DNA of 64,000 nucleotides from NCBI GenBank assembly GCA_012839295.1, contig DUNO01000057.1, forward strand, positions 1 through 64,000, read 5' to 3'. The notes under the pieces were generated by a model. The model was not told the DNA's origin, made no database searches, and was given only the letters and a program-made list of their open reading frames with translations. Numbering within the stretch: position 1 is the first letter of the stretch; each line of letters opens with the position of its first letter. Shown here one piece after another: positions 1 to 64,000 of the stretch. Made by a program: the position numbers and the translations under genes. Source of the stretch: Clostridiales bacterium. GTDB taxonomy: Bacteria > Bacillota > Clostridia > Lachnospirales > Lachnospiraceae.

Positions 1-44
1 ACGGCGGGTACTTTATCTTCAGCAGATATCTTTCCTTTTGACAT
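1..44 (-). CDS. N-terminus of a probable transposase/HTH protein (cut by window edge)
   Basis: A GGAGGGA ribosome site at about 53-59 precedes an ATG at 44, and the reading frame stays open to the window edge. Only 14 residues are visible, starting MSKGKISAEDKV. That start resembles helix-turn-helix OrfA-type transposase proteins of the IS3 group, but the piece is too short to be sure. The rest lies outside the window. Confidence 0.4.
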   Translation of the reverse strand, partial: MSKGKISAEDKVPA

Positions 45-119
45 AAAATAAACTCCCTCCTAAGTAAACAAGTTTTTATTATTTCACTTGTCTACCCAGA
101 AGGGAGCATATCACACTAA

Positions 120-633
120 CTATCTGTTAGTTTTCAACAGCCCCTTTGTATAACCCACACCGTAGACCGAGAGGAGGTGACCGGTGGAAATTAGAATTGC
201 GCTCTCATTGGTATCGTAGGCTGAGCCATCAATCCGAGTGACATTGGCCTTTGCATCCATACACACGCCGTAAAGCTTCATTTTTGATTGGTTTATAGAG
301 GATAGAGATGGTAGCAATTCCGCCCGTGAGTTTACATGCAGCTTTTTGTAAATGGCTGTTTGATAGGTATTGGCGGTGGAATACCCAATGCTAAGCTGTT
401 TTGCAGCCTCTTTCAGGCTATAACCCCCCAACAAAATAAAAAACGTCTCTTTTTCTCGGGGGGGTAAGACTTTCCATCAGCTCTGATTTTTCGACAGCGT
501 CAAGCTCCAGCTTTTTCCCATAACGCGTCGGAGTACCGGGAATCGCCGTTTCCATCTCCAGTACCTCCATCGTTTCTGATTTTGATTTGATAAAAATTTC
601 TTTAATCTTACTCATTAACCCCAAGTCAATCAC
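120..633 (-). pseudogene. LuxR-type HTH regulator, frameshifted in a C7 run
   Basis: Two overlapping frames together make one protein. The upstream frame (418-633) reaches ESLTPP and then goes out of frame. The downstream frame (120-434) resumes with GGYSLKEAAKQLSIGYSTA and continues through NTYQTAIYKKLHVNSRAEL, a standard LuxR (GerE) four-helix DNA-binding domain. Removing one base from the run of seven C (minus strand, about 464-470) restores LTPREKETFFILLGGYSLK, the usual LuxR entry motif. About 55 extra residues follow the HTH domain and I do not recognise them. There is no receiver or PAS domain before it. The indel could be a real mutation, a phase-variable tract or a sequencing error. 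An upstream GGAGG overlaps the GTG/TTG start choices, so the exact start is uncertain. Confidence 0.7.
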
Positions 634-987
634 CTCCTAATCAGCGTTTTGGAATACTTAAAATATAGCCGCAGAAACACCCGGCGTCACTTCAGTAATT
701 CACGTGATATACGCAAAAATCCCCTCTCATTAGTTCTAATGAGAGGGGATTAAAAGAGGATGCAAAAATCAATCCTTATAACAACCATGGCGGATTCCCA
801 GCCCCGCTTAGGAATAAAACCATAATCAACTCCACAGCTATCAATTTTGTGTCAAAATAATAATTTGCAAAAGATTTCATCCCGCAAATCTACACAATAA
901 AAATCAATACAAATACAAGCGGAGGCTATTTTGGAATAACCTCCAAATTAGCTCAATTATACAATTTCTCAATTAATATCCATTTTT
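634..987. other. Intergenic stretch downstream of the ecf operon
   Basis: About 350 bases without a convincing gene. The only clear structure is the terminator hairpin at 718-751. The rest is AT-rich and gives no coherent translation on either strand. Confidence 0.5.
713..751 (-). terminator. Rho-independent terminator of the ecf operon
   Basis: A perfect 15-bp stem (718-732 with 737-751) with a 4-base loop. Read on the minus strand it is followed by a short T run (GGGGATTTTTG). It lies downstream of the last ecf gene, which ends at 988. Confidence 0.75.
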
Positions 988-2415
988 TTAACCATAATCA
1001 CCAATATGAACAACACGTTGACATGCTAAATCAATAAATTCATAATCATGGCTAATTATAATTATTACAGTTCCCTTTGTAGATTTTTCTTCTATTAATT
1101 TGACAATCTGTTTCATGTTTAATGCGTCTAATCCGGAAGTTGGCTCATCAAAAATCAAGATATCAGGTTGCCGCATCAAACCCACTGCAAAAGTCAGACG
1201 CTGCTTCTGACCACCTGACAAGGTTGCCGGATGCTGCTCCCGATATTCCCAAAGATTCAACTCTCTAAGAAGTTTTTCTGCCAATTGTCTGTTTGATTCA
1301 CTTTGCTCCATACCGAGCATCATTTCATTTATAACGCTATCAGAAAAAAGTTGATAATCTGTATCTTGTAAAACAAACCAAGAATGATTCAAACGATACT
1401 TGGAACGAATTGTTTTAGAAGCAAGTTTGATTTCTCCGCTATTTTCAATCAACAATCCGCAAATTGTTTTGGCCAGAGTCGTTTTACCAACACCATTCTT
1501 TCCTGTAATTGCAACAACATCACCCTTTTTAAAATCAAAATTCAAATGAGTTAAGATTGGCTTACTAAAACGATTATATGATATTGCCAAATCATTAATT
1601 TCCAGATATGAATTTGAACCATCATGGTTTTTTTCAAGAGATTCTTTTACTTTCAGCTGCTTCATCTTATTGCTTCGCAGCCCAAAGTAATCAAGCTCTT
1701 TTTCAGTTAGTGCAGCAAATTCGTCCAGCGTCCAACGTGCATCGATTTCTCCGTTTTTCATATATACTACTTCATCAAGAACTTCCATCAAGAAAAAAAA
1801 CCGATGTTCTGCAATTATGATTGTCTTTCCCATATCTTTTAATTGTTTAATCAATTCAGCTAAAAGCCAGGCAGAACGATTGTCAAGATTAGCTGACGGT
1901 TCATCAAGGACATAGATATCCGGATCATTAATCTGAGCTGCCGCCATCGCTACTTTTTGTTTTTCTCCACTTGAAAGATTTATTAATTTTTGGTTTTTAA
2001 GATATGATATTTCATTGTATTCGAGAATCGAATTCATTCTTTCCTTAATCCATTTTGGGCTTTTTCCATAATTCTCAGCGGAAAACGCAACTTCATCAAT
2101 CACAGTTGAAGTAAAAAATTGTGACCGTGCATCTTGAAATACACTTCCTACATATAACCCATATTCCCAGGCTTCCATTTGATTGGTCTTTTTATCATTA
2201 ATAATGATATCCCCACTTAATTCGCCCTCATAATAATGAGGTATGAGTCCGTTAATAAGCCGGGTCAATGTTGTTTTCCCGCATCCAGATGAACCCGTGA
2301 TTAAGATACAAGAACCTTTTTTAATATTTATAGAGATATGTTTTAACTGCTCTTCCGCATTATTATAACTGAAAGACACATCGACCAAGCTGATTATGTT
2401 TTTACTTTTCGGCAT
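988..2415 (-). CDS. ECF transporter ATPase with two fused ATP-binding domains
   Basis: About 475 residues carrying two complete ABC nucleotide-binding domains in one chain. The first has Walker A GSSGCGKTT, signature LSSGEKQ and Walker B VLDEPSANLD. The second has GKNGVGKTT, LSGGQKQ and IFDEPTSGLD. In energy-coupling-factor (ECF) importers, such a fused ATPase replaces the separate EcfA and EcfA' and powers substrate uptake with EcfT and an S-component. The start is placed at 2415 because AAGGAG lies nine bases upstream; an ATG-in-frame codon at 2421 is too close. It is the last gene of ecfS-ecfT-ecfA, 12 bases after ecfT. The gene is AT-rich compared with the ABC pair at 4.2-7.7 kb. Confidence 0.9.
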   Translation of the reverse strand: MPKSKNIISLVDVSFSYNNAEEQLKHISINIKKGSCILITGSSGCGKTTLTRLINGLIPHYYEGELSGDIIINDKKTNQMEAWEYGLYVGSVFQDARSQFFTSTVIDEVAFSAENYGKSPKWIKERMNSILEYNEISYLKNQKLINLSSGEKQKVAMAAAQINDPDIYVLDEPSANLDNRSAWLLAELIKQLKDMGKTIIIAEHRFFFLMEVLDEVVYMKNGEIDARWTLDEFAALTEKELDYFGLRSNKMKQLKVKESLEKNHDGSNSYLEINDLAISYNRFSKPILTHLNFDFKKGDVVAITGKNGVGKTTLAKTICGLLIENSGEIKLASKTIRSKYRLNHSWFVLQDTDYQLFSDSVINEMMLGMEQSESNRQLAEKLLRELNLWEYREQHPATLSGGQKQRLTFAVGLMRQPDILIFDEPTSGLDALNMKQIVKLIEEKSTKGTVIIIISHDYEFIDLACQRVVHIGDYG

Positions 2416-2427
2416 TACCAAAACTCC

Positions 2428-3120
2428 TTATCTTATAAATAAAAACACACAGATGCTCCACACAACAAAAAGAACGACCATTGAAACATCGAACCATTTA
2501 ACCTGAATGACGTAAATTGAGGTTCTCATTGCAGGGTAATCAATCCCCTTGGTACTTGCAGAAGCAGCAAGTTCATCTGAAATCTTTAGGGTACGCATCA
2601 TGAGTGGCACAATTGTATATTCAAAGCTATTGAGCGGGTGCAGCCAATTCTTTGGCTGCTTAAACGAAAGTCCTCTTAATTTTGAAGACATTTGAATTGC
2701 CTCGCTTTCATATTGCATGATTGGAAAGAATCGTAATGTCACCGAAAACGTAATTAAAATGTTCTTTGGTATTTTAATTTTTTGCAGCGATGCTATGAGT
2801 CTTCCAGATGGCACATCCTGCAGCACACTTGCAATTAACAAAATTGGCATGAATCTCAAAGCTAAAAATGTAAAGAATCCCAATAACTTAATGAACTGCT
2901 GATCCGACTGTTGAATTACATGATGCATGCCATAAATTAAAACCAGAAATACTATTGAATTAAATGCTTTTCGATATTTCCCGTTTAAAATAAGAAAAAG
3001 AAGAGAAAATCCATTTAATGCCATCAACTGATTTACATTTGCAAATAGCACCAAACATCCCATTAAGATAAGAATAATTAACTGTATCCGTGGATCAATC
3101 TCTATTTTTTTGTTTTTCAT
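2428..3120 (-). CDS. ECF transporter transmembrane subunit EcfT
   Basis: 230 residues with hydrophobic segments near the N-terminus and C-terminus. A central cytoplasmic part contains SSKLRGL and later AASASTKGID, the Ala-Arg/Gly-type coupling helices by which EcfT contacts the ATPases. It couples ATP hydrolysis in the preceding ATPase entry to movement of the S-component. It sits between the S-component gene (85 bases upstream) and the ATPase gene (12 bases downstream), so the three probably share a transcript. Confidence 0.88.
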   Translation of the reverse strand: MKNKKIEIDPRIQLIILILMGCLVLFANVNQLMALNGFSLLFLILNGKYRKAFNSIVFLVLIYGMHHVIQQSDQQFIKLLGFFTFLALRFMPILLIASVLQDVPSGRLIASLQKIKIPKNILITFSVTLRFFPIMQYESEAIQMSSKLRGLSFKQPKNWLHPLNSFEYTIVPLMMRTLKISDELAASASTKGIDYPAMRTSIYVIQVKWFDVSMVVLFVVWSICVFLFIR

Positions 3121-3205
3121 TGATTTACCACCTACATTTTGAAGTATTTTCTAAGTGCAAAAGAAAGTCCGACAAGATGTATCGGACTTTTTAATGCTTG
3201 AACTA

Positions 3206-3814
3206 TCAACCAATTGATATAAAACCAGATTTCACAAAGTGTTTCTTTAAAAGTTTATATCCGAACAAGCAGCCTAGGTAAATGCCACCAACAACAGCGA
3301 CGATTGCCACAACGATCCAAACCGGAGTTGTCATATACTTAATGTAAGCATCACGTAAAGCGCCTTCAACCTGCATCGTAGATAAGTAATATTCAGCCGA
3401 AATCGCCATAACAATATAATTACAAAAGCCATATATTAAATTATAAATAATATAGGCAACCGCCTGACTTTTAAAACTTCTGTACTTCCCACTTTTTGCC
3501 AATACAATCTCACCAAGCAATCCACCGACCAAAACAAACGGTAAGACAAATGGTGCTCCCATAATGGTATAGAACAAACCATTAATTACGCCAAAGATAA
3601 ATAAAGTCCCTTTCTTCCCCACTTTAAAAGCCATCAATAAATAAATTGGACACGTAAAGAATAAAACAAATGCCGTTGCGAATGGATAAGCCCACACAAG
3701 GAAAGGAATCGTAAGCATTGATAAAGCAAATGAAATTACCAAGCTTACCACTGTATAAAGACCAATTGTCAGATAATCTTTTGATATTAATTTTGTTGAA
3801 TTTTTACTTTTCAT
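3206..3814 (-). CDS. ECF S-component of the MptD/Trep_Strep type
   Basis: 202 residues and about six membrane segments. The N-terminal LISKDYLTIGLYTVVSLV and the following pattern match the MptD/Trep_Strep family of putative ECF substrate-binding subunits. The substrate of this family is not firmly known; the pairing with exporter-fold ABC genes suggests a metal chelate or similar ligand (inference). RBS GGAGGAAT precedes the ATG at 3814. It stands in the place where the original S-component of the upstream operon has decayed (see 3850-4167). Confidence 0.85.
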   Translation of the reverse strand: MKSKNSTKLISKDYLTIGLYTVVSLVISFALSMLTIPFLVWAYPFATAFVLFFTCPIYLLMAFKVGKKGTLFIFGVINGLFYTIMGAPFVLPFVLVGGLLGEIVLAKSGKYRSFKSQAVAYIIYNLIYGFCNYIVMAISAEYYLSTMQVEGALRDAYIKYMTTPVWIVVAIVAVVGGIYLGCLFGYKLLKKHFVKSGFISIG

Positions 3815-3849
3815 TCTATAATTCCTCCTACATAATAATATATTTTAGG

Positions 3850-4167
3850 CATAGAATACCCATCTGAGAGTTAAGGAGAGTAATGCGTCTGCATATGTAT
3901 CGCCGCAGCCCGCCCGGTTCTCCGCAAAACAGGAGTCACGCATGAAGAACAGCGCGAGTACAGCACCCATCACCCATTCGTTACCATGCCAAGGCTCTCA
4001 CCTTTGTTAAAAAGAGTATTAAGGGGAGTCGACCAAAGGGCAAGTAGGGGCAAAAGAGCATCATACCGGGATATAATCGATCATTCCTGTCGCGAAGAAC
4101 AATACAAAGTAAAGTGCCGTGAAGATGCTACCGTGATCAGCTTCTTGGCATCCAGTTTGTTTTCCAT
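3850..4167 (-). pseudogene. Decayed second MptD-type S-component gene
   Basis: An ATG at 4167, 27 bases after the stop of the ABC gene, opens MENKLDAKKLITV. Restoring one lost G (in GTAGCATC) continues as GIFTALYFVLFFATGMI then IPV, the typical MptD N-terminus. Further pieces such as MMLFCP and LILFLTKV follow in shifted frames down to about 3850. The sequence is GC-rich like the ABC pair and unlike the intact AT-rich ecfS that follows. At least three frame changes mean it cannot make a protein. The left limit is approximate. Confidence 0.7.
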
Positions 4168-4193
4168 CAGTTGCCGGGCATTTCAAACCAGAC

Positions 4194-5942
4194 CTAAGCC
4201 TGTGTTTCCGCGCGGATTCTCCAGCTTTTTGCCTGTTGGCGCCGTTGCCAGAGGTTTTTGTACTGCCCCTCCCTGGCAAGAAGCTCCTCATGTGTGCCAC
4301 GCTGGACGATGCACCCGTCATCAATAACCAGAATCTGATCGGCTCGCTTGATGGTAGAAAGCCTGTGGGCGATGATAATCAGCGTTTTGTCGCGGACCAG
4401 CTCGTTAATGGCCTCCTGAATGTATTTTTCATTATCAGGATCAACGCTTGCCGTCGCCTCATCCAGCAAAACAATCGGCGCATCCTTTAGGATGGCGCGC
4501 GCGATAGATATCCTCTGCTTTTCGCCGCCTGAAAGCGTTGACCCACCCTCGCCGATCACCGTGTCATATCCGTCCGGCAGCGCCGCAATAAAGTCATGGC
4601 AGCGGGCCTTTTTCGCGGCTTCAATAATATCCTCACGGGTGGCGTCCGGGCTTCCGAAACGAATATTGTTTTCAATCGTATCATGGAACAGATACACACG
4701 CTGGAATACCATGCTGACATGGCGCAGCAGGCTGTCGCAGGTCATTTCCCGCACATCAACCCCGCCGATCTTTATTGTCCCCTTTTGTGCGTCCCAGAAC
4801 CTCACAATCAAATTGGCAATGGTGGTTTTCCCGGAGCCGGATGCACCGACAAGCGCCGTCATGCTCCGCTCCTTCGCGGTGAACGTAATGTTTTTCAGCG
4901 TTTCTTTTTCTTCATAGCTGAAGGTGACGTTCTCAAAGGTTATATCGAACGAGTTCAGCAAAATGTCCCTGCCCTGTGCGTCAATAATCGGAACTTCCTT
5001 CAGCTTCTCATAGCGGTCAAGTCCCGCTTCCATCACACGCATCATAGCCGCTCCGCTGGCAAGGCCCATTGCGGGCTGATAAATCCGAAAAATGAACAGC
5101 ACAACCATTGCCACGACAGGCAAACCCATTTCGCCATTAAAGAACTGCCAGAAGGAGAGGAACAGAACCGCCGCAATGGCGAACGCGTAGCAGTGCAGAT
5201 AGCGCGTGACCGGCTTCACCATGTTGTGTTCGAATTCAATGGCATGGCGGCGGTTATCGTCTATTGCGCTGTCAATGCGTTTGGCGGCACTTCCCGACAT
5301 ACGAAGCGCTTTGATCACGGAAATTCCTTCTGTATATTCCAGGACTGCCCCCGTGATTTTTGCCGCTTCCTCCTGCCGGATTTTTGCCTGGCGCCTGGTC
5401 ACCTTCTCAATGGCATGAAACGCGACAAGCGCAAGGACGCAGCCGACGATGGAAGCCATCGCCACACGCCAATCCACCCACAGCAGAAAAGCGCAGGCGA
5501 TGACGATGGAGATCAGTCCGGATATCACATCATCAAGCTTTGTCATGCCATAGTCCTCCGCAAAACTCAGGTCTCCGGTAATGACGCTAGTCACATTACC
5601 GATGTTACCGTCCGTGAAGTAACTCATTGGAAACCGTTTGAATAAATCACCGATCTTAACTCGCTCGCGGGCGGCGACACGGCAGGCCGCGTCACTTTGC
5701 AGCCGTACAAAGCTATAACGCAGCACCCACCGAACCGCAAGGGAGGCTAAAACCATAAAAAATGCCGTCCACGCGTAGACAGAGGTGAGCGTATGATCCG
5801 TAATTTTGATGATCACCAGCAGCGCGGCATAAACCGGGAAGTTGGCCAACATGCCCTCCACAAAACTGATGGCGGCAGCCACTTTAAGCTTCCAGGCATC
5901 CTTGCCGGAAAAGCGCAATAAGCGCGAGATGAATTTAAGCAT
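4194..5942 (-). CDS. ABC half-transporter (membrane domain plus ATPase), second of pair
   Basis: 582 residues. An exporter-fold six-helix membrane domain (about 1-320) is followed by an ATPase with Walker A LVGASGSGKTT, signature LSGGEKQRISIARA, Walker B IVLLDEATASVD and the switch His in IIIAHRLST. The layout matches heterodimeric half-transporters such as YbtPQ and IrtAB, which have an exporter fold but import siderophores; import here is inference from the linked ECF genes. It overlaps the first half-transporter by 8 bases, a sign of translational coupling. RBS GGAGGTACC precedes the ATG at 5942. GC content is visibly higher than in the flanks, suggesting separate ancestry. Confidence 0.88.
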   Translation of the reverse strand: MLKFISRLLRFSGKDAWKLKVAAAISFVEGMLANFPVYAALLVIIKITDHTLTSVYAWTAFFMVLASLAVRWVLRYSFVRLQSDAACRVAARERVKIGDLFKRFPMSYFTDGNIGNVTSVITGDLSFAEDYGMTKLDDVISGLISIVIACAFLLWVDWRVAMASIVGCVLALVAFHAIEKVTRRQAKIRQEEAAKITGAVLEYTEGISVIKALRMSGSAAKRIDSAIDDNRRHAIEFEHNMVKPVTRYLHCYAFAIAAVLFLSFWQFFNGEMGLPVVAMVVLFIFRIYQPAMGLASGAAMMRVMEAGLDRYEKLKEVPIIDAQGRDILLNSFDITFENVTFSYEEKETLKNITFTAKERSMTALVGASGSGKTTIANLIVRFWDAQKGTIKIGGVDVREMTCDSLLRHVSMVFQRVYLFHDTIENNIRFGSPDATREDIIEAAKKARCHDFIAALPDGYDTVIGEGGSTLSGGEKQRISIARAILKDAPIVLLDEATASVDPDNEKYIQEAINELVRDKTLIIIAHRLSTIKRADQILVIDDGCIVQRGTHEELLAREGQYKNLWQRRQQAKSWRIRAETQA

Positions 5943-7680
5943 GTTCGGTACCTCCTATATCCCAGTCCATTGACTCCATATGCGCATCCCACAGCTTTTT
6001 ATACAGCGGGGAGTGCGCGATCAGCTCCGCGTGCTTCCCTTGCCCTGCCACCCGCCCGTTTTCCAGCAGGACGATATTGTCGGCGTCTATGATCGTCGAC
6101 AGCCTGTGCGCCACGATAATGACGGTCTTGCCCGCAATCAGCCTTGAGAGGGCTTCTTGTATTTTGTCCTCGTTTTCGGGATCGGCAAAACTAGTCGCCT
6201 CATCAAGGATGATAACCGGCGCATTTTTCAGCATGGCGCGGGCGATACAAATCCGCTGCTTCTGACCGCCGGACAGCTTATCTCCGGAGGAACCGACAAT
6301 CGTATGGTAGCCATTTGTCATTTCCTGAATAAACTCATGACACTGGGCGAGTTTTGCCATTTCCACAACCTCTTCGTCGGTGGCATTCGGTTTTGCGAAG
6401 CGTATGTTCTCCATCACTGTGGCGTTGAACAAAAAATTATCCTGGGAAACATAGCTGATTTTGTCCATCAGCGAGTCAGACTTAATATCGCGGATGTCCG
6501 TACCCCCAATTTTTACGGCTCCTTCCCGTACGTCCCAGAAGCGCATGATGAGCTTTGCCAGCGTGCTTTTTCCCGCACCGGATTCTCCGATTAAAGCGGT
6601 GACGGAATTCTCGGGCATAGACAGCGACAGGTTTTTGATGATATCGGTGTCGCCGTAAGCAAAGGTGACATTATCAAAGATGACGTCATGCCGCGCCGGT
6701 GCGGGTTTCATTCCTTCCGGCATATCGGGGATTTCAAACATCCCTTCAATTCTTGCGGACTTAAATTTCAACTGAGGAAATTGAGGAATGAAATTGATCA
6801 ACCGCATGGCGGGTATGCCGACGCTCATTCCCAGCAGCAACGACAGCACGAAGGTGGACAGCGCCAGCGTCCCTCCGAGGTACAGCCAAATCCCTACAGG
6901 CAGCATCACGAGCAGCGCGGCGGGGAGCAGGATTACGTAACTTGTCATATAGATAAAGGAATCCTTGTACCATGTAATGGTCTCATTACGGTAATGGTCG
7001 GTCGCGTCACTGTATTTTTTGAAGGAACGGCTCTGTTGTCCGAATACCTTGATGACCTCCATGCCGGAGATGTACTCAATGATCGTACTCGTCATCTTTT
7101 CGTTTGCGGCATACCACGAATGCATGCGCTTGAACCCGTCCACAATCATAAACATAACCGGAATCATCCCAAGGATAATCGTAGCCAGCGCCGCAAGTGC
7201 CATGCGCCAATCCACAACAAACATCGTGAGCAGCACGATCCCGAAGGTAAACAAATTAGCAAAGCCCTCCGGTATGGCATGGGCTAGAATAAGCTCCATT
7301 TCCTCGATGTTTTCCACAAAGTTTTTCTTTGCTGCGCCCTTGCCGTAAGCCTGAACATCGCCCATGGAGATTTTCAGCATTTTGTCTGCCACACGCCGGC
7401 GCATTCCGGCGAGCGTATGATATGCCAGCTGATGAGACGCGTCAAGCCCCATGCCGTTCAACTGGTTTTTCAGAAGCAGGCAAACAAATATTCCCGCTGC
7501 CATAGAAAGCAGCCACGGCAACGAGGGGGTGCCCTCTCCAAGGAACCTGTTCAGCACTAAGCTGACGATAAAGAACGGCACGACTGAAAACAGCACCGAC
7601 AAGGTCAAAAAGAGAATGGCCTTGGTCATAAGCGGTTTTTTGTCTCCCGCATAGGATAATACGCGTAAGTAATCTTTCAT
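5935..7680 (-). CDS. ABC half-transporter (membrane domain plus ATPase), first of pair
   Basis: 581 residues starting MKDYLRVLSYAG. The start at 7680 is fixed by GAAAGGAGTG just upstream; an in-frame ATG at 7857 has no ribosome site and would add an unlikely hydrophilic leader. The membrane domain runs to about residue 310. The ATPase has LIGESGAGKST, LSGGQKQRICIARA and VIILDEATSFAD, where the Asp after Walker B is followed by Pro-Glu as in the partner. It probably pairs with the gene at 4194-5942 to form one transporter. The long upstream region holds several palindromes that could be operators. Confidence 0.88.
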   Translation of the reverse strand: MKDYLRVLSYAGDKKPLMTKAILFLTLSVLFSVVPFFIVSLVLNRFLGEGTPSLPWLLSMAAGIFVCLLLKNQLNGMGLDASHQLAYHTLAGMRRRVADKMLKISMGDVQAYGKGAAKKNFVENIEEMELILAHAIPEGFANLFTFGIVLLTMFVVDWRMALAALATIILGMIPVMFMIVDGFKRMHSWYAANEKMTSTIIEYISGMEVIKVFGQQSRSFKKYSDATDHYRNETITWYKDSFIYMTSYVILLPAALLVMLPVGIWLYLGGTLALSTFVLSLLLGMSVGIPAMRLINFIPQFPQLKFKSARIEGMFEIPDMPEGMKPAPARHDVIFDNVTFAYGDTDIIKNLSLSMPENSVTALIGESGAGKSTLAKLIMRFWDVREGAVKIGGTDIRDIKSDSLMDKISYVSQDNFLFNATVMENIRFAKPNATDEEVVEMAKLAQCHEFIQEMTNGYHTIVGSSGDKLSGGQKQRICIARAMLKNAPVIILDEATSFADPENEDKIQEALSRLIAGKTVIIVAHRLSTIIDADNIVLLENGRVAGQGKHAELIAHSPLYKKLWDAHMESMDWDIGGTEHA

Positions 7681-7916
7681 AACACTCCTTTCTTCGGTTA
7701 ACCCCGAATGCCCAAAAGGGCTTTCCCGGCTGGGTTGGTTGGCGAGTTTAGAATCGGGGTAAAACCGCCTTATTGGCTGGCGCGTGCAGAGCGAAAATCC
7801 GCACGCGCCGTCATAACCTGCTATTTTCCCTTTAATGAATTCAAGAGCCGCTTTCAAATATATGTAAACAAGCTATCTATCACCCTTCCTCAAACCAATG
7901 ACTGATTATTAATCAT

Positions 7917-7943
7917 AAATGCAAATGAAACGCATTTGCATTT
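7917..7943. promoter_or_regulatory. 11-bp inverted repeat, Fur/Zur-like operator candidate
   Basis: Perfect arms AAATGCAAATG and CATTTGCATTT with a 5-base spacer, about 240 bases upstream of the ABC start. The length and AT-rich symmetry resemble operators of Fur-family metal regulators, though the sequence does not match a specific consensus that I know. A weaker copy is at 8222-8254. Confidence 0.5.
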
Positions 7944-8017
7944 ATTTTATAAGAAATATATTCCAATGTCAAGACCATACGCCCAATTATGCCCCTGATT
8001 TATCTCTTGATTATCTA

Positions 8018-8041
8018 ATCCCCCTATCTCGATAGGGGGAT
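8018..8041. promoter_or_regulatory. Perfect 11-bp inverted repeat with 2-base centre
   Basis: Arms ATCCCCCTATC and GATAGGGGGAT. No T run follows on either strand, so an operator or structured leader is more likely than a terminator. Confidence 0.4.
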
Positions 8042-8102
8042 ATTTCAACCTCTCGGTCGGATTTTATCCATCGATGCAGGGCATAACAAAGCACTCTTTC
8101 TT

Positions 8103-8120
8103 GGTTAGTTACAACTAACC
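8103..8120. promoter_or_regulatory. Palindrome GGTTAGTT-AC-AACTAACC
   Basis: Perfect 8-bp arms. It shares the half-site pattern GTTAG-N6-CTAAC with the palindrome at 8194-8211, 80 bases away, suggesting two sites for one dimeric regulator. Confidence 0.5.
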
Positions 8121-8193
8121 CCTGCATAAAAAAATATGCGGAGACTATTCCATACCGAGAACGGGGTCGACATATAACCGAAGCCCCCACATG

Positions 8194-8211
8194 AGTTAGA
8201 GAACTCTAACT
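8194..8211. promoter_or_regulatory. Palindrome AGTTAGAG-AA-CTCTAACT
   Basis: Perfect 8-bp arms with the same GTTAG-N6-CTAAC frame as 8103-8120. The half-site is loosely like DtxR-family boxes (TTAGG...CCTAA), but that link is only a guess. Confidence 0.5.
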
Positions 8212-8221
8212 ATTATGTCCA

Positions 8222-8254
8222 AAATAATGCAAATGCAACCCGCTCGCATTATTT
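8222..8254. promoter_or_regulatory. Inverted repeat related to the 7917 site
   Basis: Arms AAATAATGC and GCATTATTT around a 15-base centre. The left side reads AATGCAAATGC, close to the arm of the 7917-7943 site. Confidence 0.4.
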
Positions 8255-8393
8255 ATTATAATTTATGCTTATTCTCTTGTCAAGTATTCTTTCCTAAAAA
8301 TCGAATTTGAAAAATCGAATTCTGAATTATAAGCAAAAGCAAACAGAGCCCTGCCATTTTCCCAGTGAATAATCCGGAGCTAATTACACCGTC

Positions 8394-9020
8394 TGTCCGG
8401 TGACAGGAAACCGCTATTCCGGTTTAGTGGAAACCGTCTTTCCGTTGATGGAAACCGTCTAGATATGTCCTTTATAATGTATCCATGCACCATGCGGTGT
8501 AAATACATTTAAGGAGGTCATCACATGACCAAATATCGCGAAATCCTTCGCCTTTCAAGCCTTGGATTCATCCAACAAAACATTGCTTATAGCTGTAGTG
8601 TTTCCAAGAAGACAGTCAATAAAGTTTTGAAGAAAGCCCAAGAGCTTAACATCTCTTGGCCATTATCTGAAACCCAGACCGACGCTATACTAGCAGAATT
8701 GTTTTTCACATCTGCTAAACCTCTTGCTGAAGGCAAAACCAAGCGTATGCCTGACTTTGCCTACATCCGTAAGGAGTTACTCCGTAATGGAGTCAGTAAA
8801 AAACTCCTATGGACTGAATACATGGAGGCGTGCCGCTTGAATGGAGAAGAACCACTCATGTATTCCCAGTTCTGCTATTATATCCAACAGGATGAAGAGA
8901 AACGACGTGCAACCATGCATATCAACCGAAAACCCGGAGAACAGGTTGAGGTTGACTGGGCAGGAGATCCTGCACATGTCATAGATCCCGATACGGGTGA
9001 GATCATCAATGCCTATGTAT
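8394..9020 (+). mobile_element. Left part of an IS21-family element, right part deleted
   Basis: The element starts near the TG at 8394. The end holds three GGAAACCG motifs (8406, 8429, 8450), typical of the multiple terminal repeats of IS21 elements, followed by istA. The sequence switches at about 9015-9022 to the antisense of a helicase gene. istB and the right end are missing, so the element is dead. Confidence 0.75.
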
Positions 9021-9025
9021 CATTC
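8525..9025 (+). pseudogene. istA: IstA transposase, truncated
   Basis: Starts MTKYREILRLSSLGF after AAGGAGG. It carries the N-terminal HTH typical of IS21 IstA and reaches the start of the integrase core at VEVDWAGDPA, whose Asp is the first catalytic residue. After NAYVS the frame enters foreign sequence and the remaining catalytic residues are lost. Full IstA is about 400-500 residues; only about 165 remain. Confidence 0.85.
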
Positions 9026-9558
9026 CGATATGGTGTAGCAGTAAACAGAATTTTTTTACAATTAAAATTGTCAACAACTGTTTTCCAAACATCTGCGTAC
9101 TCTCTATGTCCCTCATCAAATATGACCAATCTAATATGAGAAGTCAATTCCGAAAATTCTTCTTGTCTTTCATTGTAAATTGCACATAGTTGCTGTATGG
9201 TAGTAATTATTATACATGAATATGTAAAGTCTATACTTTTCGTATCAATTACATTTGATAACATTATTATTTTCTTGAGTCCGACATATAAATAATCAAT
9301 TTTCTCCCAAAACTCGGTACATATCTCCTTGCTTATCTGTCCAGGAAGTGTTGAGTTAGGCGTTATTATTAAAATGCTGTCATTATCATTAATTTCAGAA
9401 GCAGTAGCAATAACGCCTGTTTTGCCTGTTCCTGTTGGCATTTTAATAAGGATTTGTCCCATTTCCTCAGTCCTTAAATAGCTTTCTATCTTATTTACAG
9501 CATCCCTTTGATATGATCTTAAATGACTTTTTATCTCATTTAATACACCAAGCTCCAT
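9013..9558 (-). pseudogene. DEAD/DEAH superfamily 2 helicase, C-terminus lost to IS21
   Basis: N-terminal helicase lobe with Walker A MPTGTGKT, motif II DEGH and motif III FTATPYRND. The frame stops at the IS21 junction near 9018, so helicase domain 2 and everything after it are missing. It lies downstream of the Avs-like gene on the same strand, separated by 286 bases, and may once have belonged to that defence locus or a neighbour. RBS GGGAGGAATT precedes the ATG at 9558. Confidence 0.8.
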
Positions 9559-9792
9559 ATAATTCCTCCCTAGTCAAATTCAAATATATCTGGGTAAATG
9601 ACTTTACAATTAAAAAACATCAAATATCCATACAGTGGATTTAGTTATAATATCTTTTTCTAATTAAGATATTGCCTTCTATTTGAATTTCAAATATTAT
9701 AGCTATCCTTTTTTTCATCAAAATCATTCTGGTTCAGTTTTTAGAAACTATCACCTTAATATCCTTGGAATTTCTGGTATTCCCCTACCTCG

Positions 9793-9811
9793 TAGTGTAC
9801 ATTATACACTA
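9793..9811. other. Small hairpin between the Avs-like gene and the helicase remnant
   Basis: TAGTGTA-CATTA-TACACTA. There is no T run, so it could be a weak terminator or part of the helicase promoter region. The other bases in 9559-9844 show nothing coding. Confidence 0.3.
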
Positions 9812-9844
9812 TACTCGCTAAATAACATGCTAGATAGTAATCTT

Positions 9845-12800
9845 CTAATCATCCTCCAGTCGAAATAATAATTGTCTCCATATAGCTTCATTGCCCGACT
9901 GGTCTATTTCCAAAGAAAATAACTTCTTTTCTTTAGCTTGCTTACTTGGAGTTCCATAAAATTTATAACTGTCATCCTCAAAAGATATAGACACCTCAAA
10001 TATAAGAGCTTGATTTTTCTTTTTCAATATATCTAACAAACACTCCTTATTAATAACAACAACATTTCCATAAGTGCTATGTTTTTCATAGCCACTTTCA
10101 TCCTCTGTTTCACTCCAATGATATACATGAACAGGAAAGTCATCAGTATCATATATTCTTGAACGTAGTATTTGCTCCTCTAGCGTTACAGACATGTACT
10201 TTGCGAGATTATCAGATATCCCCATTAAGTAGTTTGATGAAGTCAGATAATCTTTTAATAATAAGTCTTTCTTATCAAGTGCATAATCTGGGAAAGTTGT
10301 GATTACTTCGCATGTTGGATAAATAACGATCTCTGATGGTTCCTCAATCCCATATTCATCTTCCTCATAATAAAAGTAAGGAAGTACATTATATGGCTTT
10401 TTCATTTCTGCTACTAACTTTTCAATATCCTCTTTCTCTACAAATGCACTATCAACACGGATGTGCCTATTACTTTTCTGAAAATGAGCAGAATATTCCA
10501 TATTAAGTGAAACTCCCAGACCATTTTCAATCATTGTTAATGCTAAATCGCTCGGAATAAAATATCTACTCGCTGGTACATCTTCCACCGTTTTTGTAAA
10601 ATCCCACAGAAAAGGGATAAGTGGAATATGGTTACGGAATTCAAAACACCAAAACCCTTTTTTCCCTGGCAAATATTTATTCAGCCAATCTTCATATGAA
10701 GATTCTTCATCTTTGATTTCTTCCTTTTTCTGACGATATTTATCTGCTACATAGAACATAGAATGCCATTCTGCATATTTTTCCAACGTTTCTACAGTAG
10801 GAATAGTGCCATGATCATTGTAGGTCTTATCGTATTCTTTTTGAAATAAGTACCGCTTGCTCCACTCGCTAACATTCTGATTTGTAATCCCAAATTGGGC
10901 AACAAAATAGTCGCATTCAGTCGCTACCTCCTCTTCACTGCATGCAAACATCCCTGCTAAATCATCATACCAATACCGTAAAGTATCCATTGTATCAAAA
11001 TCGAACTTCCAATTCTGGGTACTGTTTCTATGTTTACGTTGATAATTTGGCTTTTTTCCCACACGTTCATCGCTAATCATACATCGATCACATGAGGATA
11101 ATGTATCTATATCATAGGGCGCACAATAGGGAGCTACTTGTAAGCAAATTTCTCTAGCTATTCTACGATGCAATGCATGTATCACTCCTTCAGCACATGC
11201 GATAGACCTGAAAAAAGGATATGATGGTATTAATAATTTGGAATTTGCTTTTCCAATGCGTAGACAAGTTGCTAGATACCAAAGCCTTGCTGACTCTATG
11301 AAAAAGTAATTATTTTCATCCAAATATCCTTGGAGCGACGATCGGTGGTATAACACAGAAATCTGCTCCAATATACCTACATCTCCAAACAAATTCGAAC
11401 GCAATAAAACATGGGCTGCTTTACAGCGCACTCCTTTATCTTTATGCCCCATCAAACGCCATATAAAGCATGCAACACTACTAATAGAATTCTCATTTGC
11501 TTCTATCTCCGGTTTATAGCTTTCTCCATCTCCAGAAGCTGGATGAATTTTACCCATTTCAATCTCTGTCGTCCAATTTAGTAATTCTTTTGCATTTTCT
11601 ATGGTAAGAGCAACGGACATTCTGCAGATAGCCTTTACAAGCTGCTCGTCAAAAAGTCCAATATGATTTGATACATATTCTAAAAAGGCATCATATTGTG
11701 TGGCAGTATCAGCAGGAAACACGCGTAGTATTGTCATAAATGCGTTATCATACCCGTTATATAAATGTAAAAGTTCCCTCGAAAAAGCTTGTAAATAGTG
11801 CTTTTGTTTCTGGATATCATTACACCACTCATCAATTTGCGGCCATACTTTTATACTATCTATAAAATCTGCAATGATTCGCAATATTTTGGTACTTCCA
11901 GATCGATAATAATCATTTGAGATAATCTCTAACAACCACGTTAAAGCCGCCGTATACTCATTTGGCGAAAGACATTCTAGCCATTCTTTAACAAACTCCT
12001 CTCTGTCAGTAGTGTTTAATGTTAACAATCGCTTTTCCAACGACTGTTGGGATACTATATTACTTTCAGTAACATACTGCTTTATATTTACTTCGCTGTG
12101 TGTATTTGATGTGCTACTATCATAGTCTCGCTTTTTTGTCTCCAATTCTTTCAAAAACCTGTCCATCGCTCTAATTTTGTCCGTATTCAGCTCTGGTGAA
12201 TACACGTTCAAATCTAAATATTTCACAATACAATGACTTCTGTATTTCTTTTCGTCCATAGGAATATTAAAAAGAACGTCATGTATTAAAATTTCAAGTA
12301 TAGGTTTCTGTTGTCCAGGTGTAAGTCGTGAAATTTTCTTCAAAATAACGTCTACTAGATCATTGTACTGTGATGATAAGTCAGGAAGTAGCAATCCTAA
12401 TAAAGCTATTGCATTTTCAATAGAAATTTGATTTCTTTCTAATAATGTATTTAGTACAATAGGTATCGTATCTTGCAATGAAAATCCCTCATAATTATCC
12501 CTATCATCCAAACGGCAAATTGCTCCCCAAATGCTTTTAGGGGAGAGCAGTGAGGCCGCTGATAATGACTCCTTATAAGGAAAGTTTTTTGTATCACCCA
12601 TTTTTCTGCAAAAACCTTCACTTAAGCGAATAATTCTATAAGCTAGTACAGTATTACTAGGATCATTTTTATCAATTTTATCAGCAAGTGTTTTATAAAG
12701 ATAAATTTTTCGATAAGATTCATAATCCAGTCCCTTTGTACATTCAATCGCCTTAGCAAAATATTTTAGCCCAAGTCCTTTATCAATTCTTCGCCCCATT

Positions 12801-15800
12801 TGGGCACAACTTAAATACACCTCAGCTGTTTCTTTGGCTGAAGCAGGGTATTTTTCATAAGTGGTATTAATTTCCTCCAATATGACTAACGCTGCCTGAT
12901 AAGCACGTTCATTTGATATCAATTTTTTTAATAGATCCAACTTAAATTGGGGTGTTGTACTGCATATTCTCAGAGTTTTATCAATTAAGCCCTTTATCTC
13001 TTTTTTATTCAAACTTTGTTTGAAACAAATCGACTCTGTGAAAACCAACATTCCTATTTCTAGAAATTTGTGCTTCTCGTATGAATGAAAGCTCCACGAA
13101 GAACGATCAATTTTTGAAAGTATCTCGCTACATGTTGTTAGAAAATTACCGTCCTCACTTTCTTGTATACAATTTAACCGGAATACATAAAGCGGCAATA
13201 GAAAATCCACAATTTGTGTTATAGATTTCTTATTATCCTCTGATTGACGCTGTTCTGAATCCTCTTTAAATCTCCAAAAATCAATGGAATTAATCGGGGT
13301 TCCTTTACATATATGCCTTAGTGCATAATATTGTAACGCTCTAGAAAGTTCTTCCTGCTCATCTTCACTATACAAAGAAGGAATGCTTGAAAACTGAATT
13401 TCTATGGAAAATTTATTTATGAGCTCTGCTACGACATCCTTTGTACCTTCGATACGAAGTATATACTCAACAAACATCAGTACTTGTTTGCTACTGAAAC
13501 GACTTTCCGGAATAGCAGACATCCGATTAAATAATTTTAGAAGATAATCAATATACAATTGTGGGGGCACTTTCCCTAATGAAATATACGCACAAACGAT
13601 AGCCAGCATATTGGGGCTTGCCCATTTTTTCAATAATAAGGCTTCATAAAGCTCACAATTACCATATTTTAAAAGCTTTTTAAAAAATTCATAAACAAAT
13701 TTAGTTGCGGCTTTCTTAGGAATCCAACTACATATCAACTCTATAGCTCTTTCAATTTGTCCCAATCTCAACATTGCTTCTGCAATATTAATAATGTCTG
13801 TTGTTCTGGGCCGTGAATGGATCCTCCTATCATCTTCTTTTTTATTATAGTAAACTTTAATTGATGCCTGATAACTATTGATATATTGCTGCGAAAGAGT
13901 TCTATATATTGGCAAGCATGAAAAAACAAGAGCAGCCTTTGCTAAACCATCAAAATCATTAGATTCTGTATAGAAGATATTATATACTGACAATTCATCA
14001 CAGTACATAACAGCTTCATCTGGTGCACTCAAGAGTAATTCCTTTAATGCATCCTCATTGGCATTATAATCAATTAGCCTATACACTAATTTACAAGCCA
14101 TCAAACGATTTTGATGGACATGCATCTCTTTTCTTTTCAGAACACATTGTATGCGCTGCTTCATTATTTGGTTTGCTTCTGCTATTCCAATATTAACATC
14201 ATCAATTTTTTCATTTAGGGCAATCTGAACTAAACAGTCGAAATAATTCGCCTTATCAATAAAAATATGTAAATATCTAGAGCAGTATGGATTTATCACT
14301 CTATTTTTGTACATATAATCAGCAATAAGCTTGATTGCATTTTCATTGTTCTCGTAACAAGTTCTTAGATATGCTTCAAAATCCTCATCCTTAAGAAATA
14401 TAAAAGAATCGGTTATATAAAAACCACGACGGCATTCCACACTCATACTCATCAAGGTATCAACCGTTATTGAGCAAAGTTCACATAACATTTTAGCCGG
14501 TATTGGTCTTGGCAAATTTATTAGTGCAGAAAAAAGAATTTCTATATTCACTATACCGTTATATTGCTCTTTAGCGCCATGAATAAACTCTTTAAATAAA
14601 GAGTCCATTGTCTTCCCTGCTGGTTTCATCTGTGACAATAATCCATCTATTGACCTAGCTTCAGATAACATATATGCTTGTAAGCGCGGATTTCTATCTG
14701 TAAGTAAATGGAACTCTTCACACTCTAAATCAGTTGCACCTGAAAATACAGCACGAATATGCTGGGAACTTTCATGCAATTCAAATGGAGGAAGATCGAG
14801 AACTTCCACTTCGTCTCCAAAAGGAATAAGATGCTTTCTTTCTTTTCTTGTGGTAACGATTATCCATACACCATCAGGAAGAGTTTGATTTAATAGTCCT
14901 TGTAAAAAGCAATCTTCCTTAAACGTATTAGCAGCAACCATGCTGTTATCTGCTGCATCTATAATAATCCCTACTGTCGCTGACGGATTTTGCTGTTTAA
15001 CATAAGATACTGCTTTTCCCAATCGGTCGTTTAACAACCGCCAATATTCATAATCTTTAGAATGTCTACCAACTAACCACTCTGTCCCACATTCCGTTGC
15101 TAATGTATTACAGATTTGTGGAATTGCTACTTCCGTTAGATGTCTTCGTTCCCCAGGTTGTAGAAAAGTACCTCCACCATAACAATCATATAAAACAGTT
15201 ACTGATTCTTCTGGTAAAATATTTTGTATATGACTTACAAAAGTAGTCTTACCTGCGCCTGCAGTGGCTTGTAAGCAGATAATCTTTTTCTGGTTTTCTT
15301 GAATGCATCCAACAATATCTTTTCTGACACCACGTTCAATATAAGTATCTAAAGACGATTCGATTTTTATCGGTGCTGGAAACACCTCATTGATGTTAGT
15401 ATCAAGCGCTGCCAAAACATATTCTCGATTCATCAAAAATCCAAGTGTATTTTCTGGTAGCATCATTTCTTTTAAATGCATAATTAAAGAATTATATCTG
15501 CTTCGTATATCGCGTGTGTTCCAATTGTCCAATTGTTTTATTATTTCTGCTCTATGGATACTTCGAATTTCAGTACCACAATCATCAAAATTCAGATTAA
15601 GCAAAAAGCCGATAAAAGCATTAGAACTCAAATTTGAGGTTTTATATATTTTATTGATGTCTTCTATACATTCAGAAGTCAAATTTTTTATTAGATCCTC
15701 TGTACGCCTATACTTCTTTTCCTTTAGCATGGTTATACATTCATCTATGTGAGCTGAAAAATCTAATTGTAAACTACGGTTGCTGACTAATTTTAGAACA

Positions 15801-16195
15801 AGTTTCGAATCGACATTATCATACTTCTCACAAAATCCACTATACGTGTCCGCCAAACGACGAATGATTGAATTGTTATTGTTTGAACCAGAACATAGAT
15901 TAGATGCTGTCCATGGCTTATCCATCTGATATGCACTGTATTTTAACTGTGAGAAAACAATTCTCTGTGCTTGTTCAAAGTTATTTCCACCATAATACTC
16001 TGCTAAATCAATAGAATATAGTTTTTGTTCATCCTCAATTTGAATCGAATCTTCCAAAGTAGGGCCTTCTACTGATATAGCTGTCAGTTCACTATTGGGT
16101 TTTAATATTTCTAAAAGCTTCTTACATGCCCAGATCAGATGAAAATCATCACCTGCATTTGATGCTACTGCACCCGCATTGTTTCTCTTTTCCAT
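9845..16195 (-). CDS. Avs-like STAND NTPase with N-terminal Cap4-type nuclease domain
   Basis: 2116 residues. Residues 1-220 look like a Cap4/DUF4297 PD-(D/E)xK nuclease: start AGAVASNAGDDFHL, then VEGPTLEDS, DLAEYY and the SQLKYS strand with the QxK pair. A STAND-type ATPase follows, with Walker A LQATAGAGKTTF (309-319), DCYGGGTF, RRHLTEVAIPQICN, Walker B VGIIIDAADNS (408-416) and the Arg finger region TTRKERK (about 448-454). The remaining 1500 residues are helical repeats. This order matches antiviral Avs (AVAST) proteins, in which the repeats sense a phage protein such as terminase or portal, the ATPase oligomerises, and the nuclease cuts DNA. The exact Avs class is not clear from reading alone. 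The two genes upstream (16228 and 16616) are close and co-directional. No break in the frame is visible. Confidence 0.85.
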   Translation of the reverse strand: MEKRNNAGAVASNAGDDFHLIWACKKLLEILKPNSELTAISVEGPTLEDSIQIEDEQKLYSIDLAEYYGGNNFEQAQRIVFSQLKYSAYQMDKPWTASNLCSGSNNNNSIIRRLADTYSGFCEKYDNVDSKLVLKLVSNRSLQLDFSAHIDECITMLKEKKYRRTEDLIKNLTSECIEDINKIYKTSNLSSNAFIGFLLNLNFDDCGTEIRSIHRAEIIKQLDNWNTRDIRSRYNSLIMHLKEMMLPENTLGFLMNREYVLAALDTNINEVFPAPIKIESSLDTYIERGVRKDIVGCIQENQKKIICLQATAGAGKTTFVSHIQNILPEESVTVLYDCYGGGTFLQPGERRHLTEVAIPQICNTLATECGTEWLVGRHSKDYEYWRLLNDRLGKAVSYVKQQNPSATVGIIIDAADNSMVAANTFKEDCFLQGLLNQTLPDGVWIIVTTRKERKHLIPFGDEVEVLDLPPFELHESSQHIRAVFSGATDLECEEFHLLTDRNPRLQAYMLSEARSIDGLLSQMKPAGKTMDSLFKEFIHGAKEQYNGIVNIEILFSALINLPRPIPAKMLCELCSITVDTLMSMSVECRRGFYITDSFIFLKDEDFEAYLRTCYENNENAIKLIADYMYKNRVINPYCSRYLHIFIDKANYFDCLVQIALNEKIDDVNIGIAEANQIMKQRIQCVLKRKEMHVHQNRLMACKLVYRLIDYNANEDALKELLLSAPDEAVMYCDELSVYNIFYTESNDFDGLAKAALVFSCLPIYRTLSQQYINSYQASIKVYYNKKEDDRRIHSRPRTTDIINIAEAMLRLGQIERAIELICSWIPKKAATKFVYEFFKKLLKYGNCELYEALLLKKWASPNMLAIVCAYISLGKVPPQLYIDYLLKLFNRMSAIPESRFSSKQVLMFVEYILRIEGTKDVVAELINKFSIEIQFSSIPSLYSEDEQEELSRALQYYALRHICKGTPINSIDFWRFKEDSEQRQSEDNKKSITQIVDFLLPLYVFRLNCIQESEDGNFLTTCSEILSKIDRSSWSFHSYEKHKFLEIGMLVFTESICFKQSLNKKEIKGLIDKTLRICSTTPQFKLDLLKKLISNERAYQAALVILEEINTTYEKYPASAKETAEVYLSCAQMGRRIDKGLGLKYFAKAIECTKGLDYESYRKIYLYKTLADKIDKNDPSNTVLAYRIIRLSEGFCRKMGDTKNFPYKESLSAASLLSPKSIWGAICRLDDRDNYEGFSLQDTIPIVLNTLLERNQISIENAIALLGLLLPDLSSQYNDLVDVILKKISRLTPGQQKPILEILIHDVLFNIPMDEKKYRSHCIVKYLDLNVYSPELNTDKIRAMDRFLKELETKKRDYDSSTSNTHSEVNIKQYVTESNIVSQQSLEKRLLTLNTTDREEFVKEWLECLSPNEYTAALTWLLEIISNDYYRSGSTKILRIIADFIDSIKVWPQIDEWCNDIQKQKHYLQAFSRELLHLYNGYDNAFMTILRVFPADTATQYDAFLEYVSNHIGLFDEQLVKAICRMSVALTIENAKELLNWTTEIEMGKIHPASGDGESYKPEIEANENSISSVACFIWRLMGHKDKGVRCKAAHVLLRSNLFGDVGILEQISVLYHRSSLQGYLDENNYFFIESARLWYLATCLRIGKANSKLLIPSYPFFRSIACAEGVIHALHRRIAREICLQVAPYCAPYDIDTLSSCDRCMISDERVGKKPNYQRKHRNSTQNWKFDFDTMDTLRYWYDDLAGMFACSEEEVATECDYFVAQFGITNQNVSEWSKRYLFQKEYDKTYNDHGTIPTVETLEKYAEWHSMFYVADKYRQKKEEIKDEESSYEDWLNKYLPGKKGFWCFEFRNHIPLIPFLWDFTKTVEDVPASRYFIPSDLALTMIENGLGVSLNMEYSAHFQKSNRHIRVDSAFVEKEDIEKLVAEMKKPYNVLPYFYYEEDEYGIEEPSEIVIYPTCEVITTFPDYALDKKDLLLKDYLTSSNYLMGISDNLAKYMSVTLEEQILRSRIYDTDDFPVHVYHWSETEDESGYEKHSTYGNVVVINKECLLDILKKKNQALIFEVSISFEDDSYKFYGTPSKQAKEKKLFSLEIDQSGNEAIWRQLLFRLEDD

Positions 16196-16227
16196 TAAAG
16201 CTCACCACCTTCTATGTAAATATGTAG

Positions 16228-16554
16228 CTATCCCATGGTGTTAGTAACAATCATCGGATTATATGATTTCAAACACCATTTATTATTTTCGTATTCAAAA
16301 TATAACCCATTAATATTTGCTATTTCACAAAAAGGAAGTTTATCAGTTGAATTCACTTTTACATAAAAATAGCCATCACATGAAGCTAGGAAATACTCCC
16401 CATTACTCTCCCGAACGTACAATTTGTCAGGAAGCTCTGTTTTTTTCCATGTAAAAGCCGGGAATGATACCTTATTAAGTGCTTGTTCCTTAGCTGATTC
16501 CGAAAGTAATTCAATCCAAGCTCTTGTACCATCTGAAACAGCTATTCTTTTCAC
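16228..16554 (-). CDS. Small protein of unknown function in the Avs-like operon
   Basis: 108 residues, soluble, with alternating aromatic and charged residues (DGYFYVKV, GLYFEYENNKW) suggesting a beta-rich fold. There are no motifs that I recognise. It lies 61 bases after the GHKL gene and 32 bases before the Avs-like gene, so it is probably co-expressed and could be an accessory or immunity-type factor. Confidence 0.6.
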   Translation of the reverse strand: MKRIAVSDGTRAWIELLSESAKEQALNKVSFPAFTWKKTELPDKLYVRESNGEYFLASCDGYFYVKVNSTDKLPFCEIANINGLYFEYENNKWCLKSYNPMIVTNTMG

Positions 16555-16615
16555 TATAACAGCTCATAATAGGTCTATGCAATTAGAATCGCTTTATTAT
16601 TTGGTAATCACACCT

Positions 16616-18118
16616 TTATTTAAAACTCTTTGACACAATAACTCCAATAACATCTGTCAAGGCTGACTCAAATCCCCTGCTTACATCATCTTCCCCGCTC
16701 TTAGCATGCATGCACTCATGAATTAGAGTCCCTGCAAAGCTTTTTAAGTCTTTTAATTGTCCCCGTTTGATAATAATTAAGCCTTCCGATGGTTCCCATA
16801 GTCCAACCGTTTCTGAGAATATTTCCGATTCATATATTGTTTCTGAAACTTTAATATTTTTCACTTTATTAGGTTTCCCGCCTATCAGTTCCAATATATT
16901 GCCCTTCTTTGAATAAATTTCCTTCTCGTTTGGATTCAATCCGGATTCGTCTACGAAAGTATATTTTTTCTTTTCTGCCATATCTTGAATAAATTTATTT
17001 GTTGTCAAAATCGGAGTACTATCCTCTTCTGTTTCCTGGTTATAATCATCTATCTTATTAACCAAGTTTTCTGGAACTACTATAGGTTCAAAGCCTTTTT
17101 GCTTCATTTCATCAATTATGCTGGGTCTACTAATAGCTGTGTCCGATGTAACGAAGACCACATTTTCTTTAAAATCCCTCACTTTTTTGGAAGCATACAT
17201 TGCAACATCATTCCATGCAAGTTCATCATGCCGTAAGCCTGAATTATATTGTTGTAAATCATCTATCAACTTGTAAATAACACATTCTTCCCTGCAAGCC
17301 AGTAAAATAGTTTTTATTCTATCTGAATACGCGGTTCTCCCTACGTTTGTCCGTTCTCTGTTTAAAGCCTTTTTTATTTGTTTTGTCAAAGATGTAATAT
17401 TATACGAGAATAGAAAATTACTCTCTTCTGCAACCTTTACTCCATTTATATATATGTAAGAAATATCACTGTTTTTAGAAATAATCTGTCCATAAGTCGT
17501 TTGCTCAAGAATACTGGAATCAGTAAATTTTAAAAAAAGTGACTTGGCAATTTCTATATCTTTGTCTGTACACCCTATTAATGCAAAATCTGTACCAATC
17601 ATTTTTTTATTGGGTGTTTCATCAATCTTTGCGTGAAGAGTGATAATATCATCAAATCCTGTTTTTGATGTCTCCAGTAAAGTAATAACTCCATATTTTG
17701 AAGTAATGCTAACATTTACATTGTGCCGGTATAATGTTGCTAATGCATCTTTTAAGCCAACTCCAAATCTCCCTATTAACTTGTCGTTATTCAGTTTCTC
17801 TTCATTTTCATTTTGTGTTAAATGGTGATAATTAATCCCTCTACCATAATCAATAATATGCCATTCATTATTTTCTTTAATTATCTGTATGTCCTGCGTA
17901 TCAGTTATTACCTGTTCATCCAATGCATTAGCTATTATTTCTCGGATGGCATGATACACTTCCCAGTTTTCAAGTATTTTTTCAATATTTAAATCAAATT
18001 CTCGATTTTCATTACTTTTAGTGGTATTTGCTTCGACTGACTGATGCTCAAGTGTTGTTGAAAGAGGAATATTAGTTTCATTATTAATCAATATTTTATT
18101 TTTCTTAAAAAAAGCCAT
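16616..18118 (-). CDS. GHKL ATPase with C-terminal HExxH metallopeptidase-like motif
   Basis: 500 residues. The N-terminal half has GHKL (HATPase) motifs: N-box REIIANALDE (59-68), G1 IIDYGRGI (88-95) and G2 LIGRFGVGLKDA (114-125). The C-terminus has TLIHECMHAKSGEDD, where HECMH (467-471) fits the HExxH zinc-protease motif, and FESALTD carries a possible third ligand, Glu 484. Joining an ATP-sensing GHKL domain to a gluzincin-like end is unusual. Position at the head of the Avs-like operon suggests a regulator or effector of defence. The zinc protease call rests on one motif, so activity is inference. Confidence 0.75.
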   Translation of the reverse strand: MAFFKKNKILINNETNIPLSTTLEHQSVEANTTKSNENREFDLNIEKILENWEVYHAIREIIANALDEQVITDTQDIQIIKENNEWHIIDYGRGINYHHLTQNENEEKLNNDKLIGRFGVGLKDALATLYRHNVNVSITSKYGVITLLETSKTGFDDIITLHAKIDETPNKKMIGTDFALIGCTDKDIEIAKSLFLKFTDSSILEQTTYGQIISKNSDISYIYINGVKVAEESNFLFSYNITSLTKQIKKALNRERTNVGRTAYSDRIKTILLACREECVIYKLIDDLQQYNSGLRHDELAWNDVAMYASKKVRDFKENVVFVTSDTAISRPSIIDEMKQKGFEPIVVPENLVNKIDDYNQETEEDSTPILTTNKFIQDMAEKKKYTFVDESGLNPNEKEIYSKKGNILELIGGKPNKVKNIKVSETIYESEIFSETVGLWEPSEGLIIIKRGQLKDLKSFAGTLIHECMHAKSGEDDVSRGFESALTDVIGVIVSKSFK

Positions 18119-18168
18119 ATTATTTTCACCCTCAACTTCTCTGCATTATATTGTTAGAAAGTCTAATA

Positions 18169-18184
18169 CTAATGGATCCATTAG
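18169..18184. promoter_or_regulatory. 16-bp palindrome CTAATGGATCCATTAG
   Basis: Perfect palindrome in the 125-base gap between gajB and the GHKL gene, about 50 bases upstream of the GHKL start. It may be an operator for the Avs-like operon. No hairpin-plus-T pattern is present. Confidence 0.4.
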
Positions 18185-18243
18185 CATTTAATATAATTCT
18201 CATTATTACTTCTGTTTCATTTCTTTTAAATCTAATTAGTTTA

Positions 18244-20196
18244 TTAACAGTTATTCAAATTTTTGATTTTCCAGCCAAGCGCTTTTAATTTTTCCTGGGT
18301 ATTATCATTTACTGAATCGATTGGTATAGCTAAACACAACAATCCCTTTGCTCTTGTCATGGCTACGTAATGACATTTCAAACGAACTTTATTTTGTGTA
18401 CTTACTTCTGTCTTAGGTGGTGCTGCACATAAATAAGATAAAATCGATTTTAAATTATGTGAATTCGAGAAAGTTTCAAGCACCAAAGTTGCTAAATGTG
18501 TTCTTCCTTTTACGGAATGAATACTTCCAAATTCAAGATCAACTGTCCGCCCGAATGAATTATAATATTTATAATGATTTACAAGTCCATTTTCCCGATG
18601 AGTACCTTGTTCATCGTCTATACTTTTTTCATTTGACCACATCAAAAATTTCCCAAGATTTTTATCATTATAATCTCCGAATAAAGGTAACATCTTCATA
18701 ATTGATTCTAATAAAACATCCCATTTTTCTTTCGTCCCAATTTCTGTAGATATAAATTGTAAAAAGGTATATCTAAAATCCATATGCGCTTCAGGCTGTA
18801 TTTTCTCCATCATGGCTTTAAAAGGATTTTTTGTTGCAACTATAAAATTATCCTGCTTTGCTATATTAATTAAGCGGCGAATTCCTTTTGCTATCCATTC
18901 GGTTTGTCCACCTGTTTCACCTGTTCTGTCAAATTCCTCTTTTCCATTACGGAAATATTCTAATAATGTTTGTGGCATTCGATTTTTATTTCCCTTCTTG
19001 GCTTCATAGCATTGCCAATAATCATAAATTCCTTTTGGGAAATGTTTTGGTTGTGTATCTTCTTTTTTATCATGTACCATTCCAATAACATGACAGCCTT
19101 TTTTATGATATTTTGCCAATTCATCATCAGAAAATGTATCCAAAACTAATTGTGAGAACTCTTCTATAACTTTTCCAATCTTATCTTTTTCAAAAAGGTA
19201 CACTGTGTGGGGACACAGTTTCTCTGATAATTCATTATCACATCCTATCATTTTTTTACATGACAATGCTGCTGGATTTGCTAACGCTGCTATTCTGCTG
19301 TCAAATCGTCTGCTTTTTGTAATAAAAAGCGGATCTTTTCTAGGGAATTCTACTTTTTCAACATTTTCATTAACATAATTAAATATAGCTTGATTTTCGT
19401 CTCCAAACCCCTGGTGTACAGATAGATCTCCATCTCTATTAAAAATTTGATGAATCAGTTTCCATTGAAAAGAATTAGTGTCTTGTGCTTCATCTATGAA
19501 AAGTAACGGAAATCTAAATTGCATTGACTCTGGAAGTACCGAAATATTTTCAAGGGCTTCTTGTGTATATAATAAAATTTCGTCAAATGTAAAGTCACCT
19601 TGCTTATGGGATTCCTCGATTATTGATAAGACTGCTTTATAAGTAGGAGTGTGGGACCCAATCCTTCCCAAATTTATATTTCCAATACTCCCTTTATAGC
19701 TACAAACAGACTCATTTAAGTTGCTATATTCCAATCCACTGCGAATCTTCCATGGGAGACACCTCCACCTTACATTTTGTACTAGACTGGTATCAATCAT
19801 ATTAATCTTAATACCTTGGGAACGCAGCCAGGGAATAGAAATATAAGTATCAAAAAATGAATGCATTGTTCCTATAAAATGCGGATAGGAAAGAAGGCTC
19901 TTACCAACTTCGGTATTTCCAAGACGCTCTTCTATTTCCTCCCTCGCTACATTGGTATGTGAAAGTACACATATACCTGAATGTGTAAAAGGCCACTTTT
20001 TTGCCAAAATAGCTAATTTTGATACTAATACAGTTGTTTTTCCACTTCCCGGAAAAGCTTGAATATCAACCGTATCCATATTTTTAATTATATTTCGTCT
20101 TTCTTCATCAAAGTGAATATCATTATTCAATATTGATTCGGCCCAATCAATATCTGCATCATCAATTGCAATATTTTTCAATCTATCAATTCCCAT
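18244..20196 (-). CDS. gajB: Gabija UvrD-like helicase GajB
   Basis: 650 residues, superfamily 1 UvrD/PcrA type. Motifs: Walker A QAFPGSGKTTV (47-56), LSHTNVAREEIEERL, FIGTMHSFF, motif II IDEAQDTNSFQW, and late VKGRTHLATLVLET and YVAMTRAK. GajB forms a complex with GajA, senses nucleotide depletion or DNA ends, and activates nicking. The partner gajA ends 5 bases upstream. Length fits, although many GajB are nearer 500 residues. Confidence 0.9.
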   Translation of the reverse strand: MGIDRLKNIAIDDADIDWAESILNNDIHFDEERRNIIKNMDTVDIQAFPGSGKTTVLVSKLAILAKKWPFTHSGICVLSHTNVAREEIEERLGNTEVGKSLLSYPHFIGTMHSFFDTYISIPWLRSQGIKINMIDTSLVQNVRWRCLPWKIRSGLEYSNLNESVCSYKGSIGNINLGRIGSHTPTYKAVLSIIEESHKQGDFTFDEILLYTQEALENISVLPESMQFRFPLLFIDEAQDTNSFQWKLIHQIFNRDGDLSVHQGFGDENQAIFNYVNENVEKVEFPRKDPLFITKSRRFDSRIAALANPAALSCKKMIGCDNELSEKLCPHTVYLFEKDKIGKVIEEFSQLVLDTFSDDELAKYHKKGCHVIGMVHDKKEDTQPKHFPKGIYDYWQCYEAKKGNKNRMPQTLLEYFRNGKEEFDRTGETGGQTEWIAKGIRRLINIAKQDNFIVATKNPFKAMMEKIQPEAHMDFRYTFLQFISTEIGTKEKWDVLLESIMKMLPLFGDYNDKNLGKFLMWSNEKSIDDEQGTHRENGLVNHYKYYNSFGRTVDLEFGSIHSVKGRTHLATLVLETFSNSHNLKSILSYLCAAPPKTEVSTQNKVRLKCHYVAMTRAKGLLCLAIPIDSVNDNTQEKLKALGWKIKNLNNC

Positions 20197-20201
20197 ATTT
20201 A

Positions 20202-22118
20202 TTATCCTTTGGCTATATACTCTATTGCGTCTACTAAATATCCAGGGGTTACTTTCTTCAAATCTTCTGCTTTTCCTTTATATGTATTTTCAAGTTCAAA
20301 AGCCAACTGCTGTGCAAAATCGGCTTTTGAGGTGCGATTCTTAGAGAAAAAACTATAAAAATAAGATGCTTTTTCTTCCATTTCTTTATAATCATTAATT
20401 ATTTTGCTTATTTCTAATTTCTTTGATTCCTGATTTGCCTTAACATAAGTGACTTTCACCAATGCTTCCAATAAAGCGTTAGACATAATAGAATCCCTGA
20501 ATCCAGCATAAGCTAAGTCATATTCTAAGGTCCACCTATCTGCAATATATGTTTTAACTTGCTGACCATCCGCTCTTTCACAGATTTTCTTTATATGTTC
20601 AGATACTTCTTGTGGCGTAGAAAAGTCTGCTTCCGCTTTCCAGTTACGATCTTTCTCCTCCGGCCAAGTCTTTTTATCAGTTGTATATTTTTTGTCAATA
20701 CATATACCCGGTGCACAATCAGGCATTACATCACGGTCGGTTACACAAGCTACATTAATACGTAAGAGCTCTTTCGAATCCTTACGCTGGAATATACGTG
20801 CATACCGACGTAGCCCGGTACTTCTTACATCAACCAAAGATGCACCATAATCGGTAAAACTAAACCCAAGAAGTTTTGCTAAAGTAGGCATTAGTAATGC
20901 TTCTCCAGGACCTTCTACTATAATTACGCTTCTTGCAAAAAATAAATTGGCTTTTGTAGCATCTAGGTATTTTTCTAAAAACAGATAATCATCTTCCTCT
21001 AGCTCAGTATAGTTTTTAGATAAAGGATAGACGTTTCCATCTTTTACTATAACAATATTTGATAATTTCACCACCGAAGCCAATAATGGGGAATGGGTTG
21101 TAAGAATAATCTGTTGACGTTTTTCTTCAGCTTCATGTTCCAATGACTGAATCAATTTTAATTGCCGTTGTGCATGTACATGAGCTTCAGGTTCCTCTAT
21201 AAGCAGAAACGAAGACCGTTTAGCTTCTTCCGATTCTTTATGCAAAAGAAGTTCACATGCCATACTCATAATATTACTTGTGCCTAATCCTGCTTTTCCT
21301 TTCATTGAACTAACGTCTTTATCAATTGCTAAATCTAGTTTTTCTAAAAGAGACATTAGCTTTTGTGTATCACTGTTATTGGAGCCAGCTACTTCCAGTC
21401 TTGTCTTTAGTGTGTCTCCTTTTAACAGCATTTGCTGAGTGAGAATATCTGTCATATTCTGATTGACTGTTCTTAATGCAGAGTATTCAGCTAATAACTG
21501 ATTTGATAAATTTGTTATACCAACAAGAGACAACTCATCTAAATTCATTCCATCTTCATATTCTGATTTTCCAACATTTAGTAATGGAATGTTTTGAATT
21601 ATCTGGGATAAACGCGAATACCTTCCTGACTGCATGTCATTATAGGCATCTCGTAAAGCTCTTAAATATGTAATACGCAATAATTCTCTTGCTTCAGCTG
21701 CAGGAGATGGACCGTTTCCATCTTTTCCTGTAGATATAGAAGAAACTGTTCTAGGGGGCTTAAAACTTGTAAGATACTTACATCTCCAATGAAGATAAAG
21801 GCATGGCTTTTGGATACCATCATTGCTTTCATAAGTTAAACATTCCAGAAAAGCTGCCTGCTCATCTTTTGATAAGTCCCAAAACTTACATATAATGTTT
21901 ATTTCTAAAGTCATGTCTTCTTTATAAAAGTCAGATGATTCAATACGGTACCAACTAAAATCCGTAGTTCCTAAAACAAGACGTATAGCATCCATAATAG
22001 CTGATTTTCCTGAATCATTTTCCCCGACTAGTACTGTTAATCCAGGATTAAATGTAACTATATGAGAAGTGTCGTCAAAGCATCTAAAATTTTTGAGCTC
22101 CATTAATGATAAATACAT
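20202..22118 (-). CDS. gajA: Gabija OLD-family nuclease GajA
   Basis: 638 residues. An N-terminal ABC/SMC-type ATPase has Walker A VLVGENDSGKSAI (29-41), signature-like GLGTSNIMSMA and Walker B SFLLIEEPEAHVH. The C-terminal Toprim domain has VIIVEGPGEALL and VTDRDVM, as in OLD nucleases. GajA is the sequence-specific nicking nuclease of Gabija. RBS GGGGGAG lies 7 bases before the ATG. The pair with gajB is the standard Gabija order. Confidence 0.92.
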   Translation of the reverse strand: MYLSLMELKNFRCFDDTSHIVTFNPGLTVLVGENDSGKSAIMDAIRLVLGTTDFSWYRIESSDFYKEDMTLEINIICKFWDLSKDEQAAFLECLTYESNDGIQKPCLYLHWRCKYLTSFKPPRTVSSISTGKDGNGPSPAAEARELLRITYLRALRDAYNDMQSGRYSRLSQIIQNIPLLNVGKSEYEDGMNLDELSLVGITNLSNQLLAEYSALRTVNQNMTDILTQQMLLKGDTLKTRLEVAGSNNSDTQKLMSLLEKLDLAIDKDVSSMKGKAGLGTSNIMSMACELLLHKESEEAKRSSFLLIEEPEAHVHAQRQLKLIQSLEHEAEEKRQQIILTTHSPLLASVVKLSNIVIVKDGNVYPLSKNYTELEEDDYLFLEKYLDATKANLFFARSVIIVEGPGEALLMPTLAKLLGFSFTDYGASLVDVRSTGLRRYARIFQRKDSKELLRINVACVTDRDVMPDCAPGICIDKKYTTDKKTWPEEKDRNWKAEADFSTPQEVSEHIKKICERADGQQVKTYIADRWTLEYDLAYAGFRDSIMSNALLEALVKVTYVKANQESKKLEISKIINDYKEMEEKASYFYSFFSKNRTSKADFAQQLAFELENTYKGKAEDLKKVTPGYLVDAIEYIAKG

Positions 22119-22177
22119 GCATTATCTCCCCCTATGATATTAATTTTTTGTTATTCGTTTAATCTTGTTAAATTCTT

Positions 22178-22789
22178 TTAAAATTCGTCTTTTTCTCTAT
22201 AATATTCTTTCACAATATATCTAATAGCTTTATTAATAACAGCCAACAAACTTTCTGACATAAACAAATACAATAATGTATAATAAATCGAATCAAATGA
22301 TCCTGACATTAAAAAAAGGGAAACTATTATTGTTTCAATACATAAAGCTATATTTTCAGCTAAATCTGATTTCTTTTCAGTCCAATGCTTAAAAACAAAT
22401 ATCGAGATTCCGATGATGCAGATTGCTCCAATTATAGCCGTGATCTCATTTGTAAAAGATAAAATAGTAATAAACATGCAATTTATTATTAAAAGAATAC
22501 TGCTTGTATATCCACCTGTATCAGAACATCTTTCAGCCAACAAATAAAATATATAAAAATATGTAATTATAAATAATCCTAGGATTAATTTTTCATTCTC
22601 TTCATTCGAATTTACTGAACCCCATAAAACAATTAGAAAAAACAAAAATCCTATTTTTTTAAGCGTTTTTTTCATTTGGAACTTAAATTCGTAACTACCA
22701 TTACAATCAAGAACAACTCTTATTATTATACAAAGTAAACAAATAATCCAAATCCAGGATTGTTGATTTAATAAATATATTAATTTCAC
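22178..22789 (-). CDS. Multi-pass membrane protein upstream of Gabija, unknown
   Basis: 203 residues with about six hydrophobic segments (for example WIWIICLLCIIIRVV and LGLFIITYFYIFYLL). No family is recognised. It lies 59 bases upstream of gajA on the same strand, so it may be co-transcribed, but it is not a known Gabija component. The start ATG at 22789 is preceded by a weak site (GGGGTAAAAG). Confidence 0.6.
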   Translation of the reverse strand: MKLIYLLNQQSWIWIICLLCIIIRVVLDCNGSYEFKFQMKKTLKKIGFLFFLIVLWGSVNSNEENEKLILGLFIITYFYIFYLLAERCSDTGGYTSSILLIINCMFITILSFTNEITAIIGAICIIGISIFVFKHWTEKKSDLAENIALCIETIIVSLFLMSGSFDSIYYTLLYLFMSESLLAVINKAIRYIVKEYYREKDEF

Positions 22790-23040
22790 TTTTACCCCTA
22801 AAATAACATTTATTTTTTTCTTCTCTGGTGGCTCATGTTTCTAGTGGCCTTTAGTAATAATTAAGCATTATACCACCTATATTTTTTCGTATTTAGCTAA
22901 ATCAAATAGCTATATCCATTATATACCAACAAATTAGAAATATCAAAGTATTTAACCATTTTTCTACAGTAAAATACACCCATATATGCGTAAATACCTG
23001 CAAAACAAAAATTTTAAAATTTATATGGTTTTATATAAAT
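22790..23040. other. AT-rich intergenic stretch, likely promoter of the Gabija unit
   Basis: Very AT-rich with several TATAAT-like patches on the minus strand. No open frame or clear dyad stands out, and I cannot place one promoter firmly. Confidence 0.4.
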
Positions 23041-23270
23041 ATACAAACTGTTTCTATATGCTTTGGGAAAATAAAAAGATGCAAAGCAATGGGTACTGTA
23101 ATGTATAGAATCGCTAATCCTTTGCTCTGACATAAAGTCGCGCAACAACTTAGCAATATTGGACATCATTGAAAGAACGTGGGTTTTGTCACCCTTTCCA
23201 TATAGCTTTATCTGTGCCGGAAGATCTATCTGTATTGAGGAAACTGTTAAGTCTACTCCACCCCTGGTAC
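23041..23270 (-). pseudogene. Tyrosine recombinase (integrase) remnant
   Basis: One open frame reads GVDLTVSSIQID then LPAQIKLYGKGDKTHV and LSMMSNIAKLLRDFM. This is the core of the phage/ICE integrase catalytic domain between the first catalytic Arg and the KGxKxR hairpin. No start, no complete catalytic set (HxxR and Tyr are gone) and no stop in context, so it is a fragment. Its upstream edge runs straight into the tRNA-like 14-bp repeat at 23266-23279. Confidence 0.75.
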
Positions 23271-23279
23271 ACTGGTTTT
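23266..23279 (+). repeat. 14-bp repeat of tRNA-Ser sequence, candidate att site
   Basis: GGTACACTGGTTTT, identical and in the same orientation to 33713-33726 inside tRNA-Ser. The distance between the copies is 10.4 kb and the segment contains CBASS, xis and int. A chance match of 14 bases at these two places is unlikely. Confidence 0.55.
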
Positions 23280-23303
23280 TGGGTATTACAAATTTTTTTC
23301 TTT

Positions 23304-23345
23304 AAAATAAACCTCTAAGTGCATTCAGCAGCTAGAGGCTTTTGT
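23304..23345 (-). terminator. Terminator downstream of the CBASS operon
   Basis: Stem CCTCTA (23312-23317) with TAGAGG (23333-23338). On the minus strand it is followed by TTTATTTT, just after the cap14 stop at 23352. The plus strand also has a T-rich flank, so it may work both ways. Confidence 0.55.
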
Positions 23346-23351
23346 CTTATT

Positions 23352-24440
23352 CTATAACTTTGGTTCTATTTTCACAAAAATGGCTTTCTTTGCTGTTACA
23401 TTTATGCCCCAAGGATACTTATTTCCTCGTTGATAATGAAAAACTACAACTTCTGAATCATGCGTTTTACTGAATGCTTGTCCAAGAGCAAAAGTAAAGG
23501 CAACAGAAGAAGCAATACAAATTTTAATCTTCCCTATTTTATGAGTCTTTTCTATGTTACCGATTTCAGTTTTTATTTCTTGAACATATTTATACACTTG
23601 CTTGCTCGAATAAATCATGTCAAAATCTTTCTCTGTTGAATATTTTAAGAAGTAATCATTTTCCGACCTGATTTCACTAACATCATCACCAGTTATATCA
23701 AAACTTGTTGCTATACATAATAAAATATCACTTAGCTCATTTTTATTACTGGGGTATTCTTCTTCCTTGGTAAGCTTAACAGGAACAGTATTATCAGATA
23801 ATACCTGGAACTTATCATTTCCTTCATATCTATACTTATGAAATAATACCGCTTTATTACCATCACCGACATCATACCCTAACATAAATATTAAAGGAGT
23901 ATGAGCAATTCCTACATATCCTATACGGTATCCACGCCTTTTATATTTTTCAATTTTGGGTAATTTATTAATATAGGATTTTATGTGTGCCAATACTTTT
24001 TTATTATCATTTATGGTGGTATTGGTAGTAATCAGAGACTGATCTAATTTGAGACTTCTTGTAAAGTAATCAGAAAGCTGCTCCTTTTCATATGTAATAC
24101 TTAGCGGTTCAAATGTACTATGTTTTATTAAAAGTAATTTTTCTTTCCAATTCTGTGTAACCCAATTAATTATTATTGCAATAACAATAGCCGCATATAT
24201 TATTAGAATTATCCACAATATTATATTTCTATTTTTGTTTGTACATTCCAAAAGATAAACATATAATCCTGTATCTTCTGAATAGCCAAATGCCTTTGTC
24301 CATTCAATAGGAATCAAATTAAGAACAAATAATATTGGAATTATTACTGAAAAGAATAAACCTGTAACGATAATCTTACCTATGGAAATAAACATATTTA
24401 GTATATCAAATCTTTTAAGTATTTTTATACAAACCACCAT
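23352..24440 (-). CDS. cap14: CBASS effector with two membrane helices and SAVED domain (Cap14-like)
   Basis: About 362 residues. Two hydrophobic helices lie in the first 90 residues (IIVTGLFFSVIIPILFVL and IILWIILIIYAAIVIAII). A C-terminal SAVED sensor follows, with IGYVGIAHTPLIFMLGYDV, the central ISGDDVSEIRS-like stretch and IKICIASSVAFTFALGQAF near the end. 2TM-SAVED effectors bind a cyclic oligonucleotide and damage the inner membrane. It is the last gene of the operon and overlaps cap3 by about 26 bases. The start is uncertain (ATG 24440 or TTG 24455). Confidence 0.82.
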   Translation of the reverse strand: MVVCIKILKRFDILNMFISIGKIIVTGLFFSVIIPILFVLNLIPIEWTKAFGYSEDTGLYVYLLECTNKNRNIILWIILIIYAAIVIAIIINWVTQNWKEKLLLIKHSTFEPLSITYEKEQLSDYFTRSLKLDQSLITTNTTINDNKKVLAHIKSYINKLPKIEKYKRRGYRIGYVGIAHTPLIFMLGYDVGDGNKAVLFHKYRYEGNDKFQVLSDNTVPVKLTKEEEYPSNKNELSDILLCIATSFDITGDDVSEIRSENDYFLKYSTEKDFDMIYSSKQVYKYVQEIKTEIGNIEKTHKIGKIKICIASSVAFTFALGQAFSKTHDSEVVVFHYQRGNKYPWGINVTAKKAIFVKIEPKL

Positions 24441-24927
24441 CCTTTGGACATTCAAATATTTCCTTGATTTTTTTAGTTTTTAAATCGCCCACCCATATTC
24501 GTATTTCATCAGTCCCTGCAATTATAAAAAAGGCATAATCACAAGCTGTTCTATCATGTAATAAAGTTTCATTCCAATCAGTATAATCCATACCTGAAGG
24601 ACTAGGTATTACTTGTGGATGGGTATGCCATACTCCCATATAATAACTGTTTTTTCTTTTAGCAGTTTCTAAAAACTTAAAATGAAAAGCATCTTTAATA
24701 AAAAATCTAATTCTATTTCTTATATCCTTCTCTTGCGGTGTAGTAACATTTTCAAGCGTTATATTCCCTGTATTTAAGTGCTTGTAGCCTAATATAAAAC
24801 CGCCGCTTTCAGGCAATGCTGCACCCACCTGTAACCATTTACCTATTTCGATAAAAACAGAATCTAAGATATCTACTGTCTTACCATTAGGGAGCTTGAA
24901 CTTTTTACACATATAATCAATTTTCAT
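24415..24927 (-). CDS. cap3: CBASS JAB-family deconjugating peptidase Cap3
   Basis: About 170 residues with a JAMM zinc site: Glu 40 (ALPESGGFILG), HTHP (His 101, His 103) and SGMDYTD (Ser 111, Asp 114). Cap3 removes Cap1 (the CD-NTase) from targets to which Cap2 conjugated it, tuning signalling. The ATG at 24927 overlaps the cap2 stop (ATGAAAATTGA), a coupled arrangement; an ATG at 24951 is also possible. Confidence 0.88.
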   Translation of the reverse strand: MKIDYMCKKFKLPNGKTVDILDSVFIEIGKWLQVGAALPESGGFILGYKHLNTGNITLENVTTPQEKDIRNRIRFFIKDAFHFKFLETAKRKNSYYMGVWHTHPQVIPSPSGMDYTDWNETLLHDRTACDYAFFIIAGTDEIRIWVGDLKTKKIKEIFECPKDGGLYKNT

Positions 24928-26563
24928 TGCAGCACCTGCACTTACTTTCATAAAACCCCAATTTTCGATTATCTACTTTTTGGGGATTAATATCTATCAG
25001 AAAATTTTCATCACAGTTCTCAGTAAATATCTTCTTTAATGTATTAATGATAACACTTGTCGTTCTTGAAATAATCTCTGTACCATAAGCTACTCGTGTT
25101 CCACCGCAACTATTACGGATTGTCCTTTCTTCTATTACACCCTCATTCGCCACGTTAACCTTATTATTCACTAAAGCTCCTCCAGTATCTGTAAATAAGC
25201 ACTGAAAACAGCCATGATTTTTATAGTCCACATACAAAACATGGCTATTAATGCCGTCAGCTTCCAGCCAGGCATAAATTACTTTTTCTTTATTATGGGC
25301 CTTTGAAAATTCTTTATTGCATTCCAACTGGGTATCACTACTACCAACAGTAAAAATAATAAGATCATATTTGCCTGATGTTATAGTAACATTATCTTCA
25401 AAAAACCTTGCTGAAATTGAATTAACTAAGATTTCAGGGTGTATATGTTGAAGCGTAGCTTTTAACGCAATTACCTTTGTGTATCCTACCCCACTCATTC
25501 CTATTGTATGACGTAAAATATTTTGCTCTGACAAAGTGTCATCATCATAAATTGTTAACTGTTTCACCCCTGATCTAATTACTTCATTGGCTACATAGCT
25601 ACCTAAGGAACCCGCTCCAATAATAGCTACTTTTTTATCTAACAAGCTAATATCGTTACCGATCTGCTTATTTAGGAATTCATAATCGCATCTTGTAGTC
25701 TCTAAGCAAGCAATATTATAGTCAGCAGAAAGTAATTTAGTTAATAATTTATCCTGTCCTCCTAAGCGAAACGTAATACTGCAAGCAAAAGATATAGTAT
25801 TATAAGGCGTCTTCATTCCAAATACTAATATAAGCTCTCTTCCTGTAAAATTTTGCTCTGAAAGAAATTTGTATGTGTCATTACTTATTTTTGAACATTG
25901 CCTGTCATCAATGATATTAACAATATCTTTTTTAGACCATTTTCCCTTTAAAGTTGGGGGTAAAATCCCCCTATTATCTATAATAGGAATATAGTAAATA
26001 GGAGGATTTGGATCATGCTTCCATTGTGCCTTATCATTTTGCTTAATATTATTAGAAATAAAGCGAGCGCTGTTTTCCTTTTTATACTTACTAAGTTGCT
26101 GCACTTTATTATCTTCTGATAAAAGTAAGTAAATCCTGTCTTCATTTTTACTTGAAGCATCCCAGTAGTATAAGAACTCTTTTTGATATTCTTTTTCAAT
26201 CTGTGACTTACTCAATTGGAAAAGACGCAATAGTTGCTCTATAAGTAAAGAAATTTTTTCTTCTAAAGACAAAAGAGATTTGACAAAATCAGTGCTTTCA
26301 AGCAAACATATATATCTAATTTTCTTATCTTTATATTCATACTCTCCCATAATATGTGGATAATCAGCTATATCATTGTTAGCAATGATCATGGGCATTT
26401 CTGTTATTGGGTCTATTTTATTAACAACAATAGAAAATTGATTATTTTTAAAAGCAAATCCAACAAAGGCCCAGCCCTCATCCTCTAAATCTACATCATT
26501 AATTTTAAGTTCCTCATATTTTTGAAGAATTCTTTTTACTTCATCAATATCAGCCAAAACCAT
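24917..26563 (-). CDS. cap2: CBASS E2-E1 fusion ligase Cap2
   Basis: 548 residues. The N-terminal half has an E2-like fold with DYPHIMGEYEY and IRYICLLES (possible catalytic Cys). The C-terminal half is a ThiF/E1 domain: AIIGAGSLGSYVANEV for ATP, LTIYDDDTLSEQNILRH, and a Cys-rich end KCRCC. Cap2 conjugates the C-terminus of Cap1 to a target and primes it. GGGAG is only one base before the ATG at 26563, so a TTG at 26557 may be the true start. It overlaps the end of cap1. Confidence 0.88.
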   Translation of the reverse strand: MVLADIDEVKRILQKYEELKINDVDLEDEGWAFVGFAFKNNQFSIVVNKIDPITEMPMIIANNDIADYPHIMGEYEYKDKKIRYICLLESTDFVKSLLSLEEKISLLIEQLLRLFQLSKSQIEKEYQKEFLYYWDASSKNEDRIYLLLSEDNKVQQLSKYKKENSARFISNNIKQNDKAQWKHDPNPPIYYIPIIDNRGILPPTLKGKWSKKDIVNIIDDRQCSKISNDTYKFLSEQNFTGRELILVFGMKTPYNTISFACSITFRLGGQDKLLTKLLSADYNIACLETTRCDYEFLNKQIGNDISLLDKKVAIIGAGSLGSYVANEVIRSGVKQLTIYDDDTLSEQNILRHTIGMSGVGYTKVIALKATLQHIHPEILVNSISARFFEDNVTITSGKYDLIIFTVGSSDTQLECNKEFSKAHNKEKVIYAWLEADGINSHVLYVDYKNHGCFQCLFTDTGGALVNNKVNVANEGVIEERTIRNSCGGTRVAYGTEIISRTTSVIINTLKKIFTENCDENFLIDINPQKVDNRKLGFYESKCRCCNEN

Positions 26564-27578
26564 GCTCCCTTATATTTTTCGTTGTAGCGGCTGCAGATTT
26601 CTTTTCTGGTAACTCAAATTCATCCCCCAGAACCTTTTGAACATAAGTTGCCGCGTCATATTCAGAATCAAGATTATTCGCATTCTCTAGGTTATCGCAC
26701 GCCTTTTTTAATCTATTGTAAAACTTTACTCCGTGATCATCACAACTCTTCATTTTACAAAAAATGTCCGAATACGGAGTGACTGGTAAATTACAAAATA
26801 TTTCAGCTTTAACCAACTGACCACATTCGTAAGTTAAAGAAAATGCGCTCACTATGTTTTTTATTGTTCTATAAAGTGACTGTAAATCATCATCACCTTC
26901 GCTTGAAGTACTGCTAAAAAAGTTTGTACATGCAAGGAGTGTCAGACCTATACTTGGGGGAATCGAATTCTTACTGTCTGAACTATTATATTTTTCTTGC
27001 TTCCACTTCTTTATATAACGAACTATTCTTCGCAACTGGTCATTATCAACTAAGTAACTATCAAAATAACTATTTAGTCCTTTGGGGTCAGCTTCTTCCC
27101 ATTTATATTCTTCAGAATTTTCCTTTCCTCTTGCTAAATACAATTTACCGTTATGTTTAGCATACATCGGGAAGTCGATATGTAAATACTCGTCTTCCTT
27201 TTTTACATAAGATACTGTGATACAGGGTTCTTTTATTTTGGGCTCACGTACATTGTTGATTAATAATGCTTCTCTGCCATACTTCTTTAACTTTCTTGGG
27301 TCACCATTTTCATTGATATTCAGAGGAAAAGTTACTGCTACATCTCTGTCCACACAACCATCTTTGTTCCTAATAGTAGTATTTAATCGATAGCTCCCTT
27401 GATCAAAAAACTCCATATCACTCTTATTTACGCTGATATCATGTTCTTTGCAGATTCCTGGGAAATAATCTTCAAAATCCTTTTGAAGAGTTTCCCTTTT
27501 TTTAATCATGTCATTAGCTTCTGTCGAAATCCTAATACTGTCATAAAAATTGCTGAATTGCTTCTTTAATTTGATCAT
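26550..27578 (-). CDS. cap1: CBASS cGAS/DncV-like nucleotidyltransferase Cap1
   Basis: 342 residues. Nucleotidyltransferase motifs: FDQGSYRLNT (Gly-Ser at 61-62) and VDRDVAV (Asp 77, Asp 79), with a later third acidic residue in LHIDFPM. The C-terminal IREHGFG resembles the flexible tail used for Cap2 linkage in type II systems. The enzyme makes a cyclic di- or trinucleotide that activates the SAVED effector. First gene of the operon, transcribed from the region with two SOS-box modules at 27627-27781. RBS AAAGGAAGG precedes the ATG. Confidence 0.9.
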   Translation of the reverse strand: MIKLKKQFSNFYDSIRISTEANDMIKKRETLQKDFEDYFPGICKEHDISVNKSDMEFFDQGSYRLNTTIRNKDGCVDRDVAVTFPLNINENGDPRKLKKYGREALLINNVREPKIKEPCITVSYVKKEDEYLHIDFPMYAKHNGKLYLARGKENSEEYKWEEADPKGLNSYFDSYLVDNDQLRRIVRYIKKWKQEKYNSSDSKNSIPPSIGLTLLACTNFFSSTSSEGDDDLQSLYRTIKNIVSAFSLTYECGQLVKAEIFCNLPVTPYSDIFCKMKSCDDHGVKFYNRLKKACDNLENANNLDSEYDAATYVQKVLGDEFELPEKKSAAATTKNIREHGFG

Positions 27579-27626
27579 GTTTTACCTTCCTTTGTTTATT
27601 ATTTTCTCAACTAGTCTATTAGTTAC

Positions 27627-27654
27627 AGTATACTATATATTAATTTAAATGCAA
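27627..27654 (-). promoter_or_regulatory. Promoter P1 of the CBASS operon
   Basis: Minus strand: -35 TTGCAT (27649-27654), 16-base spacer, -10 TATACT (27627-27632), about 50 bases upstream of cap1. An SOS-like box sits 10 bases upstream of the -35. Confidence 0.6.
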
Positions 27655-27664
27655 TACTTTTCTT

Positions 27665-27678
27665 CGAACAAATGTTTT
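27665..27678. promoter_or_regulatory. LexA (SOS) box-like site 1
   Basis: CGAACAAATGTTTT matches the B. subtilis LexA consensus CGAACRNRYGTTYC at 13 of 14 positions. Ends 10 bases from the P1 -35. Confidence 0.6.
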
Positions 27679-27728
27679 GCATCTAGTATTAACAGAATTT
27701 CATATACTATATATAGTCTTGTTAATTA

Positions 27729-27757
27729 ATAATAACACATCATATGCCAAATTGCAA
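27729..27757 (-). promoter_or_regulatory. Promoter P2 of the CBASS operon
   Basis: Minus strand: -35 TTGCAA (27752-27757), 17-base spacer, -10 TATTAT (27729-27734). Same layout as P1, including the SOS-like box 10 bases upstream. Confidence 0.5.
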
Positions 27758-27767
27758 TATTTTCCTC

Positions 27768-27781
27768 CGAACAAACGTTTC
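27768..27781. promoter_or_regulatory. LexA (SOS) box-like site 2
   Basis: CGAACAAACGTTTC matches CGAACRNRYGTTYC at all 14 positions. Ends 10 bases from the P2 -35, exactly as site 1 does from P1. Confidence 0.65.
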
Positions 27782-27831
27782 ATATATAGTCTTAATAAAA
27801 AACAGCCTGAATAAATTCAGACCGTAGAAAC

Positions 27832-28158
27832 TTATATGCTATTTCTTACTTTATTTATTAAAACATGACAGGTAATATATAAAGCAGCAATCACAATAAT
27901 AGCTATCTTATTCCAATCAAAAAATCCACATAATAATAAAAGCCCCACATGAACAAAATAAAATATTGTATACAGAATACTTCCAACAGCCGGATTGCTG
28001 CCTCTATTATAGTAAATGCCTACTACCCCAAATGTCACAGTATGTATAAAAGGTTCAGCTATATAATTTATTAGTTCTCCGTTTGCTAAGGACGAGAATG
28101 GATTGGGTATGTAATAAAACCTTATTAGAACACCAATAAGCTTAATTATATTATACAA
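27832..28158 (-). CDS. Small membrane protein, unknown
   Basis: About 108 residues with three or four hydrophobic segments (for example LYTIFYFVHVGLLLLCGFF and IAIIVIAALYITCHVLI). The TTG at 28158 is chosen because AAAGGAGG lies just before it; an ATG at 28179 has no ribosome site. It lies upstream of the CBASS promoters and is not a recognised CBASS part. Confidence 0.5.
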   Translation of the reverse strand: MYNIIKLIGVLIRFYYIPNPFSSLANGELINYIAEPFIHTVTFGVVGIYYNRGSNPAVGSILYTIFYFVHVGLLLLCGFFDWNKIAIIVIAALYITCHVLINKVRNSI

Positions 28159-28229
28159 GAATACCTCCTTTTGATTCATGTTATAGACATATTATATCAT
28201 ATTATTTCCAATTCTGGTTTAAAATCTAA

Positions 28230-28343
28230 TTATGAAATCATTAAAAAATGGAAAACTTTTGAAAGCAAAGATTTTATTCTCGCATCCATTGATTTCCATG
28301 CTCTTTGAATTATAAAATGCATATATAAAATATTGAGTGACAT
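28230..28343 (-). CDS. Possible 37-residue small protein
   Basis: An ATG at 28343 is preceded by a very strong GGGAGGAG site. The frame of 37 residues starts MSLNILYMHFIIQRAWKSM and ends in a hydrophobic patch (VFHFLMIS). Size and amphipathic character would suit a small membrane-active peptide. No homologue is recognised, so this rests on the ribosome site alone. Confidence 0.35.
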   Translation of the reverse strand: MSLNILYMHFIIQRAWKSMDARIKSLLSKVFHFLMIS

Positions 28344-28382
28344 AAAATTTCTCCTCCCATGCATGGTTTTCAATGGATGGTC

Positions 28383-28405
28383 TATAGAATGTTCAGCATT
28401 CTATA
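28383..28405. other. 9-bp hairpin downstream of the AbiEi-like gene
   Basis: TATAGAATG-TTCAG-CATTCTATA, 36 bases after the AbiEi-like stop. The T run is poor. It may act as a weak terminator or as an operator for the small frame at 28230-28343. Confidence 0.35.
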
Positions 28406-28440
28406 CTCCTCGCTTTTATTTAAAGGCTCTGTGTGTAATT

Positions 28441-29103
28441 TCATTTCAACATAATTGAAGCAAGCTCTCCGAGCCGCAACGATACCTCTTTCCGGTAGTA
28501 TTGGCTGGCATAGCCTGCCAGTCTAACATAATCCAATTCATTTTTCTGTATATACTCCAAAAGAATTTGATCCGGCTCTAGTGCGTCCATGGTCAGCTTC
28601 TCTTTATTTTCAATTACATCCAGCAACTGCAAATAACGACAATTATCATTGGTAACCTCAGCTGGCGGCTTACGAAGGATAACTCCCAGCTTTTCCTCCA
28701 CTCGGTTGCCCTTTTGTCTGAATGCATTGGTGGCATAAGTTTTGTACTTCGACAGCTGTGTGGTAAGTCCAATTCTATTAAAGAAGGATGGACCCGTTTC
28801 ATAACCAATACTCTGTCCGTCCTTGACCAGATACAAATCCCGCATAATCTGCACCGGATTCAATTTCGTTTTTCCAAAGGGTGTTTCCTGTGCTTTATAA
28901 TAGATTCCTTTTTGGTAACGCTCCAAGCCATTGTTATCTGCAATGCGTTTCAAATTCACATTGACAAGTATTTTTGCCTGGTAAAGTTCGATTTGAAATT
29001 GTCTTGCCACCTCGTGGGCAATTTTGTCCGTATAAATGGGAACGCCGAAGGGGAAGCTGCGGATATTATCCGCTATATATTGTCCATAGCCCACTTGTTC
29101 CAT
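28441..29103 (-). CDS. AbiEi/DUF6088-type antitoxin-like protein, toxin partner absent
   Basis: 220 residues. The N-terminal winged-helix region (YIADNIRSFPFGVPIYTDKI and VNLKRIADNNGLERYQKGIYY) and length fit DUF6088 proteins related to AbiEi, the transcriptional autorepressor and antitoxin of type IV toxin-antitoxin pairs. The AbiEii nucleotidyltransferase toxin normally follows downstream; here 28190-28440 has none. RBS GGAGGTGGTGAG precedes the ATG. Confidence 0.75.
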   Translation of the reverse strand: MEQVGYGQYIADNIRSFPFGVPIYTDKIAHEVARQFQIELYQAKILVNVNLKRIADNNGLERYQKGIYYKAQETPFGKTKLNPVQIMRDLYLVKDGQSIGYETGPSFFNRIGLTTQLSKYKTYATNAFRQKGNRVEEKLGVILRKPPAEVTNDNCRYLQLLDVIENKEKLTMDALEPDQILLEYIQKNELDYVRLAGYASQYYRKEVSLRLGELASIMLK

Positions 29104-29124
29104 TTTCTCACCACCTCCACACCT

Positions 29125-29793
29125 TTACCGATCTCCTCGTGGTTTTTCCTGTTCGGTCCAAGTCTCGCCTTTAATATTTCCTTCACCATCCATATAATAC
29201 AAACAATTATAGTTCAATCGACCAAAGAAGTGCGTAATATGTGGAGTGAATAACTGTTTTTCTCCGCCAATAAGACATATTAATATATAGTTGTTATTCT
29301 TTAACCATTCACAAAAGACTTTCTTTTCAAACAATGCACATGACTGGGTATTAATGTTCAAACCTGGGTCTCTAAAAACAACGACATTATTCTTCATCCA
29401 TTCTCCAGGATTTTCTTTATTGTTTGTTAGTCCCACTTCTTCGATTATTTTTTTGGAAGGCATATAAAATGATGAGTTTTCATCCTCCATGTGATCAAAG
29501 CTACTTGTTGAAAGCTCATATTCGTATAATGGAACATGATATTCACATTCTGGACCTTTATCGTATACCTCTTTTACAGACCAATCGGCAATATTATCAT
29601 AGCATGGATGCCAAGGATATTCTCCCCAAAACCGCTGATTACCTGTGTTCGGTACATAAATCCAGTCTGGGCTCCCTAACCGTTTGCCAGAAAAATAAGT
29701 TTTATATGCATCAAAAGCTCGCTGGTTAATTATACAGGTATTGTCTGTATCATAATTCAGTTCTCTATGTTTATCATCATCAATTATAGTTCG
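29125..29793 (-). pseudogene. C-terminal remnant of an Avs-like or other large defence protein
   Basis: An open frame of about 223 codons without a plausible start: a stop lies just upstream at 29794-29796 and no ATG, GTG or TTG occurs in the first 150 residues. It reads FWGEYPWHPCYD near the front and SCALFEKKVFCEWL then LICLIGGEKQLF near the end. That closing pattern resembles the C-terminal domain of large STAND/Avs-type defence proteins. It overlaps the end of the next remnant by a few bases, so a deletion joined two broken genes. The family call is tentative. Confidence 0.5.
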
Positions 29794-30080
29794 TTATAGT
29801 TTTTATTTTCCAAGACCACTCGAAATGCACCTTTCACATTTTCAAACTTAGGTTTCACAGGTCCCCCTTTATAGCAGCTAATTATCTTACTAATTCCTGT
29901 GCCATATACATCTATTAGCTTCATCCTGTAAAATAAGCCTACAAGCTTTTCATTTCTATGCTTTAATGCTACCAGTATAACTGCCTCCAATGACAATCCT
30001 GAAACTAATCCACCTAATGAGATAATCTCTAAACGGTCAGAATATAGGTTAGTAATTGTACGCCAGAGGTGAAATTTCAT
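29784..30080 (-). pseudogene. C-terminal remnant of an AlbA_2/HATPase_c_4-type protein
   Basis: 98 residues containing DRLEIISLGGLVSGLSLEAV, RNEKLVGLFYRM and YGTGISKI. This is the conserved C-terminal part of RecG-like/Schlafen-AlbA_2 putative transcriptional regulators. The N-terminal AlbA_2 domain and most of the ATPase domain are missing; homology begins abruptly near 30060. Confidence 0.7.
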
Positions 30081-30097
30081 TTTGCATAACTAATTCC

Positions 30098-31102
30098 CTA
30101 CTTTTCTTTACCATCACCAAGCAACTTCATTTCCATATCTTCCAATGCTTTTATATAATCCTTTTCTGCATTAGAAATCCCATCTAAATGCAATACTTTA
30201 AATTTCTTATATTCTTCTTTCGCCTTTAACTCCGCTGTCTTTGCACTGATCTTTCCGGCATGAGTCAGTATTTCATGTTTGGACAGTTTCAAAAAGCCAT
30301 CCAGCGTCTCAATCCAATCAGACATATACATGGGGATTCTTCTACGAGCCTGCATCTCTGCAAACTCAAGATAAGCAGAAACAACACTGTTCAGTGCGGA
30401 TAATTCTTCTTCCGTACAATAATTTTTTGCTACCAATGCATCCGCCTGAGTGGGTATTTCTCCTTTGAAAAAACTGAACATACCCATATATGGCTTTTGT
30501 GCATCCGCTGAATAATATATTTTCTCTGCTGCAGTCTGTCCATGTGCAGCCCAATGCATTTTATTTTGAACGGTTTTAAAAAACATCATTGACACTTCTG
30601 TTCTTGGATCGTAATCAATACTTGTAGCATAGATATCCAATACTTTTCTCCAAAATACCTTTTCAGAGGAACGGATGTCTCTGATTCTTTCCAATAACTC
30701 ATCAAAAAATATTCCGCCACCATTATTTTTCAGCAAATCATCATTCATTGCAAAGCCTTTTCGCATATACTCTTTTAATACGCTGCTCGCCCATATCCTG
30801 AATTGTGTTCCCCTTAATGATTTTACCCGGTAGCCAACAGATATAATAACATCTAAATTATAATAATCAATCTTATATGTCTTGCCGTCAGAAGCAGTTG
30901 TTGCATAATTTGCAACAACTGAATTCCTAGCCAGTTCGCCTTCTTCAAATATATTTTTTATATGACGCGAAATCGTAGACTTATTACGCTGAAATAGCTC
31001 TGCCATTTGGTCAATAGAAAGCCATACTGTATCATCATCAAAAGTAACTTCAATTTTTGTTAACCCGTCTTCGGTCTGATACATGATTATTTCAGAATTC
31101 AT
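30098..31102 (-). CDS. rhuM: RhuM-family protein
   Basis: 334 residues of the RhuM (virulence RhuM/Bro-like) family. N-terminal DNA-binding part TVWLSIDQMAELFQRNKSTI with RHIKNIFEEGEL, then NLDVIISVGYRVKS and GTQFRIWASSVLKEY, which are diagnostic. A helical C-terminal region includes FFKGEIPTQADALVAKNY. The family is common on genomic islands beside defence genes; its biochemical role is not settled. It ends just before broken genes at 29.1-30.1 kb. Confidence 0.88.
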   Translation of the reverse strand: MNSEIIMYQTEDGLTKIEVTFDDDTVWLSIDQMAELFQRNKSTISRHIKNIFEEGELARNSVVANYATTASDGKTYKIDYYNLDVIISVGYRVKSLRGTQFRIWASSVLKEYMRKGFAMNDDLLKNNGGGIFFDELLERIRDIRSSEKVFWRKVLDIYATSIDYDPRTEVSMMFFKTVQNKMHWAAHGQTAAEKIYYSADAQKPYMGMFSFFKGEIPTQADALVAKNYCTEEELSALNSVVSAYLEFAEMQARRRIPMYMSDWIETLDGFLKLSKHEILTHAGKISAKTAELKAKEEYKKFKVLHLDGISNAEKDYIKALEDMEMKLLGDGKEK

Positions 31103-31827
31103 TTTATTTTCCCATCTTCTCTCATGTTTTATTTAATTTGCATGTTCTACCATCTTTTTACTTAAAACCTTAACATCATTTTATGATAAATTGTAAAATA
31201 ATTCAATCAAATAATTACAGTTTGACTCATTATTCGATTATTCCAGTATGTCGTATAATGGGGTACTTGATAGTAAATACATGATGTCTCTTTACACTGA
31301 GTTCATTTATTTTGTATATCCAGTGATACATCAAGCCCAATGTTTATTTTTTCAAAAATATCAACCACTTTTCATGCTGTCTAAAGCGAAACACCTTTCC
31401 ATTTCAAAAAAATGGCTACGCCATTAAAGTAAAATATGCACATTAGGGCAACTGGAAAGTGACGTTCTCTGAATGCTTCAATTGGCAGTGTTAAGTTGCA
31501 TGTCCAAAATAAAATTATAAAATTTTCCATCCTTGCAGAAATTACATACATAATGCTATGTTTATCAGGTGTAAGGACAAGCTCAAAGCTGACCTTACAC
31601 CCATTATGTACCTTGACAATTTCATAGCACCCACCGGAAGTTATACAGGTTTCGCGGACAGTGTGCCAAGATGCTGAATCGGCAGAGCACGCCCACGTAT
31701 GAAACAGCGCATAGCGCGGCCTGAAAAGACGCGGTCAAAATAAGCGCAGGAAATGAGCCGGTATGGGTGCGTATGTTCAGAAAGCTTAGTATATCGGCTT
31801 TTAAAAAAATGCAGAATGGAGAAAAAA
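31103..31827. other. 725-base gap between rhuM and xis
   Basis: The left half is AT-rich and probably holds the rhuM promoter (minus). The right half (about 31.4-31.8 kb) is richer in GC and looks like old coding DNA, but I recover no coherent protein. One 9-bp inverted repeat is at 31568-31601. Confidence 0.4.
31568..31601. repeat. 9-bp inverted repeat GGTGTAAGG/CCTTACACC
   Basis: Arms 31568-31576 and 31593-31601 with a 16-base centre, about 230 bases upstream of the excisionase-like gene. Could be an Xis or integrase arm-type binding site, or a simple hairpin. Confidence 0.3.
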
Positions 31828-32049
31828 ATGAAAAGACAATCTTTATACAGTAAGCAGTCTATCAAACGGATTAGTGACTATCCTGATGTCCTGACCGTCG
31901 AAGAAACAAGTGAGATCTTGGGGGTATGCACTAAGACGGTTTACAAGATGATTAAAAAGGGCGATCTGAAAAAGCAAAATGTCGGACGTCTTTTCCGCAT
32001 CCCTAAAAGTTATATTATTGCCTACCTTGACATTGAAAACAAAAAATAA
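31828..32049 (+). CDS. xis: Excisionase-like HTH protein
   Basis: 73 residues: DVLTVEETSEILGVCTKTVY followed by KMIKKGDLKKQNVGRLFRIP is the winged MerR-type helix-turn-helix (HTH_17/excisionase) motif. The start at 31828 is chosen because GGAG lies 7 bases upstream. It lies 116 bases before the integrase on the same strand, the usual xis-int order. It probably directs excision of the island and may bind sites near 31.5 kb. Confidence 0.82.
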   Translation: MKRQSLYSKQSIKRISDYPDVLTVEETSEILGVCTKTVYKMIKKGDLKKQNVGRLFRIPKSYIIAYLDIENKK

Positions 32050-32165
32050 CCCCCATCTCATAGTGTGAATTTGGCATACGTTGTTGTAGTTTGTTGGCGA
32101 AAAGTAGTATAGTATTATATGTCAATGGTAGGTGGAAAAACCGCTGAAAGGAGTAATGATTGATT

Positions 32166-33478
32166 ATGTTAGCGGGATATCTACAAGAAAAAGGCGGAAA
32201 ATATTATGCCGTTTTGAACTGTAAGCACCGTGACGGCAAACGTTTTCCAAAATGGATTCCAACTGATTTACCGGTGAAGAAAGGGAACAACGGCTAGCCA
32301 ATAAAAAACTTGATGAATTCCGAAACCTTTACAATGAATATGGTGAACTTATTTCAGAAACAGAGAAAATAGTTTCTCCTCCAATTCCGGAGAAAAGCAG
32401 TACTGTTGTATCCAACACCGCAGATATGCTGTTTGCGGATTATATGCTGTACTGGCTTTCTTATAAGGAAACAGAGGTTGATCCGGTAACCTATGCCGGA
32501 TATTGTGATTCGGTTGAAAATCATATTTACCCGTATTTCAAAAAACTTGGCCTAACGCTGTCTCAACTAGAGCCGAAACATCTACGTGAATTCTACAGAC
32601 TTGAACGTATTGGAGACCCTGAACACGGAAAAGACGGTAAAAAAGGAACTACCGTTGTGCGCTACCATTGCAATATCAATAATGCGTTGGAAGTGGCTAT
32701 GGAAGACGGATTGGTTGGAAAGAACGCTGCCCATAAGCAGCGCCCCAAGACGGATAAATTCATTGGCAGTTTTTATCTTCCGGAAGAGGCACTGGAGTGT
32801 ATACGTCTGGCAGAGGGTACCTGGCTGGAACTTGCCGTTCTGTTCGGTCTGTTCTATGGGCTTCGCAGAAGTGAGATTGTTGGCTTGAAATGGCAGAATT
32901 TTGATTTTGAACGAAACCTGTTTACGATAGCCCATACTGTCACCACATACCAGCGCAAAGGTCAAAAGAGAGTATGCTATGCAAAAGACAAGGCGAAAAA
33001 TAAATCCAGTATGAGAACGCTTCCGCTTATCCCCTTATTCCGGGAAAAGCTGCTGGCCTTGAAGGAGCAGCAAACGGAACACCGCCAGCTCTTTGGCAAT
33101 TCCTACAACCGTCAGTATCTGGGGTATGTTTATGTCAATGAAATCGGCGAACTTATTAAGCCGGACTATATCTCATCGACTTTCTCAAAGTTCCTGAAGA
33201 AGAATGTCTTGCGGCATATCCGGTTCCATGATACCCGGCACAGCTGTGCGAGCCTATTACTGCGAAATGGTGTCTCCATGAAGGAAATCCAAGCCTGGTT
33301 GGGTCATAGCGACTATGGTACCACTGCAAACCTTTATGCACATCTGGATATGGAGGAGTCTATGCTGATATCCGCAGAGCGGCTGAGCACCGGTCTGTTC
33401 GAGACATTACCCGAATCGGCAAACCCTGACTCTGGAAAGCCTAATCAAAGTACCGAAAAAAAAGAAATGGTTACGTAG
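32166..33478 (+). pseudogene. int: Tyrosine integrase of the island, frameshifted near the N-terminus
   Basis: Frame 1 (32166-32297) starts MLAGYLQEKGGKYYAVLN after AAAGGAG and ends early at GNNG. Frame 2 then runs to 33478. Adding one A at about 32289 restores PVKKGNKRLANKKLDEF, so a single base was lost. The C-terminal part is intact and has the catalytic set: GLRRSEIVGL (Arg), KSSMRTLPL, HDTRHSCASL (HxxR), LGHSDYGTT (His) and the Tyr in NLYAHL. Unless it is a sequencing error, the island cannot move with this enzyme. Its 3' end faces tRNA-Ser 200 bases away, typical of a tRNA-targeting integrase. Confidence 0.85.
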
Positions 33479-33590
33479 GATAGCGTAACTCCGTTGCATT
33501 TCATAACCGTATAATTAAGAAGAATGAAGGGGTTTGAATTCACTTCACAGAAAGAGTACGATGCCCGGAGGGACATCAACGGGGAAACGT

Positions 33591-33622
33591 AAAAAAGAGT
33601 TGTCAGTCGCAACTGACAACTC
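33591..33622 (-). terminator. Terminator of the tRNA-Ser transcript
   Basis: 11-bp stem GAGTTGTCAGT/ACTGACAACTC (33597-33607, 33612-33622) with a 4-base loop. On the minus strand it is followed by TTTTTT (33591-33596). It lies 56 bases downstream of the tRNA 3' end. Confidence 0.75.
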
Positions 33623-33677
33623 CCTCCATAACAATGGGTTTCAACCTTCTCAAAGCTGACCCATTGGAAAAGACTGA

Positions 33678-33762
33678 CGGAGAGTTAGGGATTCGAACCC
33701 TAGGTACCGGTAGGTACACTGGTTTTCGAGACCAGCTCCTTAGGCCACTCGGACAACTCTCC
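33678..33762 (-). tRNA. tRNA-Ser (anticodon CGA)
   Basis: Minus strand: acceptor GGAGAGT pairs with ACTCTCC. The anticodon arm CTGGT-CTCGAAA-ACCAG gives anticodon CGA, which reads UCG. There is a long variable arm (class II), and the T arm has GGTTCGAATCC. 85 bases, CCA not encoded. The 14-bp att-like repeat covers the 3' side of the anticodon arm. Confidence 0.92.
33713..33726 (+). repeat. 14-bp att-like repeat inside tRNA-Ser
   Basis: Identical to 23266-23279 (GGTACACTGGTTTT, plus strand). It spans the anticodon loop 3' side, the stem and the start of the variable arm, a region where tyrosine recombinases often cross over. Confidence 0.55.
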
Positions 33763-34103
33763 ATATTAATTTTAATCAACCGGACTCATCTAGACGATGG
33801 TACCACATTCCATCCAAGTCCAGGAAGTAAGAAAGAAAACTGGAAAGAAACATGAAAGAAAATGTTTCAGTCAAAACCAAAAATCCAGTATTCATGCGGT
33901 ACTAGAGCTACCAAAGTTCCACGAAATCTATTACCTTTCGAGTGCAGTCCCTTCGGCCTCTTGGGTACATCTCCTTATTATGTTAATATCCTTGTCCTTT
34001 CTATTTCCAACAAAATCAAGCATTGGAAAATGAGGAGAACAACAAAATAGAACAAGCAAAACCTTTATAACTAAATACCTTCGGAAACATAACCAAACTG
34101 CCG
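33763..34103. other. Intergenic, boundary of core chromosome
   Basis: About 340 bases between tRNA-Ser and holA. The tRNA promoter must lie just above 33762 on the minus strand. No gene or strong hairpin is seen; rpsT, often next to holA, is not here. Confidence 0.4.
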
Positions 34104-35081
34104 CTACCTCTTGCTAAAGGTAACAATAAATAGCTCCACGCCGATTTTCTCAAGCATTCTTCCTGTCTTGATCTGCTCTTCAATGTCCGCGCCAAACTCC
34201 AGCGCTTCCCTCAGCTTCTTCATGGAGAAATTTCTTGCCTGACTCAGGTACTTATTCACCGCAAAGGGCGGAACACCTACTATCTCACTGATGCTGGGGG
34301 AATTATGGCCAAGAGCCTGCAAATTCTTTGCCTGCATCAATATATTAAAATGCCTCGTAATCAGGAACAGGATCGACATCGGCTTCTCCCTGACGGATAA
34401 GAGGTCATAATACAGCTCCAAAGCCTTACCCGGCTGCTTGCTCCCGATTGCATCAATCATCTGGAATATCTTTCCCGTAATCTGTGTGGTTACCACTGCA
34501 TCAATATCCTGCACTGTTACCACATCCCGGTCAGCGGTATAGCTGATGAGCTTCTGGGCCTCATTGCAGAGATTTGTCATATCCGGGCCAGTTTTATCAA
34601 GGAGATGGGTAATTGAGCCTTCTGTTATCTTCTTTCCTTCCTGTTCTAATAAGGAAGCCACAAAAAGCTTTAAATTCTTCTCATCCAGGCCATTCATCTC
34701 CGAGACAGTACCTGCATCCCGAAGGAATTTAAACAGCTTGCTGCGTTTATCAATCTCTGTCTCCGTAAAAATAATAATTGTGCTGTCCGGCGTGCCCTTT
34801 AACAGTTCACTCAGCTCGTTCTGGTTTTTGAAAAACCCGCTGTTTTCTACAATAATCAAGCGTTTTTCACTAAAAAATGGCAGGGTCTGGGCATCCTCGG
34901 CAATCTTTTTAGGATCAATGCCATTTCCCTCAAAATGGGAATAGTTCATATCCCCCCCATCCTGGAGGATGGCCGCCTTAAGCTTATCCCGATAGAGCTT
35001 TTTCAGATATTCCTCGCTTCCATACAGGAGATAAAAGGACTTGAAGCTTCCTGTTTTGATATGCTCTTTAATTACCTTCAT
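34104..35081 (-). CDS. holA: DNA polymerase III subunit delta
   Basis: 325 residues from the Met at 35081 (MKVIKEHIKTGSFKSFYLLYG), where AGGAG lies upstream. The delta subunit of the clamp loader opens the beta clamp during replication. The conserved start with YGSEEYLKK and the three-domain length fit HolA, and FARNFS-type C-terminal helices (LSQARNFSMKKLREAL) are present. Last gene of the yicC-remA-rpoZ-lepB-holA run. Confidence 0.88.
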   Translation of the reverse strand: MKVIKEHIKTGSFKSFYLLYGSEEYLKKLYRDKLKAAILQDGGDMNYSHFEGNGIDPKKIAEDAQTLPFFSEKRLIIVENSGFFKNQNELSELLKGTPDSTIIIFTETEIDKRSKLFKFLRDAGTVSEMNGLDEKNLKLFVASLLEQEGKKITEGSITHLLDKTGPDMTNLCNEAQKLISYTADRDVVTVQDIDAVVTTQITGKIFQMIDAIGSKQPGKALELYYDLLSVREKPMSILFLITRHFNILMQAKNLQALGHNSPSISEIVGVPPFAVNKYLSQARNFSMKKLREALEFGADIEEQIKTGRMLEKIGVELFIVTFSKR

Positions 35082-35189
35082 AATAAAATGATACTCCTGT
35101 CTTTCCAGAACATTATTCATTCTACCTAATTTCTATAGAAATTGCAAGCAGAAAATAAGATGACATATTGTTATTATGTTACCCTTTGC

Positions 35190-35864
35190 TTATTTTACAG
35201 TACCAAATTTGCTCAAAGGTGCAATCCTTAAAACGACTTTCCCTCCGATATTTTCCTTCTTCACATTGCCGACTTCCTCAGAACGGCTGTCCTTGCTAAT
35301 GTTGCGGTTATCCCCGAGTACAAAATACTCATCCTCCCCCAGGGTGACCGGCTCTGCTGCCCTTCCCGGGCTCTCCATCGCCTCTTTCCCATAGTGCTCT
35401 TCCAGGAGCTCCTCATTAATGTAGATGTCCGTACCGATAATTTGTACTGTTTCCCCGGGCAGGCCAATGATCCTTTTCACATAGTACTCCTCATTTTCCC
35501 TTCCGTAGGGGTAAAATACAATAATGTCAAAACGGTCTAAGGCATCAAAATGATAGGAGACCTTCTCCACATACAATTGTTCTCCATTATGTAGGGTGTT
35601 TTCCATGGAAGCCCCATCTACAATTGTCCTCTGTATCACAAAATTTGGAAGGACATAAACACATACTATGATTAATACGGCATAAAAAACCAAATCATAT
35701 ACCATACTTCTCACTGTTGGCCTGGGTTTTTCCGCAGGACTTAGGCTTTCTTCCTTCCCCTTGGCCCTATCCGTCCGGACAATGTCATCCGCCGGCTTCT
35801 CTTCCGGCATGCTGATATCCTCTGCAGCCATAGCACTCAACTCTTCTTCCTGTTTATTAGACAT
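35190..35864 (-). CDS. lepB: Signal peptidase I
   Basis: 224 residues. A charged N-terminal stretch of about 60 residues precedes one membrane helix (LVFYAVLIIVCVYVLPNFVI). Then DGASMENTL with the catalytic Ser, YYVKRIIGLPGE with the general-base Lys, and GDNRNISKDSR (box E). It cleaves signal peptides at the outer face of the membrane. The start at 35864 is fixed by GAAAGGAAG; an ATG at 35906 has no ribosome site. The longer-than-usual acidic N-terminus is seen in several Clostridia. Confidence 0.92.
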   Translation of the reverse strand: MSNKQEEELSAMAAEDISMPEEKPADDIVRTDRAKGKEESLSPAEKPRPTVRSMVYDLVFYAVLIIVCVYVLPNFVIQRTIVDGASMENTLHNGEQLYVEKVSYHFDALDRFDIIVFYPYGRENEEYYVKRIIGLPGETVQIIGTDIYINEELLEEHYGKEAMESPGRAAEPVTLGEDEYFVLGDNRNISKDSRSEEVGNVKKENIGGKVVLRIAPLSKFGTVK

Positions 35865-36002
35865 GGAACACTTCCTTTCTGTCAATGCCATGTATCTTGC
35901 GTCCATGTAGGGTTAGCTACACGATAAAGCACTTTCACATATTTTCATATGAAAGTGCTGCTTTACGATACTTTTCTATATGGCAGATAGCAGCAGAATT
36001 TA

Positions 36003-36257
36003 CTACTGTCCCTGCTCTTCCTCTTGATCATCATCGCCTACGATCTTAACCTTGGAGCGGTACAATTCTTCAACTGCGATTGACAACGGCTTCGGATAAG
36101 TGACGTCAACCAATGGTGAGGCACCGTCAATTATCTGCCTTGCACGCCTTGCAGTTGCGATAACGATGGAATACCTGCTGTTTACCACCGGCTGCTCTCC
36201 CGGCTCCACCTCGCTATTAACGACTCTCATTAAATCTGTATATGATGGATGTAACAT
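36003..36257 (-). CDS. rpoZ: RNA polymerase omega subunit
   Basis: 84 residues: MLHPSYTDLM, then SRYSIVIATARRARQI and KPLSIAVEELYRSKV are the omega signature. Omega helps assemble RNA polymerase. An acidic tail (DDDQEEEQ) ends the protein. It follows remA by only 86 bases; gmk usually lies between them. Confidence 0.92.
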   Translation of the reverse strand: MLHPSYTDLMRVVNSEVEPGEQPVVNSRYSIVIATARRARQIIDGASPLVDVTYPKPLSIAVEELYRSKVKIVGDDDQEEEQGQ

Positions 36258-36342
36258 AATTATTTCTCCTTCCTAAAATCCCTTGATTATTAAAATAAGT
36301 AGCCAAAAGCCGCAGTTCAAGTTTTACCGGAAATATGTCCCG

Positions 36343-36654
36343 CTAACCATTTACCTCTAATATTTTCTGCTGCTCATTTGCCGAAAATACCTCATGGGCG
36401 TCCACGCTTTCCGTTTCCTTTGGGTTCACCCTTCCGGCAATCGTCTCCGGCAGCAAAGATGACAGGATCAGGTGGCCGCTGTCTGTTACAATCACGGCTT
36501 TTGTCCTTCGCCCACAGGTTGCATCAATTGCCATCCCGTTATCCTTGGCTGTCTGGACCAGCCTTTTGATCGGTGCAGCCTCAGGGCTGATAATTCCGAT
36601 TATCTTACCGGCGTTAACCACATTTCCAAAACCTATATTAACTAACTTATTCAA
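36343..36654 (-). CDS. remA: RemA/DUF370 DNA-binding regulator
   Basis: 103 residues. [20 protein letters not shown] followed by [11 protein letters not shown] and [18 protein letters not shown] is the RemA core. In B. subtilis RemA activates matrix and osmoprotection genes as an octameric DNA-binding ring. It is about 12-15 residues longer at the C-terminus than the Bacillus form. 24 bases downstream of yicC, so probably one transcript. Confidence 0.9.
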
Positions 36655-36678
36655 AGTTATTCCTCATTTCTGAAGCTT

Positions 36679-37557
36679 CTATTCAATATTTTGAATCTGT
36701 TCCCTGACTTTCTCAATTTCCGTCTTTAAATCGATCGCTTTATTGGTAACCTCCAGGTCATTTGCCTTCGACAGGATCGTATTCGCCTCACGGTTCATCT
36801 CCTGTGCGATAAAATCCAGCTTTCTTCCGACATTCTCACTGTCCTCCAGGGTTTCCTTCATATTAATGATATGGCTCCGCAGACGTACTGTTTCTTCATC
36901 CACACATATCTTATCAGCAAATACGGTAACCTCCGTGACCAGGATACTCTCCTCTACCTTGGTATCAGCCAATAATTCCGCGACCTTGGCATACAGCTTA
37001 TTCCTGTATTCGTTCACCACTTCCGGGGATCTTGTTTCAATAAAATCCACCAGCCTAAGCATTCCATCCAGCTTCGATATGATATCCTGCTTAAGGTGCT
37101 CCCCTTCTGCAATCCGGGTCTCTACAAAACGGCCTGCCGCAGTCCTGACAGCCTCCTCCACAAGAGCCCATAATTCCTTTTCGTCAATGGTTTGCTCTTC
37201 CAGGGAAAATACCTCCGGGTATCTGGACAAGGTGGACACACGGATGTCATTGTCAATCCCAAACTCCTTGCTCATCTTCTCCAGGCTGTTATAATACTCT
37301 CTTGCCAAATCTGCATTATACTTAACACATACATTATTCTCGGTATAATCTTCGTATGTAATATAGATATCAATCTTACCCCTGCCGATATATTGCTTCA
37401 ACACATTGCGGATACCTGCTTCAAAAAATCCAAGCTTCTTCGGCATCTTTATAGAAATATCGCAGTACCTGTGGTTTACCGCCTTCATTTCAACGGTGAT
37501 CTTCCGGTCTACCTGGGCAATTTCACAGCGGCCAAAGCCAGTCATACTCTTTAACAT
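36679..37557 (-). CDS. yicC: YicC/YloC-family endoribonuclease
   Basis: 292 residues. The start is at MLKSMTGFGR (37557), as in the family. Other conserved parts are VNHRYCDISIKMP, EGEHLKQDI and the C-terminal GRKLDFIAQEMNREANTI with TNKAIDLKTEIEKVREQIQN. YicC is an RNA-cleaving hexamer. It heads the remA-rpoZ cluster. Confidence 0.92.
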   Translation of the reverse strand: MLKSMTGFGRCEIAQVDRKITVEMKAVNHRYCDISIKMPKKLGFFEAGIRNVLKQYIGRGKIDIYITYEDYTENNVCVKYNADLAREYYNSLEKMSKEFGIDNDIRVSTLSRYPEVFSLEEQTIDEKELWALVEEAVRTAAGRFVETRIAEGEHLKQDIISKLDGMLRLVDFIETRSPEVVNEYRNKLYAKVAELLADTKVEESILVTEVTVFADKICVDEETVRLRSHIINMKETLEDSENVGRKLDFIAQEMNREANTILSKANDLEVTNKAIDLKTEIEKVREQIQNIE

Positions 37558-37851
37558 AGTTATACACTCTTTCATATTCGGCAATCATGGCAATGTCCCA
37601 CCACTTTGCTATTATTATATCCAACTTATTATAAAGGAAATAGTAAAACAAGTCAATATCCGAATTCCAACCTCTGAAATTTTATGCTTTGACTTCTATG
37701 CCTTGAAAACCATGGCGGTATGATCCTGGATCCCAAAAATTCTAATGAAACCTTAATTTGTATTCCCTTTGCCAAGGCCTTATAATTAATCTAGATAAAT
37801 TTACAAATACAGCCGGCCGCAACAGCCAGAATACGAAAAGAGGTGACGTTT

Positions 37852-38100
37852 ATGTTTTTTTGGAACAGGGTTGAGATATATTCCGGTCCTTCTTTAGAGG
37901 AGTTTTCCGATCTGCGCAGCTCATTAGCTGGAGCCAAAATCAAGTATGATTACCGCATGAAACAGCCTGCAGCAATCAATACCCGGCATAAACTCCTGCC
38001 CCGGGATCCTTCGCCGGATACCCGGTATTATCTTTATATACATCAAAAGGATTATGAACACGCCATGCATCTTACCTCAAACCGGCAATCCAGGGGATGA
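37852..38100 (+). CDS. Short conserved-looking protein, unknown
   Basis: 82 residues, MFFWNRVEIYSGPSLEEFSD, with AGAKIKYDYR and a dense basic C-terminus. The start at 37852 follows AGAGGTG by 7 bases. It is divergent from yicC. I know similar short proteins in Clostridia but no function. The fold might be a DUF2007-like signal-transducing beta-alpha unit, which is a guess. Confidence 0.6.
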   Translation: MFFWNRVEIYSGPSLEEFSDLRSSLAGAKIKYDYRMKQPAAINTRHKLLPRDPSPDTRYYLYIHQKDYEHAMHLTSNRQSRG

Positions 38101-38122
38101 ACCACATTTCTTTCCCCATGGT

Positions 38123-38202
38123 GCAGAAAGGACTGGGATAAAGTGATGGAAAAGCTTGAAAATAGCAACTGGCTTTCCTCCCCTTATCACAGTCCTTTCT
38201 GC
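38123..38202 (+). terminator. Long-armed hairpin after the small gene
   Basis: GCAGAAAGGACTG (38123-38135) pairs with CAGTCCTTTCTGC (38190-38202). The loop is about 54 bases and there is no long T run, so it is either a weak terminator shared with metY or a folded RNA. Confidence 0.4.
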
Positions 38203-38305
38203 ATTATATATTAACCTCTAAGCTTCCTACATTACTTCCTTAAATCGACTTTCCTGTATTAATTTTTCCCTGTCCAACTTTTTTCCCAAGCATTCTATTA
38301 TCTAC

Positions 38306-39592
38306 CTACGCTTCAAAGGCCTGCGCCAGGTCATCAAGGATATCCTCAATATGCTCGGTGCCGACGGATAGCCTGATGGTATTTGGTTTGATTCCCGAAG
38401 CCAGCAGCTCTTCTTCATTCATCTGTGAATGGGTTGTGCTTGCAGGGTGGATTACAAGGGATTTTACATCCGCCACATTTGCAAGGAGGGAAAATATCTG
38501 CAGCTTATCAATAAATGCTTTAGCTCCATCGGCATCCCCCTTGATCTCAAAGGTAAAGATTGAGCCGGCCCCGGAAGGAAAATACCTGTTATACAGGGAA
38601 TGGTAGGGATTATCCGGTAAGGACGGGTGGTTCACATTTTCCACCTTCGGGTGCTTGCTTAAAAACTCCACTACCTTCAACGCATTGGATACATGACGCT
38701 CCACACGTAAGGACAGGGTCTCCAGTCCCTGGAGCAATAAAAATGAATTGAAGGGGCTGATGGTTGAACCCGTATCCCTCATCAAGGTTACCCTGATTTT
38801 GATGATATAAGCCAGTGCGCCGACTGCTTTGGTAAATTCAACTCCGTGGTAGCTGGCATTCGGCTCCGTTAAGGAAGGAAATTTTCCTGAGCCTTCCCAG
38901 TCAAACTTACCGCTGTCGATAATGACACCACCGATGGTAGTCCCGTGGCCGCCGATAAATTTGGTTGCGGAATGTACGACTATGTCTGCCCCAAGCTCAA
39001 TGGGCCTTAATAAGTACGGGGTTGCGAAGGTATTATCTACAATTAGAGGGATCTTATGATCATGGGCGATTTTCGCCAGCTTTTCGATATCGACAATATT
39101 TGAATTAGGATTTCCCAGGCTCTCAATAAAAATCGCCTTGGTATTTGGCTGGATCGCTTTTTCAAAATTAGACAGGTCATCCGAATCAACAAAGGTCGTC
39201 GTAATCCCGAAATCAACCAGGGTATGGGCAAATAGATTATAGCTGCCACCATAGATGGTCTGTGCGGATACAATATGGTCTCCTGCATGTGCAATGTTCT
39301 GGATGGAATAGGTGATTGCAGCTGCGCCTGATGAGGTGGCAAGTGCTGCCACTCCGCCCTCCAGGGCTGCAATCCTCTGTTCAAACACGTCAGAGGTAGG
39401 GTTCATTAATCTGGTGTAAATATTCCCGCCCTCGCTTAAATTAAACCTGGCCGCTGCCTGTGCACTGTTATCAAATACATAGGATGAGGTCTGGTAAATC
39501 GGAACACAGCGTGCCCCGGTTGCCGGATCTGGCTGTTCCTGACCTGCGTGTAGCTGTAATGTTTCAAAATGCAATTTCTTTTCCTTTGCCAT
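38306..39592 (-). CDS. metY: O-acetylhomoserine sulfhydrylase
   Basis: 428 residues, Cys/Met-metabolism PLP family. The PLP Lys is in [26 protein letters not shown] at the N-terminus and [17 protein letters not shown] are typical. It makes homocysteine from O-acetylhomoserine and sulfide. RBS GGAGGGA precedes the ATG. The Rrf2 gene lies upstream on the same strand, so it may regulate metY in the way CymR controls sulfur genes (inference). The leader has a 4 x 13-bp tandem repeat. Confidence 0.92.
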
Positions 39593-39610
39593 AGAATCCC
39601 TCCATCATAA

Positions 39611-39662
39611 TTTGTTATTTGAATTTGTTATTTGAATTTGTTATGTGTATTTGTTATGTGTA
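39611..39662. repeat. Tandem repeat, four 13-bp units, in the metY leader
   Basis: Two copies of TTTGTTATTTGAA followed by two copies of TTTGTTATGTGTA, with no gap. It ends 19 bases from the metY start on the upstream side. Confidence 0.8.
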
Positions 39663-39869
39663 TTTTTTACTCATATTTCATTTATGTATATTTCATACTT
39701 ACTTTATAGGTTTTGTATGAATTTATATTATCATATCCTTTACCCCTGCTTTTGTCAAGTATTTCTGCAATTAATTTTATCTATTAATTTTGTCCTGATT
39801 TTATCCTATTCCCATTCCCGCCGCGGACATAGCCTGTCAGCCATAAGTCCACGGCTCTTCCAGACGGTT

Positions 39870-40307
39870 CTAAATGGTGTCTCCACCGGACATCTTATTT
39901 AAATGCCGTTCCACCAGCTCCTGGAGTGTAATCCGGTCAACAACGGAGTTGATTACCTCGTACAGCTCCGTCCATACCTCCCTGGTCACACATCCTTGAT
40001 GCCGCTTGCAGTCACTCCTGCTTTCATCAATGCAATCCACCGGCATAAGGCTGCCTTCCGTCAGACGCAGAATCATCCCAACAGTATATTCCGCAGGCTC
40101 CTTCGCTAACCGGTATCCTCCCTGGGCTCCCCTTACACTCCTGACATAGCCCGCCTTATTTAACAGGGAAATAATTTGTTCCATATACTTTTCTGATATC
40201 CCCTGTCTTGCCGCTATGTTTTTTATTGTAATATATTCGCCGGTATCATTTAGCGCCAGATCCAGCATCAGCCGCAGTGCATACCTGCCTTTGGTCGATA
40301 TTTTCAT
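39870..40307 (-). CDS. Rrf2-family transcriptional regulator
   Basis: 145 residues. The winged-helix start MKISTKGRYALRLMLDLAL and AARQGISEKYMEQIISLL with GGYRLAK are typical. It has Cys residues in PVDCIDESRSDCKRHQGC, a pattern of three Cys that in IscR-type proteins binds an iron-sulfur cluster, although spacing differs. Position beside metY suggests CymR-like control of sulfur metabolism. RBS GGGAGGGG precedes the ATG. Confidence 0.9.
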   Translation of the reverse strand: MKISTKGRYALRLMLDLALNDTGEYITIKNIAARQGISEKYMEQIISLLNKAGYVRSVRGAQGGYRLAKEPAEYTVGMILRLTEGSLMPVDCIDESRSDCKRHQGCVTREVWTELYEVINSVVDRITLQELVERHLNKMSGGDTI

Positions 40308-40532
40308 GACAACCCCTCCCTCTCCTCAATTCATTTTTTAATATATGAAAATTCATTTTTAGCTTCTTAAAAAAGACGCCAGCCTTGTACCGCACATCCT
40401 GATAGGCATCCTGACACTGAACAGCCCGATAATAGGAAGCCGTATTCGCTCCCTACCATCATTATAGTATCATGGGCTTCATAGGATTTCAACCAGAACG
40501 TCCTGTGTTTAAGCTTCCTGGCCTCCCCTCCA

Positions 40533-41474
40533 TTACGATTCGATGGAATCTGCAGGCAGGATGGAACCATTCTCTTTCGCAAGCAGGACGGAATCACCCT
40601 TTTTTACAAAAAAGCTCAGCTTTGTCTCTGAAATAATAACCGCAATGAATATCAAAAAGAAGCCGCTGAATAAACGGAAGGTCAGCCGTTCACCGTAGAA
40701 GAAGATAGAGAACAATACTCCGAATACGGACTCCAGGCTGAGGATAATTGCCGCCGGCGCCGGATTTGTGTATTTCTGGCCCACATTCTGCAGAAGTAAT
40801 GCGACTGCCGTAGCAAATACAGAAAGGAAAACCAGGCTGCCTATCACCTGCCCGTTCCAGTCCTTAGGGAAATCCTCAGAGATGAGGGCGACCACCCAGG
40901 AAAATACCGCCGCATAGCCAAACTGCAGGATTGTAAGCAGCACCGGATCCTTATCCTTGCTAAACTTAGCAACCGCAACCATGTGTGCAGCAAAAACCAC
41001 ACCGCTTACCAGGGTCAGGGAATCACCGATTCCAATGGAAAGATTGCCGTTTACAGATACCAGCCCGATTCCAAGCAACGTAATTACCGCCGCTAAAATA
41101 TTATACTTATCCGGTTTTTTCTTGTCCACAATCCAGAAGAAAAACGGTACAAGCACACAGTATACGGCTGTCAGGAATGCGTTTTTCCCCGGTGTCGTAT
41201 CCAGGATGCCGATTGTCTGCAGGCTATATGCAAGAAAGAGGCAGGCTCCGATAACTGCACCCTTAATAAAATAATCCTTATTCAATAACCTTAATCTTTT
41301 ATGGAATATAATACATAGTAAAAGACAACCGGCGGTAAAACGGAATGCCAGAAGCATATGTGGTTGTATAACATCCATGGAATTCTTTACTACAAGAAAG
41401 GAGCTTCCCCAGATCAGTGCTGCTCCAAATAACGCTGCCTTTGCGCCTATATTTTTTTTCAAGCTATTTTTCAA
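40533..41474 (-). CDS. EamA/DMT-family transporter
   Basis: 313 residues with ten predicted membrane segments in two EamA repeats (AALIWGSSFLVVKNSMD and the second half after about residue 160, with LESVFGVLFSIFF near the end). Family members export amino acids or other metabolites. Substrate unknown. A terminator-like hairpin lies between it and the peroxiredoxin gene. Confidence 0.88.
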   Translation of the reverse strand: MKNSLKKNIGAKAALFGAALIWGSSFLVVKNSMDVIQPHMLLAFRFTAGCLLLCIIFHKRLRLLNKDYFIKGAVIGACLFLAYSLQTIGILDTTPGKNAFLTAVYCVLVPFFFWIVDKKKPDKYNILAAVITLLGIGLVSVNGNLSIGIGDSLTLVSGVVFAAHMVAVAKFSKDKDPVLLTILQFGYAAVFSWVVALISEDFPKDWNGQVIGSLVFLSVFATAVALLLQNVGQKYTNPAPAAIILSLESVFGVLFSIFFYGERLTFRLFSGFFLIFIAVIISETKLSFFVKKGDSVLLAKENGSILPADSIES

Positions 41475-41617
41475 AACATTTCCTCTCCTTGTCCAATTTT
41501 GTCCTATAATAGCCCTGCCATCCCTTCGGATAGGAGGCTATCCCTTGCGGGTTTTAGTTCTGCTCATTTTATCATACTCTTTCCCATTGTTCAACAAAGA
41601 TTAGCGGAATCAGATAT

Positions 41618-41653
41618 AAGCTGTGCCAAAACACTGGGTTTTGGCACAGCTTT
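41618..41653 (-). terminator. Terminator between peroxiredoxin and EamA genes
   Basis: Stem AAGCTGTGCCAAAAC/GTTTTGGCACAGCTT. It lies 18 bases downstream of the peroxiredoxin stop on the minus strand. Confidence 0.65.
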
Positions 41654-41670
41654 ACTCTTTCATTGCCCTC

Positions 41671-42423
41671 TTATTTTGGATAGGGATATCTCTTTGCCGG
41701 ATAAGCGGATGGGTAGGGCAGGATTTCCGGCTCAGATGCCCTCCCACGGGGAGTGTAATCCGCCTGCTGAAAGCATAAAAACCAGTCAACGCAGTAGATA
41801 TCCTCCTTCACCTGCTGGTCCCGTTCCTTTGCAGCCCCACAGGTTCCCGGCGGCGGAAGGATCACATCCTCATAGGGGATCCAATTTGCAGGGGTTGCAA
41901 TATTCTCGCTGTCAGACTGCTGTAACGCAATAATCATACGCTTGATCTCATGGATATTCCGCCCGGTGGAGGCCGGATAATGGAGGACTGCCCTTATGGT
42001 ACCCTCAGGATCTATGATGAAGACCGAACGGACCGTCTGGGTGCCTGATGATCCGGGATGCAGCATGCCGTATTTTTTAGCTACCTCCATTGATATATCG
42101 GCAACCAGTGGAAAGGTTACCTCCACATGCTTCATATCCTTCCAGGCAAGCTCCTTAATTCTCCGCAGCCAGGCTATGTGCGAATAGATGGAATCGATGG
42201 ACAAGCCGACCAGCTCCGTACCTAATGCTTTAAATTCATTTATCATTGACGCAAAGGTGATGAATTCCGTCGTGCAAACCGGCGTAAAATCCGCCGGATG
42301 GCTAAAAAACACGACCCACCTGCCGTGATAATCTTTAGGAAAATTGATATCTCCCTGCGTTGTGACTGCATGGAATTCAGGTGCCTTATCTCCGATGAGC
42401 GGCATTCGATAACTATTTTCCAT
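41671..42423 (-). CDS. 1-Cys/Prx6-type peroxiredoxin
   Basis: 250 residues. The catalytic site is FSHPADFTPVCTTEF (peroxidatic Cys). HPGSSGTQTVRSVF and HYPASTGRNIHEI are Prx6-type sequences. It reduces peroxides. The C-terminal 30 residues are extra, with Cys in DIYCVDWFLCFQ and a Tyr/Pro-rich end (PYPSAYPAKRYPYPK). Other family members end near residue 220. Confidence 0.9.
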   Translation of the reverse strand: MENSYRMPLIGDKAPEFHAVTTQGDINFPKDYHGRWVVFFSHPADFTPVCTTEFITFASMINEFKALGTELVGLSIDSIYSHIAWLRRIKELAWKDMKHVEVTFPLVADISMEVAKKYGMLHPGSSGTQTVRSVFIIDPEGTIRAVLHYPASTGRNIHEIKRMIIALQQSDSENIATPANWIPYEDVILPPPGTCGAAKERDQQVKEDIYCVDWFLCFQQADYTPRGRASEPEILPYPSAYPAKRYPYPK

Positions 42424-42482
42424 ATTTTAACCCCTTTCATATCTCAATACTGATAAAAGGCGCTGTATTTGCGCCGTACAAA

Positions 42483-42502
42483 GTGTGCCCTAAGGGGCAC
42501 AC
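42483..42502. other. 8-bp hairpin GTGTGCCC/GGGCACAC
   Basis: Perfect stem with a TAAG loop, about 60 bases upstream of the peroxiredoxin start. Possibly an operator or a 5' leader structure. Confidence 0.4.
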
Positions 42503-42690
42503 TGATTATAGGAAGACGTATTTTTCTTCCTATACTATAAAATATGTGGACTTCAGAGCTTTGCGACAAGATTTCTTGTTTCCTCTTCATATTATATAAT
42601 TATAATTTGGAAACAGCGGGACAATGTGAAAGAAAAAGTCACTGGCCTCCGGCCATACTTCAGAATATACGCCTCCGGGCGTACAAGTAG

Positions 42691-42725
42691 AAAAAGCCGT
42701 TGGCAGGGACCAACGGCTAAAAAAA
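42691..42725 (-). terminator. Terminator AGCCGTTGG/CCAACGGCT
   Basis: 9-bp stem (42695-42718). T runs flank both sides on the minus strand (TTTTTTTAGCC upstream and GGCTTTTTC downstream). Terminates the iron-sulfur gene ending at 42866. Confidence 0.65.
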
Positions 42726-42865
42726 TCATTCAATTCCATCAGGCAGGTTGTCAAACAGGATATAATCCCAGATTTCATCCATATCCCGGAGAGCTTCCGG
42801 GGACGCCATATTTTACAAAAATAATAGGCAGCAAACCCGAATATAGGTCAAAAATCCAAATCCCG

Positions 42866-43624
42866 TTAGTCTTCCAGGACTGTTCCATCCGTACCAATCG
42901 TTATTACTCTCCAGGGAATCATCTGCCCGCTGTTTGTAAGGGCAGTTTTCACTGCATTCACGATACCGCCGCAGCAGGGAACCTCCATGCGGATCACGGT
43001 TACACTCTTAATATTATTCAGGCTCAGGATCTGCGTCAGCTTTTCGGAATAATCTACATCATCCAGCTTCGGACAGCCAATCAGGGTTATCTTATTCTTC
43101 ATGAACTGATGGAAATCACCATAAGCATAGGCTGTACAGTCCGCCGCAATTAAAAGGTTGGAATCTTCAAAAAAGGAAGCGTGGGGTGCCACCAATTGGA
43201 TCTGCACCGGCCATTGTCTCAGCGCGGAAGGCGTAGCTGTACGTGCTGTACCGGCTCCCTGGGCGGAAGGATTTACTTCCTCCCTCTTTATGCTCATGGT
43301 CCTGGAGCCCGGGCATCCGCCCCCGACGTGCTGATGGGCCGCAAAATGCGCCGCCTTCTTTGCTTCCTGCTGCTCCATAAGCTTCTTTGCAGCTATGTTA
43401 CGGTTTACTTCCTCTTCATTATATTCCAGAGCTTCCCTCTCCTCAAAGCTGATTGCATTTGTAGGGCAGGCGGGCAGGCAGTTACCTAAGCCATCACAAT
43501 AATCATCCCTGAGCAGCTTCGCCTTCCCATCAACCAGTCCGATTGCTGATTCATGGCAGGCATCCACACACAGGCCACAGCCATTGCATAACTCTTCATC
43601 AATTTTAATTATTTTACGTATCAT
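42866..43624 (-). CDS. Two-cluster ferredoxin-like iron-sulfur protein
   Basis: 252 residues. The N-terminus has CNGCGLCVDACHE and CDGLGNCLPACPT, two 4Fe-4S motifs. The remainder is a separate domain with LLIAADCTAYAYGDFHQ and LIGCPKLDD, then VPCCGGI. This layout is common in anaerobes as a putative electron-transfer or sulfur-related protein. The partner enzyme is unknown. Confidence 0.85.
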   Translation of the reverse strand: MIRKIIKIDEELCNGCGLCVDACHESAIGLVDGKAKLLRDDYCDGLGNCLPACPTNAISFEEREALEYNEEEVNRNIAAKKLMEQQEAKKAAHFAAHQHVGGGCPGSRTMSIKREEVNPSAQGAGTARTATPSALRQWPVQIQLVAPHASFFEDSNLLIAADCTAYAYGDFHQFMKNKITLIGCPKLDDVDYSEKLTQILSLNNIKSVTVIRMEVPCCGGIVNAVKTALTNSGQMIPWRVITIGTDGTVLED

Positions 43625-43948
43625 AATAATAAATCCTCCATTCTATTTCTAACAGCCATAAAAATTTCATTTATATCATCCGTACCACTGCTTCTTTTGT
43701 CCTTCTGGAACCATCATATCGGAAAACCGGAGGCAATGATGTAGCCACTGCTACAAAAAACAAGTATCCAGAAAACCACCATCATGTCTCCGGATACCCT
43801 TTCTCACCATATTCACTTTAAAAATCTTATATATCAATTACTATCACCTAAGATCCATAAAGTTTTATCATACAACCCTTATAATACTTACCCTGCCACC
43901 ATTTATCACTCCTATTTACCTAACAGCCTACCCCAAACTCCCTGCATA
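43625..43948. other. 320-base gap between ferredoxin-like gene and tdk
   Basis: Contains a short hairpin GTAGC-CACT-GCTAC near 43740 and a GC-poor remainder. No gene or clear promoter elements can be supported. Confidence 0.4.
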
Positions 43949-44533
43949 TCATAAGCTTCCCTGCTCCTTTTGCCCGTTAATATAGCACTGGTAGCACATT
44001 GCCGTATATCTGTCGTTTCCCCCAATCAGGACCTGTTCCCCCTCGGTGATAATCCTCCCCTTCTCATCTAACCGGACATTGACAGTGGCCTTCCTGCCAC
44101 AGGAGCAAATCGTCTTAATCTCCGTAATAGAATCCGCTATTTCCATCAGCCTCTTACTGCCTGGGAACATCCTGGTACGGAAATCAGCCCTCAGCCCAAA
44201 GCAAAGGACCGGGACGTTATAGTCAATGACGAGCATGGAAAGCTGGTCCACCTGCTCCTCCGTTAAAAATTGTGCCTCATCTATGATAATGACATCCACC
44301 GGGTCATGCAATTTCCTATAGCCCTCATATACATTTTCCGAAGCAGGTAAAATATATGCCGGGGCAGATAACCCGGCCCGGGATTTTATCAGGTTGTCCC
44401 CATCCCTGTTATCAATCTGGGGCTTGATCAGCCAGACCCTCATCCCCCGCTCTTCATAATTGAACTTTGTGATTAAAGCCTGGGCTGTCTTAGAGCTTCC
44501 CATTACACCATACTTAAAATATAATTTTGCCAT
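43949..44533 (-). CDS. tdk: Thymidine kinase
   Basis: 194 residues of the type II family. P-loop YGVMGSSKTAQA, Walker B VIIIDEAQFL, and a zinc ribbon formed by CSCGRKA and CYQCY. It phosphorylates thymidine for salvage. The ATG at 44533 starts MAKLYFKYGVMG. Confidence 0.92.
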   Translation of the reverse strand: MAKLYFKYGVMGSSKTAQALITKFNYEERGMRVWLIKPQIDNRDGDNLIKSRAGLSAPAYILPASENVYEGYRKLHDPVDVIIIDEAQFLTEEQVDQLSMLVIDYNVPVLCFGLRADFRTRMFPGSKRLMEIADSITEIKTICSCGRKATVNVRLDEKGRIITEGEQVLIGGNDRYTAMCYQCYINGQKEQGSL

Positions 44534-44599
44534 AGTTCCTATTCCTTCATCCGCTTATATTCTTATATATTTTTTTTATTTATTTTACTCTTTCCCAAG

Positions 44600-45103
44600 T
44601 CACTGATACAGATGTTTCAGTCTCTTTAAGATCATCGCTCCCAGAATTCCGATCAGGGCACCGGTGAACACTCCCGATATCAACAAGAAGGGCAGATAAT
44701 AAACAATATTAATATTTTCTACCACAAATACGGCTGTCAGGATCTGGCCCACGTTATGAAATATACCGCCAAGGATGCTGACCCCTACAAAGCTAAAGAG
44801 CTTCCCATTCTTAAACAGAGCCATAATCCCCCAGCTGAGAAGCCCCCCTGCCAGGCTAAAAAGCATTGTGGAAGGGCTGCCATAGGTAAAGCTGACTAGT
44901 ATGATACGCAGTATGGACAGGGACAAGGCCTCCTTGATCCCCAGGGAATATAGCGCCGTTATTACCACTAAATTAGCCATACCCAGCTTAATTCCAGGAA
45001 TTGGGACGGGGATTGGAATCAAATTCTCAATATAGCTTAAAATAAATGCCAATGCAACCAGCAGTCCATAGGTTGTTATTCTGTTTATCTTTTTCTTTTC
45101 CAT
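44600..45103 (-). CDS. Gx transporter family membrane protein
   Basis: 167 residues, five or six hydrophobic segments, with ALAFILSYIENLIP and IPGIKLGMANLV, which match the Gx transporter/heptaprenyl-diphosphate-synthase component I-like family. It lies 9 bases from the NusG-II gene and near apbE, a trio seen together in many Clostridia and linked to flavin-dependent or quinone-related electron transfer. Confidence 0.85.
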   Translation of the reverse strand: MEKKKINRITTYGLLVALAFILSYIENLIPIPVPIPGIKLGMANLVVITALYSLGIKEALSLSILRIILVSFTYGSPSTMLFSLAGGLLSWGIMALFKNGKLFSFVGVSILGGIFHNVGQILTAVFVVENINIVYYLPFLLISGVFTGALIGILGAMILKRLKHLYQ

Positions 45104-45112
45104 AAGTCCACC

Positions 45113-45487
45113 CTAATTCGCTATGATATCAACTTCGCCTTCTTCCGCGCCCACCACTTCCAGGATCACTTTATTGGGAAGACAAACAATAGTCTCGTGG
45201 TTATGATGGATACCGGCCTGGTTCACGCATAGCTTGTCCGGGCAGCTGGCATCAATCATATCTACAACTCCATCCGTTATTTTAAAGGTATTATAGGATC
45301 CGTTATCACCCTTCACCGTATAGACGGTATCCTCCTGCAGCGTCAGGGTATCATACAGCTTGCCATTCATCATAACCTCAACCCTGCTGCCGGGCGCTTC
45401 CGTCATTTTACGGTAGGCAAAAAATCCGATACATAGCAGCAAAATTATGCCAACCAGGATAAGATCATTTTTCTTCAGCATTTTCAT
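45113..45487 (-). CDS. NusG domain II-containing membrane-anchored protein
   Basis: 124 residues. One N-terminal membrane helix (LILVGIILLLCIGFFAY) and an extracytoplasmic NusG-II domain with ASCPDKLCVNQAGIHHNHE and IVCLPNKVILEV. Role unknown; such proteins accompany Gx transporters and ApbE. The opposite-strand apbE starts 175 bases away, so the gap holds divergent promoters. Confidence 0.88.
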   Translation of the reverse strand: MKMLKKNDLILVGIILLLCIGFFAYRKMTEAPGSRVEVMMNGKLYDTLTLQEDTVYTVKGDNGSYNTFKITDGVVDMIDASCPDKLCVNQAGIHHNHETIVCLPNKVILEVVGAEEGEVDIIAN

Positions 45488-45662
45488 CGGTACCTTTCTG
45501 TGCCGGGTATAGATTTGATATACCCTAGATAAAAATCCAACAGGACAATCTTAATATTATCCATTGTAAATGTCAAGGCAATAGAATATCTCAGTTTAAT
45601 TTCAATTTAAAATGTAAATAATGTTAAAAATCAAGTATATAAGTATTACCCTTGGAGGCATC

Positions 45663-46739
45663 ATGAAAATAAGTTCCCAGCATCCCTTATTATTAAAAAA
45701 AGCACGTAAAAATACGCTCTTTGGCATCCTCCTGTTACTTTTTGCCTTCTGCTGCCTCTCCGGCTGCACCGCAGCGGATGCAAAAGGAAGCACGACCGGG
45801 AAAATCTCCGGAACAGATTTCCTGCTGAACACGGTTATAACCATTTATCTCTATGATTCAGCAGATGAGGATATCTTAAAGGGCTGCTTCCAATTGATAA
45901 AAAAATATGAGGATATCTACTCCAGAACCCTCAGCACCAGCGAATTATATGCCCTGAACCACAGGATCCTGCAAAGCAGCAACGGCAAATACCGGCTATC
46001 AGAGGAGCTTTCCGACCTCCTGTCCTATGGCTTATACTATAGCAAATTATCAAAAGGAGCCTTTGATATCACCATAGAGCCCATTTCCTCCCTATGGGAT
46101 TTCACCTCTGATCCGCCCGCTCTTCCCAGTAAAGCAGCCATTGAAGGCCAGCTGCCCAATGTCAGCTATGAATATATTCATTTGGACGGTAGGGAAATCT
46201 CTTTTGCAAAGGAGGGAGTGCGGATTGACCTGGGCGCCATTGCAAAGGGCTATATTGCTGACCGTGTAAAGGATTATCTGACCGGTAGGGGTGTCCATAG
46301 CGCCATCATTAACCTCGGGGGAAATATCCTGTGTGTCGGCACAAAGCCGGACGGTGCCCCATTCCAGGTGGGGATCCAGAAGCCTTTTGCCCCACAAAAC
46401 GAAGCCATGGCCGTCCTGGAGATATCCGACTATTCCGTTGTCTCCTCCGGGACTTATGAAAAATACCTGAAAAAGGACGGCAAGCTCTACCACCACCTGT
46501 TAAATACAAAGACCGGTTATCCCTACGACAATGACATTCTTTCCGTGACCATCATCTCCCCAAAATCCGTGGACGGTGATGGCCTCAGCACTACCTGCTT
46601 TGCCCTTGGCGTTGAAAAAGGCCTGGAATTAATCAGCAGGCTCCCGGATACCTATGCTGTCTACATTACAAAGGATTATAAGCTCCATTACTCCCCCGGC
46701 ATGGAGGGAAACGTGTGCCCACCGGGCACACAAAAATAA
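45663..46739 (+). CDS. apbE: FAD:protein FMN transferase (lipoprotein)
   Basis: 358 residues. Signal peptide with a lipobox FCCLSGC; then SGTDFLLNTVITIYLY, GAIAKGYIADRV, INLGGNILCVG, and HHLLNTKTGYPYDND with VDGDGLSTTCFALG. ApbE attaches FMN to Thr/Ser in extracytoplasmic proteins such as RnfG. The start at 45663 follows TTGGAGG. Divergent from the NusG-II gene. Confidence 0.92.
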   Translation: MKISSQHPLLLKKARKNTLFGILLLLFAFCCLSGCTAADAKGSTTGKISGTDFLLNTVITIYLYDSADEDILKGCFQLIKKYEDIYSRTLSTSELYALNHRILQSSNGKYRLSEELSDLLSYGLYYSKLSKGAFDITIEPISSLWDFTSDPPALPSKAAIEGQLPNVSYEYIHLDGREISFAKEGVRIDLGAIAKGYIADRVKDYLTGRGVHSAIINLGGNILCVGTKPDGAPFQVGIQKPFAPQNEAMAVLEISDYSVVSSGTYEKYLKKDGKLYHHLLNTKTGYPYDNDILSVTIISPKSVDGDGLSTTCFALGVEKGLELISRLPDTYAVYITKDYKLHYSPGMEGNVCPPGTQK

Positions 46740-46740
46740 A

Positions 46741-46772
46741 GGAGCAGGAGTAATCTCCTGCTCCAGCTTCTA
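46741..46772. terminator. Terminator between apbE and mrp
   Basis: 10-bp stem GGAGCAGGAG/CTCCTGCTCC (46741-46764) with a TAAT loop. The minus side is followed by TTTATTTTTG. It separates two convergent genes. Confidence 0.7.
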
Positions 46773-47597
46773 CTACAGCTTTTCTAACACATCAGCAATC
46801 GGATCCAGCCAGTCCCCCTCAAAAAGCTCAATCATGCCTTTATCGCAGGCTCCTGCCAGCTTCGGATTGATCGGAAGCTTCGCATGGATCGGGATTTCAA
46901 AATCTTTGGCAACCTCAGCAATCTTGCTCTCCCCAAAAATCTGGTACTCCTTGCCACAGTCAGGGCAGGTAAAGTAGGACATATTTTCTACCAGCCCAAG
47001 GATCGGTACCTCCATCATTTTTGCCATTTTAACAGCTTTTCCGACAATCATGGAGACAAGCTCCTGTGGTGACGTGACAATAATGATGCCATCCACCGGC
47101 AGGGACTGGAATACCGTCAGGGGAACATCCCCGGTTCCCGGGGGCATATCAACAAACATGTAATCCACATCATTCCAGATGACGTCGGACCAGAACTGCT
47201 TTACCGTACCGGCAATGATGGGTCCTCTCCACACTACGGGATCTGTCTCATTATTTAAAAGTAAATTAATTGACATAATCTCAATCCCGGAACTGCTCTT
47301 AGCCGGAAATATCCCGATCTCATTCCCCTGTGCCTTTTCTTTAATACCAAAGGCCTTCGGAATGGAAGGTCCGGTTATATCCGCATCCAGTACCGCACTC
47401 TGGTAACCTCTCCGGTTCATGGTAACGGCAAGCAAGGAGGTCACCAGGGACTTTCCTACGCCTCCCTTTCCGCTCACGACACCTATTACCTTTTTGACAT
47501 TGCTCATCTCATGGGGCTGTACCGTAAAATCCTGCTTCTCCTTCCTGTCAGAACAGTTAGAGCTGCAGCTGCTGCAATCACTTGAACATTCACTCAT
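46773..47597 (-). CDS. Mrp/NBP35-type iron-sulfur carrier ATPase
   Basis: 274 residues from the ATG at 47597 (GAAAGGA upstream). A Cys-rich N-terminus (CSSDCSSCSSNCSD) precedes the deviant Walker A GKGGVGKSLVTS. FVDMPPGTGDVPLT and FTCPDCGKEYQIFG carry the CxxC cluster ligand. It is a scaffold for Fe-S cluster transfer to apo-enzymes. Confidence 0.9.
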   Translation of the reverse strand: MSECSSDCSSCSSNCSDRKEKQDFTVQPHEMSNVKKVIGVVSGKGGVGKSLVTSLLAVTMNRRGYQSAVLDADITGPSIPKAFGIKEKAQGNEIGIFPAKSSSGIEIMSINLLLNNETDPVVWRGPIIAGTVKQFWSDVIWNDVDYMFVDMPPGTGDVPLTVFQSLPVDGIIIVTSPQELVSMIVGKAVKMAKMMEVPILGLVENMSYFTCPDCGKEYQIFGESKIAEVAKDFEIPIHAKLPINPKLAGACDKGMIELFEGDWLDPIADVLEKL

Positions 47598-47898
47598 GGT
47601 CTTCATCCTTTCATTTCTATTTATAAATTTAGTCAATTGCAAACCCAAAATCCGCTAATTATACTGTTTTGCAACCGGCTGAAAACTTTCGCATTTTCTT
47701 GCCTCATTATACGCCAAATCTGTCATATGTCAATATGTAGGACGACTTTTTCCCAGGCAAATTTGCCCTTCCAGCCTTGAACAACCGCAGTGGGTTCCGA
47801 ATATTATGGTATATAACATAAGTCAATTCCATTGGCCGGGGGCCGGCTGGAATTGATTGAAGGCCGATGTGAAACGGCTTTTGGAAAGGAGCTGCACT

Positions 47899-48936
47899 AT
47901 GCTTACGATAGGAATGGATTACGCCTTCATATTAAATGCTGTTGTTTTAGCATTTTTATCACAAAACCTTGTCCTTCTGATCATTATCGGAGCCATCCTC
48001 TTATTATTAATATATATTATTCACCGGGTCCGCCTCAGAAACAGTAGGGAACGCAAAATTATACGTCCAGTTACCGAAATGCTGGGAAATGTCCCCGAGC
48101 GCATCAGGGAGTTAAACAAAGAGATTGAGCCCTTTGGCTTTGCCTATGAGCCAAACCAAGACATCTTCTATTCCCTTATGTACCCCTGGCAGCGGAAGCT
48201 TGGTTATTGCCGGCTTTATGATGAAGCCTGTGCTGCCATGAGCATGATAATAGATTGCGAGCCAATTACCTTCGAATATGCTGGCAAGAAATGGCTGATT
48301 GAGTTCTGGAAGGGTCAATACGGCATGAATACGGGTGCGGAAGTCGGTATCTACAACACGACAGGCCCAAATTTAAATATTCCCGGTATTTTTAACGGTA
48401 CCTTTTATTTCTGCGTAAAAGATGAGGAATGCATCGATATGTCCTTTATCTTCCGCAAAAAAGGCAACCTCCTATTTACCCGGAGCGGACATCACTGGTG
48501 GCTTACCGGCTTCAAGCTCGGTGAATATTCCAAGCCCTCCGAATTGTCCATGGATATTGAGCTGATGCTCTATGACAAAAAGATGGCCTCCATCTTTGGA
48601 AATGCCTTAAAGGAGGCCGGATACCAGCCGGATGAATATAAGGTCCAGGGCCGTCGGGTACTGATCCGCTTTGATAAGCCCCATACGAAGCAGCCACTGA
48701 CCAGGACTGCATTAACCGATTACCTGATGATGCGCAATAATGCGGATCTCTGTGATTCCTATAATACACTGACCGCTGCCTACATCGACACCCCGGATAA
48801 GTTAGAGCTGTTAAAGCTTATGGATCCGGGTATGTATGGCCGGATTATCGCTCTCGGCAAACCGAAGGAGGTATTCGAAGCCTACAATACAATTAAAGGA
48901 TATCTTGACCTGTCCAAGGATTCAGAAAGGGAGTGA
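47899..48936 (+). CDS. DUF4474 membrane-anchored protein
   Basis: 345 residues. The start is at 47899, where GAAAGGAG precedes the ATG. One or two membrane helices (LLIIIGAILLLLIYII) followed by a soluble domain with PFGFAYEPNQDIFYS and WKGQYGMNTGAEVGIY, the DUF4474 signature. The partner is the phosphoesterase six bases downstream, suggesting a joint role at the membrane. Function unknown. Confidence 0.85.
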   Translation: MLTIGMDYAFILNAVVLAFLSQNLVLLIIIGAILLLLIYIIHRVRLRNSRERKIIRPVTEMLGNVPERIRELNKEIEPFGFAYEPNQDIFYSLMYPWQRKLGYCRLYDEACAAMSMIIDCEPITFEYAGKKWLIEFWKGQYGMNTGAEVGIYNTTGPNLNIPGIFNGTFYFCVKDEECIDMSFIFRKKGNLLFTRSGHHWWLTGFKLGEYSKPSELSMDIELMLYDKKMASIFGNALKEAGYQPDEYKVQGRRVLIRFDKPHTKQPLTRTALTDYLMMRNNADLCDSYNTLTAAYIDTPDKLELLKLMDPGMYGRIIALGKPKEVFEAYNTIKGYLDLSKDSERE

Positions 48937-48941
48937 GCAAA

Positions 48942-49850
48942 ATGTCAACCTTTATGCGTCTGTCCCAGGTTCTTGAAAGATCCCAGGTGATACAGTTTGA
49001 TGATACTTCCAGAATAATTATTATGAGTGACTGCCACCGCGGAAATGGCAGCTGGGGAGATAATTTTTTAGGAAACCAGAATCTATTCTTTGCCGCCCTG
49101 TATTACTATTATGAAAATGACTATACCTACATCGAACTCGGTGACGGTGATGAGCTTTGGGAAAACCGGAGCATGGAGGATATTATAAGTGCCCACAGTG
49201 ATGCTTTTTGGCTCATGTCCCTGTTATACCAGGAACAGCGCCTGCTGATGCTCTTCGGAAACCATGATATCATCAAAAAAGACCCGAAATACACCCACAC
49301 AAGATGCCATTCCTTTTATTGTGACAGCACCCAATCAACCATGTCCTTATTCCCCGGAATAAAAATAATGGAAGGGCTGATCCTGCAGTATAAGGACACG
49401 GCACATAAAATTTTCCTGACACATGGACACCAGGGTGACCTGCTCAATGATCCCCTGTGGAAGCTCTCCCGCTTTTTAGTCCGCTACCTGTGGAGACCCC
49501 TGGAGCTACTTGGTATCAAGGATCCGACCAGCGCGGCAAAGAACCAGGGGAAAAAGAATACGGTAGAAAAGAGGTTAATGGCCTGGGCTGATGAAAACCA
49601 GCAAATGCTTATCTGTGGCCATACCCACCGTCCTGTTTTTCCAAAGGTGGGAACATCCCTGTACTTCAACGATGGCAGCTGTGTCCATCCCCGCTGCATC
49701 ACCGGGATCGAGATACGCGGCGGTATGATTGCCCTGGTAAAATGGGCAGTAATGACAAAGCCGGACCGTACCCTCTTTGTCGGACGTGAAATCCTTGAGG
49801 GTCCGGTTCCATTAACCGAATATTTTAATTCCCATATCCCGGCGGCCTGA
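48942..49850 (+). CDS. Calcineurin-like metallophosphoesterase
   Basis: 302 residues. Metal-binding motifs: SDCHRGNG, ELGDGDELWEN, LFGNHDII, LTHGHQGD and CGHTHRPVF. The variant GDGDE in place of GDxxD fits UDP-2,3-diacylglucosamine hydrolase-like or other phosphoesterases of uncertain substrate. GGGAG precedes the ATG at 48942. It is coupled to the DUF4474 gene. Confidence 0.88.
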   Translation: MSTFMRLSQVLERSQVIQFDDTSRIIIMSDCHRGNGSWGDNFLGNQNLFFAALYYYYENDYTYIELGDGDELWENRSMEDIISAHSDAFWLMSLLYQEQRLLMLFGNHDIIKKDPKYTHTRCHSFYCDSTQSTMSLFPGIKIMEGLILQYKDTAHKIFLTHGHQGDLLNDPLWKLSRFLVRYLWRPLELLGIKDPTSAAKNQGKKNTVEKRLMAWADENQQMLICGHTHRPVFPKVGTSLYFNDGSCVHPRCITGIEIRGGMIALVKWAVMTKPDRTLFVGREILEGPVPLTEYFNSHIPAA

Positions 49851-49915
49851 CCCGGCTTGTAAAAAGTATGCCTTGTTCCCCGGAAGGAAGCTGGAAATCC
49901 GTTATGTAGAAAGAA

Positions 49916-49948
49916 GGAACCGGAAAATGCTGCATCTTCTCCGGTTCC
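49916..49948. terminator. Terminator between phosphoesterase and flavin reductase genes
   Basis: Stem GGAACCGGA/TCCGGTTCC. The minus side continues TTCTTTCT. It separates convergent genes. Confidence 0.55.
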
Positions 49949-49985
49949 TCTAAATATCGGTTCTATAAATGCTCAGTTCTCTGAA

Positions 49986-50552
49986 TTACCGTTTCTTCTG
50001 AACGGAATACCCGAATTTCCCCAATCTTTTGCCAAGCTCAAAATATTCCCCATGGGAATAAGCTACCAGACCCGTACTGTTCAAATCGAATTTTCCTGTA
50101 CCCGACATATATTTCTCGTCCACATTTACCCCTACCACCTCGGCAAGGAATAAATCATGGCTGCCGAGAGGCTTTATCTCAACTACCCTGCACTCAATAT
50201 TCACCGGGCTTTCCTCAATCCCGGGAGCCTTTATGACCTGTGATTTACTTGGGTGCAGCTTCATTTCCTCAAATTTATCAATATCCCTGCCTGATTTTAC
50301 TCCACAATAATCGCAGGCAAAGGCCAGCTCCTTGTTCACCAGGTTCACTACAAATTCACCCGTTTCCTTAATAATGGCATAGGAATACCGCTCCGGCCGG
50401 ATGGAAATTGATAACATCGCCGGTGATGAGGCTATGGTACCTGCCCAGGCAACGGTAATAATGTTTGGCCGCTCCCCTTCCCTGCCGCAGCTTACCATAA
50501 CTGCGGGTACCGGATAAAGCATATTGCCGGGTTTCCAGTGCTGTTTTGCCAT
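49986..50552 (-). CDS. Flavin reductase-like FMN-binding protein
   Basis: 188 residues starting MAKQHWKPGNMLYPVPAVMV at 50552, with GAAAGGAAGG upstream. PNIITVAWAGTIASSPAMLSI and RYSYAIIKETGEFVVNL are the FMN-binding split-barrel (flavoredoxin) signature. It probably reduces flavins with NAD(P)H or acts as a small flavoprotein electron carrier. Confidence 0.88.
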   Translation of the reverse strand: MAKQHWKPGNMLYPVPAVMVSCGREGERPNIITVAWAGTIASSPAMLSISIRPERYSYAIIKETGEFVVNLVNKELAFACDYCGVKSGRDIDKFEEMKLHPSKSQVIKAPGIEESPVNIECRVVEIKPLGSHDLFLAEVVGVNVDEKYMSGTGKFDLNSTGLVAYSHGEYFELGKRLGKFGYSVQKKR

Positions 50553-50660
50553 AAATGTCCTTCCTTTCGATATAGCCGCATGTATAATGCCGGTATACAC
50601 CAGTACGGACTCCAGCAGTCATACACGGCAATGCCAGAGGATGCTGCAAAAAGAAAATTT

Positions 50661-50716
50661 CATACCATATATTGCAGGATTATCCTTTGATATCTGCAAT
50701 ATATGGTATGTTTTTT
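50661..50716 (+). terminator. 17-bp hairpin terminator with T6
   Basis: Perfect stem between 50661-50677 and 50694-50710, followed by TTTTTT on the plus strand. The minus side is also T-rich (AAATTTTC), so it probably terminates the minus-strand gene ending at 50746. Confidence 0.75.
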
Positions 50717-50745
50717 CCATTTTGTAACACCCTCGTATAAATTCA

Positions 50746-51138
50746 TTATACCTGATTGATGTTTAAAGGTCTAGCATTATTTGGATCATCCACAAGCCTT
50801 TTTCTGTTTTCGCTATTCAATTCACTCGTTGTAAATACCTGTATATCCTCAAGACAGAAGTAAAGTCCCTTGTCCTTAGCAAAGTTTAAGATAATTTTAG
50901 TGATATCTTCTTTATATTTTTCTAAACATGCAACTGCGATCTCATCCTTTATACCCTGTGGCATAACTGACAAGGCTGACTTTATTACGGTTGCTGATAA
51001 AGAACTATTTTTCCCTACCATTTTAGTTATAAATCCTGCTTCCTCCTTTTCAGACATTTTTTCAATAATCGTAGGGAGAAAAGCCTCAATCGCTGTTCCA
51101 TAATCTGTATCACTGATTTTAATCTTCATTTCAATCAT
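50746..51138 (-). CDS. Unknown protein next to the VWA gene
   Basis: 130 residues from the ATG at 51138 (GGAGGG upstream). Helical, with Lys/Glu-rich N-terminus and MSEKEEAGFITKMV. No recognised family. It lies 24 bases after the VWA gene on the same strand and is probably the last gene of the locus. Confidence 0.6.
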   Translation of the reverse strand: MIEMKIKISDTDYGTAIEAFLPTIIEKMSEKEEAGFITKMVGKNSSLSATVIKSALSVMPQGIKDEIAVACLEKYKEDITKIILNFAKDKGLYFCLEDIQVFTTSELNSENRKRLVDDPNNARPLNINQV

Positions 51139-51162
51139 ATTATTACCCTCCATTTTTTAAAT

Positions 51163-51798
51163 TTATACAACTTTGTTATCATCCTCTGAATTCCATCCTG
51201 CATCCACTCTTCCTTCCCCTCTCATTTGCCTGACAGCACGGTCTGCACCGGCGTAAACCCTCGCTGTTCCAAGATTAGTTGCCGCATAATCCATTGAAAA
51301 TTTTTCATCAATGCCAATGGATGCTGCTTCTGCTGCAGAATCAATATTGGCTCCCATAAATATGAATTGCCAGTTATATTTTTGGGTCTGGTGAGTTATC
51401 ATTTCCTTTACCCTGTCTTTATCATATTCTTTACTGGAATTTTCCTGTCCATCTGTGATAATCACTACAATTACTTTGGACGGACGCTCTTCCTCAGCCA
51501 GCATTGCCAGCCTATGGCCTATATCAACAATGGTTTTTCCAATCGCATCATATAGCGCAGTCATACCCCGCGCATAATACTCCTTATTTGTCATGGGCTG
51601 TACTGTCTTTATGTCTGCCGCATCATAGAGAAGTTCATATTTATCATCGAAAAGTACTGTTGTGACCCATGCTTCTCCCTGATCTTCTTTTTGGCTTTCA
51701 ATAAACCTATTGTATCCTCCGATTGTATCCAATTCTAACGTTGACATGGAACCGCTACGGTCCAAAATACACACAATTTGCGTAAGATCATTTCTCAT
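51163..51798 (-). CDS. von Willebrand factor A domain protein
   Basis: 211 residues. The MIDAS is seen in CILDRSGSMSTLE (DxSxS), with Thr in GMTALYDA and Asp in IITDGQENS. It is cytoplasmic, with no signal peptide. Such short VWA proteins are chaperone or recruitment factors that bind partner proteins through a metal ion. The start is uncertain (ATG 51798 or GTG 51819). Confidence 0.85.
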   Translation of the reverse strand: MRNDLTQIVCILDRSGSMSTLELDTIGGYNRFIESQKEDQGEAWVTTVLFDDKYELLYDAADIKTVQPMTNKEYYARGMTALYDAIGKTIVDIGHRLAMLAEEERPSKVIVVIITDGQENSSKEYDKDRVKEMITHQTQKYNWQFIFMGANIDSAAEAASIGIDEKFSMDYAATNLGTARVYAGADRAVRQMRGEGRVDAGWNSEDDNKVV

Positions 51799-51862
51799 GC
51801 TTATACCCGCGCCTTTCACTTTTTGATGACCTATTCAAAAAGTGAATAGGCCTTAATAAATA

Positions 51863-51891
51863 GTTTGAAAGTGACTTTCTTTCAAACTTTT
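51863..51891. other. 9-bp hairpin between the SEDS and VWA genes
   Basis: GTTTGAAAG/CTTTCAAAC with TTTT after it on the plus strand. It could attenuate read-through to the VWA gene. Confidence 0.4.
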
Positions 51892-51901
51892 CCTTCTTAT
51901 A

Positions 51902-52975
51902 TCATTGATTGATATTATCATGACAGCAATGAATATAAATACCCATTAATATAATATCAAGGATAATTTCTGCTCCATATCCCACAAATGGCAAATAACC
52001 ACTGCTGAAAAATGGAAGCAGGTTAAAAAACACCAAAAAACAAAATATTACTTTTATCAAAATATAAATAGTAATTGAAAACGCCAGCTTTTTTGAAAAA
52101 ATCCCCTCAATTCCTGAGGTCAAACGAAACATATTCCATATCATTAACAGCAGCAGCCCCAGAATAACAGCAAATACACTCCATCCAAAGAGAATAAGTA
52201 TGGTGGGCAATATTTCGCCGCTAAATTTATTTGCATAGGAGGATCTTCCAATCAGAAGAGCCGTTTTCATAATCTCAAAATCCTGGATTTTCATATATCC
52301 CTTACCCTGTGCGTACTGATATGGATCCATCCATACAGAAATATTTTGTATGTCCTGTTCTAATTTCAAAAAATAGTAGCCGACAATAACAACCCCATAT
52401 ATTGCCAGGCTGCCCATATATATCAGTGTATGTTTTCCCTTTCTCCAAGGAAGCATTGCCGAGAACAGGAGGGTTGCAATAAATATATTTCCTGCATTAC
52501 CGTCAACTGCAATGATCATGATAAATAATATGCTCAGTCCACTCATTATGGGAAATGTGTACCTGCTGTTTGCGGGGAGCTTTCCTTGCATTAGGACAAA
52601 TGCAAATAATAGAATAATAATGCTAAGGGTGGAGGTTCTAAATCTTATAAAAAACACTTCTATGTATCTGATGCCTGAAACGGAAAAGAAAAAGGGCAGT
52701 TCTGATGGCAGCAGGCTAAGTGCTGCAGCAATAGCAATGAGTATGCATGCCAGGAGCATTTTCTTTTTTATTTCTATTTGAGGGGAGAGAAAATAGACAG
52801 CTGCAGCTCCAATGATGCCAAACAACATATATACCAGCATTTTTTCAAAATAATAGGATTCGTCCAAATACTTTGAATTAACAACTCTAGAATACTGGCT
52901 GTAAACGAATAATCCACTTAATAGCAATAAAGCTGCAGAGGCCACGATAACTGTAATTTTTTTTCCCTTGTCCAA
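51902..52975 (-). CDS. Divergent SEDS-family (FtsW/RodA-like) membrane protein
   Basis: About 357 residues from a TTG at 52975, where GGAGGGAG lies 5 bases upstream. The upstream ATG (53008) has no ribosome site. Ten membrane segments. The SEDS landmarks are present but loose: WMDPYQYAQGKGYM (W-[LM]-[DN]-P) and LPFFSSGYLPFVG (a relative of the LPF-S-GG motif). The usual catalytic Asp region is hard to assign. FtsW/RodA polymerise peptidoglycan with a PBP; no PBP is nearby. Confidence 0.75.
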   Translation of the reverse strand: MDKGKKITVIVASAALLLLSGLFVYSQYSRVVNSKYLDESYYFEKMLVYMLFGIIGAAAVYFLSPQIEIKKKMLLACILIAIAAALSLLPSELPFFFSVSGIRYIEVFFIRFRTSTLSIIILLFAFVLMQGKLPANSRYTFPIMSGLSILFIMIIAVDGNAGNIFIATLLFSAMLPWRKGKHTLIYMGSLAIYGVVIVGYYFLKLEQDIQNISVWMDPYQYAQGKGYMKIQDFEIMKTALLIGRSSYANKFSGEILPTILILFGWSVFAVILGLLLLMIWNMFRLTSGIEGIFSKKLAFSITIYILIKVIFCFLVFFNLLPFFSSGYLPFVGYGAEIILDIILMGIYIHCCHDNINQ

Positions 52976-53060
52976 GGTGCTCCCTCCATCGTATTTTCTA
53001 TATGGCATTTTATATATGGTATTTCCTATATTGCCTTTTCTATTTTAGTCTTTTCTTTTT

Positions 53061-53564
53061 TTACCCCTGGCTCCTGCTCTTTACCTTTTGCTCTGCTTCC
53101 ATTCTGTAGTTCTTCTTTTCTTCTGTATTCATATCCTGAAATGGGATTATAACCCGTCCCAGGGTATCAATGTATGCATATACTGTTGTTTCATTGCAGT
53201 TTTCTCCGCCAAATCCGTCTTCATCTTCAAAATACCGACCATCCGGATACAAGGTCCACCATACAAAAGCGACTCCGTTAATAAAGGATTCTATACCAAA
53301 CCCATAGTGCACTTTTAAAGCATGCGCATTATGGGAGTTCTCAAGCCTATCAACCTTTTCGAAATCAATATCTCCGGGCTGCATATTCGTCAGAAGGTTG
53401 TATTCATTCATAATCATGGCCTCTATATGGGCAATGGTATTTTCAAGAATAATTTCGCCTGCCTTCGTATAGTGAATTATTACGCCTTCTCCCCGGCGGT
53501 ATGATTCTTTATACCGGTTATCTGCCCTGCCCAGTGCGTTTTGCACCCTCTTCCAAAGGAACAT
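53061..53564 (-). CDS. Unknown acidic protein
   Basis: 167 residues, starting MFLWKRVQNALG at 53564 after GGGAGG. Soluble, with aromatic-rich WWTLYPDGRYFEDEDGFGGE. No family recognised. It sits between the SEDS and radical SAM genes. Confidence 0.6.
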   Translation of the reverse strand: MFLWKRVQNALGRADNRYKESYRRGEGVIIHYTKAGEIILENTIAHIEAMIMNEYNLLTNMQPGDIDFEKVDRLENSHNAHALKVHYGFGIESFINGVAFVWWTLYPDGRYFEDEDGFGGENCNETTVYAYIDTLGRVIIPFQDMNTEEKKNYRMEAEQKVKSRSQG

Positions 53565-53688
53565 ACAAACCACCTCCCTTTCACCCCAGCTAACTCTTCC
53601 TTCTGTACTTTCATAGAAAGCAGGACTAAGAAGCTTTGAATTTTCTACTATACTCTATTTGATTAGAATATACTTCCAAGTAAACTAA

Positions 53689-54834
53689 TTAGGAAATACT
53701 CTCCATAATGTATTTAATAGCCTTGATTCTATACTTTTCTGAACTACCGATTTGGGAGCTGTTTAATATAGGATCCTTCAAAATAGCCCTCAACTGGTAT
53801 CTGCAGGCAGACATAACCTGGATTTTAAAGGTTTTGCAGCTGCTTTTTTCTCTGCAATCCGGTTTACCAAACAACCGGATGGAATTTCCGGTGCACACTG
53901 GGCAAATACCGTCCAAGCTGCATTCTTCGCATAAGTGGTTGTTCATCTCGCCGCAACGGGTACCCACCTGCTCATATCCCTTTATTTGTCCATGTTCTTT
54001 TATTTGTCCGTATTTCTGTATCTGTTCTTTACTTAATACCAATGGTGAAATCAAGTGGCAGGAATATCTCTGCCCATCCCAGTCATATGTTATTCTGCTT
54101 TCCCCCAGTCCGCAGCCTGCCCTCATGAACTTCCTGTCTTCCAGCACAGGTAAAAGATTAATAGACAGCAGGTTGCTAGGCGTAGCCTCAGCATGTTCCA
54201 AATAGTAATCAGCCAAGATATCAAGCTGTTTTCTTAGAATATCCAGTGATCCAGGTTCCCATTCCGGCACCCCTCCGGCAAAGCTCGTATTAGCCCTGAC
54301 ACCCTTCTCCTGTAAAGCGATAATGCTCTCTGCCAGATATGGGACCGATTCTTCCGATATTGTCATTTTCAGGCCTTGCCCAGGCCAATTATGAATAAAG
54401 AAACCAATATCTATCAAGGAGTCGGATCCGCTTCTGTTAATATTTTGGGCACTTTGGGTTCCGTCATAGCTTAAGCAAAGTATGAAGCGCTCCTTGTTTT
54501 TCGCAAACCATTCCTTATTCTGCTCATCCAGCAAGGTACCGTTTGTTACCGCAGATAAAAGATACGGTGTTGCCCACTCCTGCGCCCAGACCCACTCCGC
54601 TACTTCCATAACTTTCCTACAAAGCATCAGCGGCTCTCCGCCAAGAAATACAAATTCCAAACAATCATAAAAGCCTTTTGCCTCTTCAAATGAAGCAGCT
54701 ATCACTTTTTTTGCAGTTTCTGTTGACATACTGCAGGACTTGTATTCCCTGACATAACAATACCGGCATCTCAGATTGCAATCATGGGTAAGCAAAAGGG
54801 TAATCATCCGGTTTTTTCTGAACTGAGCTTTCAT
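53689..54834 (-). CDS. Radical SAM/SPASM protein, candidate RiPP maturase
   Basis: 381 residues from the ATG at 54834. Radical SAM motif HDCNLRCRYCYV (C19, C23, C26) binds the 4Fe-4S cluster for SAM cleavage; FVFLGGEPL follows. The C-terminal SPASM region has Cys-rich GCGLGESRITYDWDGQRYSC, then CEECSLDGICPVC and CREKSSC, for one or two auxiliary clusters. Such enzymes install thioether or other crosslinks on peptides. A degenerate internal repeat (QKYGQIKEHGQIKGYEQ) lies before the SPASM Cys cluster. It is 68 bases downstream of the Cys-ended small gene. Confidence 0.88.
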   Translation of the reverse strand: MKAQFRKNRMITLLLTHDCNLRCRYCYVREYKSCSMSTETAKKVIAASFEEAKGFYDCLEFVFLGGEPLMLCRKVMEVAEWVWAQEWATPYLLSAVTNGTLLDEQNKEWFAKNKERFILCLSYDGTQSAQNINRSGSDSLIDIGFFIHNWPGQGLKMTISEESVPYLAESIIALQEKGVRANTSFAGGVPEWEPGSLDILRKQLDILADYYLEHAEATPSNLLSINLLPVLEDRKFMRAGCGLGESRITYDWDGQRYSCHLISPLVLSKEQIQKYGQIKEHGQIKGYEQVGTRCGEMNNHLCEECSLDGICPVCTGNSIRLFGKPDCREKSSCKTFKIQVMSACRYQLRAILKDPILNSSQIGSSEKYRIKAIKYIMESIS

Positions 54835-54902
54835 ATACAACAACCTATCCCTTATTAAATTATATGATTCAAATCATTCTATTTCTGAAGTATTCCGTAT
54901 TC

Positions 54903-55238
54903 TTATATATCCTTCGTATAAGCACAGCTATAAGTCGTTTCCGTGTATACGCAAGTAGTTGAGAGACAATCCCCTTTTACCTTTACCGTCCCATAGTCGC
55001 CTTTCATAGCCTCAGGCTCCGAATAATCTATATTCTTTAATACATCTATCTCTTCCTGGCTTAATCCCAGCCTATGGAACCACTGCGTCCCCTGCTCTGT
55101 CTCCGGCTGATCCTCAGGCAACTCATTGTAATCCTCATCCATCTCAGTTGTTTCTTCCATATAGTCCGCTACATGATCCGTTACCGTAACCGGTTCAACT
55201 TCCTCCCTACCGAACGTGCCACTATCAAATTCAAACAT
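54903..55238 (-). CDS. Small acidic protein with three C-terminal cysteines, RiPP precursor candidate
   Basis: 111 residues starting MFEFDSGTFGREE at 55238, overlapping the gene before it by 8 bases. The leader is very acidic, followed by an amphipathic stretch (FHRLGLSQEEIDVLKNI). The only three Cys lie in the last 21 residues (91, 96 and 105) amid Thr, Ser and Tyr (CLSTTCVYTETTYSCAY). That layout is what radical SAM peptide maturases act on. No database family is recognised. The alternative is a plain structural or regulatory protein. Confidence 0.65.
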   Translation of the reverse strand: MFEFDSGTFGREEVEPVTVTDHVADYMEETTEMDEDYNELPEDQPETEQGTQWFHRLGLSQEEIDVLKNIDYSEPEAMKGDYGTVKVKGDCLSTTCVYTETTYSCAYTKDI

Positions 55239-55743
55239 GCTCCACCATCCATTTTTTATATTTTTCCGACATCCCGTCATAAAAGGGAAGCTGGGCAACG
55301 GGAACTGATTTTTCAAATATTACATAATACTTTGTTAAAAGCTCTTTTTGGTCTGCCGTAAGGCTTTCTTCAAAAACAAAGCTTCTAATTTCTTCATACA
55401 GCTTGGCCAGCAGCTCCATTTCCAGCCGGTGTTCCCCCGGTGATTTTTTTTCACCATCCGGAATCCCATAGTTTATCTTTTCCTCGAAGGGATACTTCTG
55501 TGTCGGTACAAAATCAAACACATAGGCATTCTCATATTTTAAAATCGTTCCATCCTCCATGGCACTGGTAACAAGGGCAAAGGGACGGGTCCTTACCTCC
55601 GCCGGCGACGAGGGATAAAGGAACACTTTTTCTACCAGGATGCTGTTTACCAGATCCGGCACTGGAAATGAGATACTGCAATTACCGCATAAATCCGCGA
55701 TTACTTTCTTATTCTTTTCTAAAATTTCATAATATTTTTTCAT
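55231..55743 (-). CDS. Unknown protein upstream of the precursor candidate
   Basis: 170 residues from the Met at 55743 (GGAGG upstream). Soluble, starts MKKYYEILEKNKKVIADLCG, with CGNCSISFPVP. No known domain. The 8-bp overlap with the precursor gene implies linked translation; it may serve as a recognition or chaperone protein. Confidence 0.6.
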   Translation of the reverse strand: MKKYYEILEKNKKVIADLCGNCSISFPVPDLVNSILVEKVFLYPSSPAEVRTRPFALVTSAMEDGTILKYENAYVFDFVPTQKYPFEEKINYGIPDGEKKSPGEHRLEMELLAKLYEEIRSFVFEESLTADQKELLTKYYVIFEKSVPVAQLPFYDGMSEKYKKWMVEHV

Positions 55744-55754
55744 GGTACAGCCTC

Positions 55755-56507
55755 CTAACATGCTCTTAATGCTTCGTTTGTTACTACTGCGGATGCACCC
55801 GGAACATCTTCATATGCATCTTCCATCGTTTCCAGTGACATAAAGCGTGCGCTGCTGTCCTCGCCTATGAGCCCGCTGTCACATACAATGAAGCCCTGTA
55901 GCCTGCCAGCTTCATCTCTGACAGTTCCTGTAACAGTAATTTCGTGGTTTGCAGAGCCATCATTCACGCCTGCTAAAGACTGCCAGGCATAGCCTGCATT
56001 GATGCCTATGGCTACACCATGACCTTCTTCCACATACCGTGCAACAGCTTCACAGCTTCCTTCCTCTGATTTCGCCGGAAAAGCTGTGGCTTCTACCCCG
56101 TTCAGCTTAAAAAGCTCAATGATCTGCGTATCATTTACTCCTCCCCTGCTTTCGGGCGGAAGAAACGGGGAATAGTTGCAGAGCTGGTTCTCAATGGCTT
56201 CTCCTGTGATACGCTCCTCATCCGCTTCTATCCCGCACAGCGTTAAAACATTGGAGGTACTGACCAGGCCGCAATTGCCTTCTGCATTGTAGCTATTGTC
56301 TCCCTGGTTATCATCCAGGCTGTCAGCCACTTCATATGCATTCCCATAGACAAATGCCGGTTCTACTCCGGGTATATCATGCCTTACATCCGGCTGCATA
56401 TTAAATCCTTCCGCTTCATTCCATTCCTTTACCTCCATAGCCTCATTGCTTTCATGAAAATCAGGCACGATTTCCGGCTGATATCTCTCAAATTCCAACT
56501 CATTCAT
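55755..56507 (-). CDS. C39/papain-like cysteine-peptidase domain protein
   Basis: 250 residues. Residues 1-70 are acidic and low complexity. A papain-like core follows: GNCGLVSTSNVL (Cys 79), SANHEITVTG (His 188) and GFIVCDSG (Asp 210). This triad order fits C39-like bacteriocin-leader peptidases or toxin-associated C39 domains. Here it is upstream of the precursor candidate, so cleavage of its leader is a reasonable guess. AAGGAGGTGAG precedes the ATG. No signal peptide. Confidence 0.75.
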   Translation of the reverse strand: MNELEFERYQPEIVPDFHESNEAMEVKEWNEAEGFNMQPDVRHDIPGVEPAFVYGNAYEVADSLDDNQGDNSYNAEGNCGLVSTSNVLTLCGIEADEERITGEAIENQLCNYSPFLPPESRGGVNDTQIIELFKLNGVEATAFPAKSEEGSCEAVARYVEEGHGVAIGINAGYAWQSLAGVNDGSANHEITVTGTVRDEAGRLQGFIVCDSGLIGEDSSARFMSLETMEDAYEDVPGASAVVTNEALRAC

Positions 56508-56641
56508 CCTCTCACCTCCTTGTAGCTTAACAATGATTTATCTTTGTTCTTCAGGCAATCGCTTGATCCTCCTGCTATTCACAGTATAACAGCCCAAAGC
56601 CTTTATCTATGCGGACTTCATTTTTGGTTGTTAAAAATCCA

Positions 56642-59600
56642 TTATTGGATCCCAGGTTTTTTTCTTATCATAATTCCGGCCCCATATTTTCCAAACCACT
56701 GCTGATATACCTTCTTTATTCTGATATCCTTAGCACCATATAATAGCGCGGAATTCAATATAGAAATTTCTGTTTCCCGATTTGTCAATAATTCCATCCT
56801 CATACATCTTACCGCAAAAACATGCAGGTCTTCTGCAGCACCCTTTAATGCTTCGTTAAGAATTGCATTGCCTCCCGATATTTCATATGCAATTTTAACT
56901 CTTTCGCTATAACTATCCCACTCTGCAACCTGCTGTCCTTCCACATATTGCCTCAGAATTTCTGCCAGCCTCTGGTCAGCAGCACTTCTGCTTTTTTCAA
57001 GAGAAACAATTGATTCCAAACACTGCTGTTTCGTTGGCAATTTAGCTTCTGTCATATTGACAAGCAATATTTCTGCACCATGGCCCCGGGCCAGCTTTAA
57101 GGCTTCCAGATCTTTCCCATCTTCTGGAGGATGACTTTTTTCACACAGGTTGAACCATTTTCTATAGATTGGAATCAGGCTCTTATTTTTCTGCTTTTTA
57201 CTCCACAGAATACATTCAATGATCAAATCAATCTCTGCCTGCGAAAATTCTTCTGCAAGCTGCATTTCCCCAACCTTCACCGTCATATTGGCCCAAACTG
57301 CGGCTGCCAGCTCTGCCTTTGACTGTGCTTCATCAATTTCACCTATTTCATCCGATGGATGCAGCAGATCCGATACAATGTATGCCACGCTTCCCCATTT
57401 GCTATGTTCAAAGAGTAATCCATTCAGAAGTTTTCTTTTCCGGGTAATCTCATATTCACCGGTGCATATCCAATCGCAGACCTGCTTCTGGATATCCGGT
57501 GCTGTTGTGCCTGAGCTGTTTACAAGACTGATTAAATACCGGACCATCCGGGTTACCTGCCCCGCTTCCTTTCTTTTTCCGGATTCCAAGTCGTATTGGT
57601 ACACCAGACTGTCGTCGCTGTTCTCAGCTTTCCCAATCTTGCAGAGAACCGCCTCCAGCCAGTCATTTTGATAAATCACACAAACTCCCTTTTTCAATCT
57701 TGGTATTTCGTCTATCTGCTGAGGGTTCAGACCCATGGAGCGGCCCGTTAATTCCCTGTCACTAAACTCCGGCAGACGCAGCAGGATTTTGGTATTTGTA
57801 TTTCGGATGACGGACATATCAAGAAGTCCCGGGGACTGGTCAACGATAATAAAGCCTTCACCGTAGGTACGCATTTCTGCTATGGAATTTGCTATCATTT
57901 CTACTGATTTTCCCAACAGGTTAGAGCCCTCCTGGCTCTGTTCCGAGGATGTCCTGCGCAGCAAATGATGAGCCTCTTCTAAAATTGTGACATGTTTTAA
58001 CGGCAAATTCATTCCGCCGCCGCTCATACGGTGTTCCTGCAGCCTGAGGATCAATATTCCCATCAGCATCGCTTTTGTTTCCGTTGAAAAAGCCCTGCTC
58101 AGGTCAATAATCACATTCTTTTCAAACAGCTGCTCATCCCCGAGATCCTCTCCGGAGAAAATCTGTCCGAATAATCCCTTGCACAGGGATTCAAGCCGCG
58201 TTGTGAGCGCTCCCACATAATTCCCCCTGACCTCACCGGAAAAAGCAGAGGAATCCAGTTCAATGGTCAGTTCCCTGAGAACATCCCTGATCGTGGGAAA
58301 TATCCGGTGCCCCCCTCTGCATTTGGACTCCTTCATATTCCACCCACAGGAAATATATGCGTTCTCGACTGCCGCCTTTAAGACTGCCGGCATGGCCGCA
58401 TACATGGGCCAGCAGGCGTTAAAAACCTCAATCAGTTTATCAATATGCTCCAATACATGGATTTCCTTGTTAAATTTGAAAGGGTTCAGCTTTAACAATG
58501 GTGTTTTCTGGGGATTCGTACCATACACCTCCAGGTCAGGATAGTGGCCAAAGGCATTTTTATATTCTCCCTTCGCCGGCTCGATTACCAGGAATTTAAC
58601 GTTATTGTTATGTATTTCCTCCAATAATTTGTAGACTGTATTCGTCTTGCCGCTTCCGTTTGTTCCGGCAATAAATGTATGGGAAGCCAGACTCTGCATA
58701 TCAAGATATACCTGATTTTCCTTTTCCGTTTTCCCCATATGGTATATATTCCCGATTTTTGCTATGGGGTTATCCGTTATTTCTTCACTGCGTACAATAT
58801 TCCTCCCAAAGGAAGCATACTCAACCACAGGAAGCCCCGGCACCGCCTTATGGGGAAATATGGTATGCAGGGCTAGCTGCCGTCCGCTGATTGGAACCGA
58901 CGGCTCTACAACACTGCGTTTTTTTTCTTTGCCCTCCGTATAATAAAATCTGGGATGCATAAATTTACATAAGTACTTTCGTACGCTTTCAACTCCGTTA
59001 TTCTGTGTCCATGTATTAATTCCGTAGGTATTGGTGTTCTTTCCGGCAGTTCTTAAAATGGACTGGTAGTGGCTGGAGATTATTTTATTAGTGGCAGGAT
59101 TATTTGACAGGATATAGGCGCAGCAGCTAAACATGCCCGTATTATCACATTCCTCAATTGCTTCAAGCACTCTTTCTATCTTATTATACAGGTTACTGAC
59201 CGTTTTATTTTGTACCGTATATTGCACTGTCTGCCCATAGGTTGATGTCTGCCCTTCCGTCTTTCCATTCTGGTAAGCGGTTCCCACAGTCCCGCCCACT
59301 GTCTTCCCTTTGCTTAGGCCGGTCTGAATGCCTCCGGTGGTACCGCTGCTCCCGGCTCCGCTCAGCATTCCATACATATATCCGCCACCGGGGATAAGAT
59401 AGGAGGAGGCAACCATCATGGCCGTTTGGGCAATACCTCCATTTCTCTCGCTGGCACTCCATCCGCTGCTTTCCGTATGGCTTTCCGTCAAGGAGATACT
59501 CCGGGTCACGCTCTTATTGATGCTTTCCGATACTGTGGAAGAGACCGAATCGCTTTCGCTCTTTTGTACACTGATAGAATTATTCACCAGTGCCGACAGC

Positions 59601-60253
59601 TGTGTACTCAGCTCTTCATAGCCGTATCTCATATTCGCTATATGTTCCTTATTCACAGAATCTGCAAGAATCAGTATGGTAAAAGACTGGTCTCCGATTG
59701 AATTGATAATATTATCTATACCATTCATAAATTCTCCGTCCCTAATACCATAGGTGGAGGATGAAATGGAGGTAATGCACTGTGTGTCAAAGCCTTTCCC
59801 AAGCATCCCGTCAATCTTCTTTTTTACATCCGATGCTTTTTGTACTTCGTCAAGAACCGTTCCGGGAAGATTTCCCTGCATACCGGACTGCAGGATATTC
59901 TTCAGCGTAAGTAGAAAGTATGGATTTTCATAATTTTTTTTGTTTACAACCCCAATATAGATTGTTACCTTTCCGTTTTTGCACTCCAAAAGGGCGATAA
60001 AGGACCCCTCGCACATATTAACCGCATGAAAGACTGTCGCTATCTTGTCAGTCAATCCCTCTTCCCGTGAATAAACAAGCTCTTTTAGCTGAAACAGACA
60101 GGTTGCTTCCTCAATAGGGATACGGGAAGTCTCATCGTCTAATTCATCAATCTTTACAAAATCCGTATCCAGCTGCATACAATATGTTTTTTCAATTGCT
60201 TTTTGCGCCTGTACAATGGTGCCGTTCAAATCCTCCGCAAAATCATCCTTCAT
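56642..60253 (-). CDS. HerA/FtsK-type (DUF87) ATPase, 1203 residues
   Basis: The N-terminal 400 residues are unlike known domains and include a Gly-rich, hydrophobic stretch (GGIAQTAMMVASSYLIPGGG). The ATPase begins near 525: Walker A FIAGTNGSGKTNTV, VIEPAKGEYKNAF, Walker B VTILEEAHHLLRR, and IIVDQSPGLL with an Arg-rich finger (RLPEFSDRELTGR). The C-terminal 350 residues are helical. HerA-type pumps move DNA or proteins in repair, conjugation and defence. It lies in an operon with Hsp70-like and unknown proteins, without relaxase or phage genes. Confidence 0.85.
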   Translation of the reverse strand: MKDDFAEDLNGTIVQAQKAIEKTYCMQLDTDFVKIDELDDETSRIPIEEATCLFQLKELVYSREEGLTDKIATVFHAVNMCEGSFIALLECKNGKVTIYIGVVNKKNYENPYFLLTLKNILQSGMQGNLPGTVLDEVQKASDVKKKIDGMLGKGFDTQCITSISSSTYGIRDGEFMNGIDNIINSIGDQSFTILILADSVNKEHIANMRYGYEELSTQLSALVNNSISVQKSESDSVSSTVSESINKSVTRSISLTESHTESSGWSASERNGGIAQTAMMVASSYLIPGGGYMYGMLSGAGSSGTTGGIQTGLSKGKTVGGTVGTAYQNGKTEGQTSTYGQTVQYTVQNKTVSNLYNKIERVLEAIEECDNTGMFSCCAYILSNNPATNKIISSHYQSILRTAGKNTNTYGINTWTQNNGVESVRKYLCKFMHPRFYYTEGKEKKRSVVEPSVPISGRQLALHTIFPHKAVPGLPVVEYASFGRNIVRSEEITDNPIAKIGNIYHMGKTEKENQVYLDMQSLASHTFIAGTNGSGKTNTVYKLLEEIHNNNVKFLVIEPAKGEYKNAFGHYPDLEVYGTNPQKTPLLKLNPFKFNKEIHVLEHIDKLIEVFNACWPMYAAMPAVLKAAVENAYISCGWNMKESKCRGGHRIFPTIRDVLRELTIELDSSAFSGEVRGNYVGALTTRLESLCKGLFGQIFSGEDLGDEQLFEKNVIIDLSRAFSTETKAMLMGILILRLQEHRMSGGGMNLPLKHVTILEEAHHLLRRTSSEQSQEGSNLLGKSVEMIANSIAEMRTYGEGFIIVDQSPGLLDMSVIRNTNTKILLRLPEFSDRELTGRSMGLNPQQIDEIPRLKKGVCVIYQNDWLEAVLCKIGKAENSDDSLVYQYDLESGKRKEAGQVTRMVRYLISLVNSSGTTAPDIQKQVCDWICTGEYEITRKRKLLNGLLFEHSKWGSVAYIVSDLLHPSDEIGEIDEAQSKAELAAAVWANMTVKVGEMQLAEEFSQAEIDLIIECILWSKKQKNKSLIPIYRKWFNLCEKSHPPEDGKDLEALKLARGHGAEILLVNMTEAKLPTKQQCLESIVSLEKSRSAADQRLAEILRQYVEGQQVAEWDSYSERVKIAYEISGGNAILNEALKGAAEDLHVFAVRCMRMELLTNRETEISILNSALLYGAKDIRIKKVYQQWFGKYGAGIMIRKKPGIQ

Positions 60254-60269
60254 TACCGGCTCCCTCCCT

Positions 60270-61235
60270 TTATTGATTCATAAGCATCCTGGCGGATTCC
60301 ATTATCTTTTTATAATTTGCAATATTGCCCTGCTTTTTTAATAACCATTTCTTATAACGGATCAGTTCCTCTCTTTTTCTCTCCGTGGCCTCATCCATCA
60401 CATAATTCTTCAGCTCATCGATCCTATACTGAATATCCTCCTCTGACTGGAGTTTTTCTACCGTCTTCCATAGCTGATGATGAATCCGGTACAATTCATA
60501 TACGGCTACAGGCTTGGAATATTTTTCATAAACATGTTCAAAATCACTGATCTCCTCCGAACAGCAAACCTGGCAATTCATCGCTTCGGCATAGGATTTA
60601 AATTTTTGCAGCTTTACCGTGTCATGAAACAAGCACAGGATCCCGTCTGCCGGAACCATCATGGTCTGATATAGCCTCACTAATTTCTCAATGTCTTCAA
60701 AGCTTTTTAACGCTTCTTCATGGACAAGATAAGTGTAGCCCCTCTCCGGCTCCGTATCAAAAATTTTATCAATATTATGGATCTCTCTTTTATACTCCCC
60801 TATTTGTGCCAGCCGGTTTTTTAATTGGATGCACTTGGCTATTGTATCTATGCCGGGTACGGGAGCAAACTCCAGCAGCTCCAGCTCTGCGGACGCCGTT
60901 TGCAGCATTTTTTCCGCCTTCCCATATTCCACTGCTTTTTCAGCGAATGTTATTTTCAATTCCTGCTGCCAGGGGTATTCGTCTATAATTTTTTTAAAAT
61001 CCTTAAAATCCAACTCCCTGCCTTGAAATACAATCTCCAGGTCATCGCCTCTCGCAATATCACTTATATATTTGGCGATCCCCTTCCAGGAACCGTTTTT
61101 GTAAATCCAGCATTGCAAGGGATAATCCTTTACCGGAAAAATAAAGCTATAGATATCCTTATTATCACTTACTATCCCATTTATAGCAGTATCCGTATGT
61201 ACTGCCGCCGGATCATACCCGATATCAATTCTCAT
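60270..61235 (-). CDS. Unknown protein in the HerA/Hsp70 locus
   Basis: 321 residues, starting MRIDIGYDPAAVHTD at 61235 (AAGGCGGGG upstream). An upstream ATG at 61370 is not supported. N-terminal beta-rich part, then a helical part rich in Lys and Glu with coiled-coil character (LEDIEKLV, LQSEEDIQYRIDELKN). No recognised family. 16 bases separate it from the HerA-type gene. Confidence 0.7.
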   Translation of the reverse strand: MRIDIGYDPAAVHTDTAINGIVSDNKDIYSFIFPVKDYPLQCWIYKNGSWKGIAKYISDIARGDDLEIVFQGRELDFKDFKKIIDEYPWQQELKITFAEKAVEYGKAEKMLQTASAELELLEFAPVPGIDTIAKCIQLKNRLAQIGEYKREIHNIDKIFDTEPERGYTYLVHEEALKSFEDIEKLVRLYQTMMVPADGILCLFHDTVKLQKFKSYAEAMNCQVCCSEEISDFEHVYEKYSKPVAVYELYRIHHQLWKTVEKLQSEEDIQYRIDELKNYVMDEATERKREELIRYKKWLLKKQGNIANYKKIMESARMLMNQ

Positions 61236-61370
61236 AGCAGCCCCGCCTTTCTGTATCCGCAAAAATAATCTTTGCATATCACATGCTCCGCCCACAAAGG
61301 TCTTTCTATAAACTAACGTGGTAAATATGAATGCCTCTGTAGCTATCCGTGCGCAGACCGGTTCTCCCAT

Positions 61371-61477
61371 AATTGCCTGTACTTGGTAATCATGGGAGTT
61401 AAAGGCAGGCCCAGGTGGCTATAGAGGCACCCATTTTCATCCCACAGCCTAAATCACGCTCATTTACCCTTGAATTC
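61371..61477. other. Short spacer before the unknown protein gene
   Basis: About 100 bases between the end of the Hsp70-like gene and the start region of the next gene. No clear promoter or terminator. Confidence 0.3.
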
Positions 61478-63703
61478 TTACATACTCTCAATGGTATATT
61501 TGATTTCGTCGGCCTTTGCACTTACCTGTGCATTCAATGTGGTAATCAAGCCATCAACTAGCTTTTTGCTGTTTTCTTTCCCGGTCATCGCCTCCTTTAA
61601 CTTGGAAAGCAACTCCTCACTATTAAAGGATTCCTTAATCTTACTGTCTGTTACTCTTTCCCTTACCCAGGAAGGTAAATCGTAGCCCGTAATCTTTTGG
61701 GAAAATTTCTCCTTAACACTGTCCACCCCATTGGTAACTAATACATACAATGCATAACCGGCAACAACGGCGATAATCGCGTAGCCCCCAACTGGTATTG
61801 CAGCCAGGATAAGGAATAATATTCCTCCAAGGGTTGCAGAAAGCATGGAAACTAATAAAAGAATGATTCCTATAACCGTAGGAAGTGCAATATACGCGAT
61901 AATTCCTGCAATTAAGCCTATGACACCTCCCAGGACATCCATCATACCTAAATCCACCATCTTACCGCCGTTAATGCTTCCCATATCAACCTTAACACCG
62001 GATATATTTAGATCCTTTAATTCAAACTCCTTTTTCACATTATATTTCTGGCACAATTCCTGAAGCTCAAGTGCAATATCCTTGCTTAATTTATTGGTAT
62101 ACCAATCGCCGACCGCTTCCATATATCTGCTGTCATTTTTTAGCCTGCTGGAAAGATTTTCTTCCGTGCACTCCGCTTTTATTGCATCTGTAGCATCGTC
62201 AATTGTTTTATACTTTCCCTTTCGCCATTTGTCCATTTCCGTAAATACGATTTCCTGGACAAGATCAGCAATCACCGGCCCTATTCCTGTTTTTTCCTCC
62301 ATATCCCCAACCAGGTCAGGAATATCCTGGATAATAAGCTCCGGGATCCTATTCTGGATAATATGGCTGATGTCCTTCTGAAAAGCGATGGATTTGTCAT
62401 TGGAAGCACCGACTGCTACCAGTCCCTTGGAAATGGTTCTAGCGGGATCCATATCCTCCGCTGTTTCTATCCCTACAAAGACCTCTTTTGTTACGGCTTT
62501 CACAACCGGCATTCTTGAGGCACTTCCAGTAAAAATGATGCGGCTGATTACCGTTTTATTTTTTGCAAGATTGCTTTTCTCCTGCTCCAAGAATTCCCGG
62601 AATAACTCCTTCCAGCTTTTATCCCCCATCTCCACGGCTACCTCATCAGGAAGATCCGTATACCGTTTCAAAACCGGCTTCACAGGCCTTGATCCGACCA
62701 GCTCGTCTAAGACCTGGGGCTCCAGCCTGATTACCGGAAAATCCGCGAATATAATCGTAGAAAGCACACCAGTTGAAAACACATTTTCCTTTGCTTTCCT
62801 GCAGTTCAGCAGCAGACTCATTTCCGACGTAGGGTTATTAACAATGATATCCTCAAAATCAACCCGGTATTCCGCATTTATTTCAAACAGCGTTTTCTGA
62901 TACCATATAAATATTAACCAGTCTATGGCTCTGGCTCCAAGATAATTATTTCCGCTATTATACTGGCTATTTCTTGAATCCGAGGTTAGCGCCGTAATAT
63001 CAATCGTTGACGAACCGACATCAATCAGCATGGCGCAGGTATCTTTTTTAATCTTCAGCCCATTGATTTGACGTTCGTACAGGAATGCCGCCCTGGATTC
63101 CTGTGCCAGAACAATGCTGACCGGATATCCTGCATAGGTTTTCTTTCCCAGAATACTTCCCTGCAGGATCCTTTTATAGATTAAGGCATCGACTTTAGAC
63201 CACTTTGTCGGGTGTCCTACGGTTACTACAATCTCCCCTGCGCCACCATTTTGGGCGGAGCTTCTGATTTTTTCCGCAAATACGGCATCTGAAAATATGG
63301 CATCCGTAAATACTATTACCTTTTTTCTATATTCACGTATTTGGGGCGTATTTACAATACTGTCCGTGGGCCACTCTTTTCCATCATTGTCAAATAATTG
63401 AATTATGGCTCCCACTTTTTCATATCCTAAAGTACCAAGCAAATCCATGGGCTTTCTTTTAAAATTGATGGAGATATCCTTAATATTTTTATATGTAACC
63501 AGAATTACATTTGAAAACACAACATTACCATTATTATCATACCCATAAACCGTAGGCAGTGCCTTGCCCGGATCTACGGAACTGGGCATTGTCATGCTCG
63601 GGTAATCAATAATATTAAAATTTTTTTCACTGTCTGCCAATGCATTATCCGTTATTGTTTCTCCATCTCCAAGGTCGTATCCAATGTACAGCTTTTTACT
63701 CAT
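61478..63703 (-). CDS. Hsp70-like actin-fold ATPase with membrane segment
   Basis: 741 residues. Phosphate-1 motif YIGYDLGDGETITD, phosphate-2 MLIDVGSSTIDIT, and adenosine motif IIFTGSASRMPVVK, as in DnaK-type proteins. The substrate-binding domain is absent. Residues 590-660 hold three hydrophobic helices (GVIGLIAGIIAYIALPTVIG, IILLLVSMLSATLGG and YAIIAVVAGYALYV). A Lys/Glu-rich C-terminus follows. A membrane-anchored Hsp70 is unusual and suggests a signalling or assembly role. GGAAGGAATG precedes the ATG. Confidence 0.85.
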   Translation of the reverse strand: MSKKLYIGYDLGDGETITDNALADSEKNFNIIDYPSMTMPSSVDPGKALPTVYGYDNNGNVVFSNVILVTYKNIKDISINFKRKPMDLLGTLGYEKVGAIIQLFDNDGKEWPTDSIVNTPQIREYRKKVIVFTDAIFSDAVFAEKIRSSAQNGGAGEIVVTVGHPTKWSKVDALIYKRILQGSILGKKTYAGYPVSIVLAQESRAAFLYERQINGLKIKKDTCAMLIDVGSSTIDITALTSDSRNSQYNSGNNYLGARAIDWLIFIWYQKTLFEINAEYRVDFEDIIVNNPTSEMSLLLNCRKAKENVFSTGVLSTIIFADFPVIRLEPQVLDELVGSRPVKPVLKRYTDLPDEVAVEMGDKSWKELFREFLEQEKSNLAKNKTVISRIIFTGSASRMPVVKAVTKEVFVGIETAEDMDPARTISKGLVAVGASNDKSIAFQKDISHIIQNRIPELIIQDIPDLVGDMEEKTGIGPVIADLVQEIVFTEMDKWRKGKYKTIDDATDAIKAECTEENLSSRLKNDSRYMEAVGDWYTNKLSKDIALELQELCQKYNVKKEFELKDLNISGVKVDMGSINGGKMVDLGMMDVLGGVIGLIAGIIAYIALPTVIGIILLLVSMLSATLGGILFLILAAIPVGGYAIIAVVAGYALYVLVTNGVDSVKEKFSQKITGYDLPSWVRERVTDSKIKESFNSEELLSKLKEAMTGKENSKKLVDGLITTLNAQVSAKADEIKYTIESM

Positions 63704-63753
63704 CTGCTTTCATTCCTTCCGTTGCAATAAATTTGCACAAATAGCGTCTTCTG

Positions 63754-64000
63754 CTATTCCTCCGCAGTTTCGCTTTCAAGACTATCACCACTCACCAACT
63801 GGTATTTCATGCCCCGGAGTACGACCTCCGTTCCCCTTTTAAAGCATGGCTTGCCTCCCATGTATTCTCGCTCTTTTTGGGTTTTGAACACCTGAATTTC
63901 CCCTTCGTCTATCTCTCCTTCACCGCTCCAAACCACCTGGATTCCCATATCCTCCAGCATTTCACGGATTTGGATATAAACCTGGGAGGTTTCACCGGAT
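63754..64000 (-). CDS. Unknown protein, N-terminus outside the window
   Basis: C-terminal 81 residues in an open frame that runs to the window edge (SGETSQVYIQIREMLEDMG and onward). An ATG at 63960 has no ribosome site, so it is internal. The end is acidic and has FKRGTEVVLRGMKYQLV. No family recognised. Confidence 0.6.
   Translation of the reverse strand, partial: SGETSQVYIQIREMLEDMGIQVVWSGEGEIDEGEIQVFKTQKEREYMGGKPCFKRGTEVVLRGMKYQLVSGDSLESETAEE

What the first reader, a model, noticed from the sequence alone, without database searches (positions are those of the whole stretch)
50746..64000. Possible undescribed RiPP-like system with radical SAM, C39 peptidase, HerA-type ATPase and Hsp70
Seen: an uninterrupted minus-strand run with a radical SAM/SPASM enzyme, a 111-residue acidic protein whose only three Cys are in its last 21 residues, a C39-like peptidase domain, a 1203-residue HerA-type ATPase, a membrane-bound Hsp70-like ATPase, a divergent SEDS protein and a VWA protein. 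Known: SPASM enzymes crosslink Cys-bearing peptides and C39 domains cleave leaders. Inferred: the peptide is modified by the radical SAM protein, cut by the peptidase and then handled by the ATPases. I know no named pathway with this mix. Alternatively the genes may be two or three independent units.
Basis: partly seen in the sequence, partly recalled or inferred. Interest (0 to 1): 0.9.

Follow-up and report, generated by a model that had tools for sequence, protein, structure and literature searches.

The report
HerA toxin locus with RiPP cassette

Summary
The genes are real, and the run continues past the window to a LytTR regulator. Relatives change the reading. The HerA-like ATPase belongs to a family whose next gene is usually toxin-like: in 20 of 31 close relatives (window and nearest sister left out) it carries a Pfam toxin-nuclease domain, and SUKH or YezG immunity genes often follow. 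Three of five named plasmids viewed read dynamin-dynamin-hypothetical-HerA-HNH nuclease. Here an Hsp70-like protein stands where most checked relatives have dynamins, and the toxin slot holds the C39-like protein, so it is more likely a papain-like toxin (its neighbour the immunity protein) than a leader peptidase. The Cys protein plus radical SAM is a separable cassette: a same-genus locus has the rest without it, and 8 of 10 close radical SAM relatives (window included, one doubtful) have a small Cys-ended frame within 130 bp against 21 of 227 controls. Enzyme-peptide pairing is well supported; processing by C39 is not (no GG/GA/GS site; C39 occurs without the peptide). Most likely: a HerA/Hsp70 toxin island carrying a second, radical-SAM-modified peptide effector. 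That last step rests on one locus. Delivery to other cells versus internal anti-invader action is undecided.

The parts
63754..64000 (-). 3' part of P257 (257 aa; continues to contig position 64527), unknown; conserved before Hsp70 in G031 (25% identity)
   Evidence: no significant PDB relative
61478..63703 (-). Hsp70-like (ASKHA) ATPase, 741 aa, hydrophobic segments near C-terminus by eye; stands where most checked HerA relatives have dynamin-like GTPases
60270..61370 (-). P366, adaptor-like protein; part of it matches four dynamin-like proteins at three related HerA loci (E 4e-8 to 1e-10), in three of them ahead of the GTPase domain
56642..60253 (-). HerA/FtsK-superfamily ATPase, 1203 aa; core of the locus
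55755..56507 (-). C39-like papain-fold protein with acidic N-terminus; predicted toxin (slot after HerA)
55231..55743 (-). P176, predicted immunity protein; follows C39 in three genomes, two copies in one protein in G321
   Evidence: no immunity family or fold match
54903..55238 (-). 111-aa acidic RiPP precursor / peptide effector, three Cys in last 21 residues (C-x4-C-x8-C; one CX3E, one CX4D)
53689..54843 (-). radical SAM/SPASM maturase, PapB/CXXX-like; below the cut-off of each of the 25 NCBIfam models shown
53061..53573 (-). P170, unknown; 63% identical in G031, so not specific to the peptide cassette
51902..53008 (-). divergent SEDS (FtsW/RodA-like) membrane protein, conserved in G031
51163..51819 (-). 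VWA-domain protein; relative at the G294 HerA/Hsp70/C39 locus (E 3e-53), absent from the G031 locus
50746..51153 (-). P135, unknown; relatives at the G031 and G294 HerA loci

Best explanation
The run is a HerA-ATPase-centred toxin/immunity island of the Hsp70 type. Shown by comparison: a HerA ATPase with an exchangeable NTPase (dynamins in most checked relatives, Hsp70-like here), and a slot after HerA that holds a changing toxin-like gene, often with an immunity gene behind it. Inferred: in this genome that pair is the C39-like papain-fold protein (toxin, probably a cysteine protease or transferase) and P176 (immunity). A second cassette sits right behind it, the 111-aa acidic precursor and its PapB-like radical SAM enzyme. 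The enzyme most likely ties one or more of the three C-terminal Cys to nearby Glu/Asp/Thr by thioether bonds (the CX3E and CX4D spacings fit PapB chemistry), making a modified peptide effector that the HerA/Hsp70 machine handles alongside the C39 toxin. The machine would hold, unfold or pump the acidic-tailed cargo, either out of the cell into competitors or free of its immunity partner when the cell is invaded; the data do not choose between these.
For: HerA slot: single Pfam scans find a toxin-nuclease domain (WHH/Colicin-DNase, Endonuclea_NS_2, LHH, Ntox15) in the gene after HerA in 20 of 31 loci above 500 bits (phmmer; window and G031 left out). Of 30 following genes scanned (window and G031 included), 9 match SMI1_KNR4/SUKH and 3 YezG-like. 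Plasmids viewed, 5 of 42 matching records: dynamin-dynamin-hypothetical-HerA-HNH nuclease in Lactococcus, E. coli, Treponema; HerA-HNH nuclease without annotated dynamin in Exiguobacterium; SMI1/KNR4 next in E. coli, Exiguobacterium, Treponema. Tandem cargo exists: in G682 HerA is followed by papain fold toxin 1, a small gene, a NucA-like nuclease and a small gene, the two toxins sharing an N-terminus (0 of 2000 shuffles). C39-like as a toxin domain: at G326 and G175 the systems match (HerA 66% identical) and the acidic cargo N-termini align, but the C-terminus is C39-like by our profile in one (no Pfam hit) and an ADP-ribosyltransferase in the other. Separable cassette: G031. Peptide-enzyme link. 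Slot proteins are acidic in their first 60 residues (p 2e-7), and the Cys protein is among the most acidic (5 of 38 slot and 1.6% of 372 control proteins reach it).
Against: This radical SAM family was found at a HerA locus only here, 1 of 35; one other of the 35 (G342) has a different SPASM enzyme. The most similar precursor layout (G653) is just as acidic in a genome without a HerA hit, so acidity need not be a HerA signal. The Cys protein's N-terminus is not detectably related to that of the C39 protein (1326 of 2000 shuffles reach the score) nor, beyond composition, to the G653 peptide (86 of 2000 full shuffles, 428 of 2000 local shuffles). All six HerA/Hsp70 loci seen have a C39-like protein, so C39 might be a fixed part rather than a swapped toxin; in G576 its Cys and His are lost. 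P176 matches no immunity family or fold. All 20 recognised slot domains among the close relatives are nucleases, which also fits a DNA-capture defence. No export signal or channel was shown.
Confidence: 0.5

Rival explanations
1. One reading: the radical SAM enzyme modifies the Cys protein, the C39 protein cuts off its leader, and the ATPases export or handle it; one RiPP system.
For: Adjacency and packing of C39, P176, Cys gene and radical SAM; the predicted C39 fold has its best target-normalised TM-score, among the 50 hits listed, with the ComA peptidase domain (0.71).
Against: C39 and P176 at the G031 and G321 loci without a radical SAM gene; C39 sits in the toxin slot; no GG/GA/GS in the peptide; no ABC transporter seen among the genes of the run.
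Confidence: 0.12
2. Two independent neighbours: a HerA/Hsp70/C39 island and an unrelated small RiPP (peptide plus radical SAM) that inserted by chance; HerA does not act on the peptide.
For: Peptide/enzyme pairs stand apart from HerA in the fetched stretches of G653, G388, G682, G515, G949, G1034 and a Phocaeicola plasmid; association with HerA seen once for this radical SAM family. G682 and G658 have a HerA relative, but on another contig.
Against: The pair lies inside the run exactly behind the toxin/immunity pair, with an 8-bp overlap to P176; the window precursor is longer than the six others measured and more acidic than five of them.
Confidence: 0.28
3. The island is an anti-invader system: HerA captures foreign DNA or senses infection, and toxin, immunity and modified peptide act inside the infected cell.
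For: All 20 recognised slot domains in close relatives are nucleases, and HerA/FtsK 'capture' systems that channel invader DNA to nucleases are proposed in PMC12839542 (passages); WYL regulators precede two dynamin-type plasmid relatives; PADLOC HerA and Mad8 hits; HerA-effector defence pairs in PMC9503650 (passages).
Against: SUKH/YezG immunity genes next to the toxin and shared acidic or homologous cargo N-termini are more typical of polymorphic toxins; the window's slot protein is not a nuclease. No phage data. Not exclusive with the best explanation.
Confidence: 0.3
4. In the Hsp70-type loci the C39-like protein is a fixed regulatory protease that releases or matures other effectors, and the Cys peptide is the true effector.
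For: All six HerA/Hsp70 loci seen have a C39-like protein (window, G031, G048, G410, G294, G576).
Against: G321 has C39 and P176 with dynamins; a C39-like end is replaced by an ADP-ribosyltransferase in G326/G175; no CxxxCxxC radical SAM enzyme near the other five; catalytic Cys and His lost in G576.
Confidence: 0.15

Closest known systems
Polymorphic toxin systems with papain-like toxins (Tox-PLC39, Tox-PL1) and SUKH immunity (Zhang et al. 2012, PMC3482391; passages of the held part)
   Same: Variable C-terminal toxin domains, neighbouring immunity genes; a C39-type toxin domain is listed there
   Different: In the passages seen, FtsK/HerA ATPases are named for type VII secretion; here a stand-alone HerA with dynamins or Hsp70, and no WXG/LXG family among the slot proteins' Pfam hits
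NTP-dependent conflict systems (Kaur et al. 2020, PMC7159879; passages)
   Same: NTPase with Hsp70/GrpE or vWA and variable effectors; one subset of FtsH ternary systems has a radical SAM enzyme thought to modify a peptide effector
   Different: Those are MoxR-vWA or GTPase centred; in the text HerA occurs only in a reference title, SUKH and dynamin not at all
HerA/FtsK capture, BREX-related capture and HerA-sirtuin defence systems (PMC12839542 passages; PMC9503650 passages; PADLOC)
   Same: HerA ATPase partnered with exchangeable effectors, often nucleases
   Different: Partners there are ORC/Cdc6, PglZ, GNAT, TGT or sirtuin; here dynamin or Hsp70 with separate toxin and immunity genes; dynamin and SUKH are not mentioned in PMC12839542
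PapA/PapB ranthipeptide maturation (PMC9413430 passages)
   Same: Radical SAM/SPASM enzyme best matching the PapB model; Cys with Glu/Asp at short spacing
   Different: 118 bits against a cut-off of 340; one CX3E and one CX4D instead of six crosslinks; long acidic leader; set in a toxin island
C39 leader peptidases (ComA, PCAT1)
   Same: Predicted papain-like fold with Cys-His-Asp
   Different: Stand-alone, no ABC transporter among its neighbours, no GG-type site in the adjacent peptide, sits in the toxin slot

Membership tests
HerA/FtsK superfamily ATPase | HerA central domain (DUF87) above curated cut-off | tested here: met
   45.3 bits against 23.2
Polymorphic toxin locus | Slot with exchangeable recognised toxin domains among relatives | tested here: met
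   20 of 31 close loci, all nucleases; papain fold toxin 1 in G682; ADP-ribosyltransferase in G175
Polymorphic toxin locus | The window's own slot protein has a recognised toxin domain | tested here: inconclusive
   No Pfam hit at E 0.01; relative G031 matches Peptidase_C39_2; papain-like fold and triad
Polymorphic toxin locus | Known immunity family next to the toxin | tested here: inconclusive
   P176 matches none, though SUKH/YezG stand there in relatives
Polymorphic toxin locus | Toxicity neutralised by the neighbour gene | not testable with these tools
   -
RiPP (radical SAM modified) | Small precursor adjacent to maturase, pairing kept in relatives | tested here: met
   8 of 10 within 130 bp against 21 of 227 control genes; stricter first rule 6 of 10 against 28 of 236
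RiPP (radical SAM modified) | Precursor homologous to those of the relatives | tested here: inconclusive
   Only the layout is shared with G653; similarity not significant
Ranthipeptide / PapB | Score above the PapB equivalog cut-off | tested here: not met
   118.4 against 340 bits
Ranthipeptide / PapB | Thioether to a non-alpha carbon | not testable with these tools
   -
C39 leader peptidase system | Double-glycine type site in the precursor | tested here: not met
   No GG/GA/GS
C39 leader peptidase system | Fusion to or neighbour of an ABC transporter | tested here: not met
   None seen among the genes of the run; the rest of the genome was not searched
Type VII secretion | WXG/LXG cargo domain | tested here: not met
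   None among the 12 Pfam families matched by the 39 proteins at E 0.01
MoxR-vWA / FtsH ternary conflict system | MoxR or FtsH AAA+ gene in the locus | tested here: not met
   No such family among the hits

The most novel reading that the evidence does not exclude
A HerA/Hsp70 machine whose cargo includes a radical-SAM-crosslinked peptide: a toxin island that uses a modified RiPP as an interchangeable warhead. The same idea may have arisen twice, since a second HerA locus (G342) carries a different SPASM enzyme near a Cys-rich protein.
Probability: 0.35. Interest if true: 0.85.

Novelty: new variant of a known kind. Interest (0 to 1): 0.62.

Why it matters
It points to a widespread toxin/immunity locus type built on HerA with dynamins or Hsp70. 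Ten searches of the open library were made; those for HerA with polymorphic toxin, toxin/HerA/FtsK/Lachnospiraceae/secretion, polymorphic toxin/Hsp70/immunity protein/ATPase/radical SAM, HerA/dynamin/HNH/immunity, radical SAM/polymorphic toxin/immunity, dynamin/SMI1/DUF87, polymorphic toxin/dynamin and HerA-like ATPase/toxin/effector did not turn up a description. Of the papers they listed, only passages of six were read; subscription papers and preprints are not held. If the peptide is handled by the same machine, RiPPs and polymorphic toxins, usually studied apart, share one apparatus, and the question of what HerA does to its effector could be tested with a small, mass-readable cargo.

Tried and rejected
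Tried and led nowhere: C39 profile against viral contigs (44 stretches, none confirmed) and against 343 other genomes of the order at E 1e-10 (one, G576). PDB sequence search with P257, suspected to be GrpE: nothing significant, so the idea was dropped. P176 fold search: nothing at E 0.001. Promoter and terminator scans: no more than in shuffles. Single radical SAM query against genome contigs: one distant Bacteroidota locus.

Considered and rejected: PCAT-type processing by C39 (no site, no transporter in the run); type VII secretion (no WXG/LXG family among hits); viperin (pVip hits, best 3e-13, cover only the radical SAM core). Homology of the Cys protein and the G653 peptide was not claimed after shuffles.

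On the pairing test: a first, stricter rule gave 6 of 10 against 28 of 236; it missed the window's own gene because of its overlap, and in L099 and L100 the frame found looked spurious. The rule was loosened after the loci had been looked at: 8 of 10 against 21 of 227 at 130 bp, 9 of 10 against 30 of 227 at 260 bp. The window is one of the ten and L099 is doubtful. For L013 the first enzyme was used and the second dropped (the reverse). Nine weaker relatives were left out; three of them (L053, L055, L061) had plainly Cys-rich small frames, the others none or chance-like ones.

On the slot sets: some proteins were picked by eye. For L017 the 215-aa frame overlapping the HerA end was taken, not the 134-aa gene the script listed; for L073, L074 and L076 the second gene after HerA was put into the acidity and Pfam set; for L019 and L078 a later gene was put into the immunity set. 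Thirteen loci below 500 bits are outside the 31, and HerA hits without a fetched stretch were not examined. The control set was not cleaned of spurious frames or of the slot proteins themselves.

On the tree: the dynamin label was first given partly by eye. A check showed L018 wrong (Sel1 repeats); with L018 out and L063, L067, L069 in, the count is the same. Of the six Hsp70 labels, G410 and G294 are by eye.

Full report
What is there. The window is the first 64,000 bases of a 68,566-base contig. On the minus strand a run goes from a LytTR regulator (contig 65906-65220) through an acidic repeat protein, P257, an Hsp70-like ATPase, P366, the HerA-like ATPase, a C39-like protein, P176, the 111-aa Cys protein, a radical SAM/SPASM enzyme, P170, a SEDS protein, a VWA protein and P135. 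With the starts chosen, the gap after the first gene is 269 bp, the others 3 to 134 bp, and the Cys gene's ATG overlaps the P176 stop by 8 bp.

A sister locus. In the genus, 2 of 34 genomes (own included) have the Hsp70-like protein at E 1e-30 or better. The other, G031, carries LytTR, P257, Hsp70, P366, HerA, C39 and P176 in the same order, then P135, SEDS and P170 (reverse order), 23-63% identical, plus genes of its own; at that locus there is no radical SAM, no Cys protein and no VWA. The rest of that genome was not searched for them. The radical SAM and Cys genes are therefore a separable unit.

What HerA belongs to. At E 1e-20, 45 of 396 other genomes of the family have a relative. I read the gene after HerA. 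Of 31 loci above 500 bits (phmmer), window and G031 left out, 20 have a Pfam-recognised toxin nuclease there: 8 of 10, 10 of 10, and L017 and L045. The other 11: L069, a C39-like relative of the window's; L018, L031, L032, L038, L043 and L068, no Pfam hit in single scans; L019, whose slot looks split; L048 and L049, where by eye a GTPase follows; L047, where the fetched flank held no gene. Of 30 following genes (window and G031 included), 9 match SMI1_KNR4/SUKH, 3 YezG-like and 6 DUF6985. Of 42 plasmid records with a match, five were viewed: Lactococcus cremoris, Escherichia coli and Treponema saccharophilum have dynamin-dynamin-hypothetical-HerA-HNH nuclease; Exiguobacterium has a hypothetical gene, HerA and HNH nuclease; R. 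albus has hypothetical genes on both sides of HerA. An SMI1/KNR4 gene follows in E. coli, Exiguobacterium and Treponema, a hypothetical one in Lactococcus; WYL regulators stand upstream in Lactococcus and Treponema. So this is a toxin/immunity island type.

Hsp70 in place of dynamin. In a HerA tree of 54 rows, window and G031 group with five dynamin-bearing loci (fork support 84, drawn open) inside a 40-row group (support 100) that holds all 14 loci labelled dynamin; four other Hsp70-type loci (G048, G410, G294, G576) form a separate group (support 100). The Hsp70 label needs two changes (quick method, several open forks). Dynamin_N was found by Pfam in 11 of those 14 and is annotated in the three plasmids; a twelfth locus tested, L018, has Sel1 repeats instead. 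P366 matches four dynamin-like proteins at three loci, in three of them ahead of the GTPase domain.

The C39 protein. The triad Cys79, His188, Asp210 is invariant in window, G031 and G321 and an equivalent one is seen in G410, G048, G294 and G326; G576 has lost the Cys and His. The predicted fold is of middling confidence (mean pLDDT 69) and papain-like; hits include staphopain (best E-value), the ComA peptidase domain, PCAT1 and a papain-like toxin/immunity pair, so fold alone does not decide between peptidase and toxin. Three things favour toxin: its place in the slot; the following gene P176, kept in three genomes and doubled in G321; and the loci G326/G175, where the rest is alike (HerA 66%, two other proteins 68% and 71% identical) and the acidic cargo N-termini align (33% over 355 columns; low-complexity sequence, so the E-value of 2e-26 is inflated), but the C-terminus is C39-like by our three-row profile in one (no Pfam hit) and an ADP-ribosyltransferase in the other. 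Against: all six Hsp70-type loci seen have a C39-like protein.

The Cys protein and its enzyme. The radical SAM enzyme scores best with PapB and CXXX-repeat maturases, below the cut-off of each of the 25 models shown of 74. Close relatives are scattered: 4 of 343 others of the order at E 1e-60, 2 of 360 of the class at E 1e-75 with a seven-row profile, a Phocaeicola plasmid. Small frames with Cys near the C-terminus sit within 130 bp in 8 of 10, window included, against 21 of 227 control genes (the rule's history is told under Tried and rejected). Five other peptides measured are near neutral (net -2 to +1); the window's and G653's are strongly acidic (-21 and -23). G653 has no HerA hit. The window core holds one CX3E and one CX4D; PapB is reported to accept Cys-to-Asp spacings of zero to six residues, and Glu (PMC9413430, passages).

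How it probably works. Shown: toxin slot in relatives, module exchange, separable cassette. Inferred with good support: radical SAM modifies the Cys protein. Inferred with less: C39 is the toxin and P176 its immunity protein. Weakest: HerA/Hsp70 handles the modified peptide as a second cargo. For it: the place of the insertion, the tandem cargo in G682, the acidic N-terminus common in slot proteins, and a second HerA locus (G342) with another SPASM enzyme near a Cys-rich protein. Against it: one case in 35 HerA loci for this radical SAM family, no detectable relation between the N-termini of the two cargoes, and acidity also without HerA. Whether the island acts on other cells or on invaders inside the cell is open; the nuclease-rich slots fit both.

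Verdict. A new variant of a known kind, probably an island type not described in the literature searched, with a bold but single-locus extension to RiPP effectors.

Noticed in passing
L189 (G682), 7196-12518: HerA followed by two toxin-plus-small-gene pairs in tandem (papain fold toxin 1, then a NucA-like nuclease) whose cargo N-termini are homologous
   Followed up: partly
L070 (G342), 1717-4295: HerA locus with a different SPASM enzyme (best model TIGR04463, E 8.5e-47, below its cut-off) near a 250-aa protein with CCxxNCC repeats at its N-terminus
   Followed up: partly
L075 (G343), 17180-17743: Short activating-enzyme-like radical SAM gene (by eye) near a HerA locus, next to an FHA-like gene
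   Followed up: no
L187 (G949) 5563-7924 and L188 (G1034) 6663-9030: Same radical SAM family with a small Cys peptide upstream and, by eye, a kinase-like gene downstream in both
   Followed up: no
L100 (G653), 6789-7645: A glycine-rich membrane-like protein (resembles DUF697 by eye, recalled) just before the acidic Cys peptide and its radical SAM gene
   Followed up: no
window 1-4000 and 8001-32000: G+C of 0.29-0.38 against 0.39-0.48 after 32 kb; a low-GC stretch that was not examined
   Followed up: no
L019 (G070), 1660-2306: Toxin slot looks split into two frames, the WHH-like end standing apart
   Followed up: no
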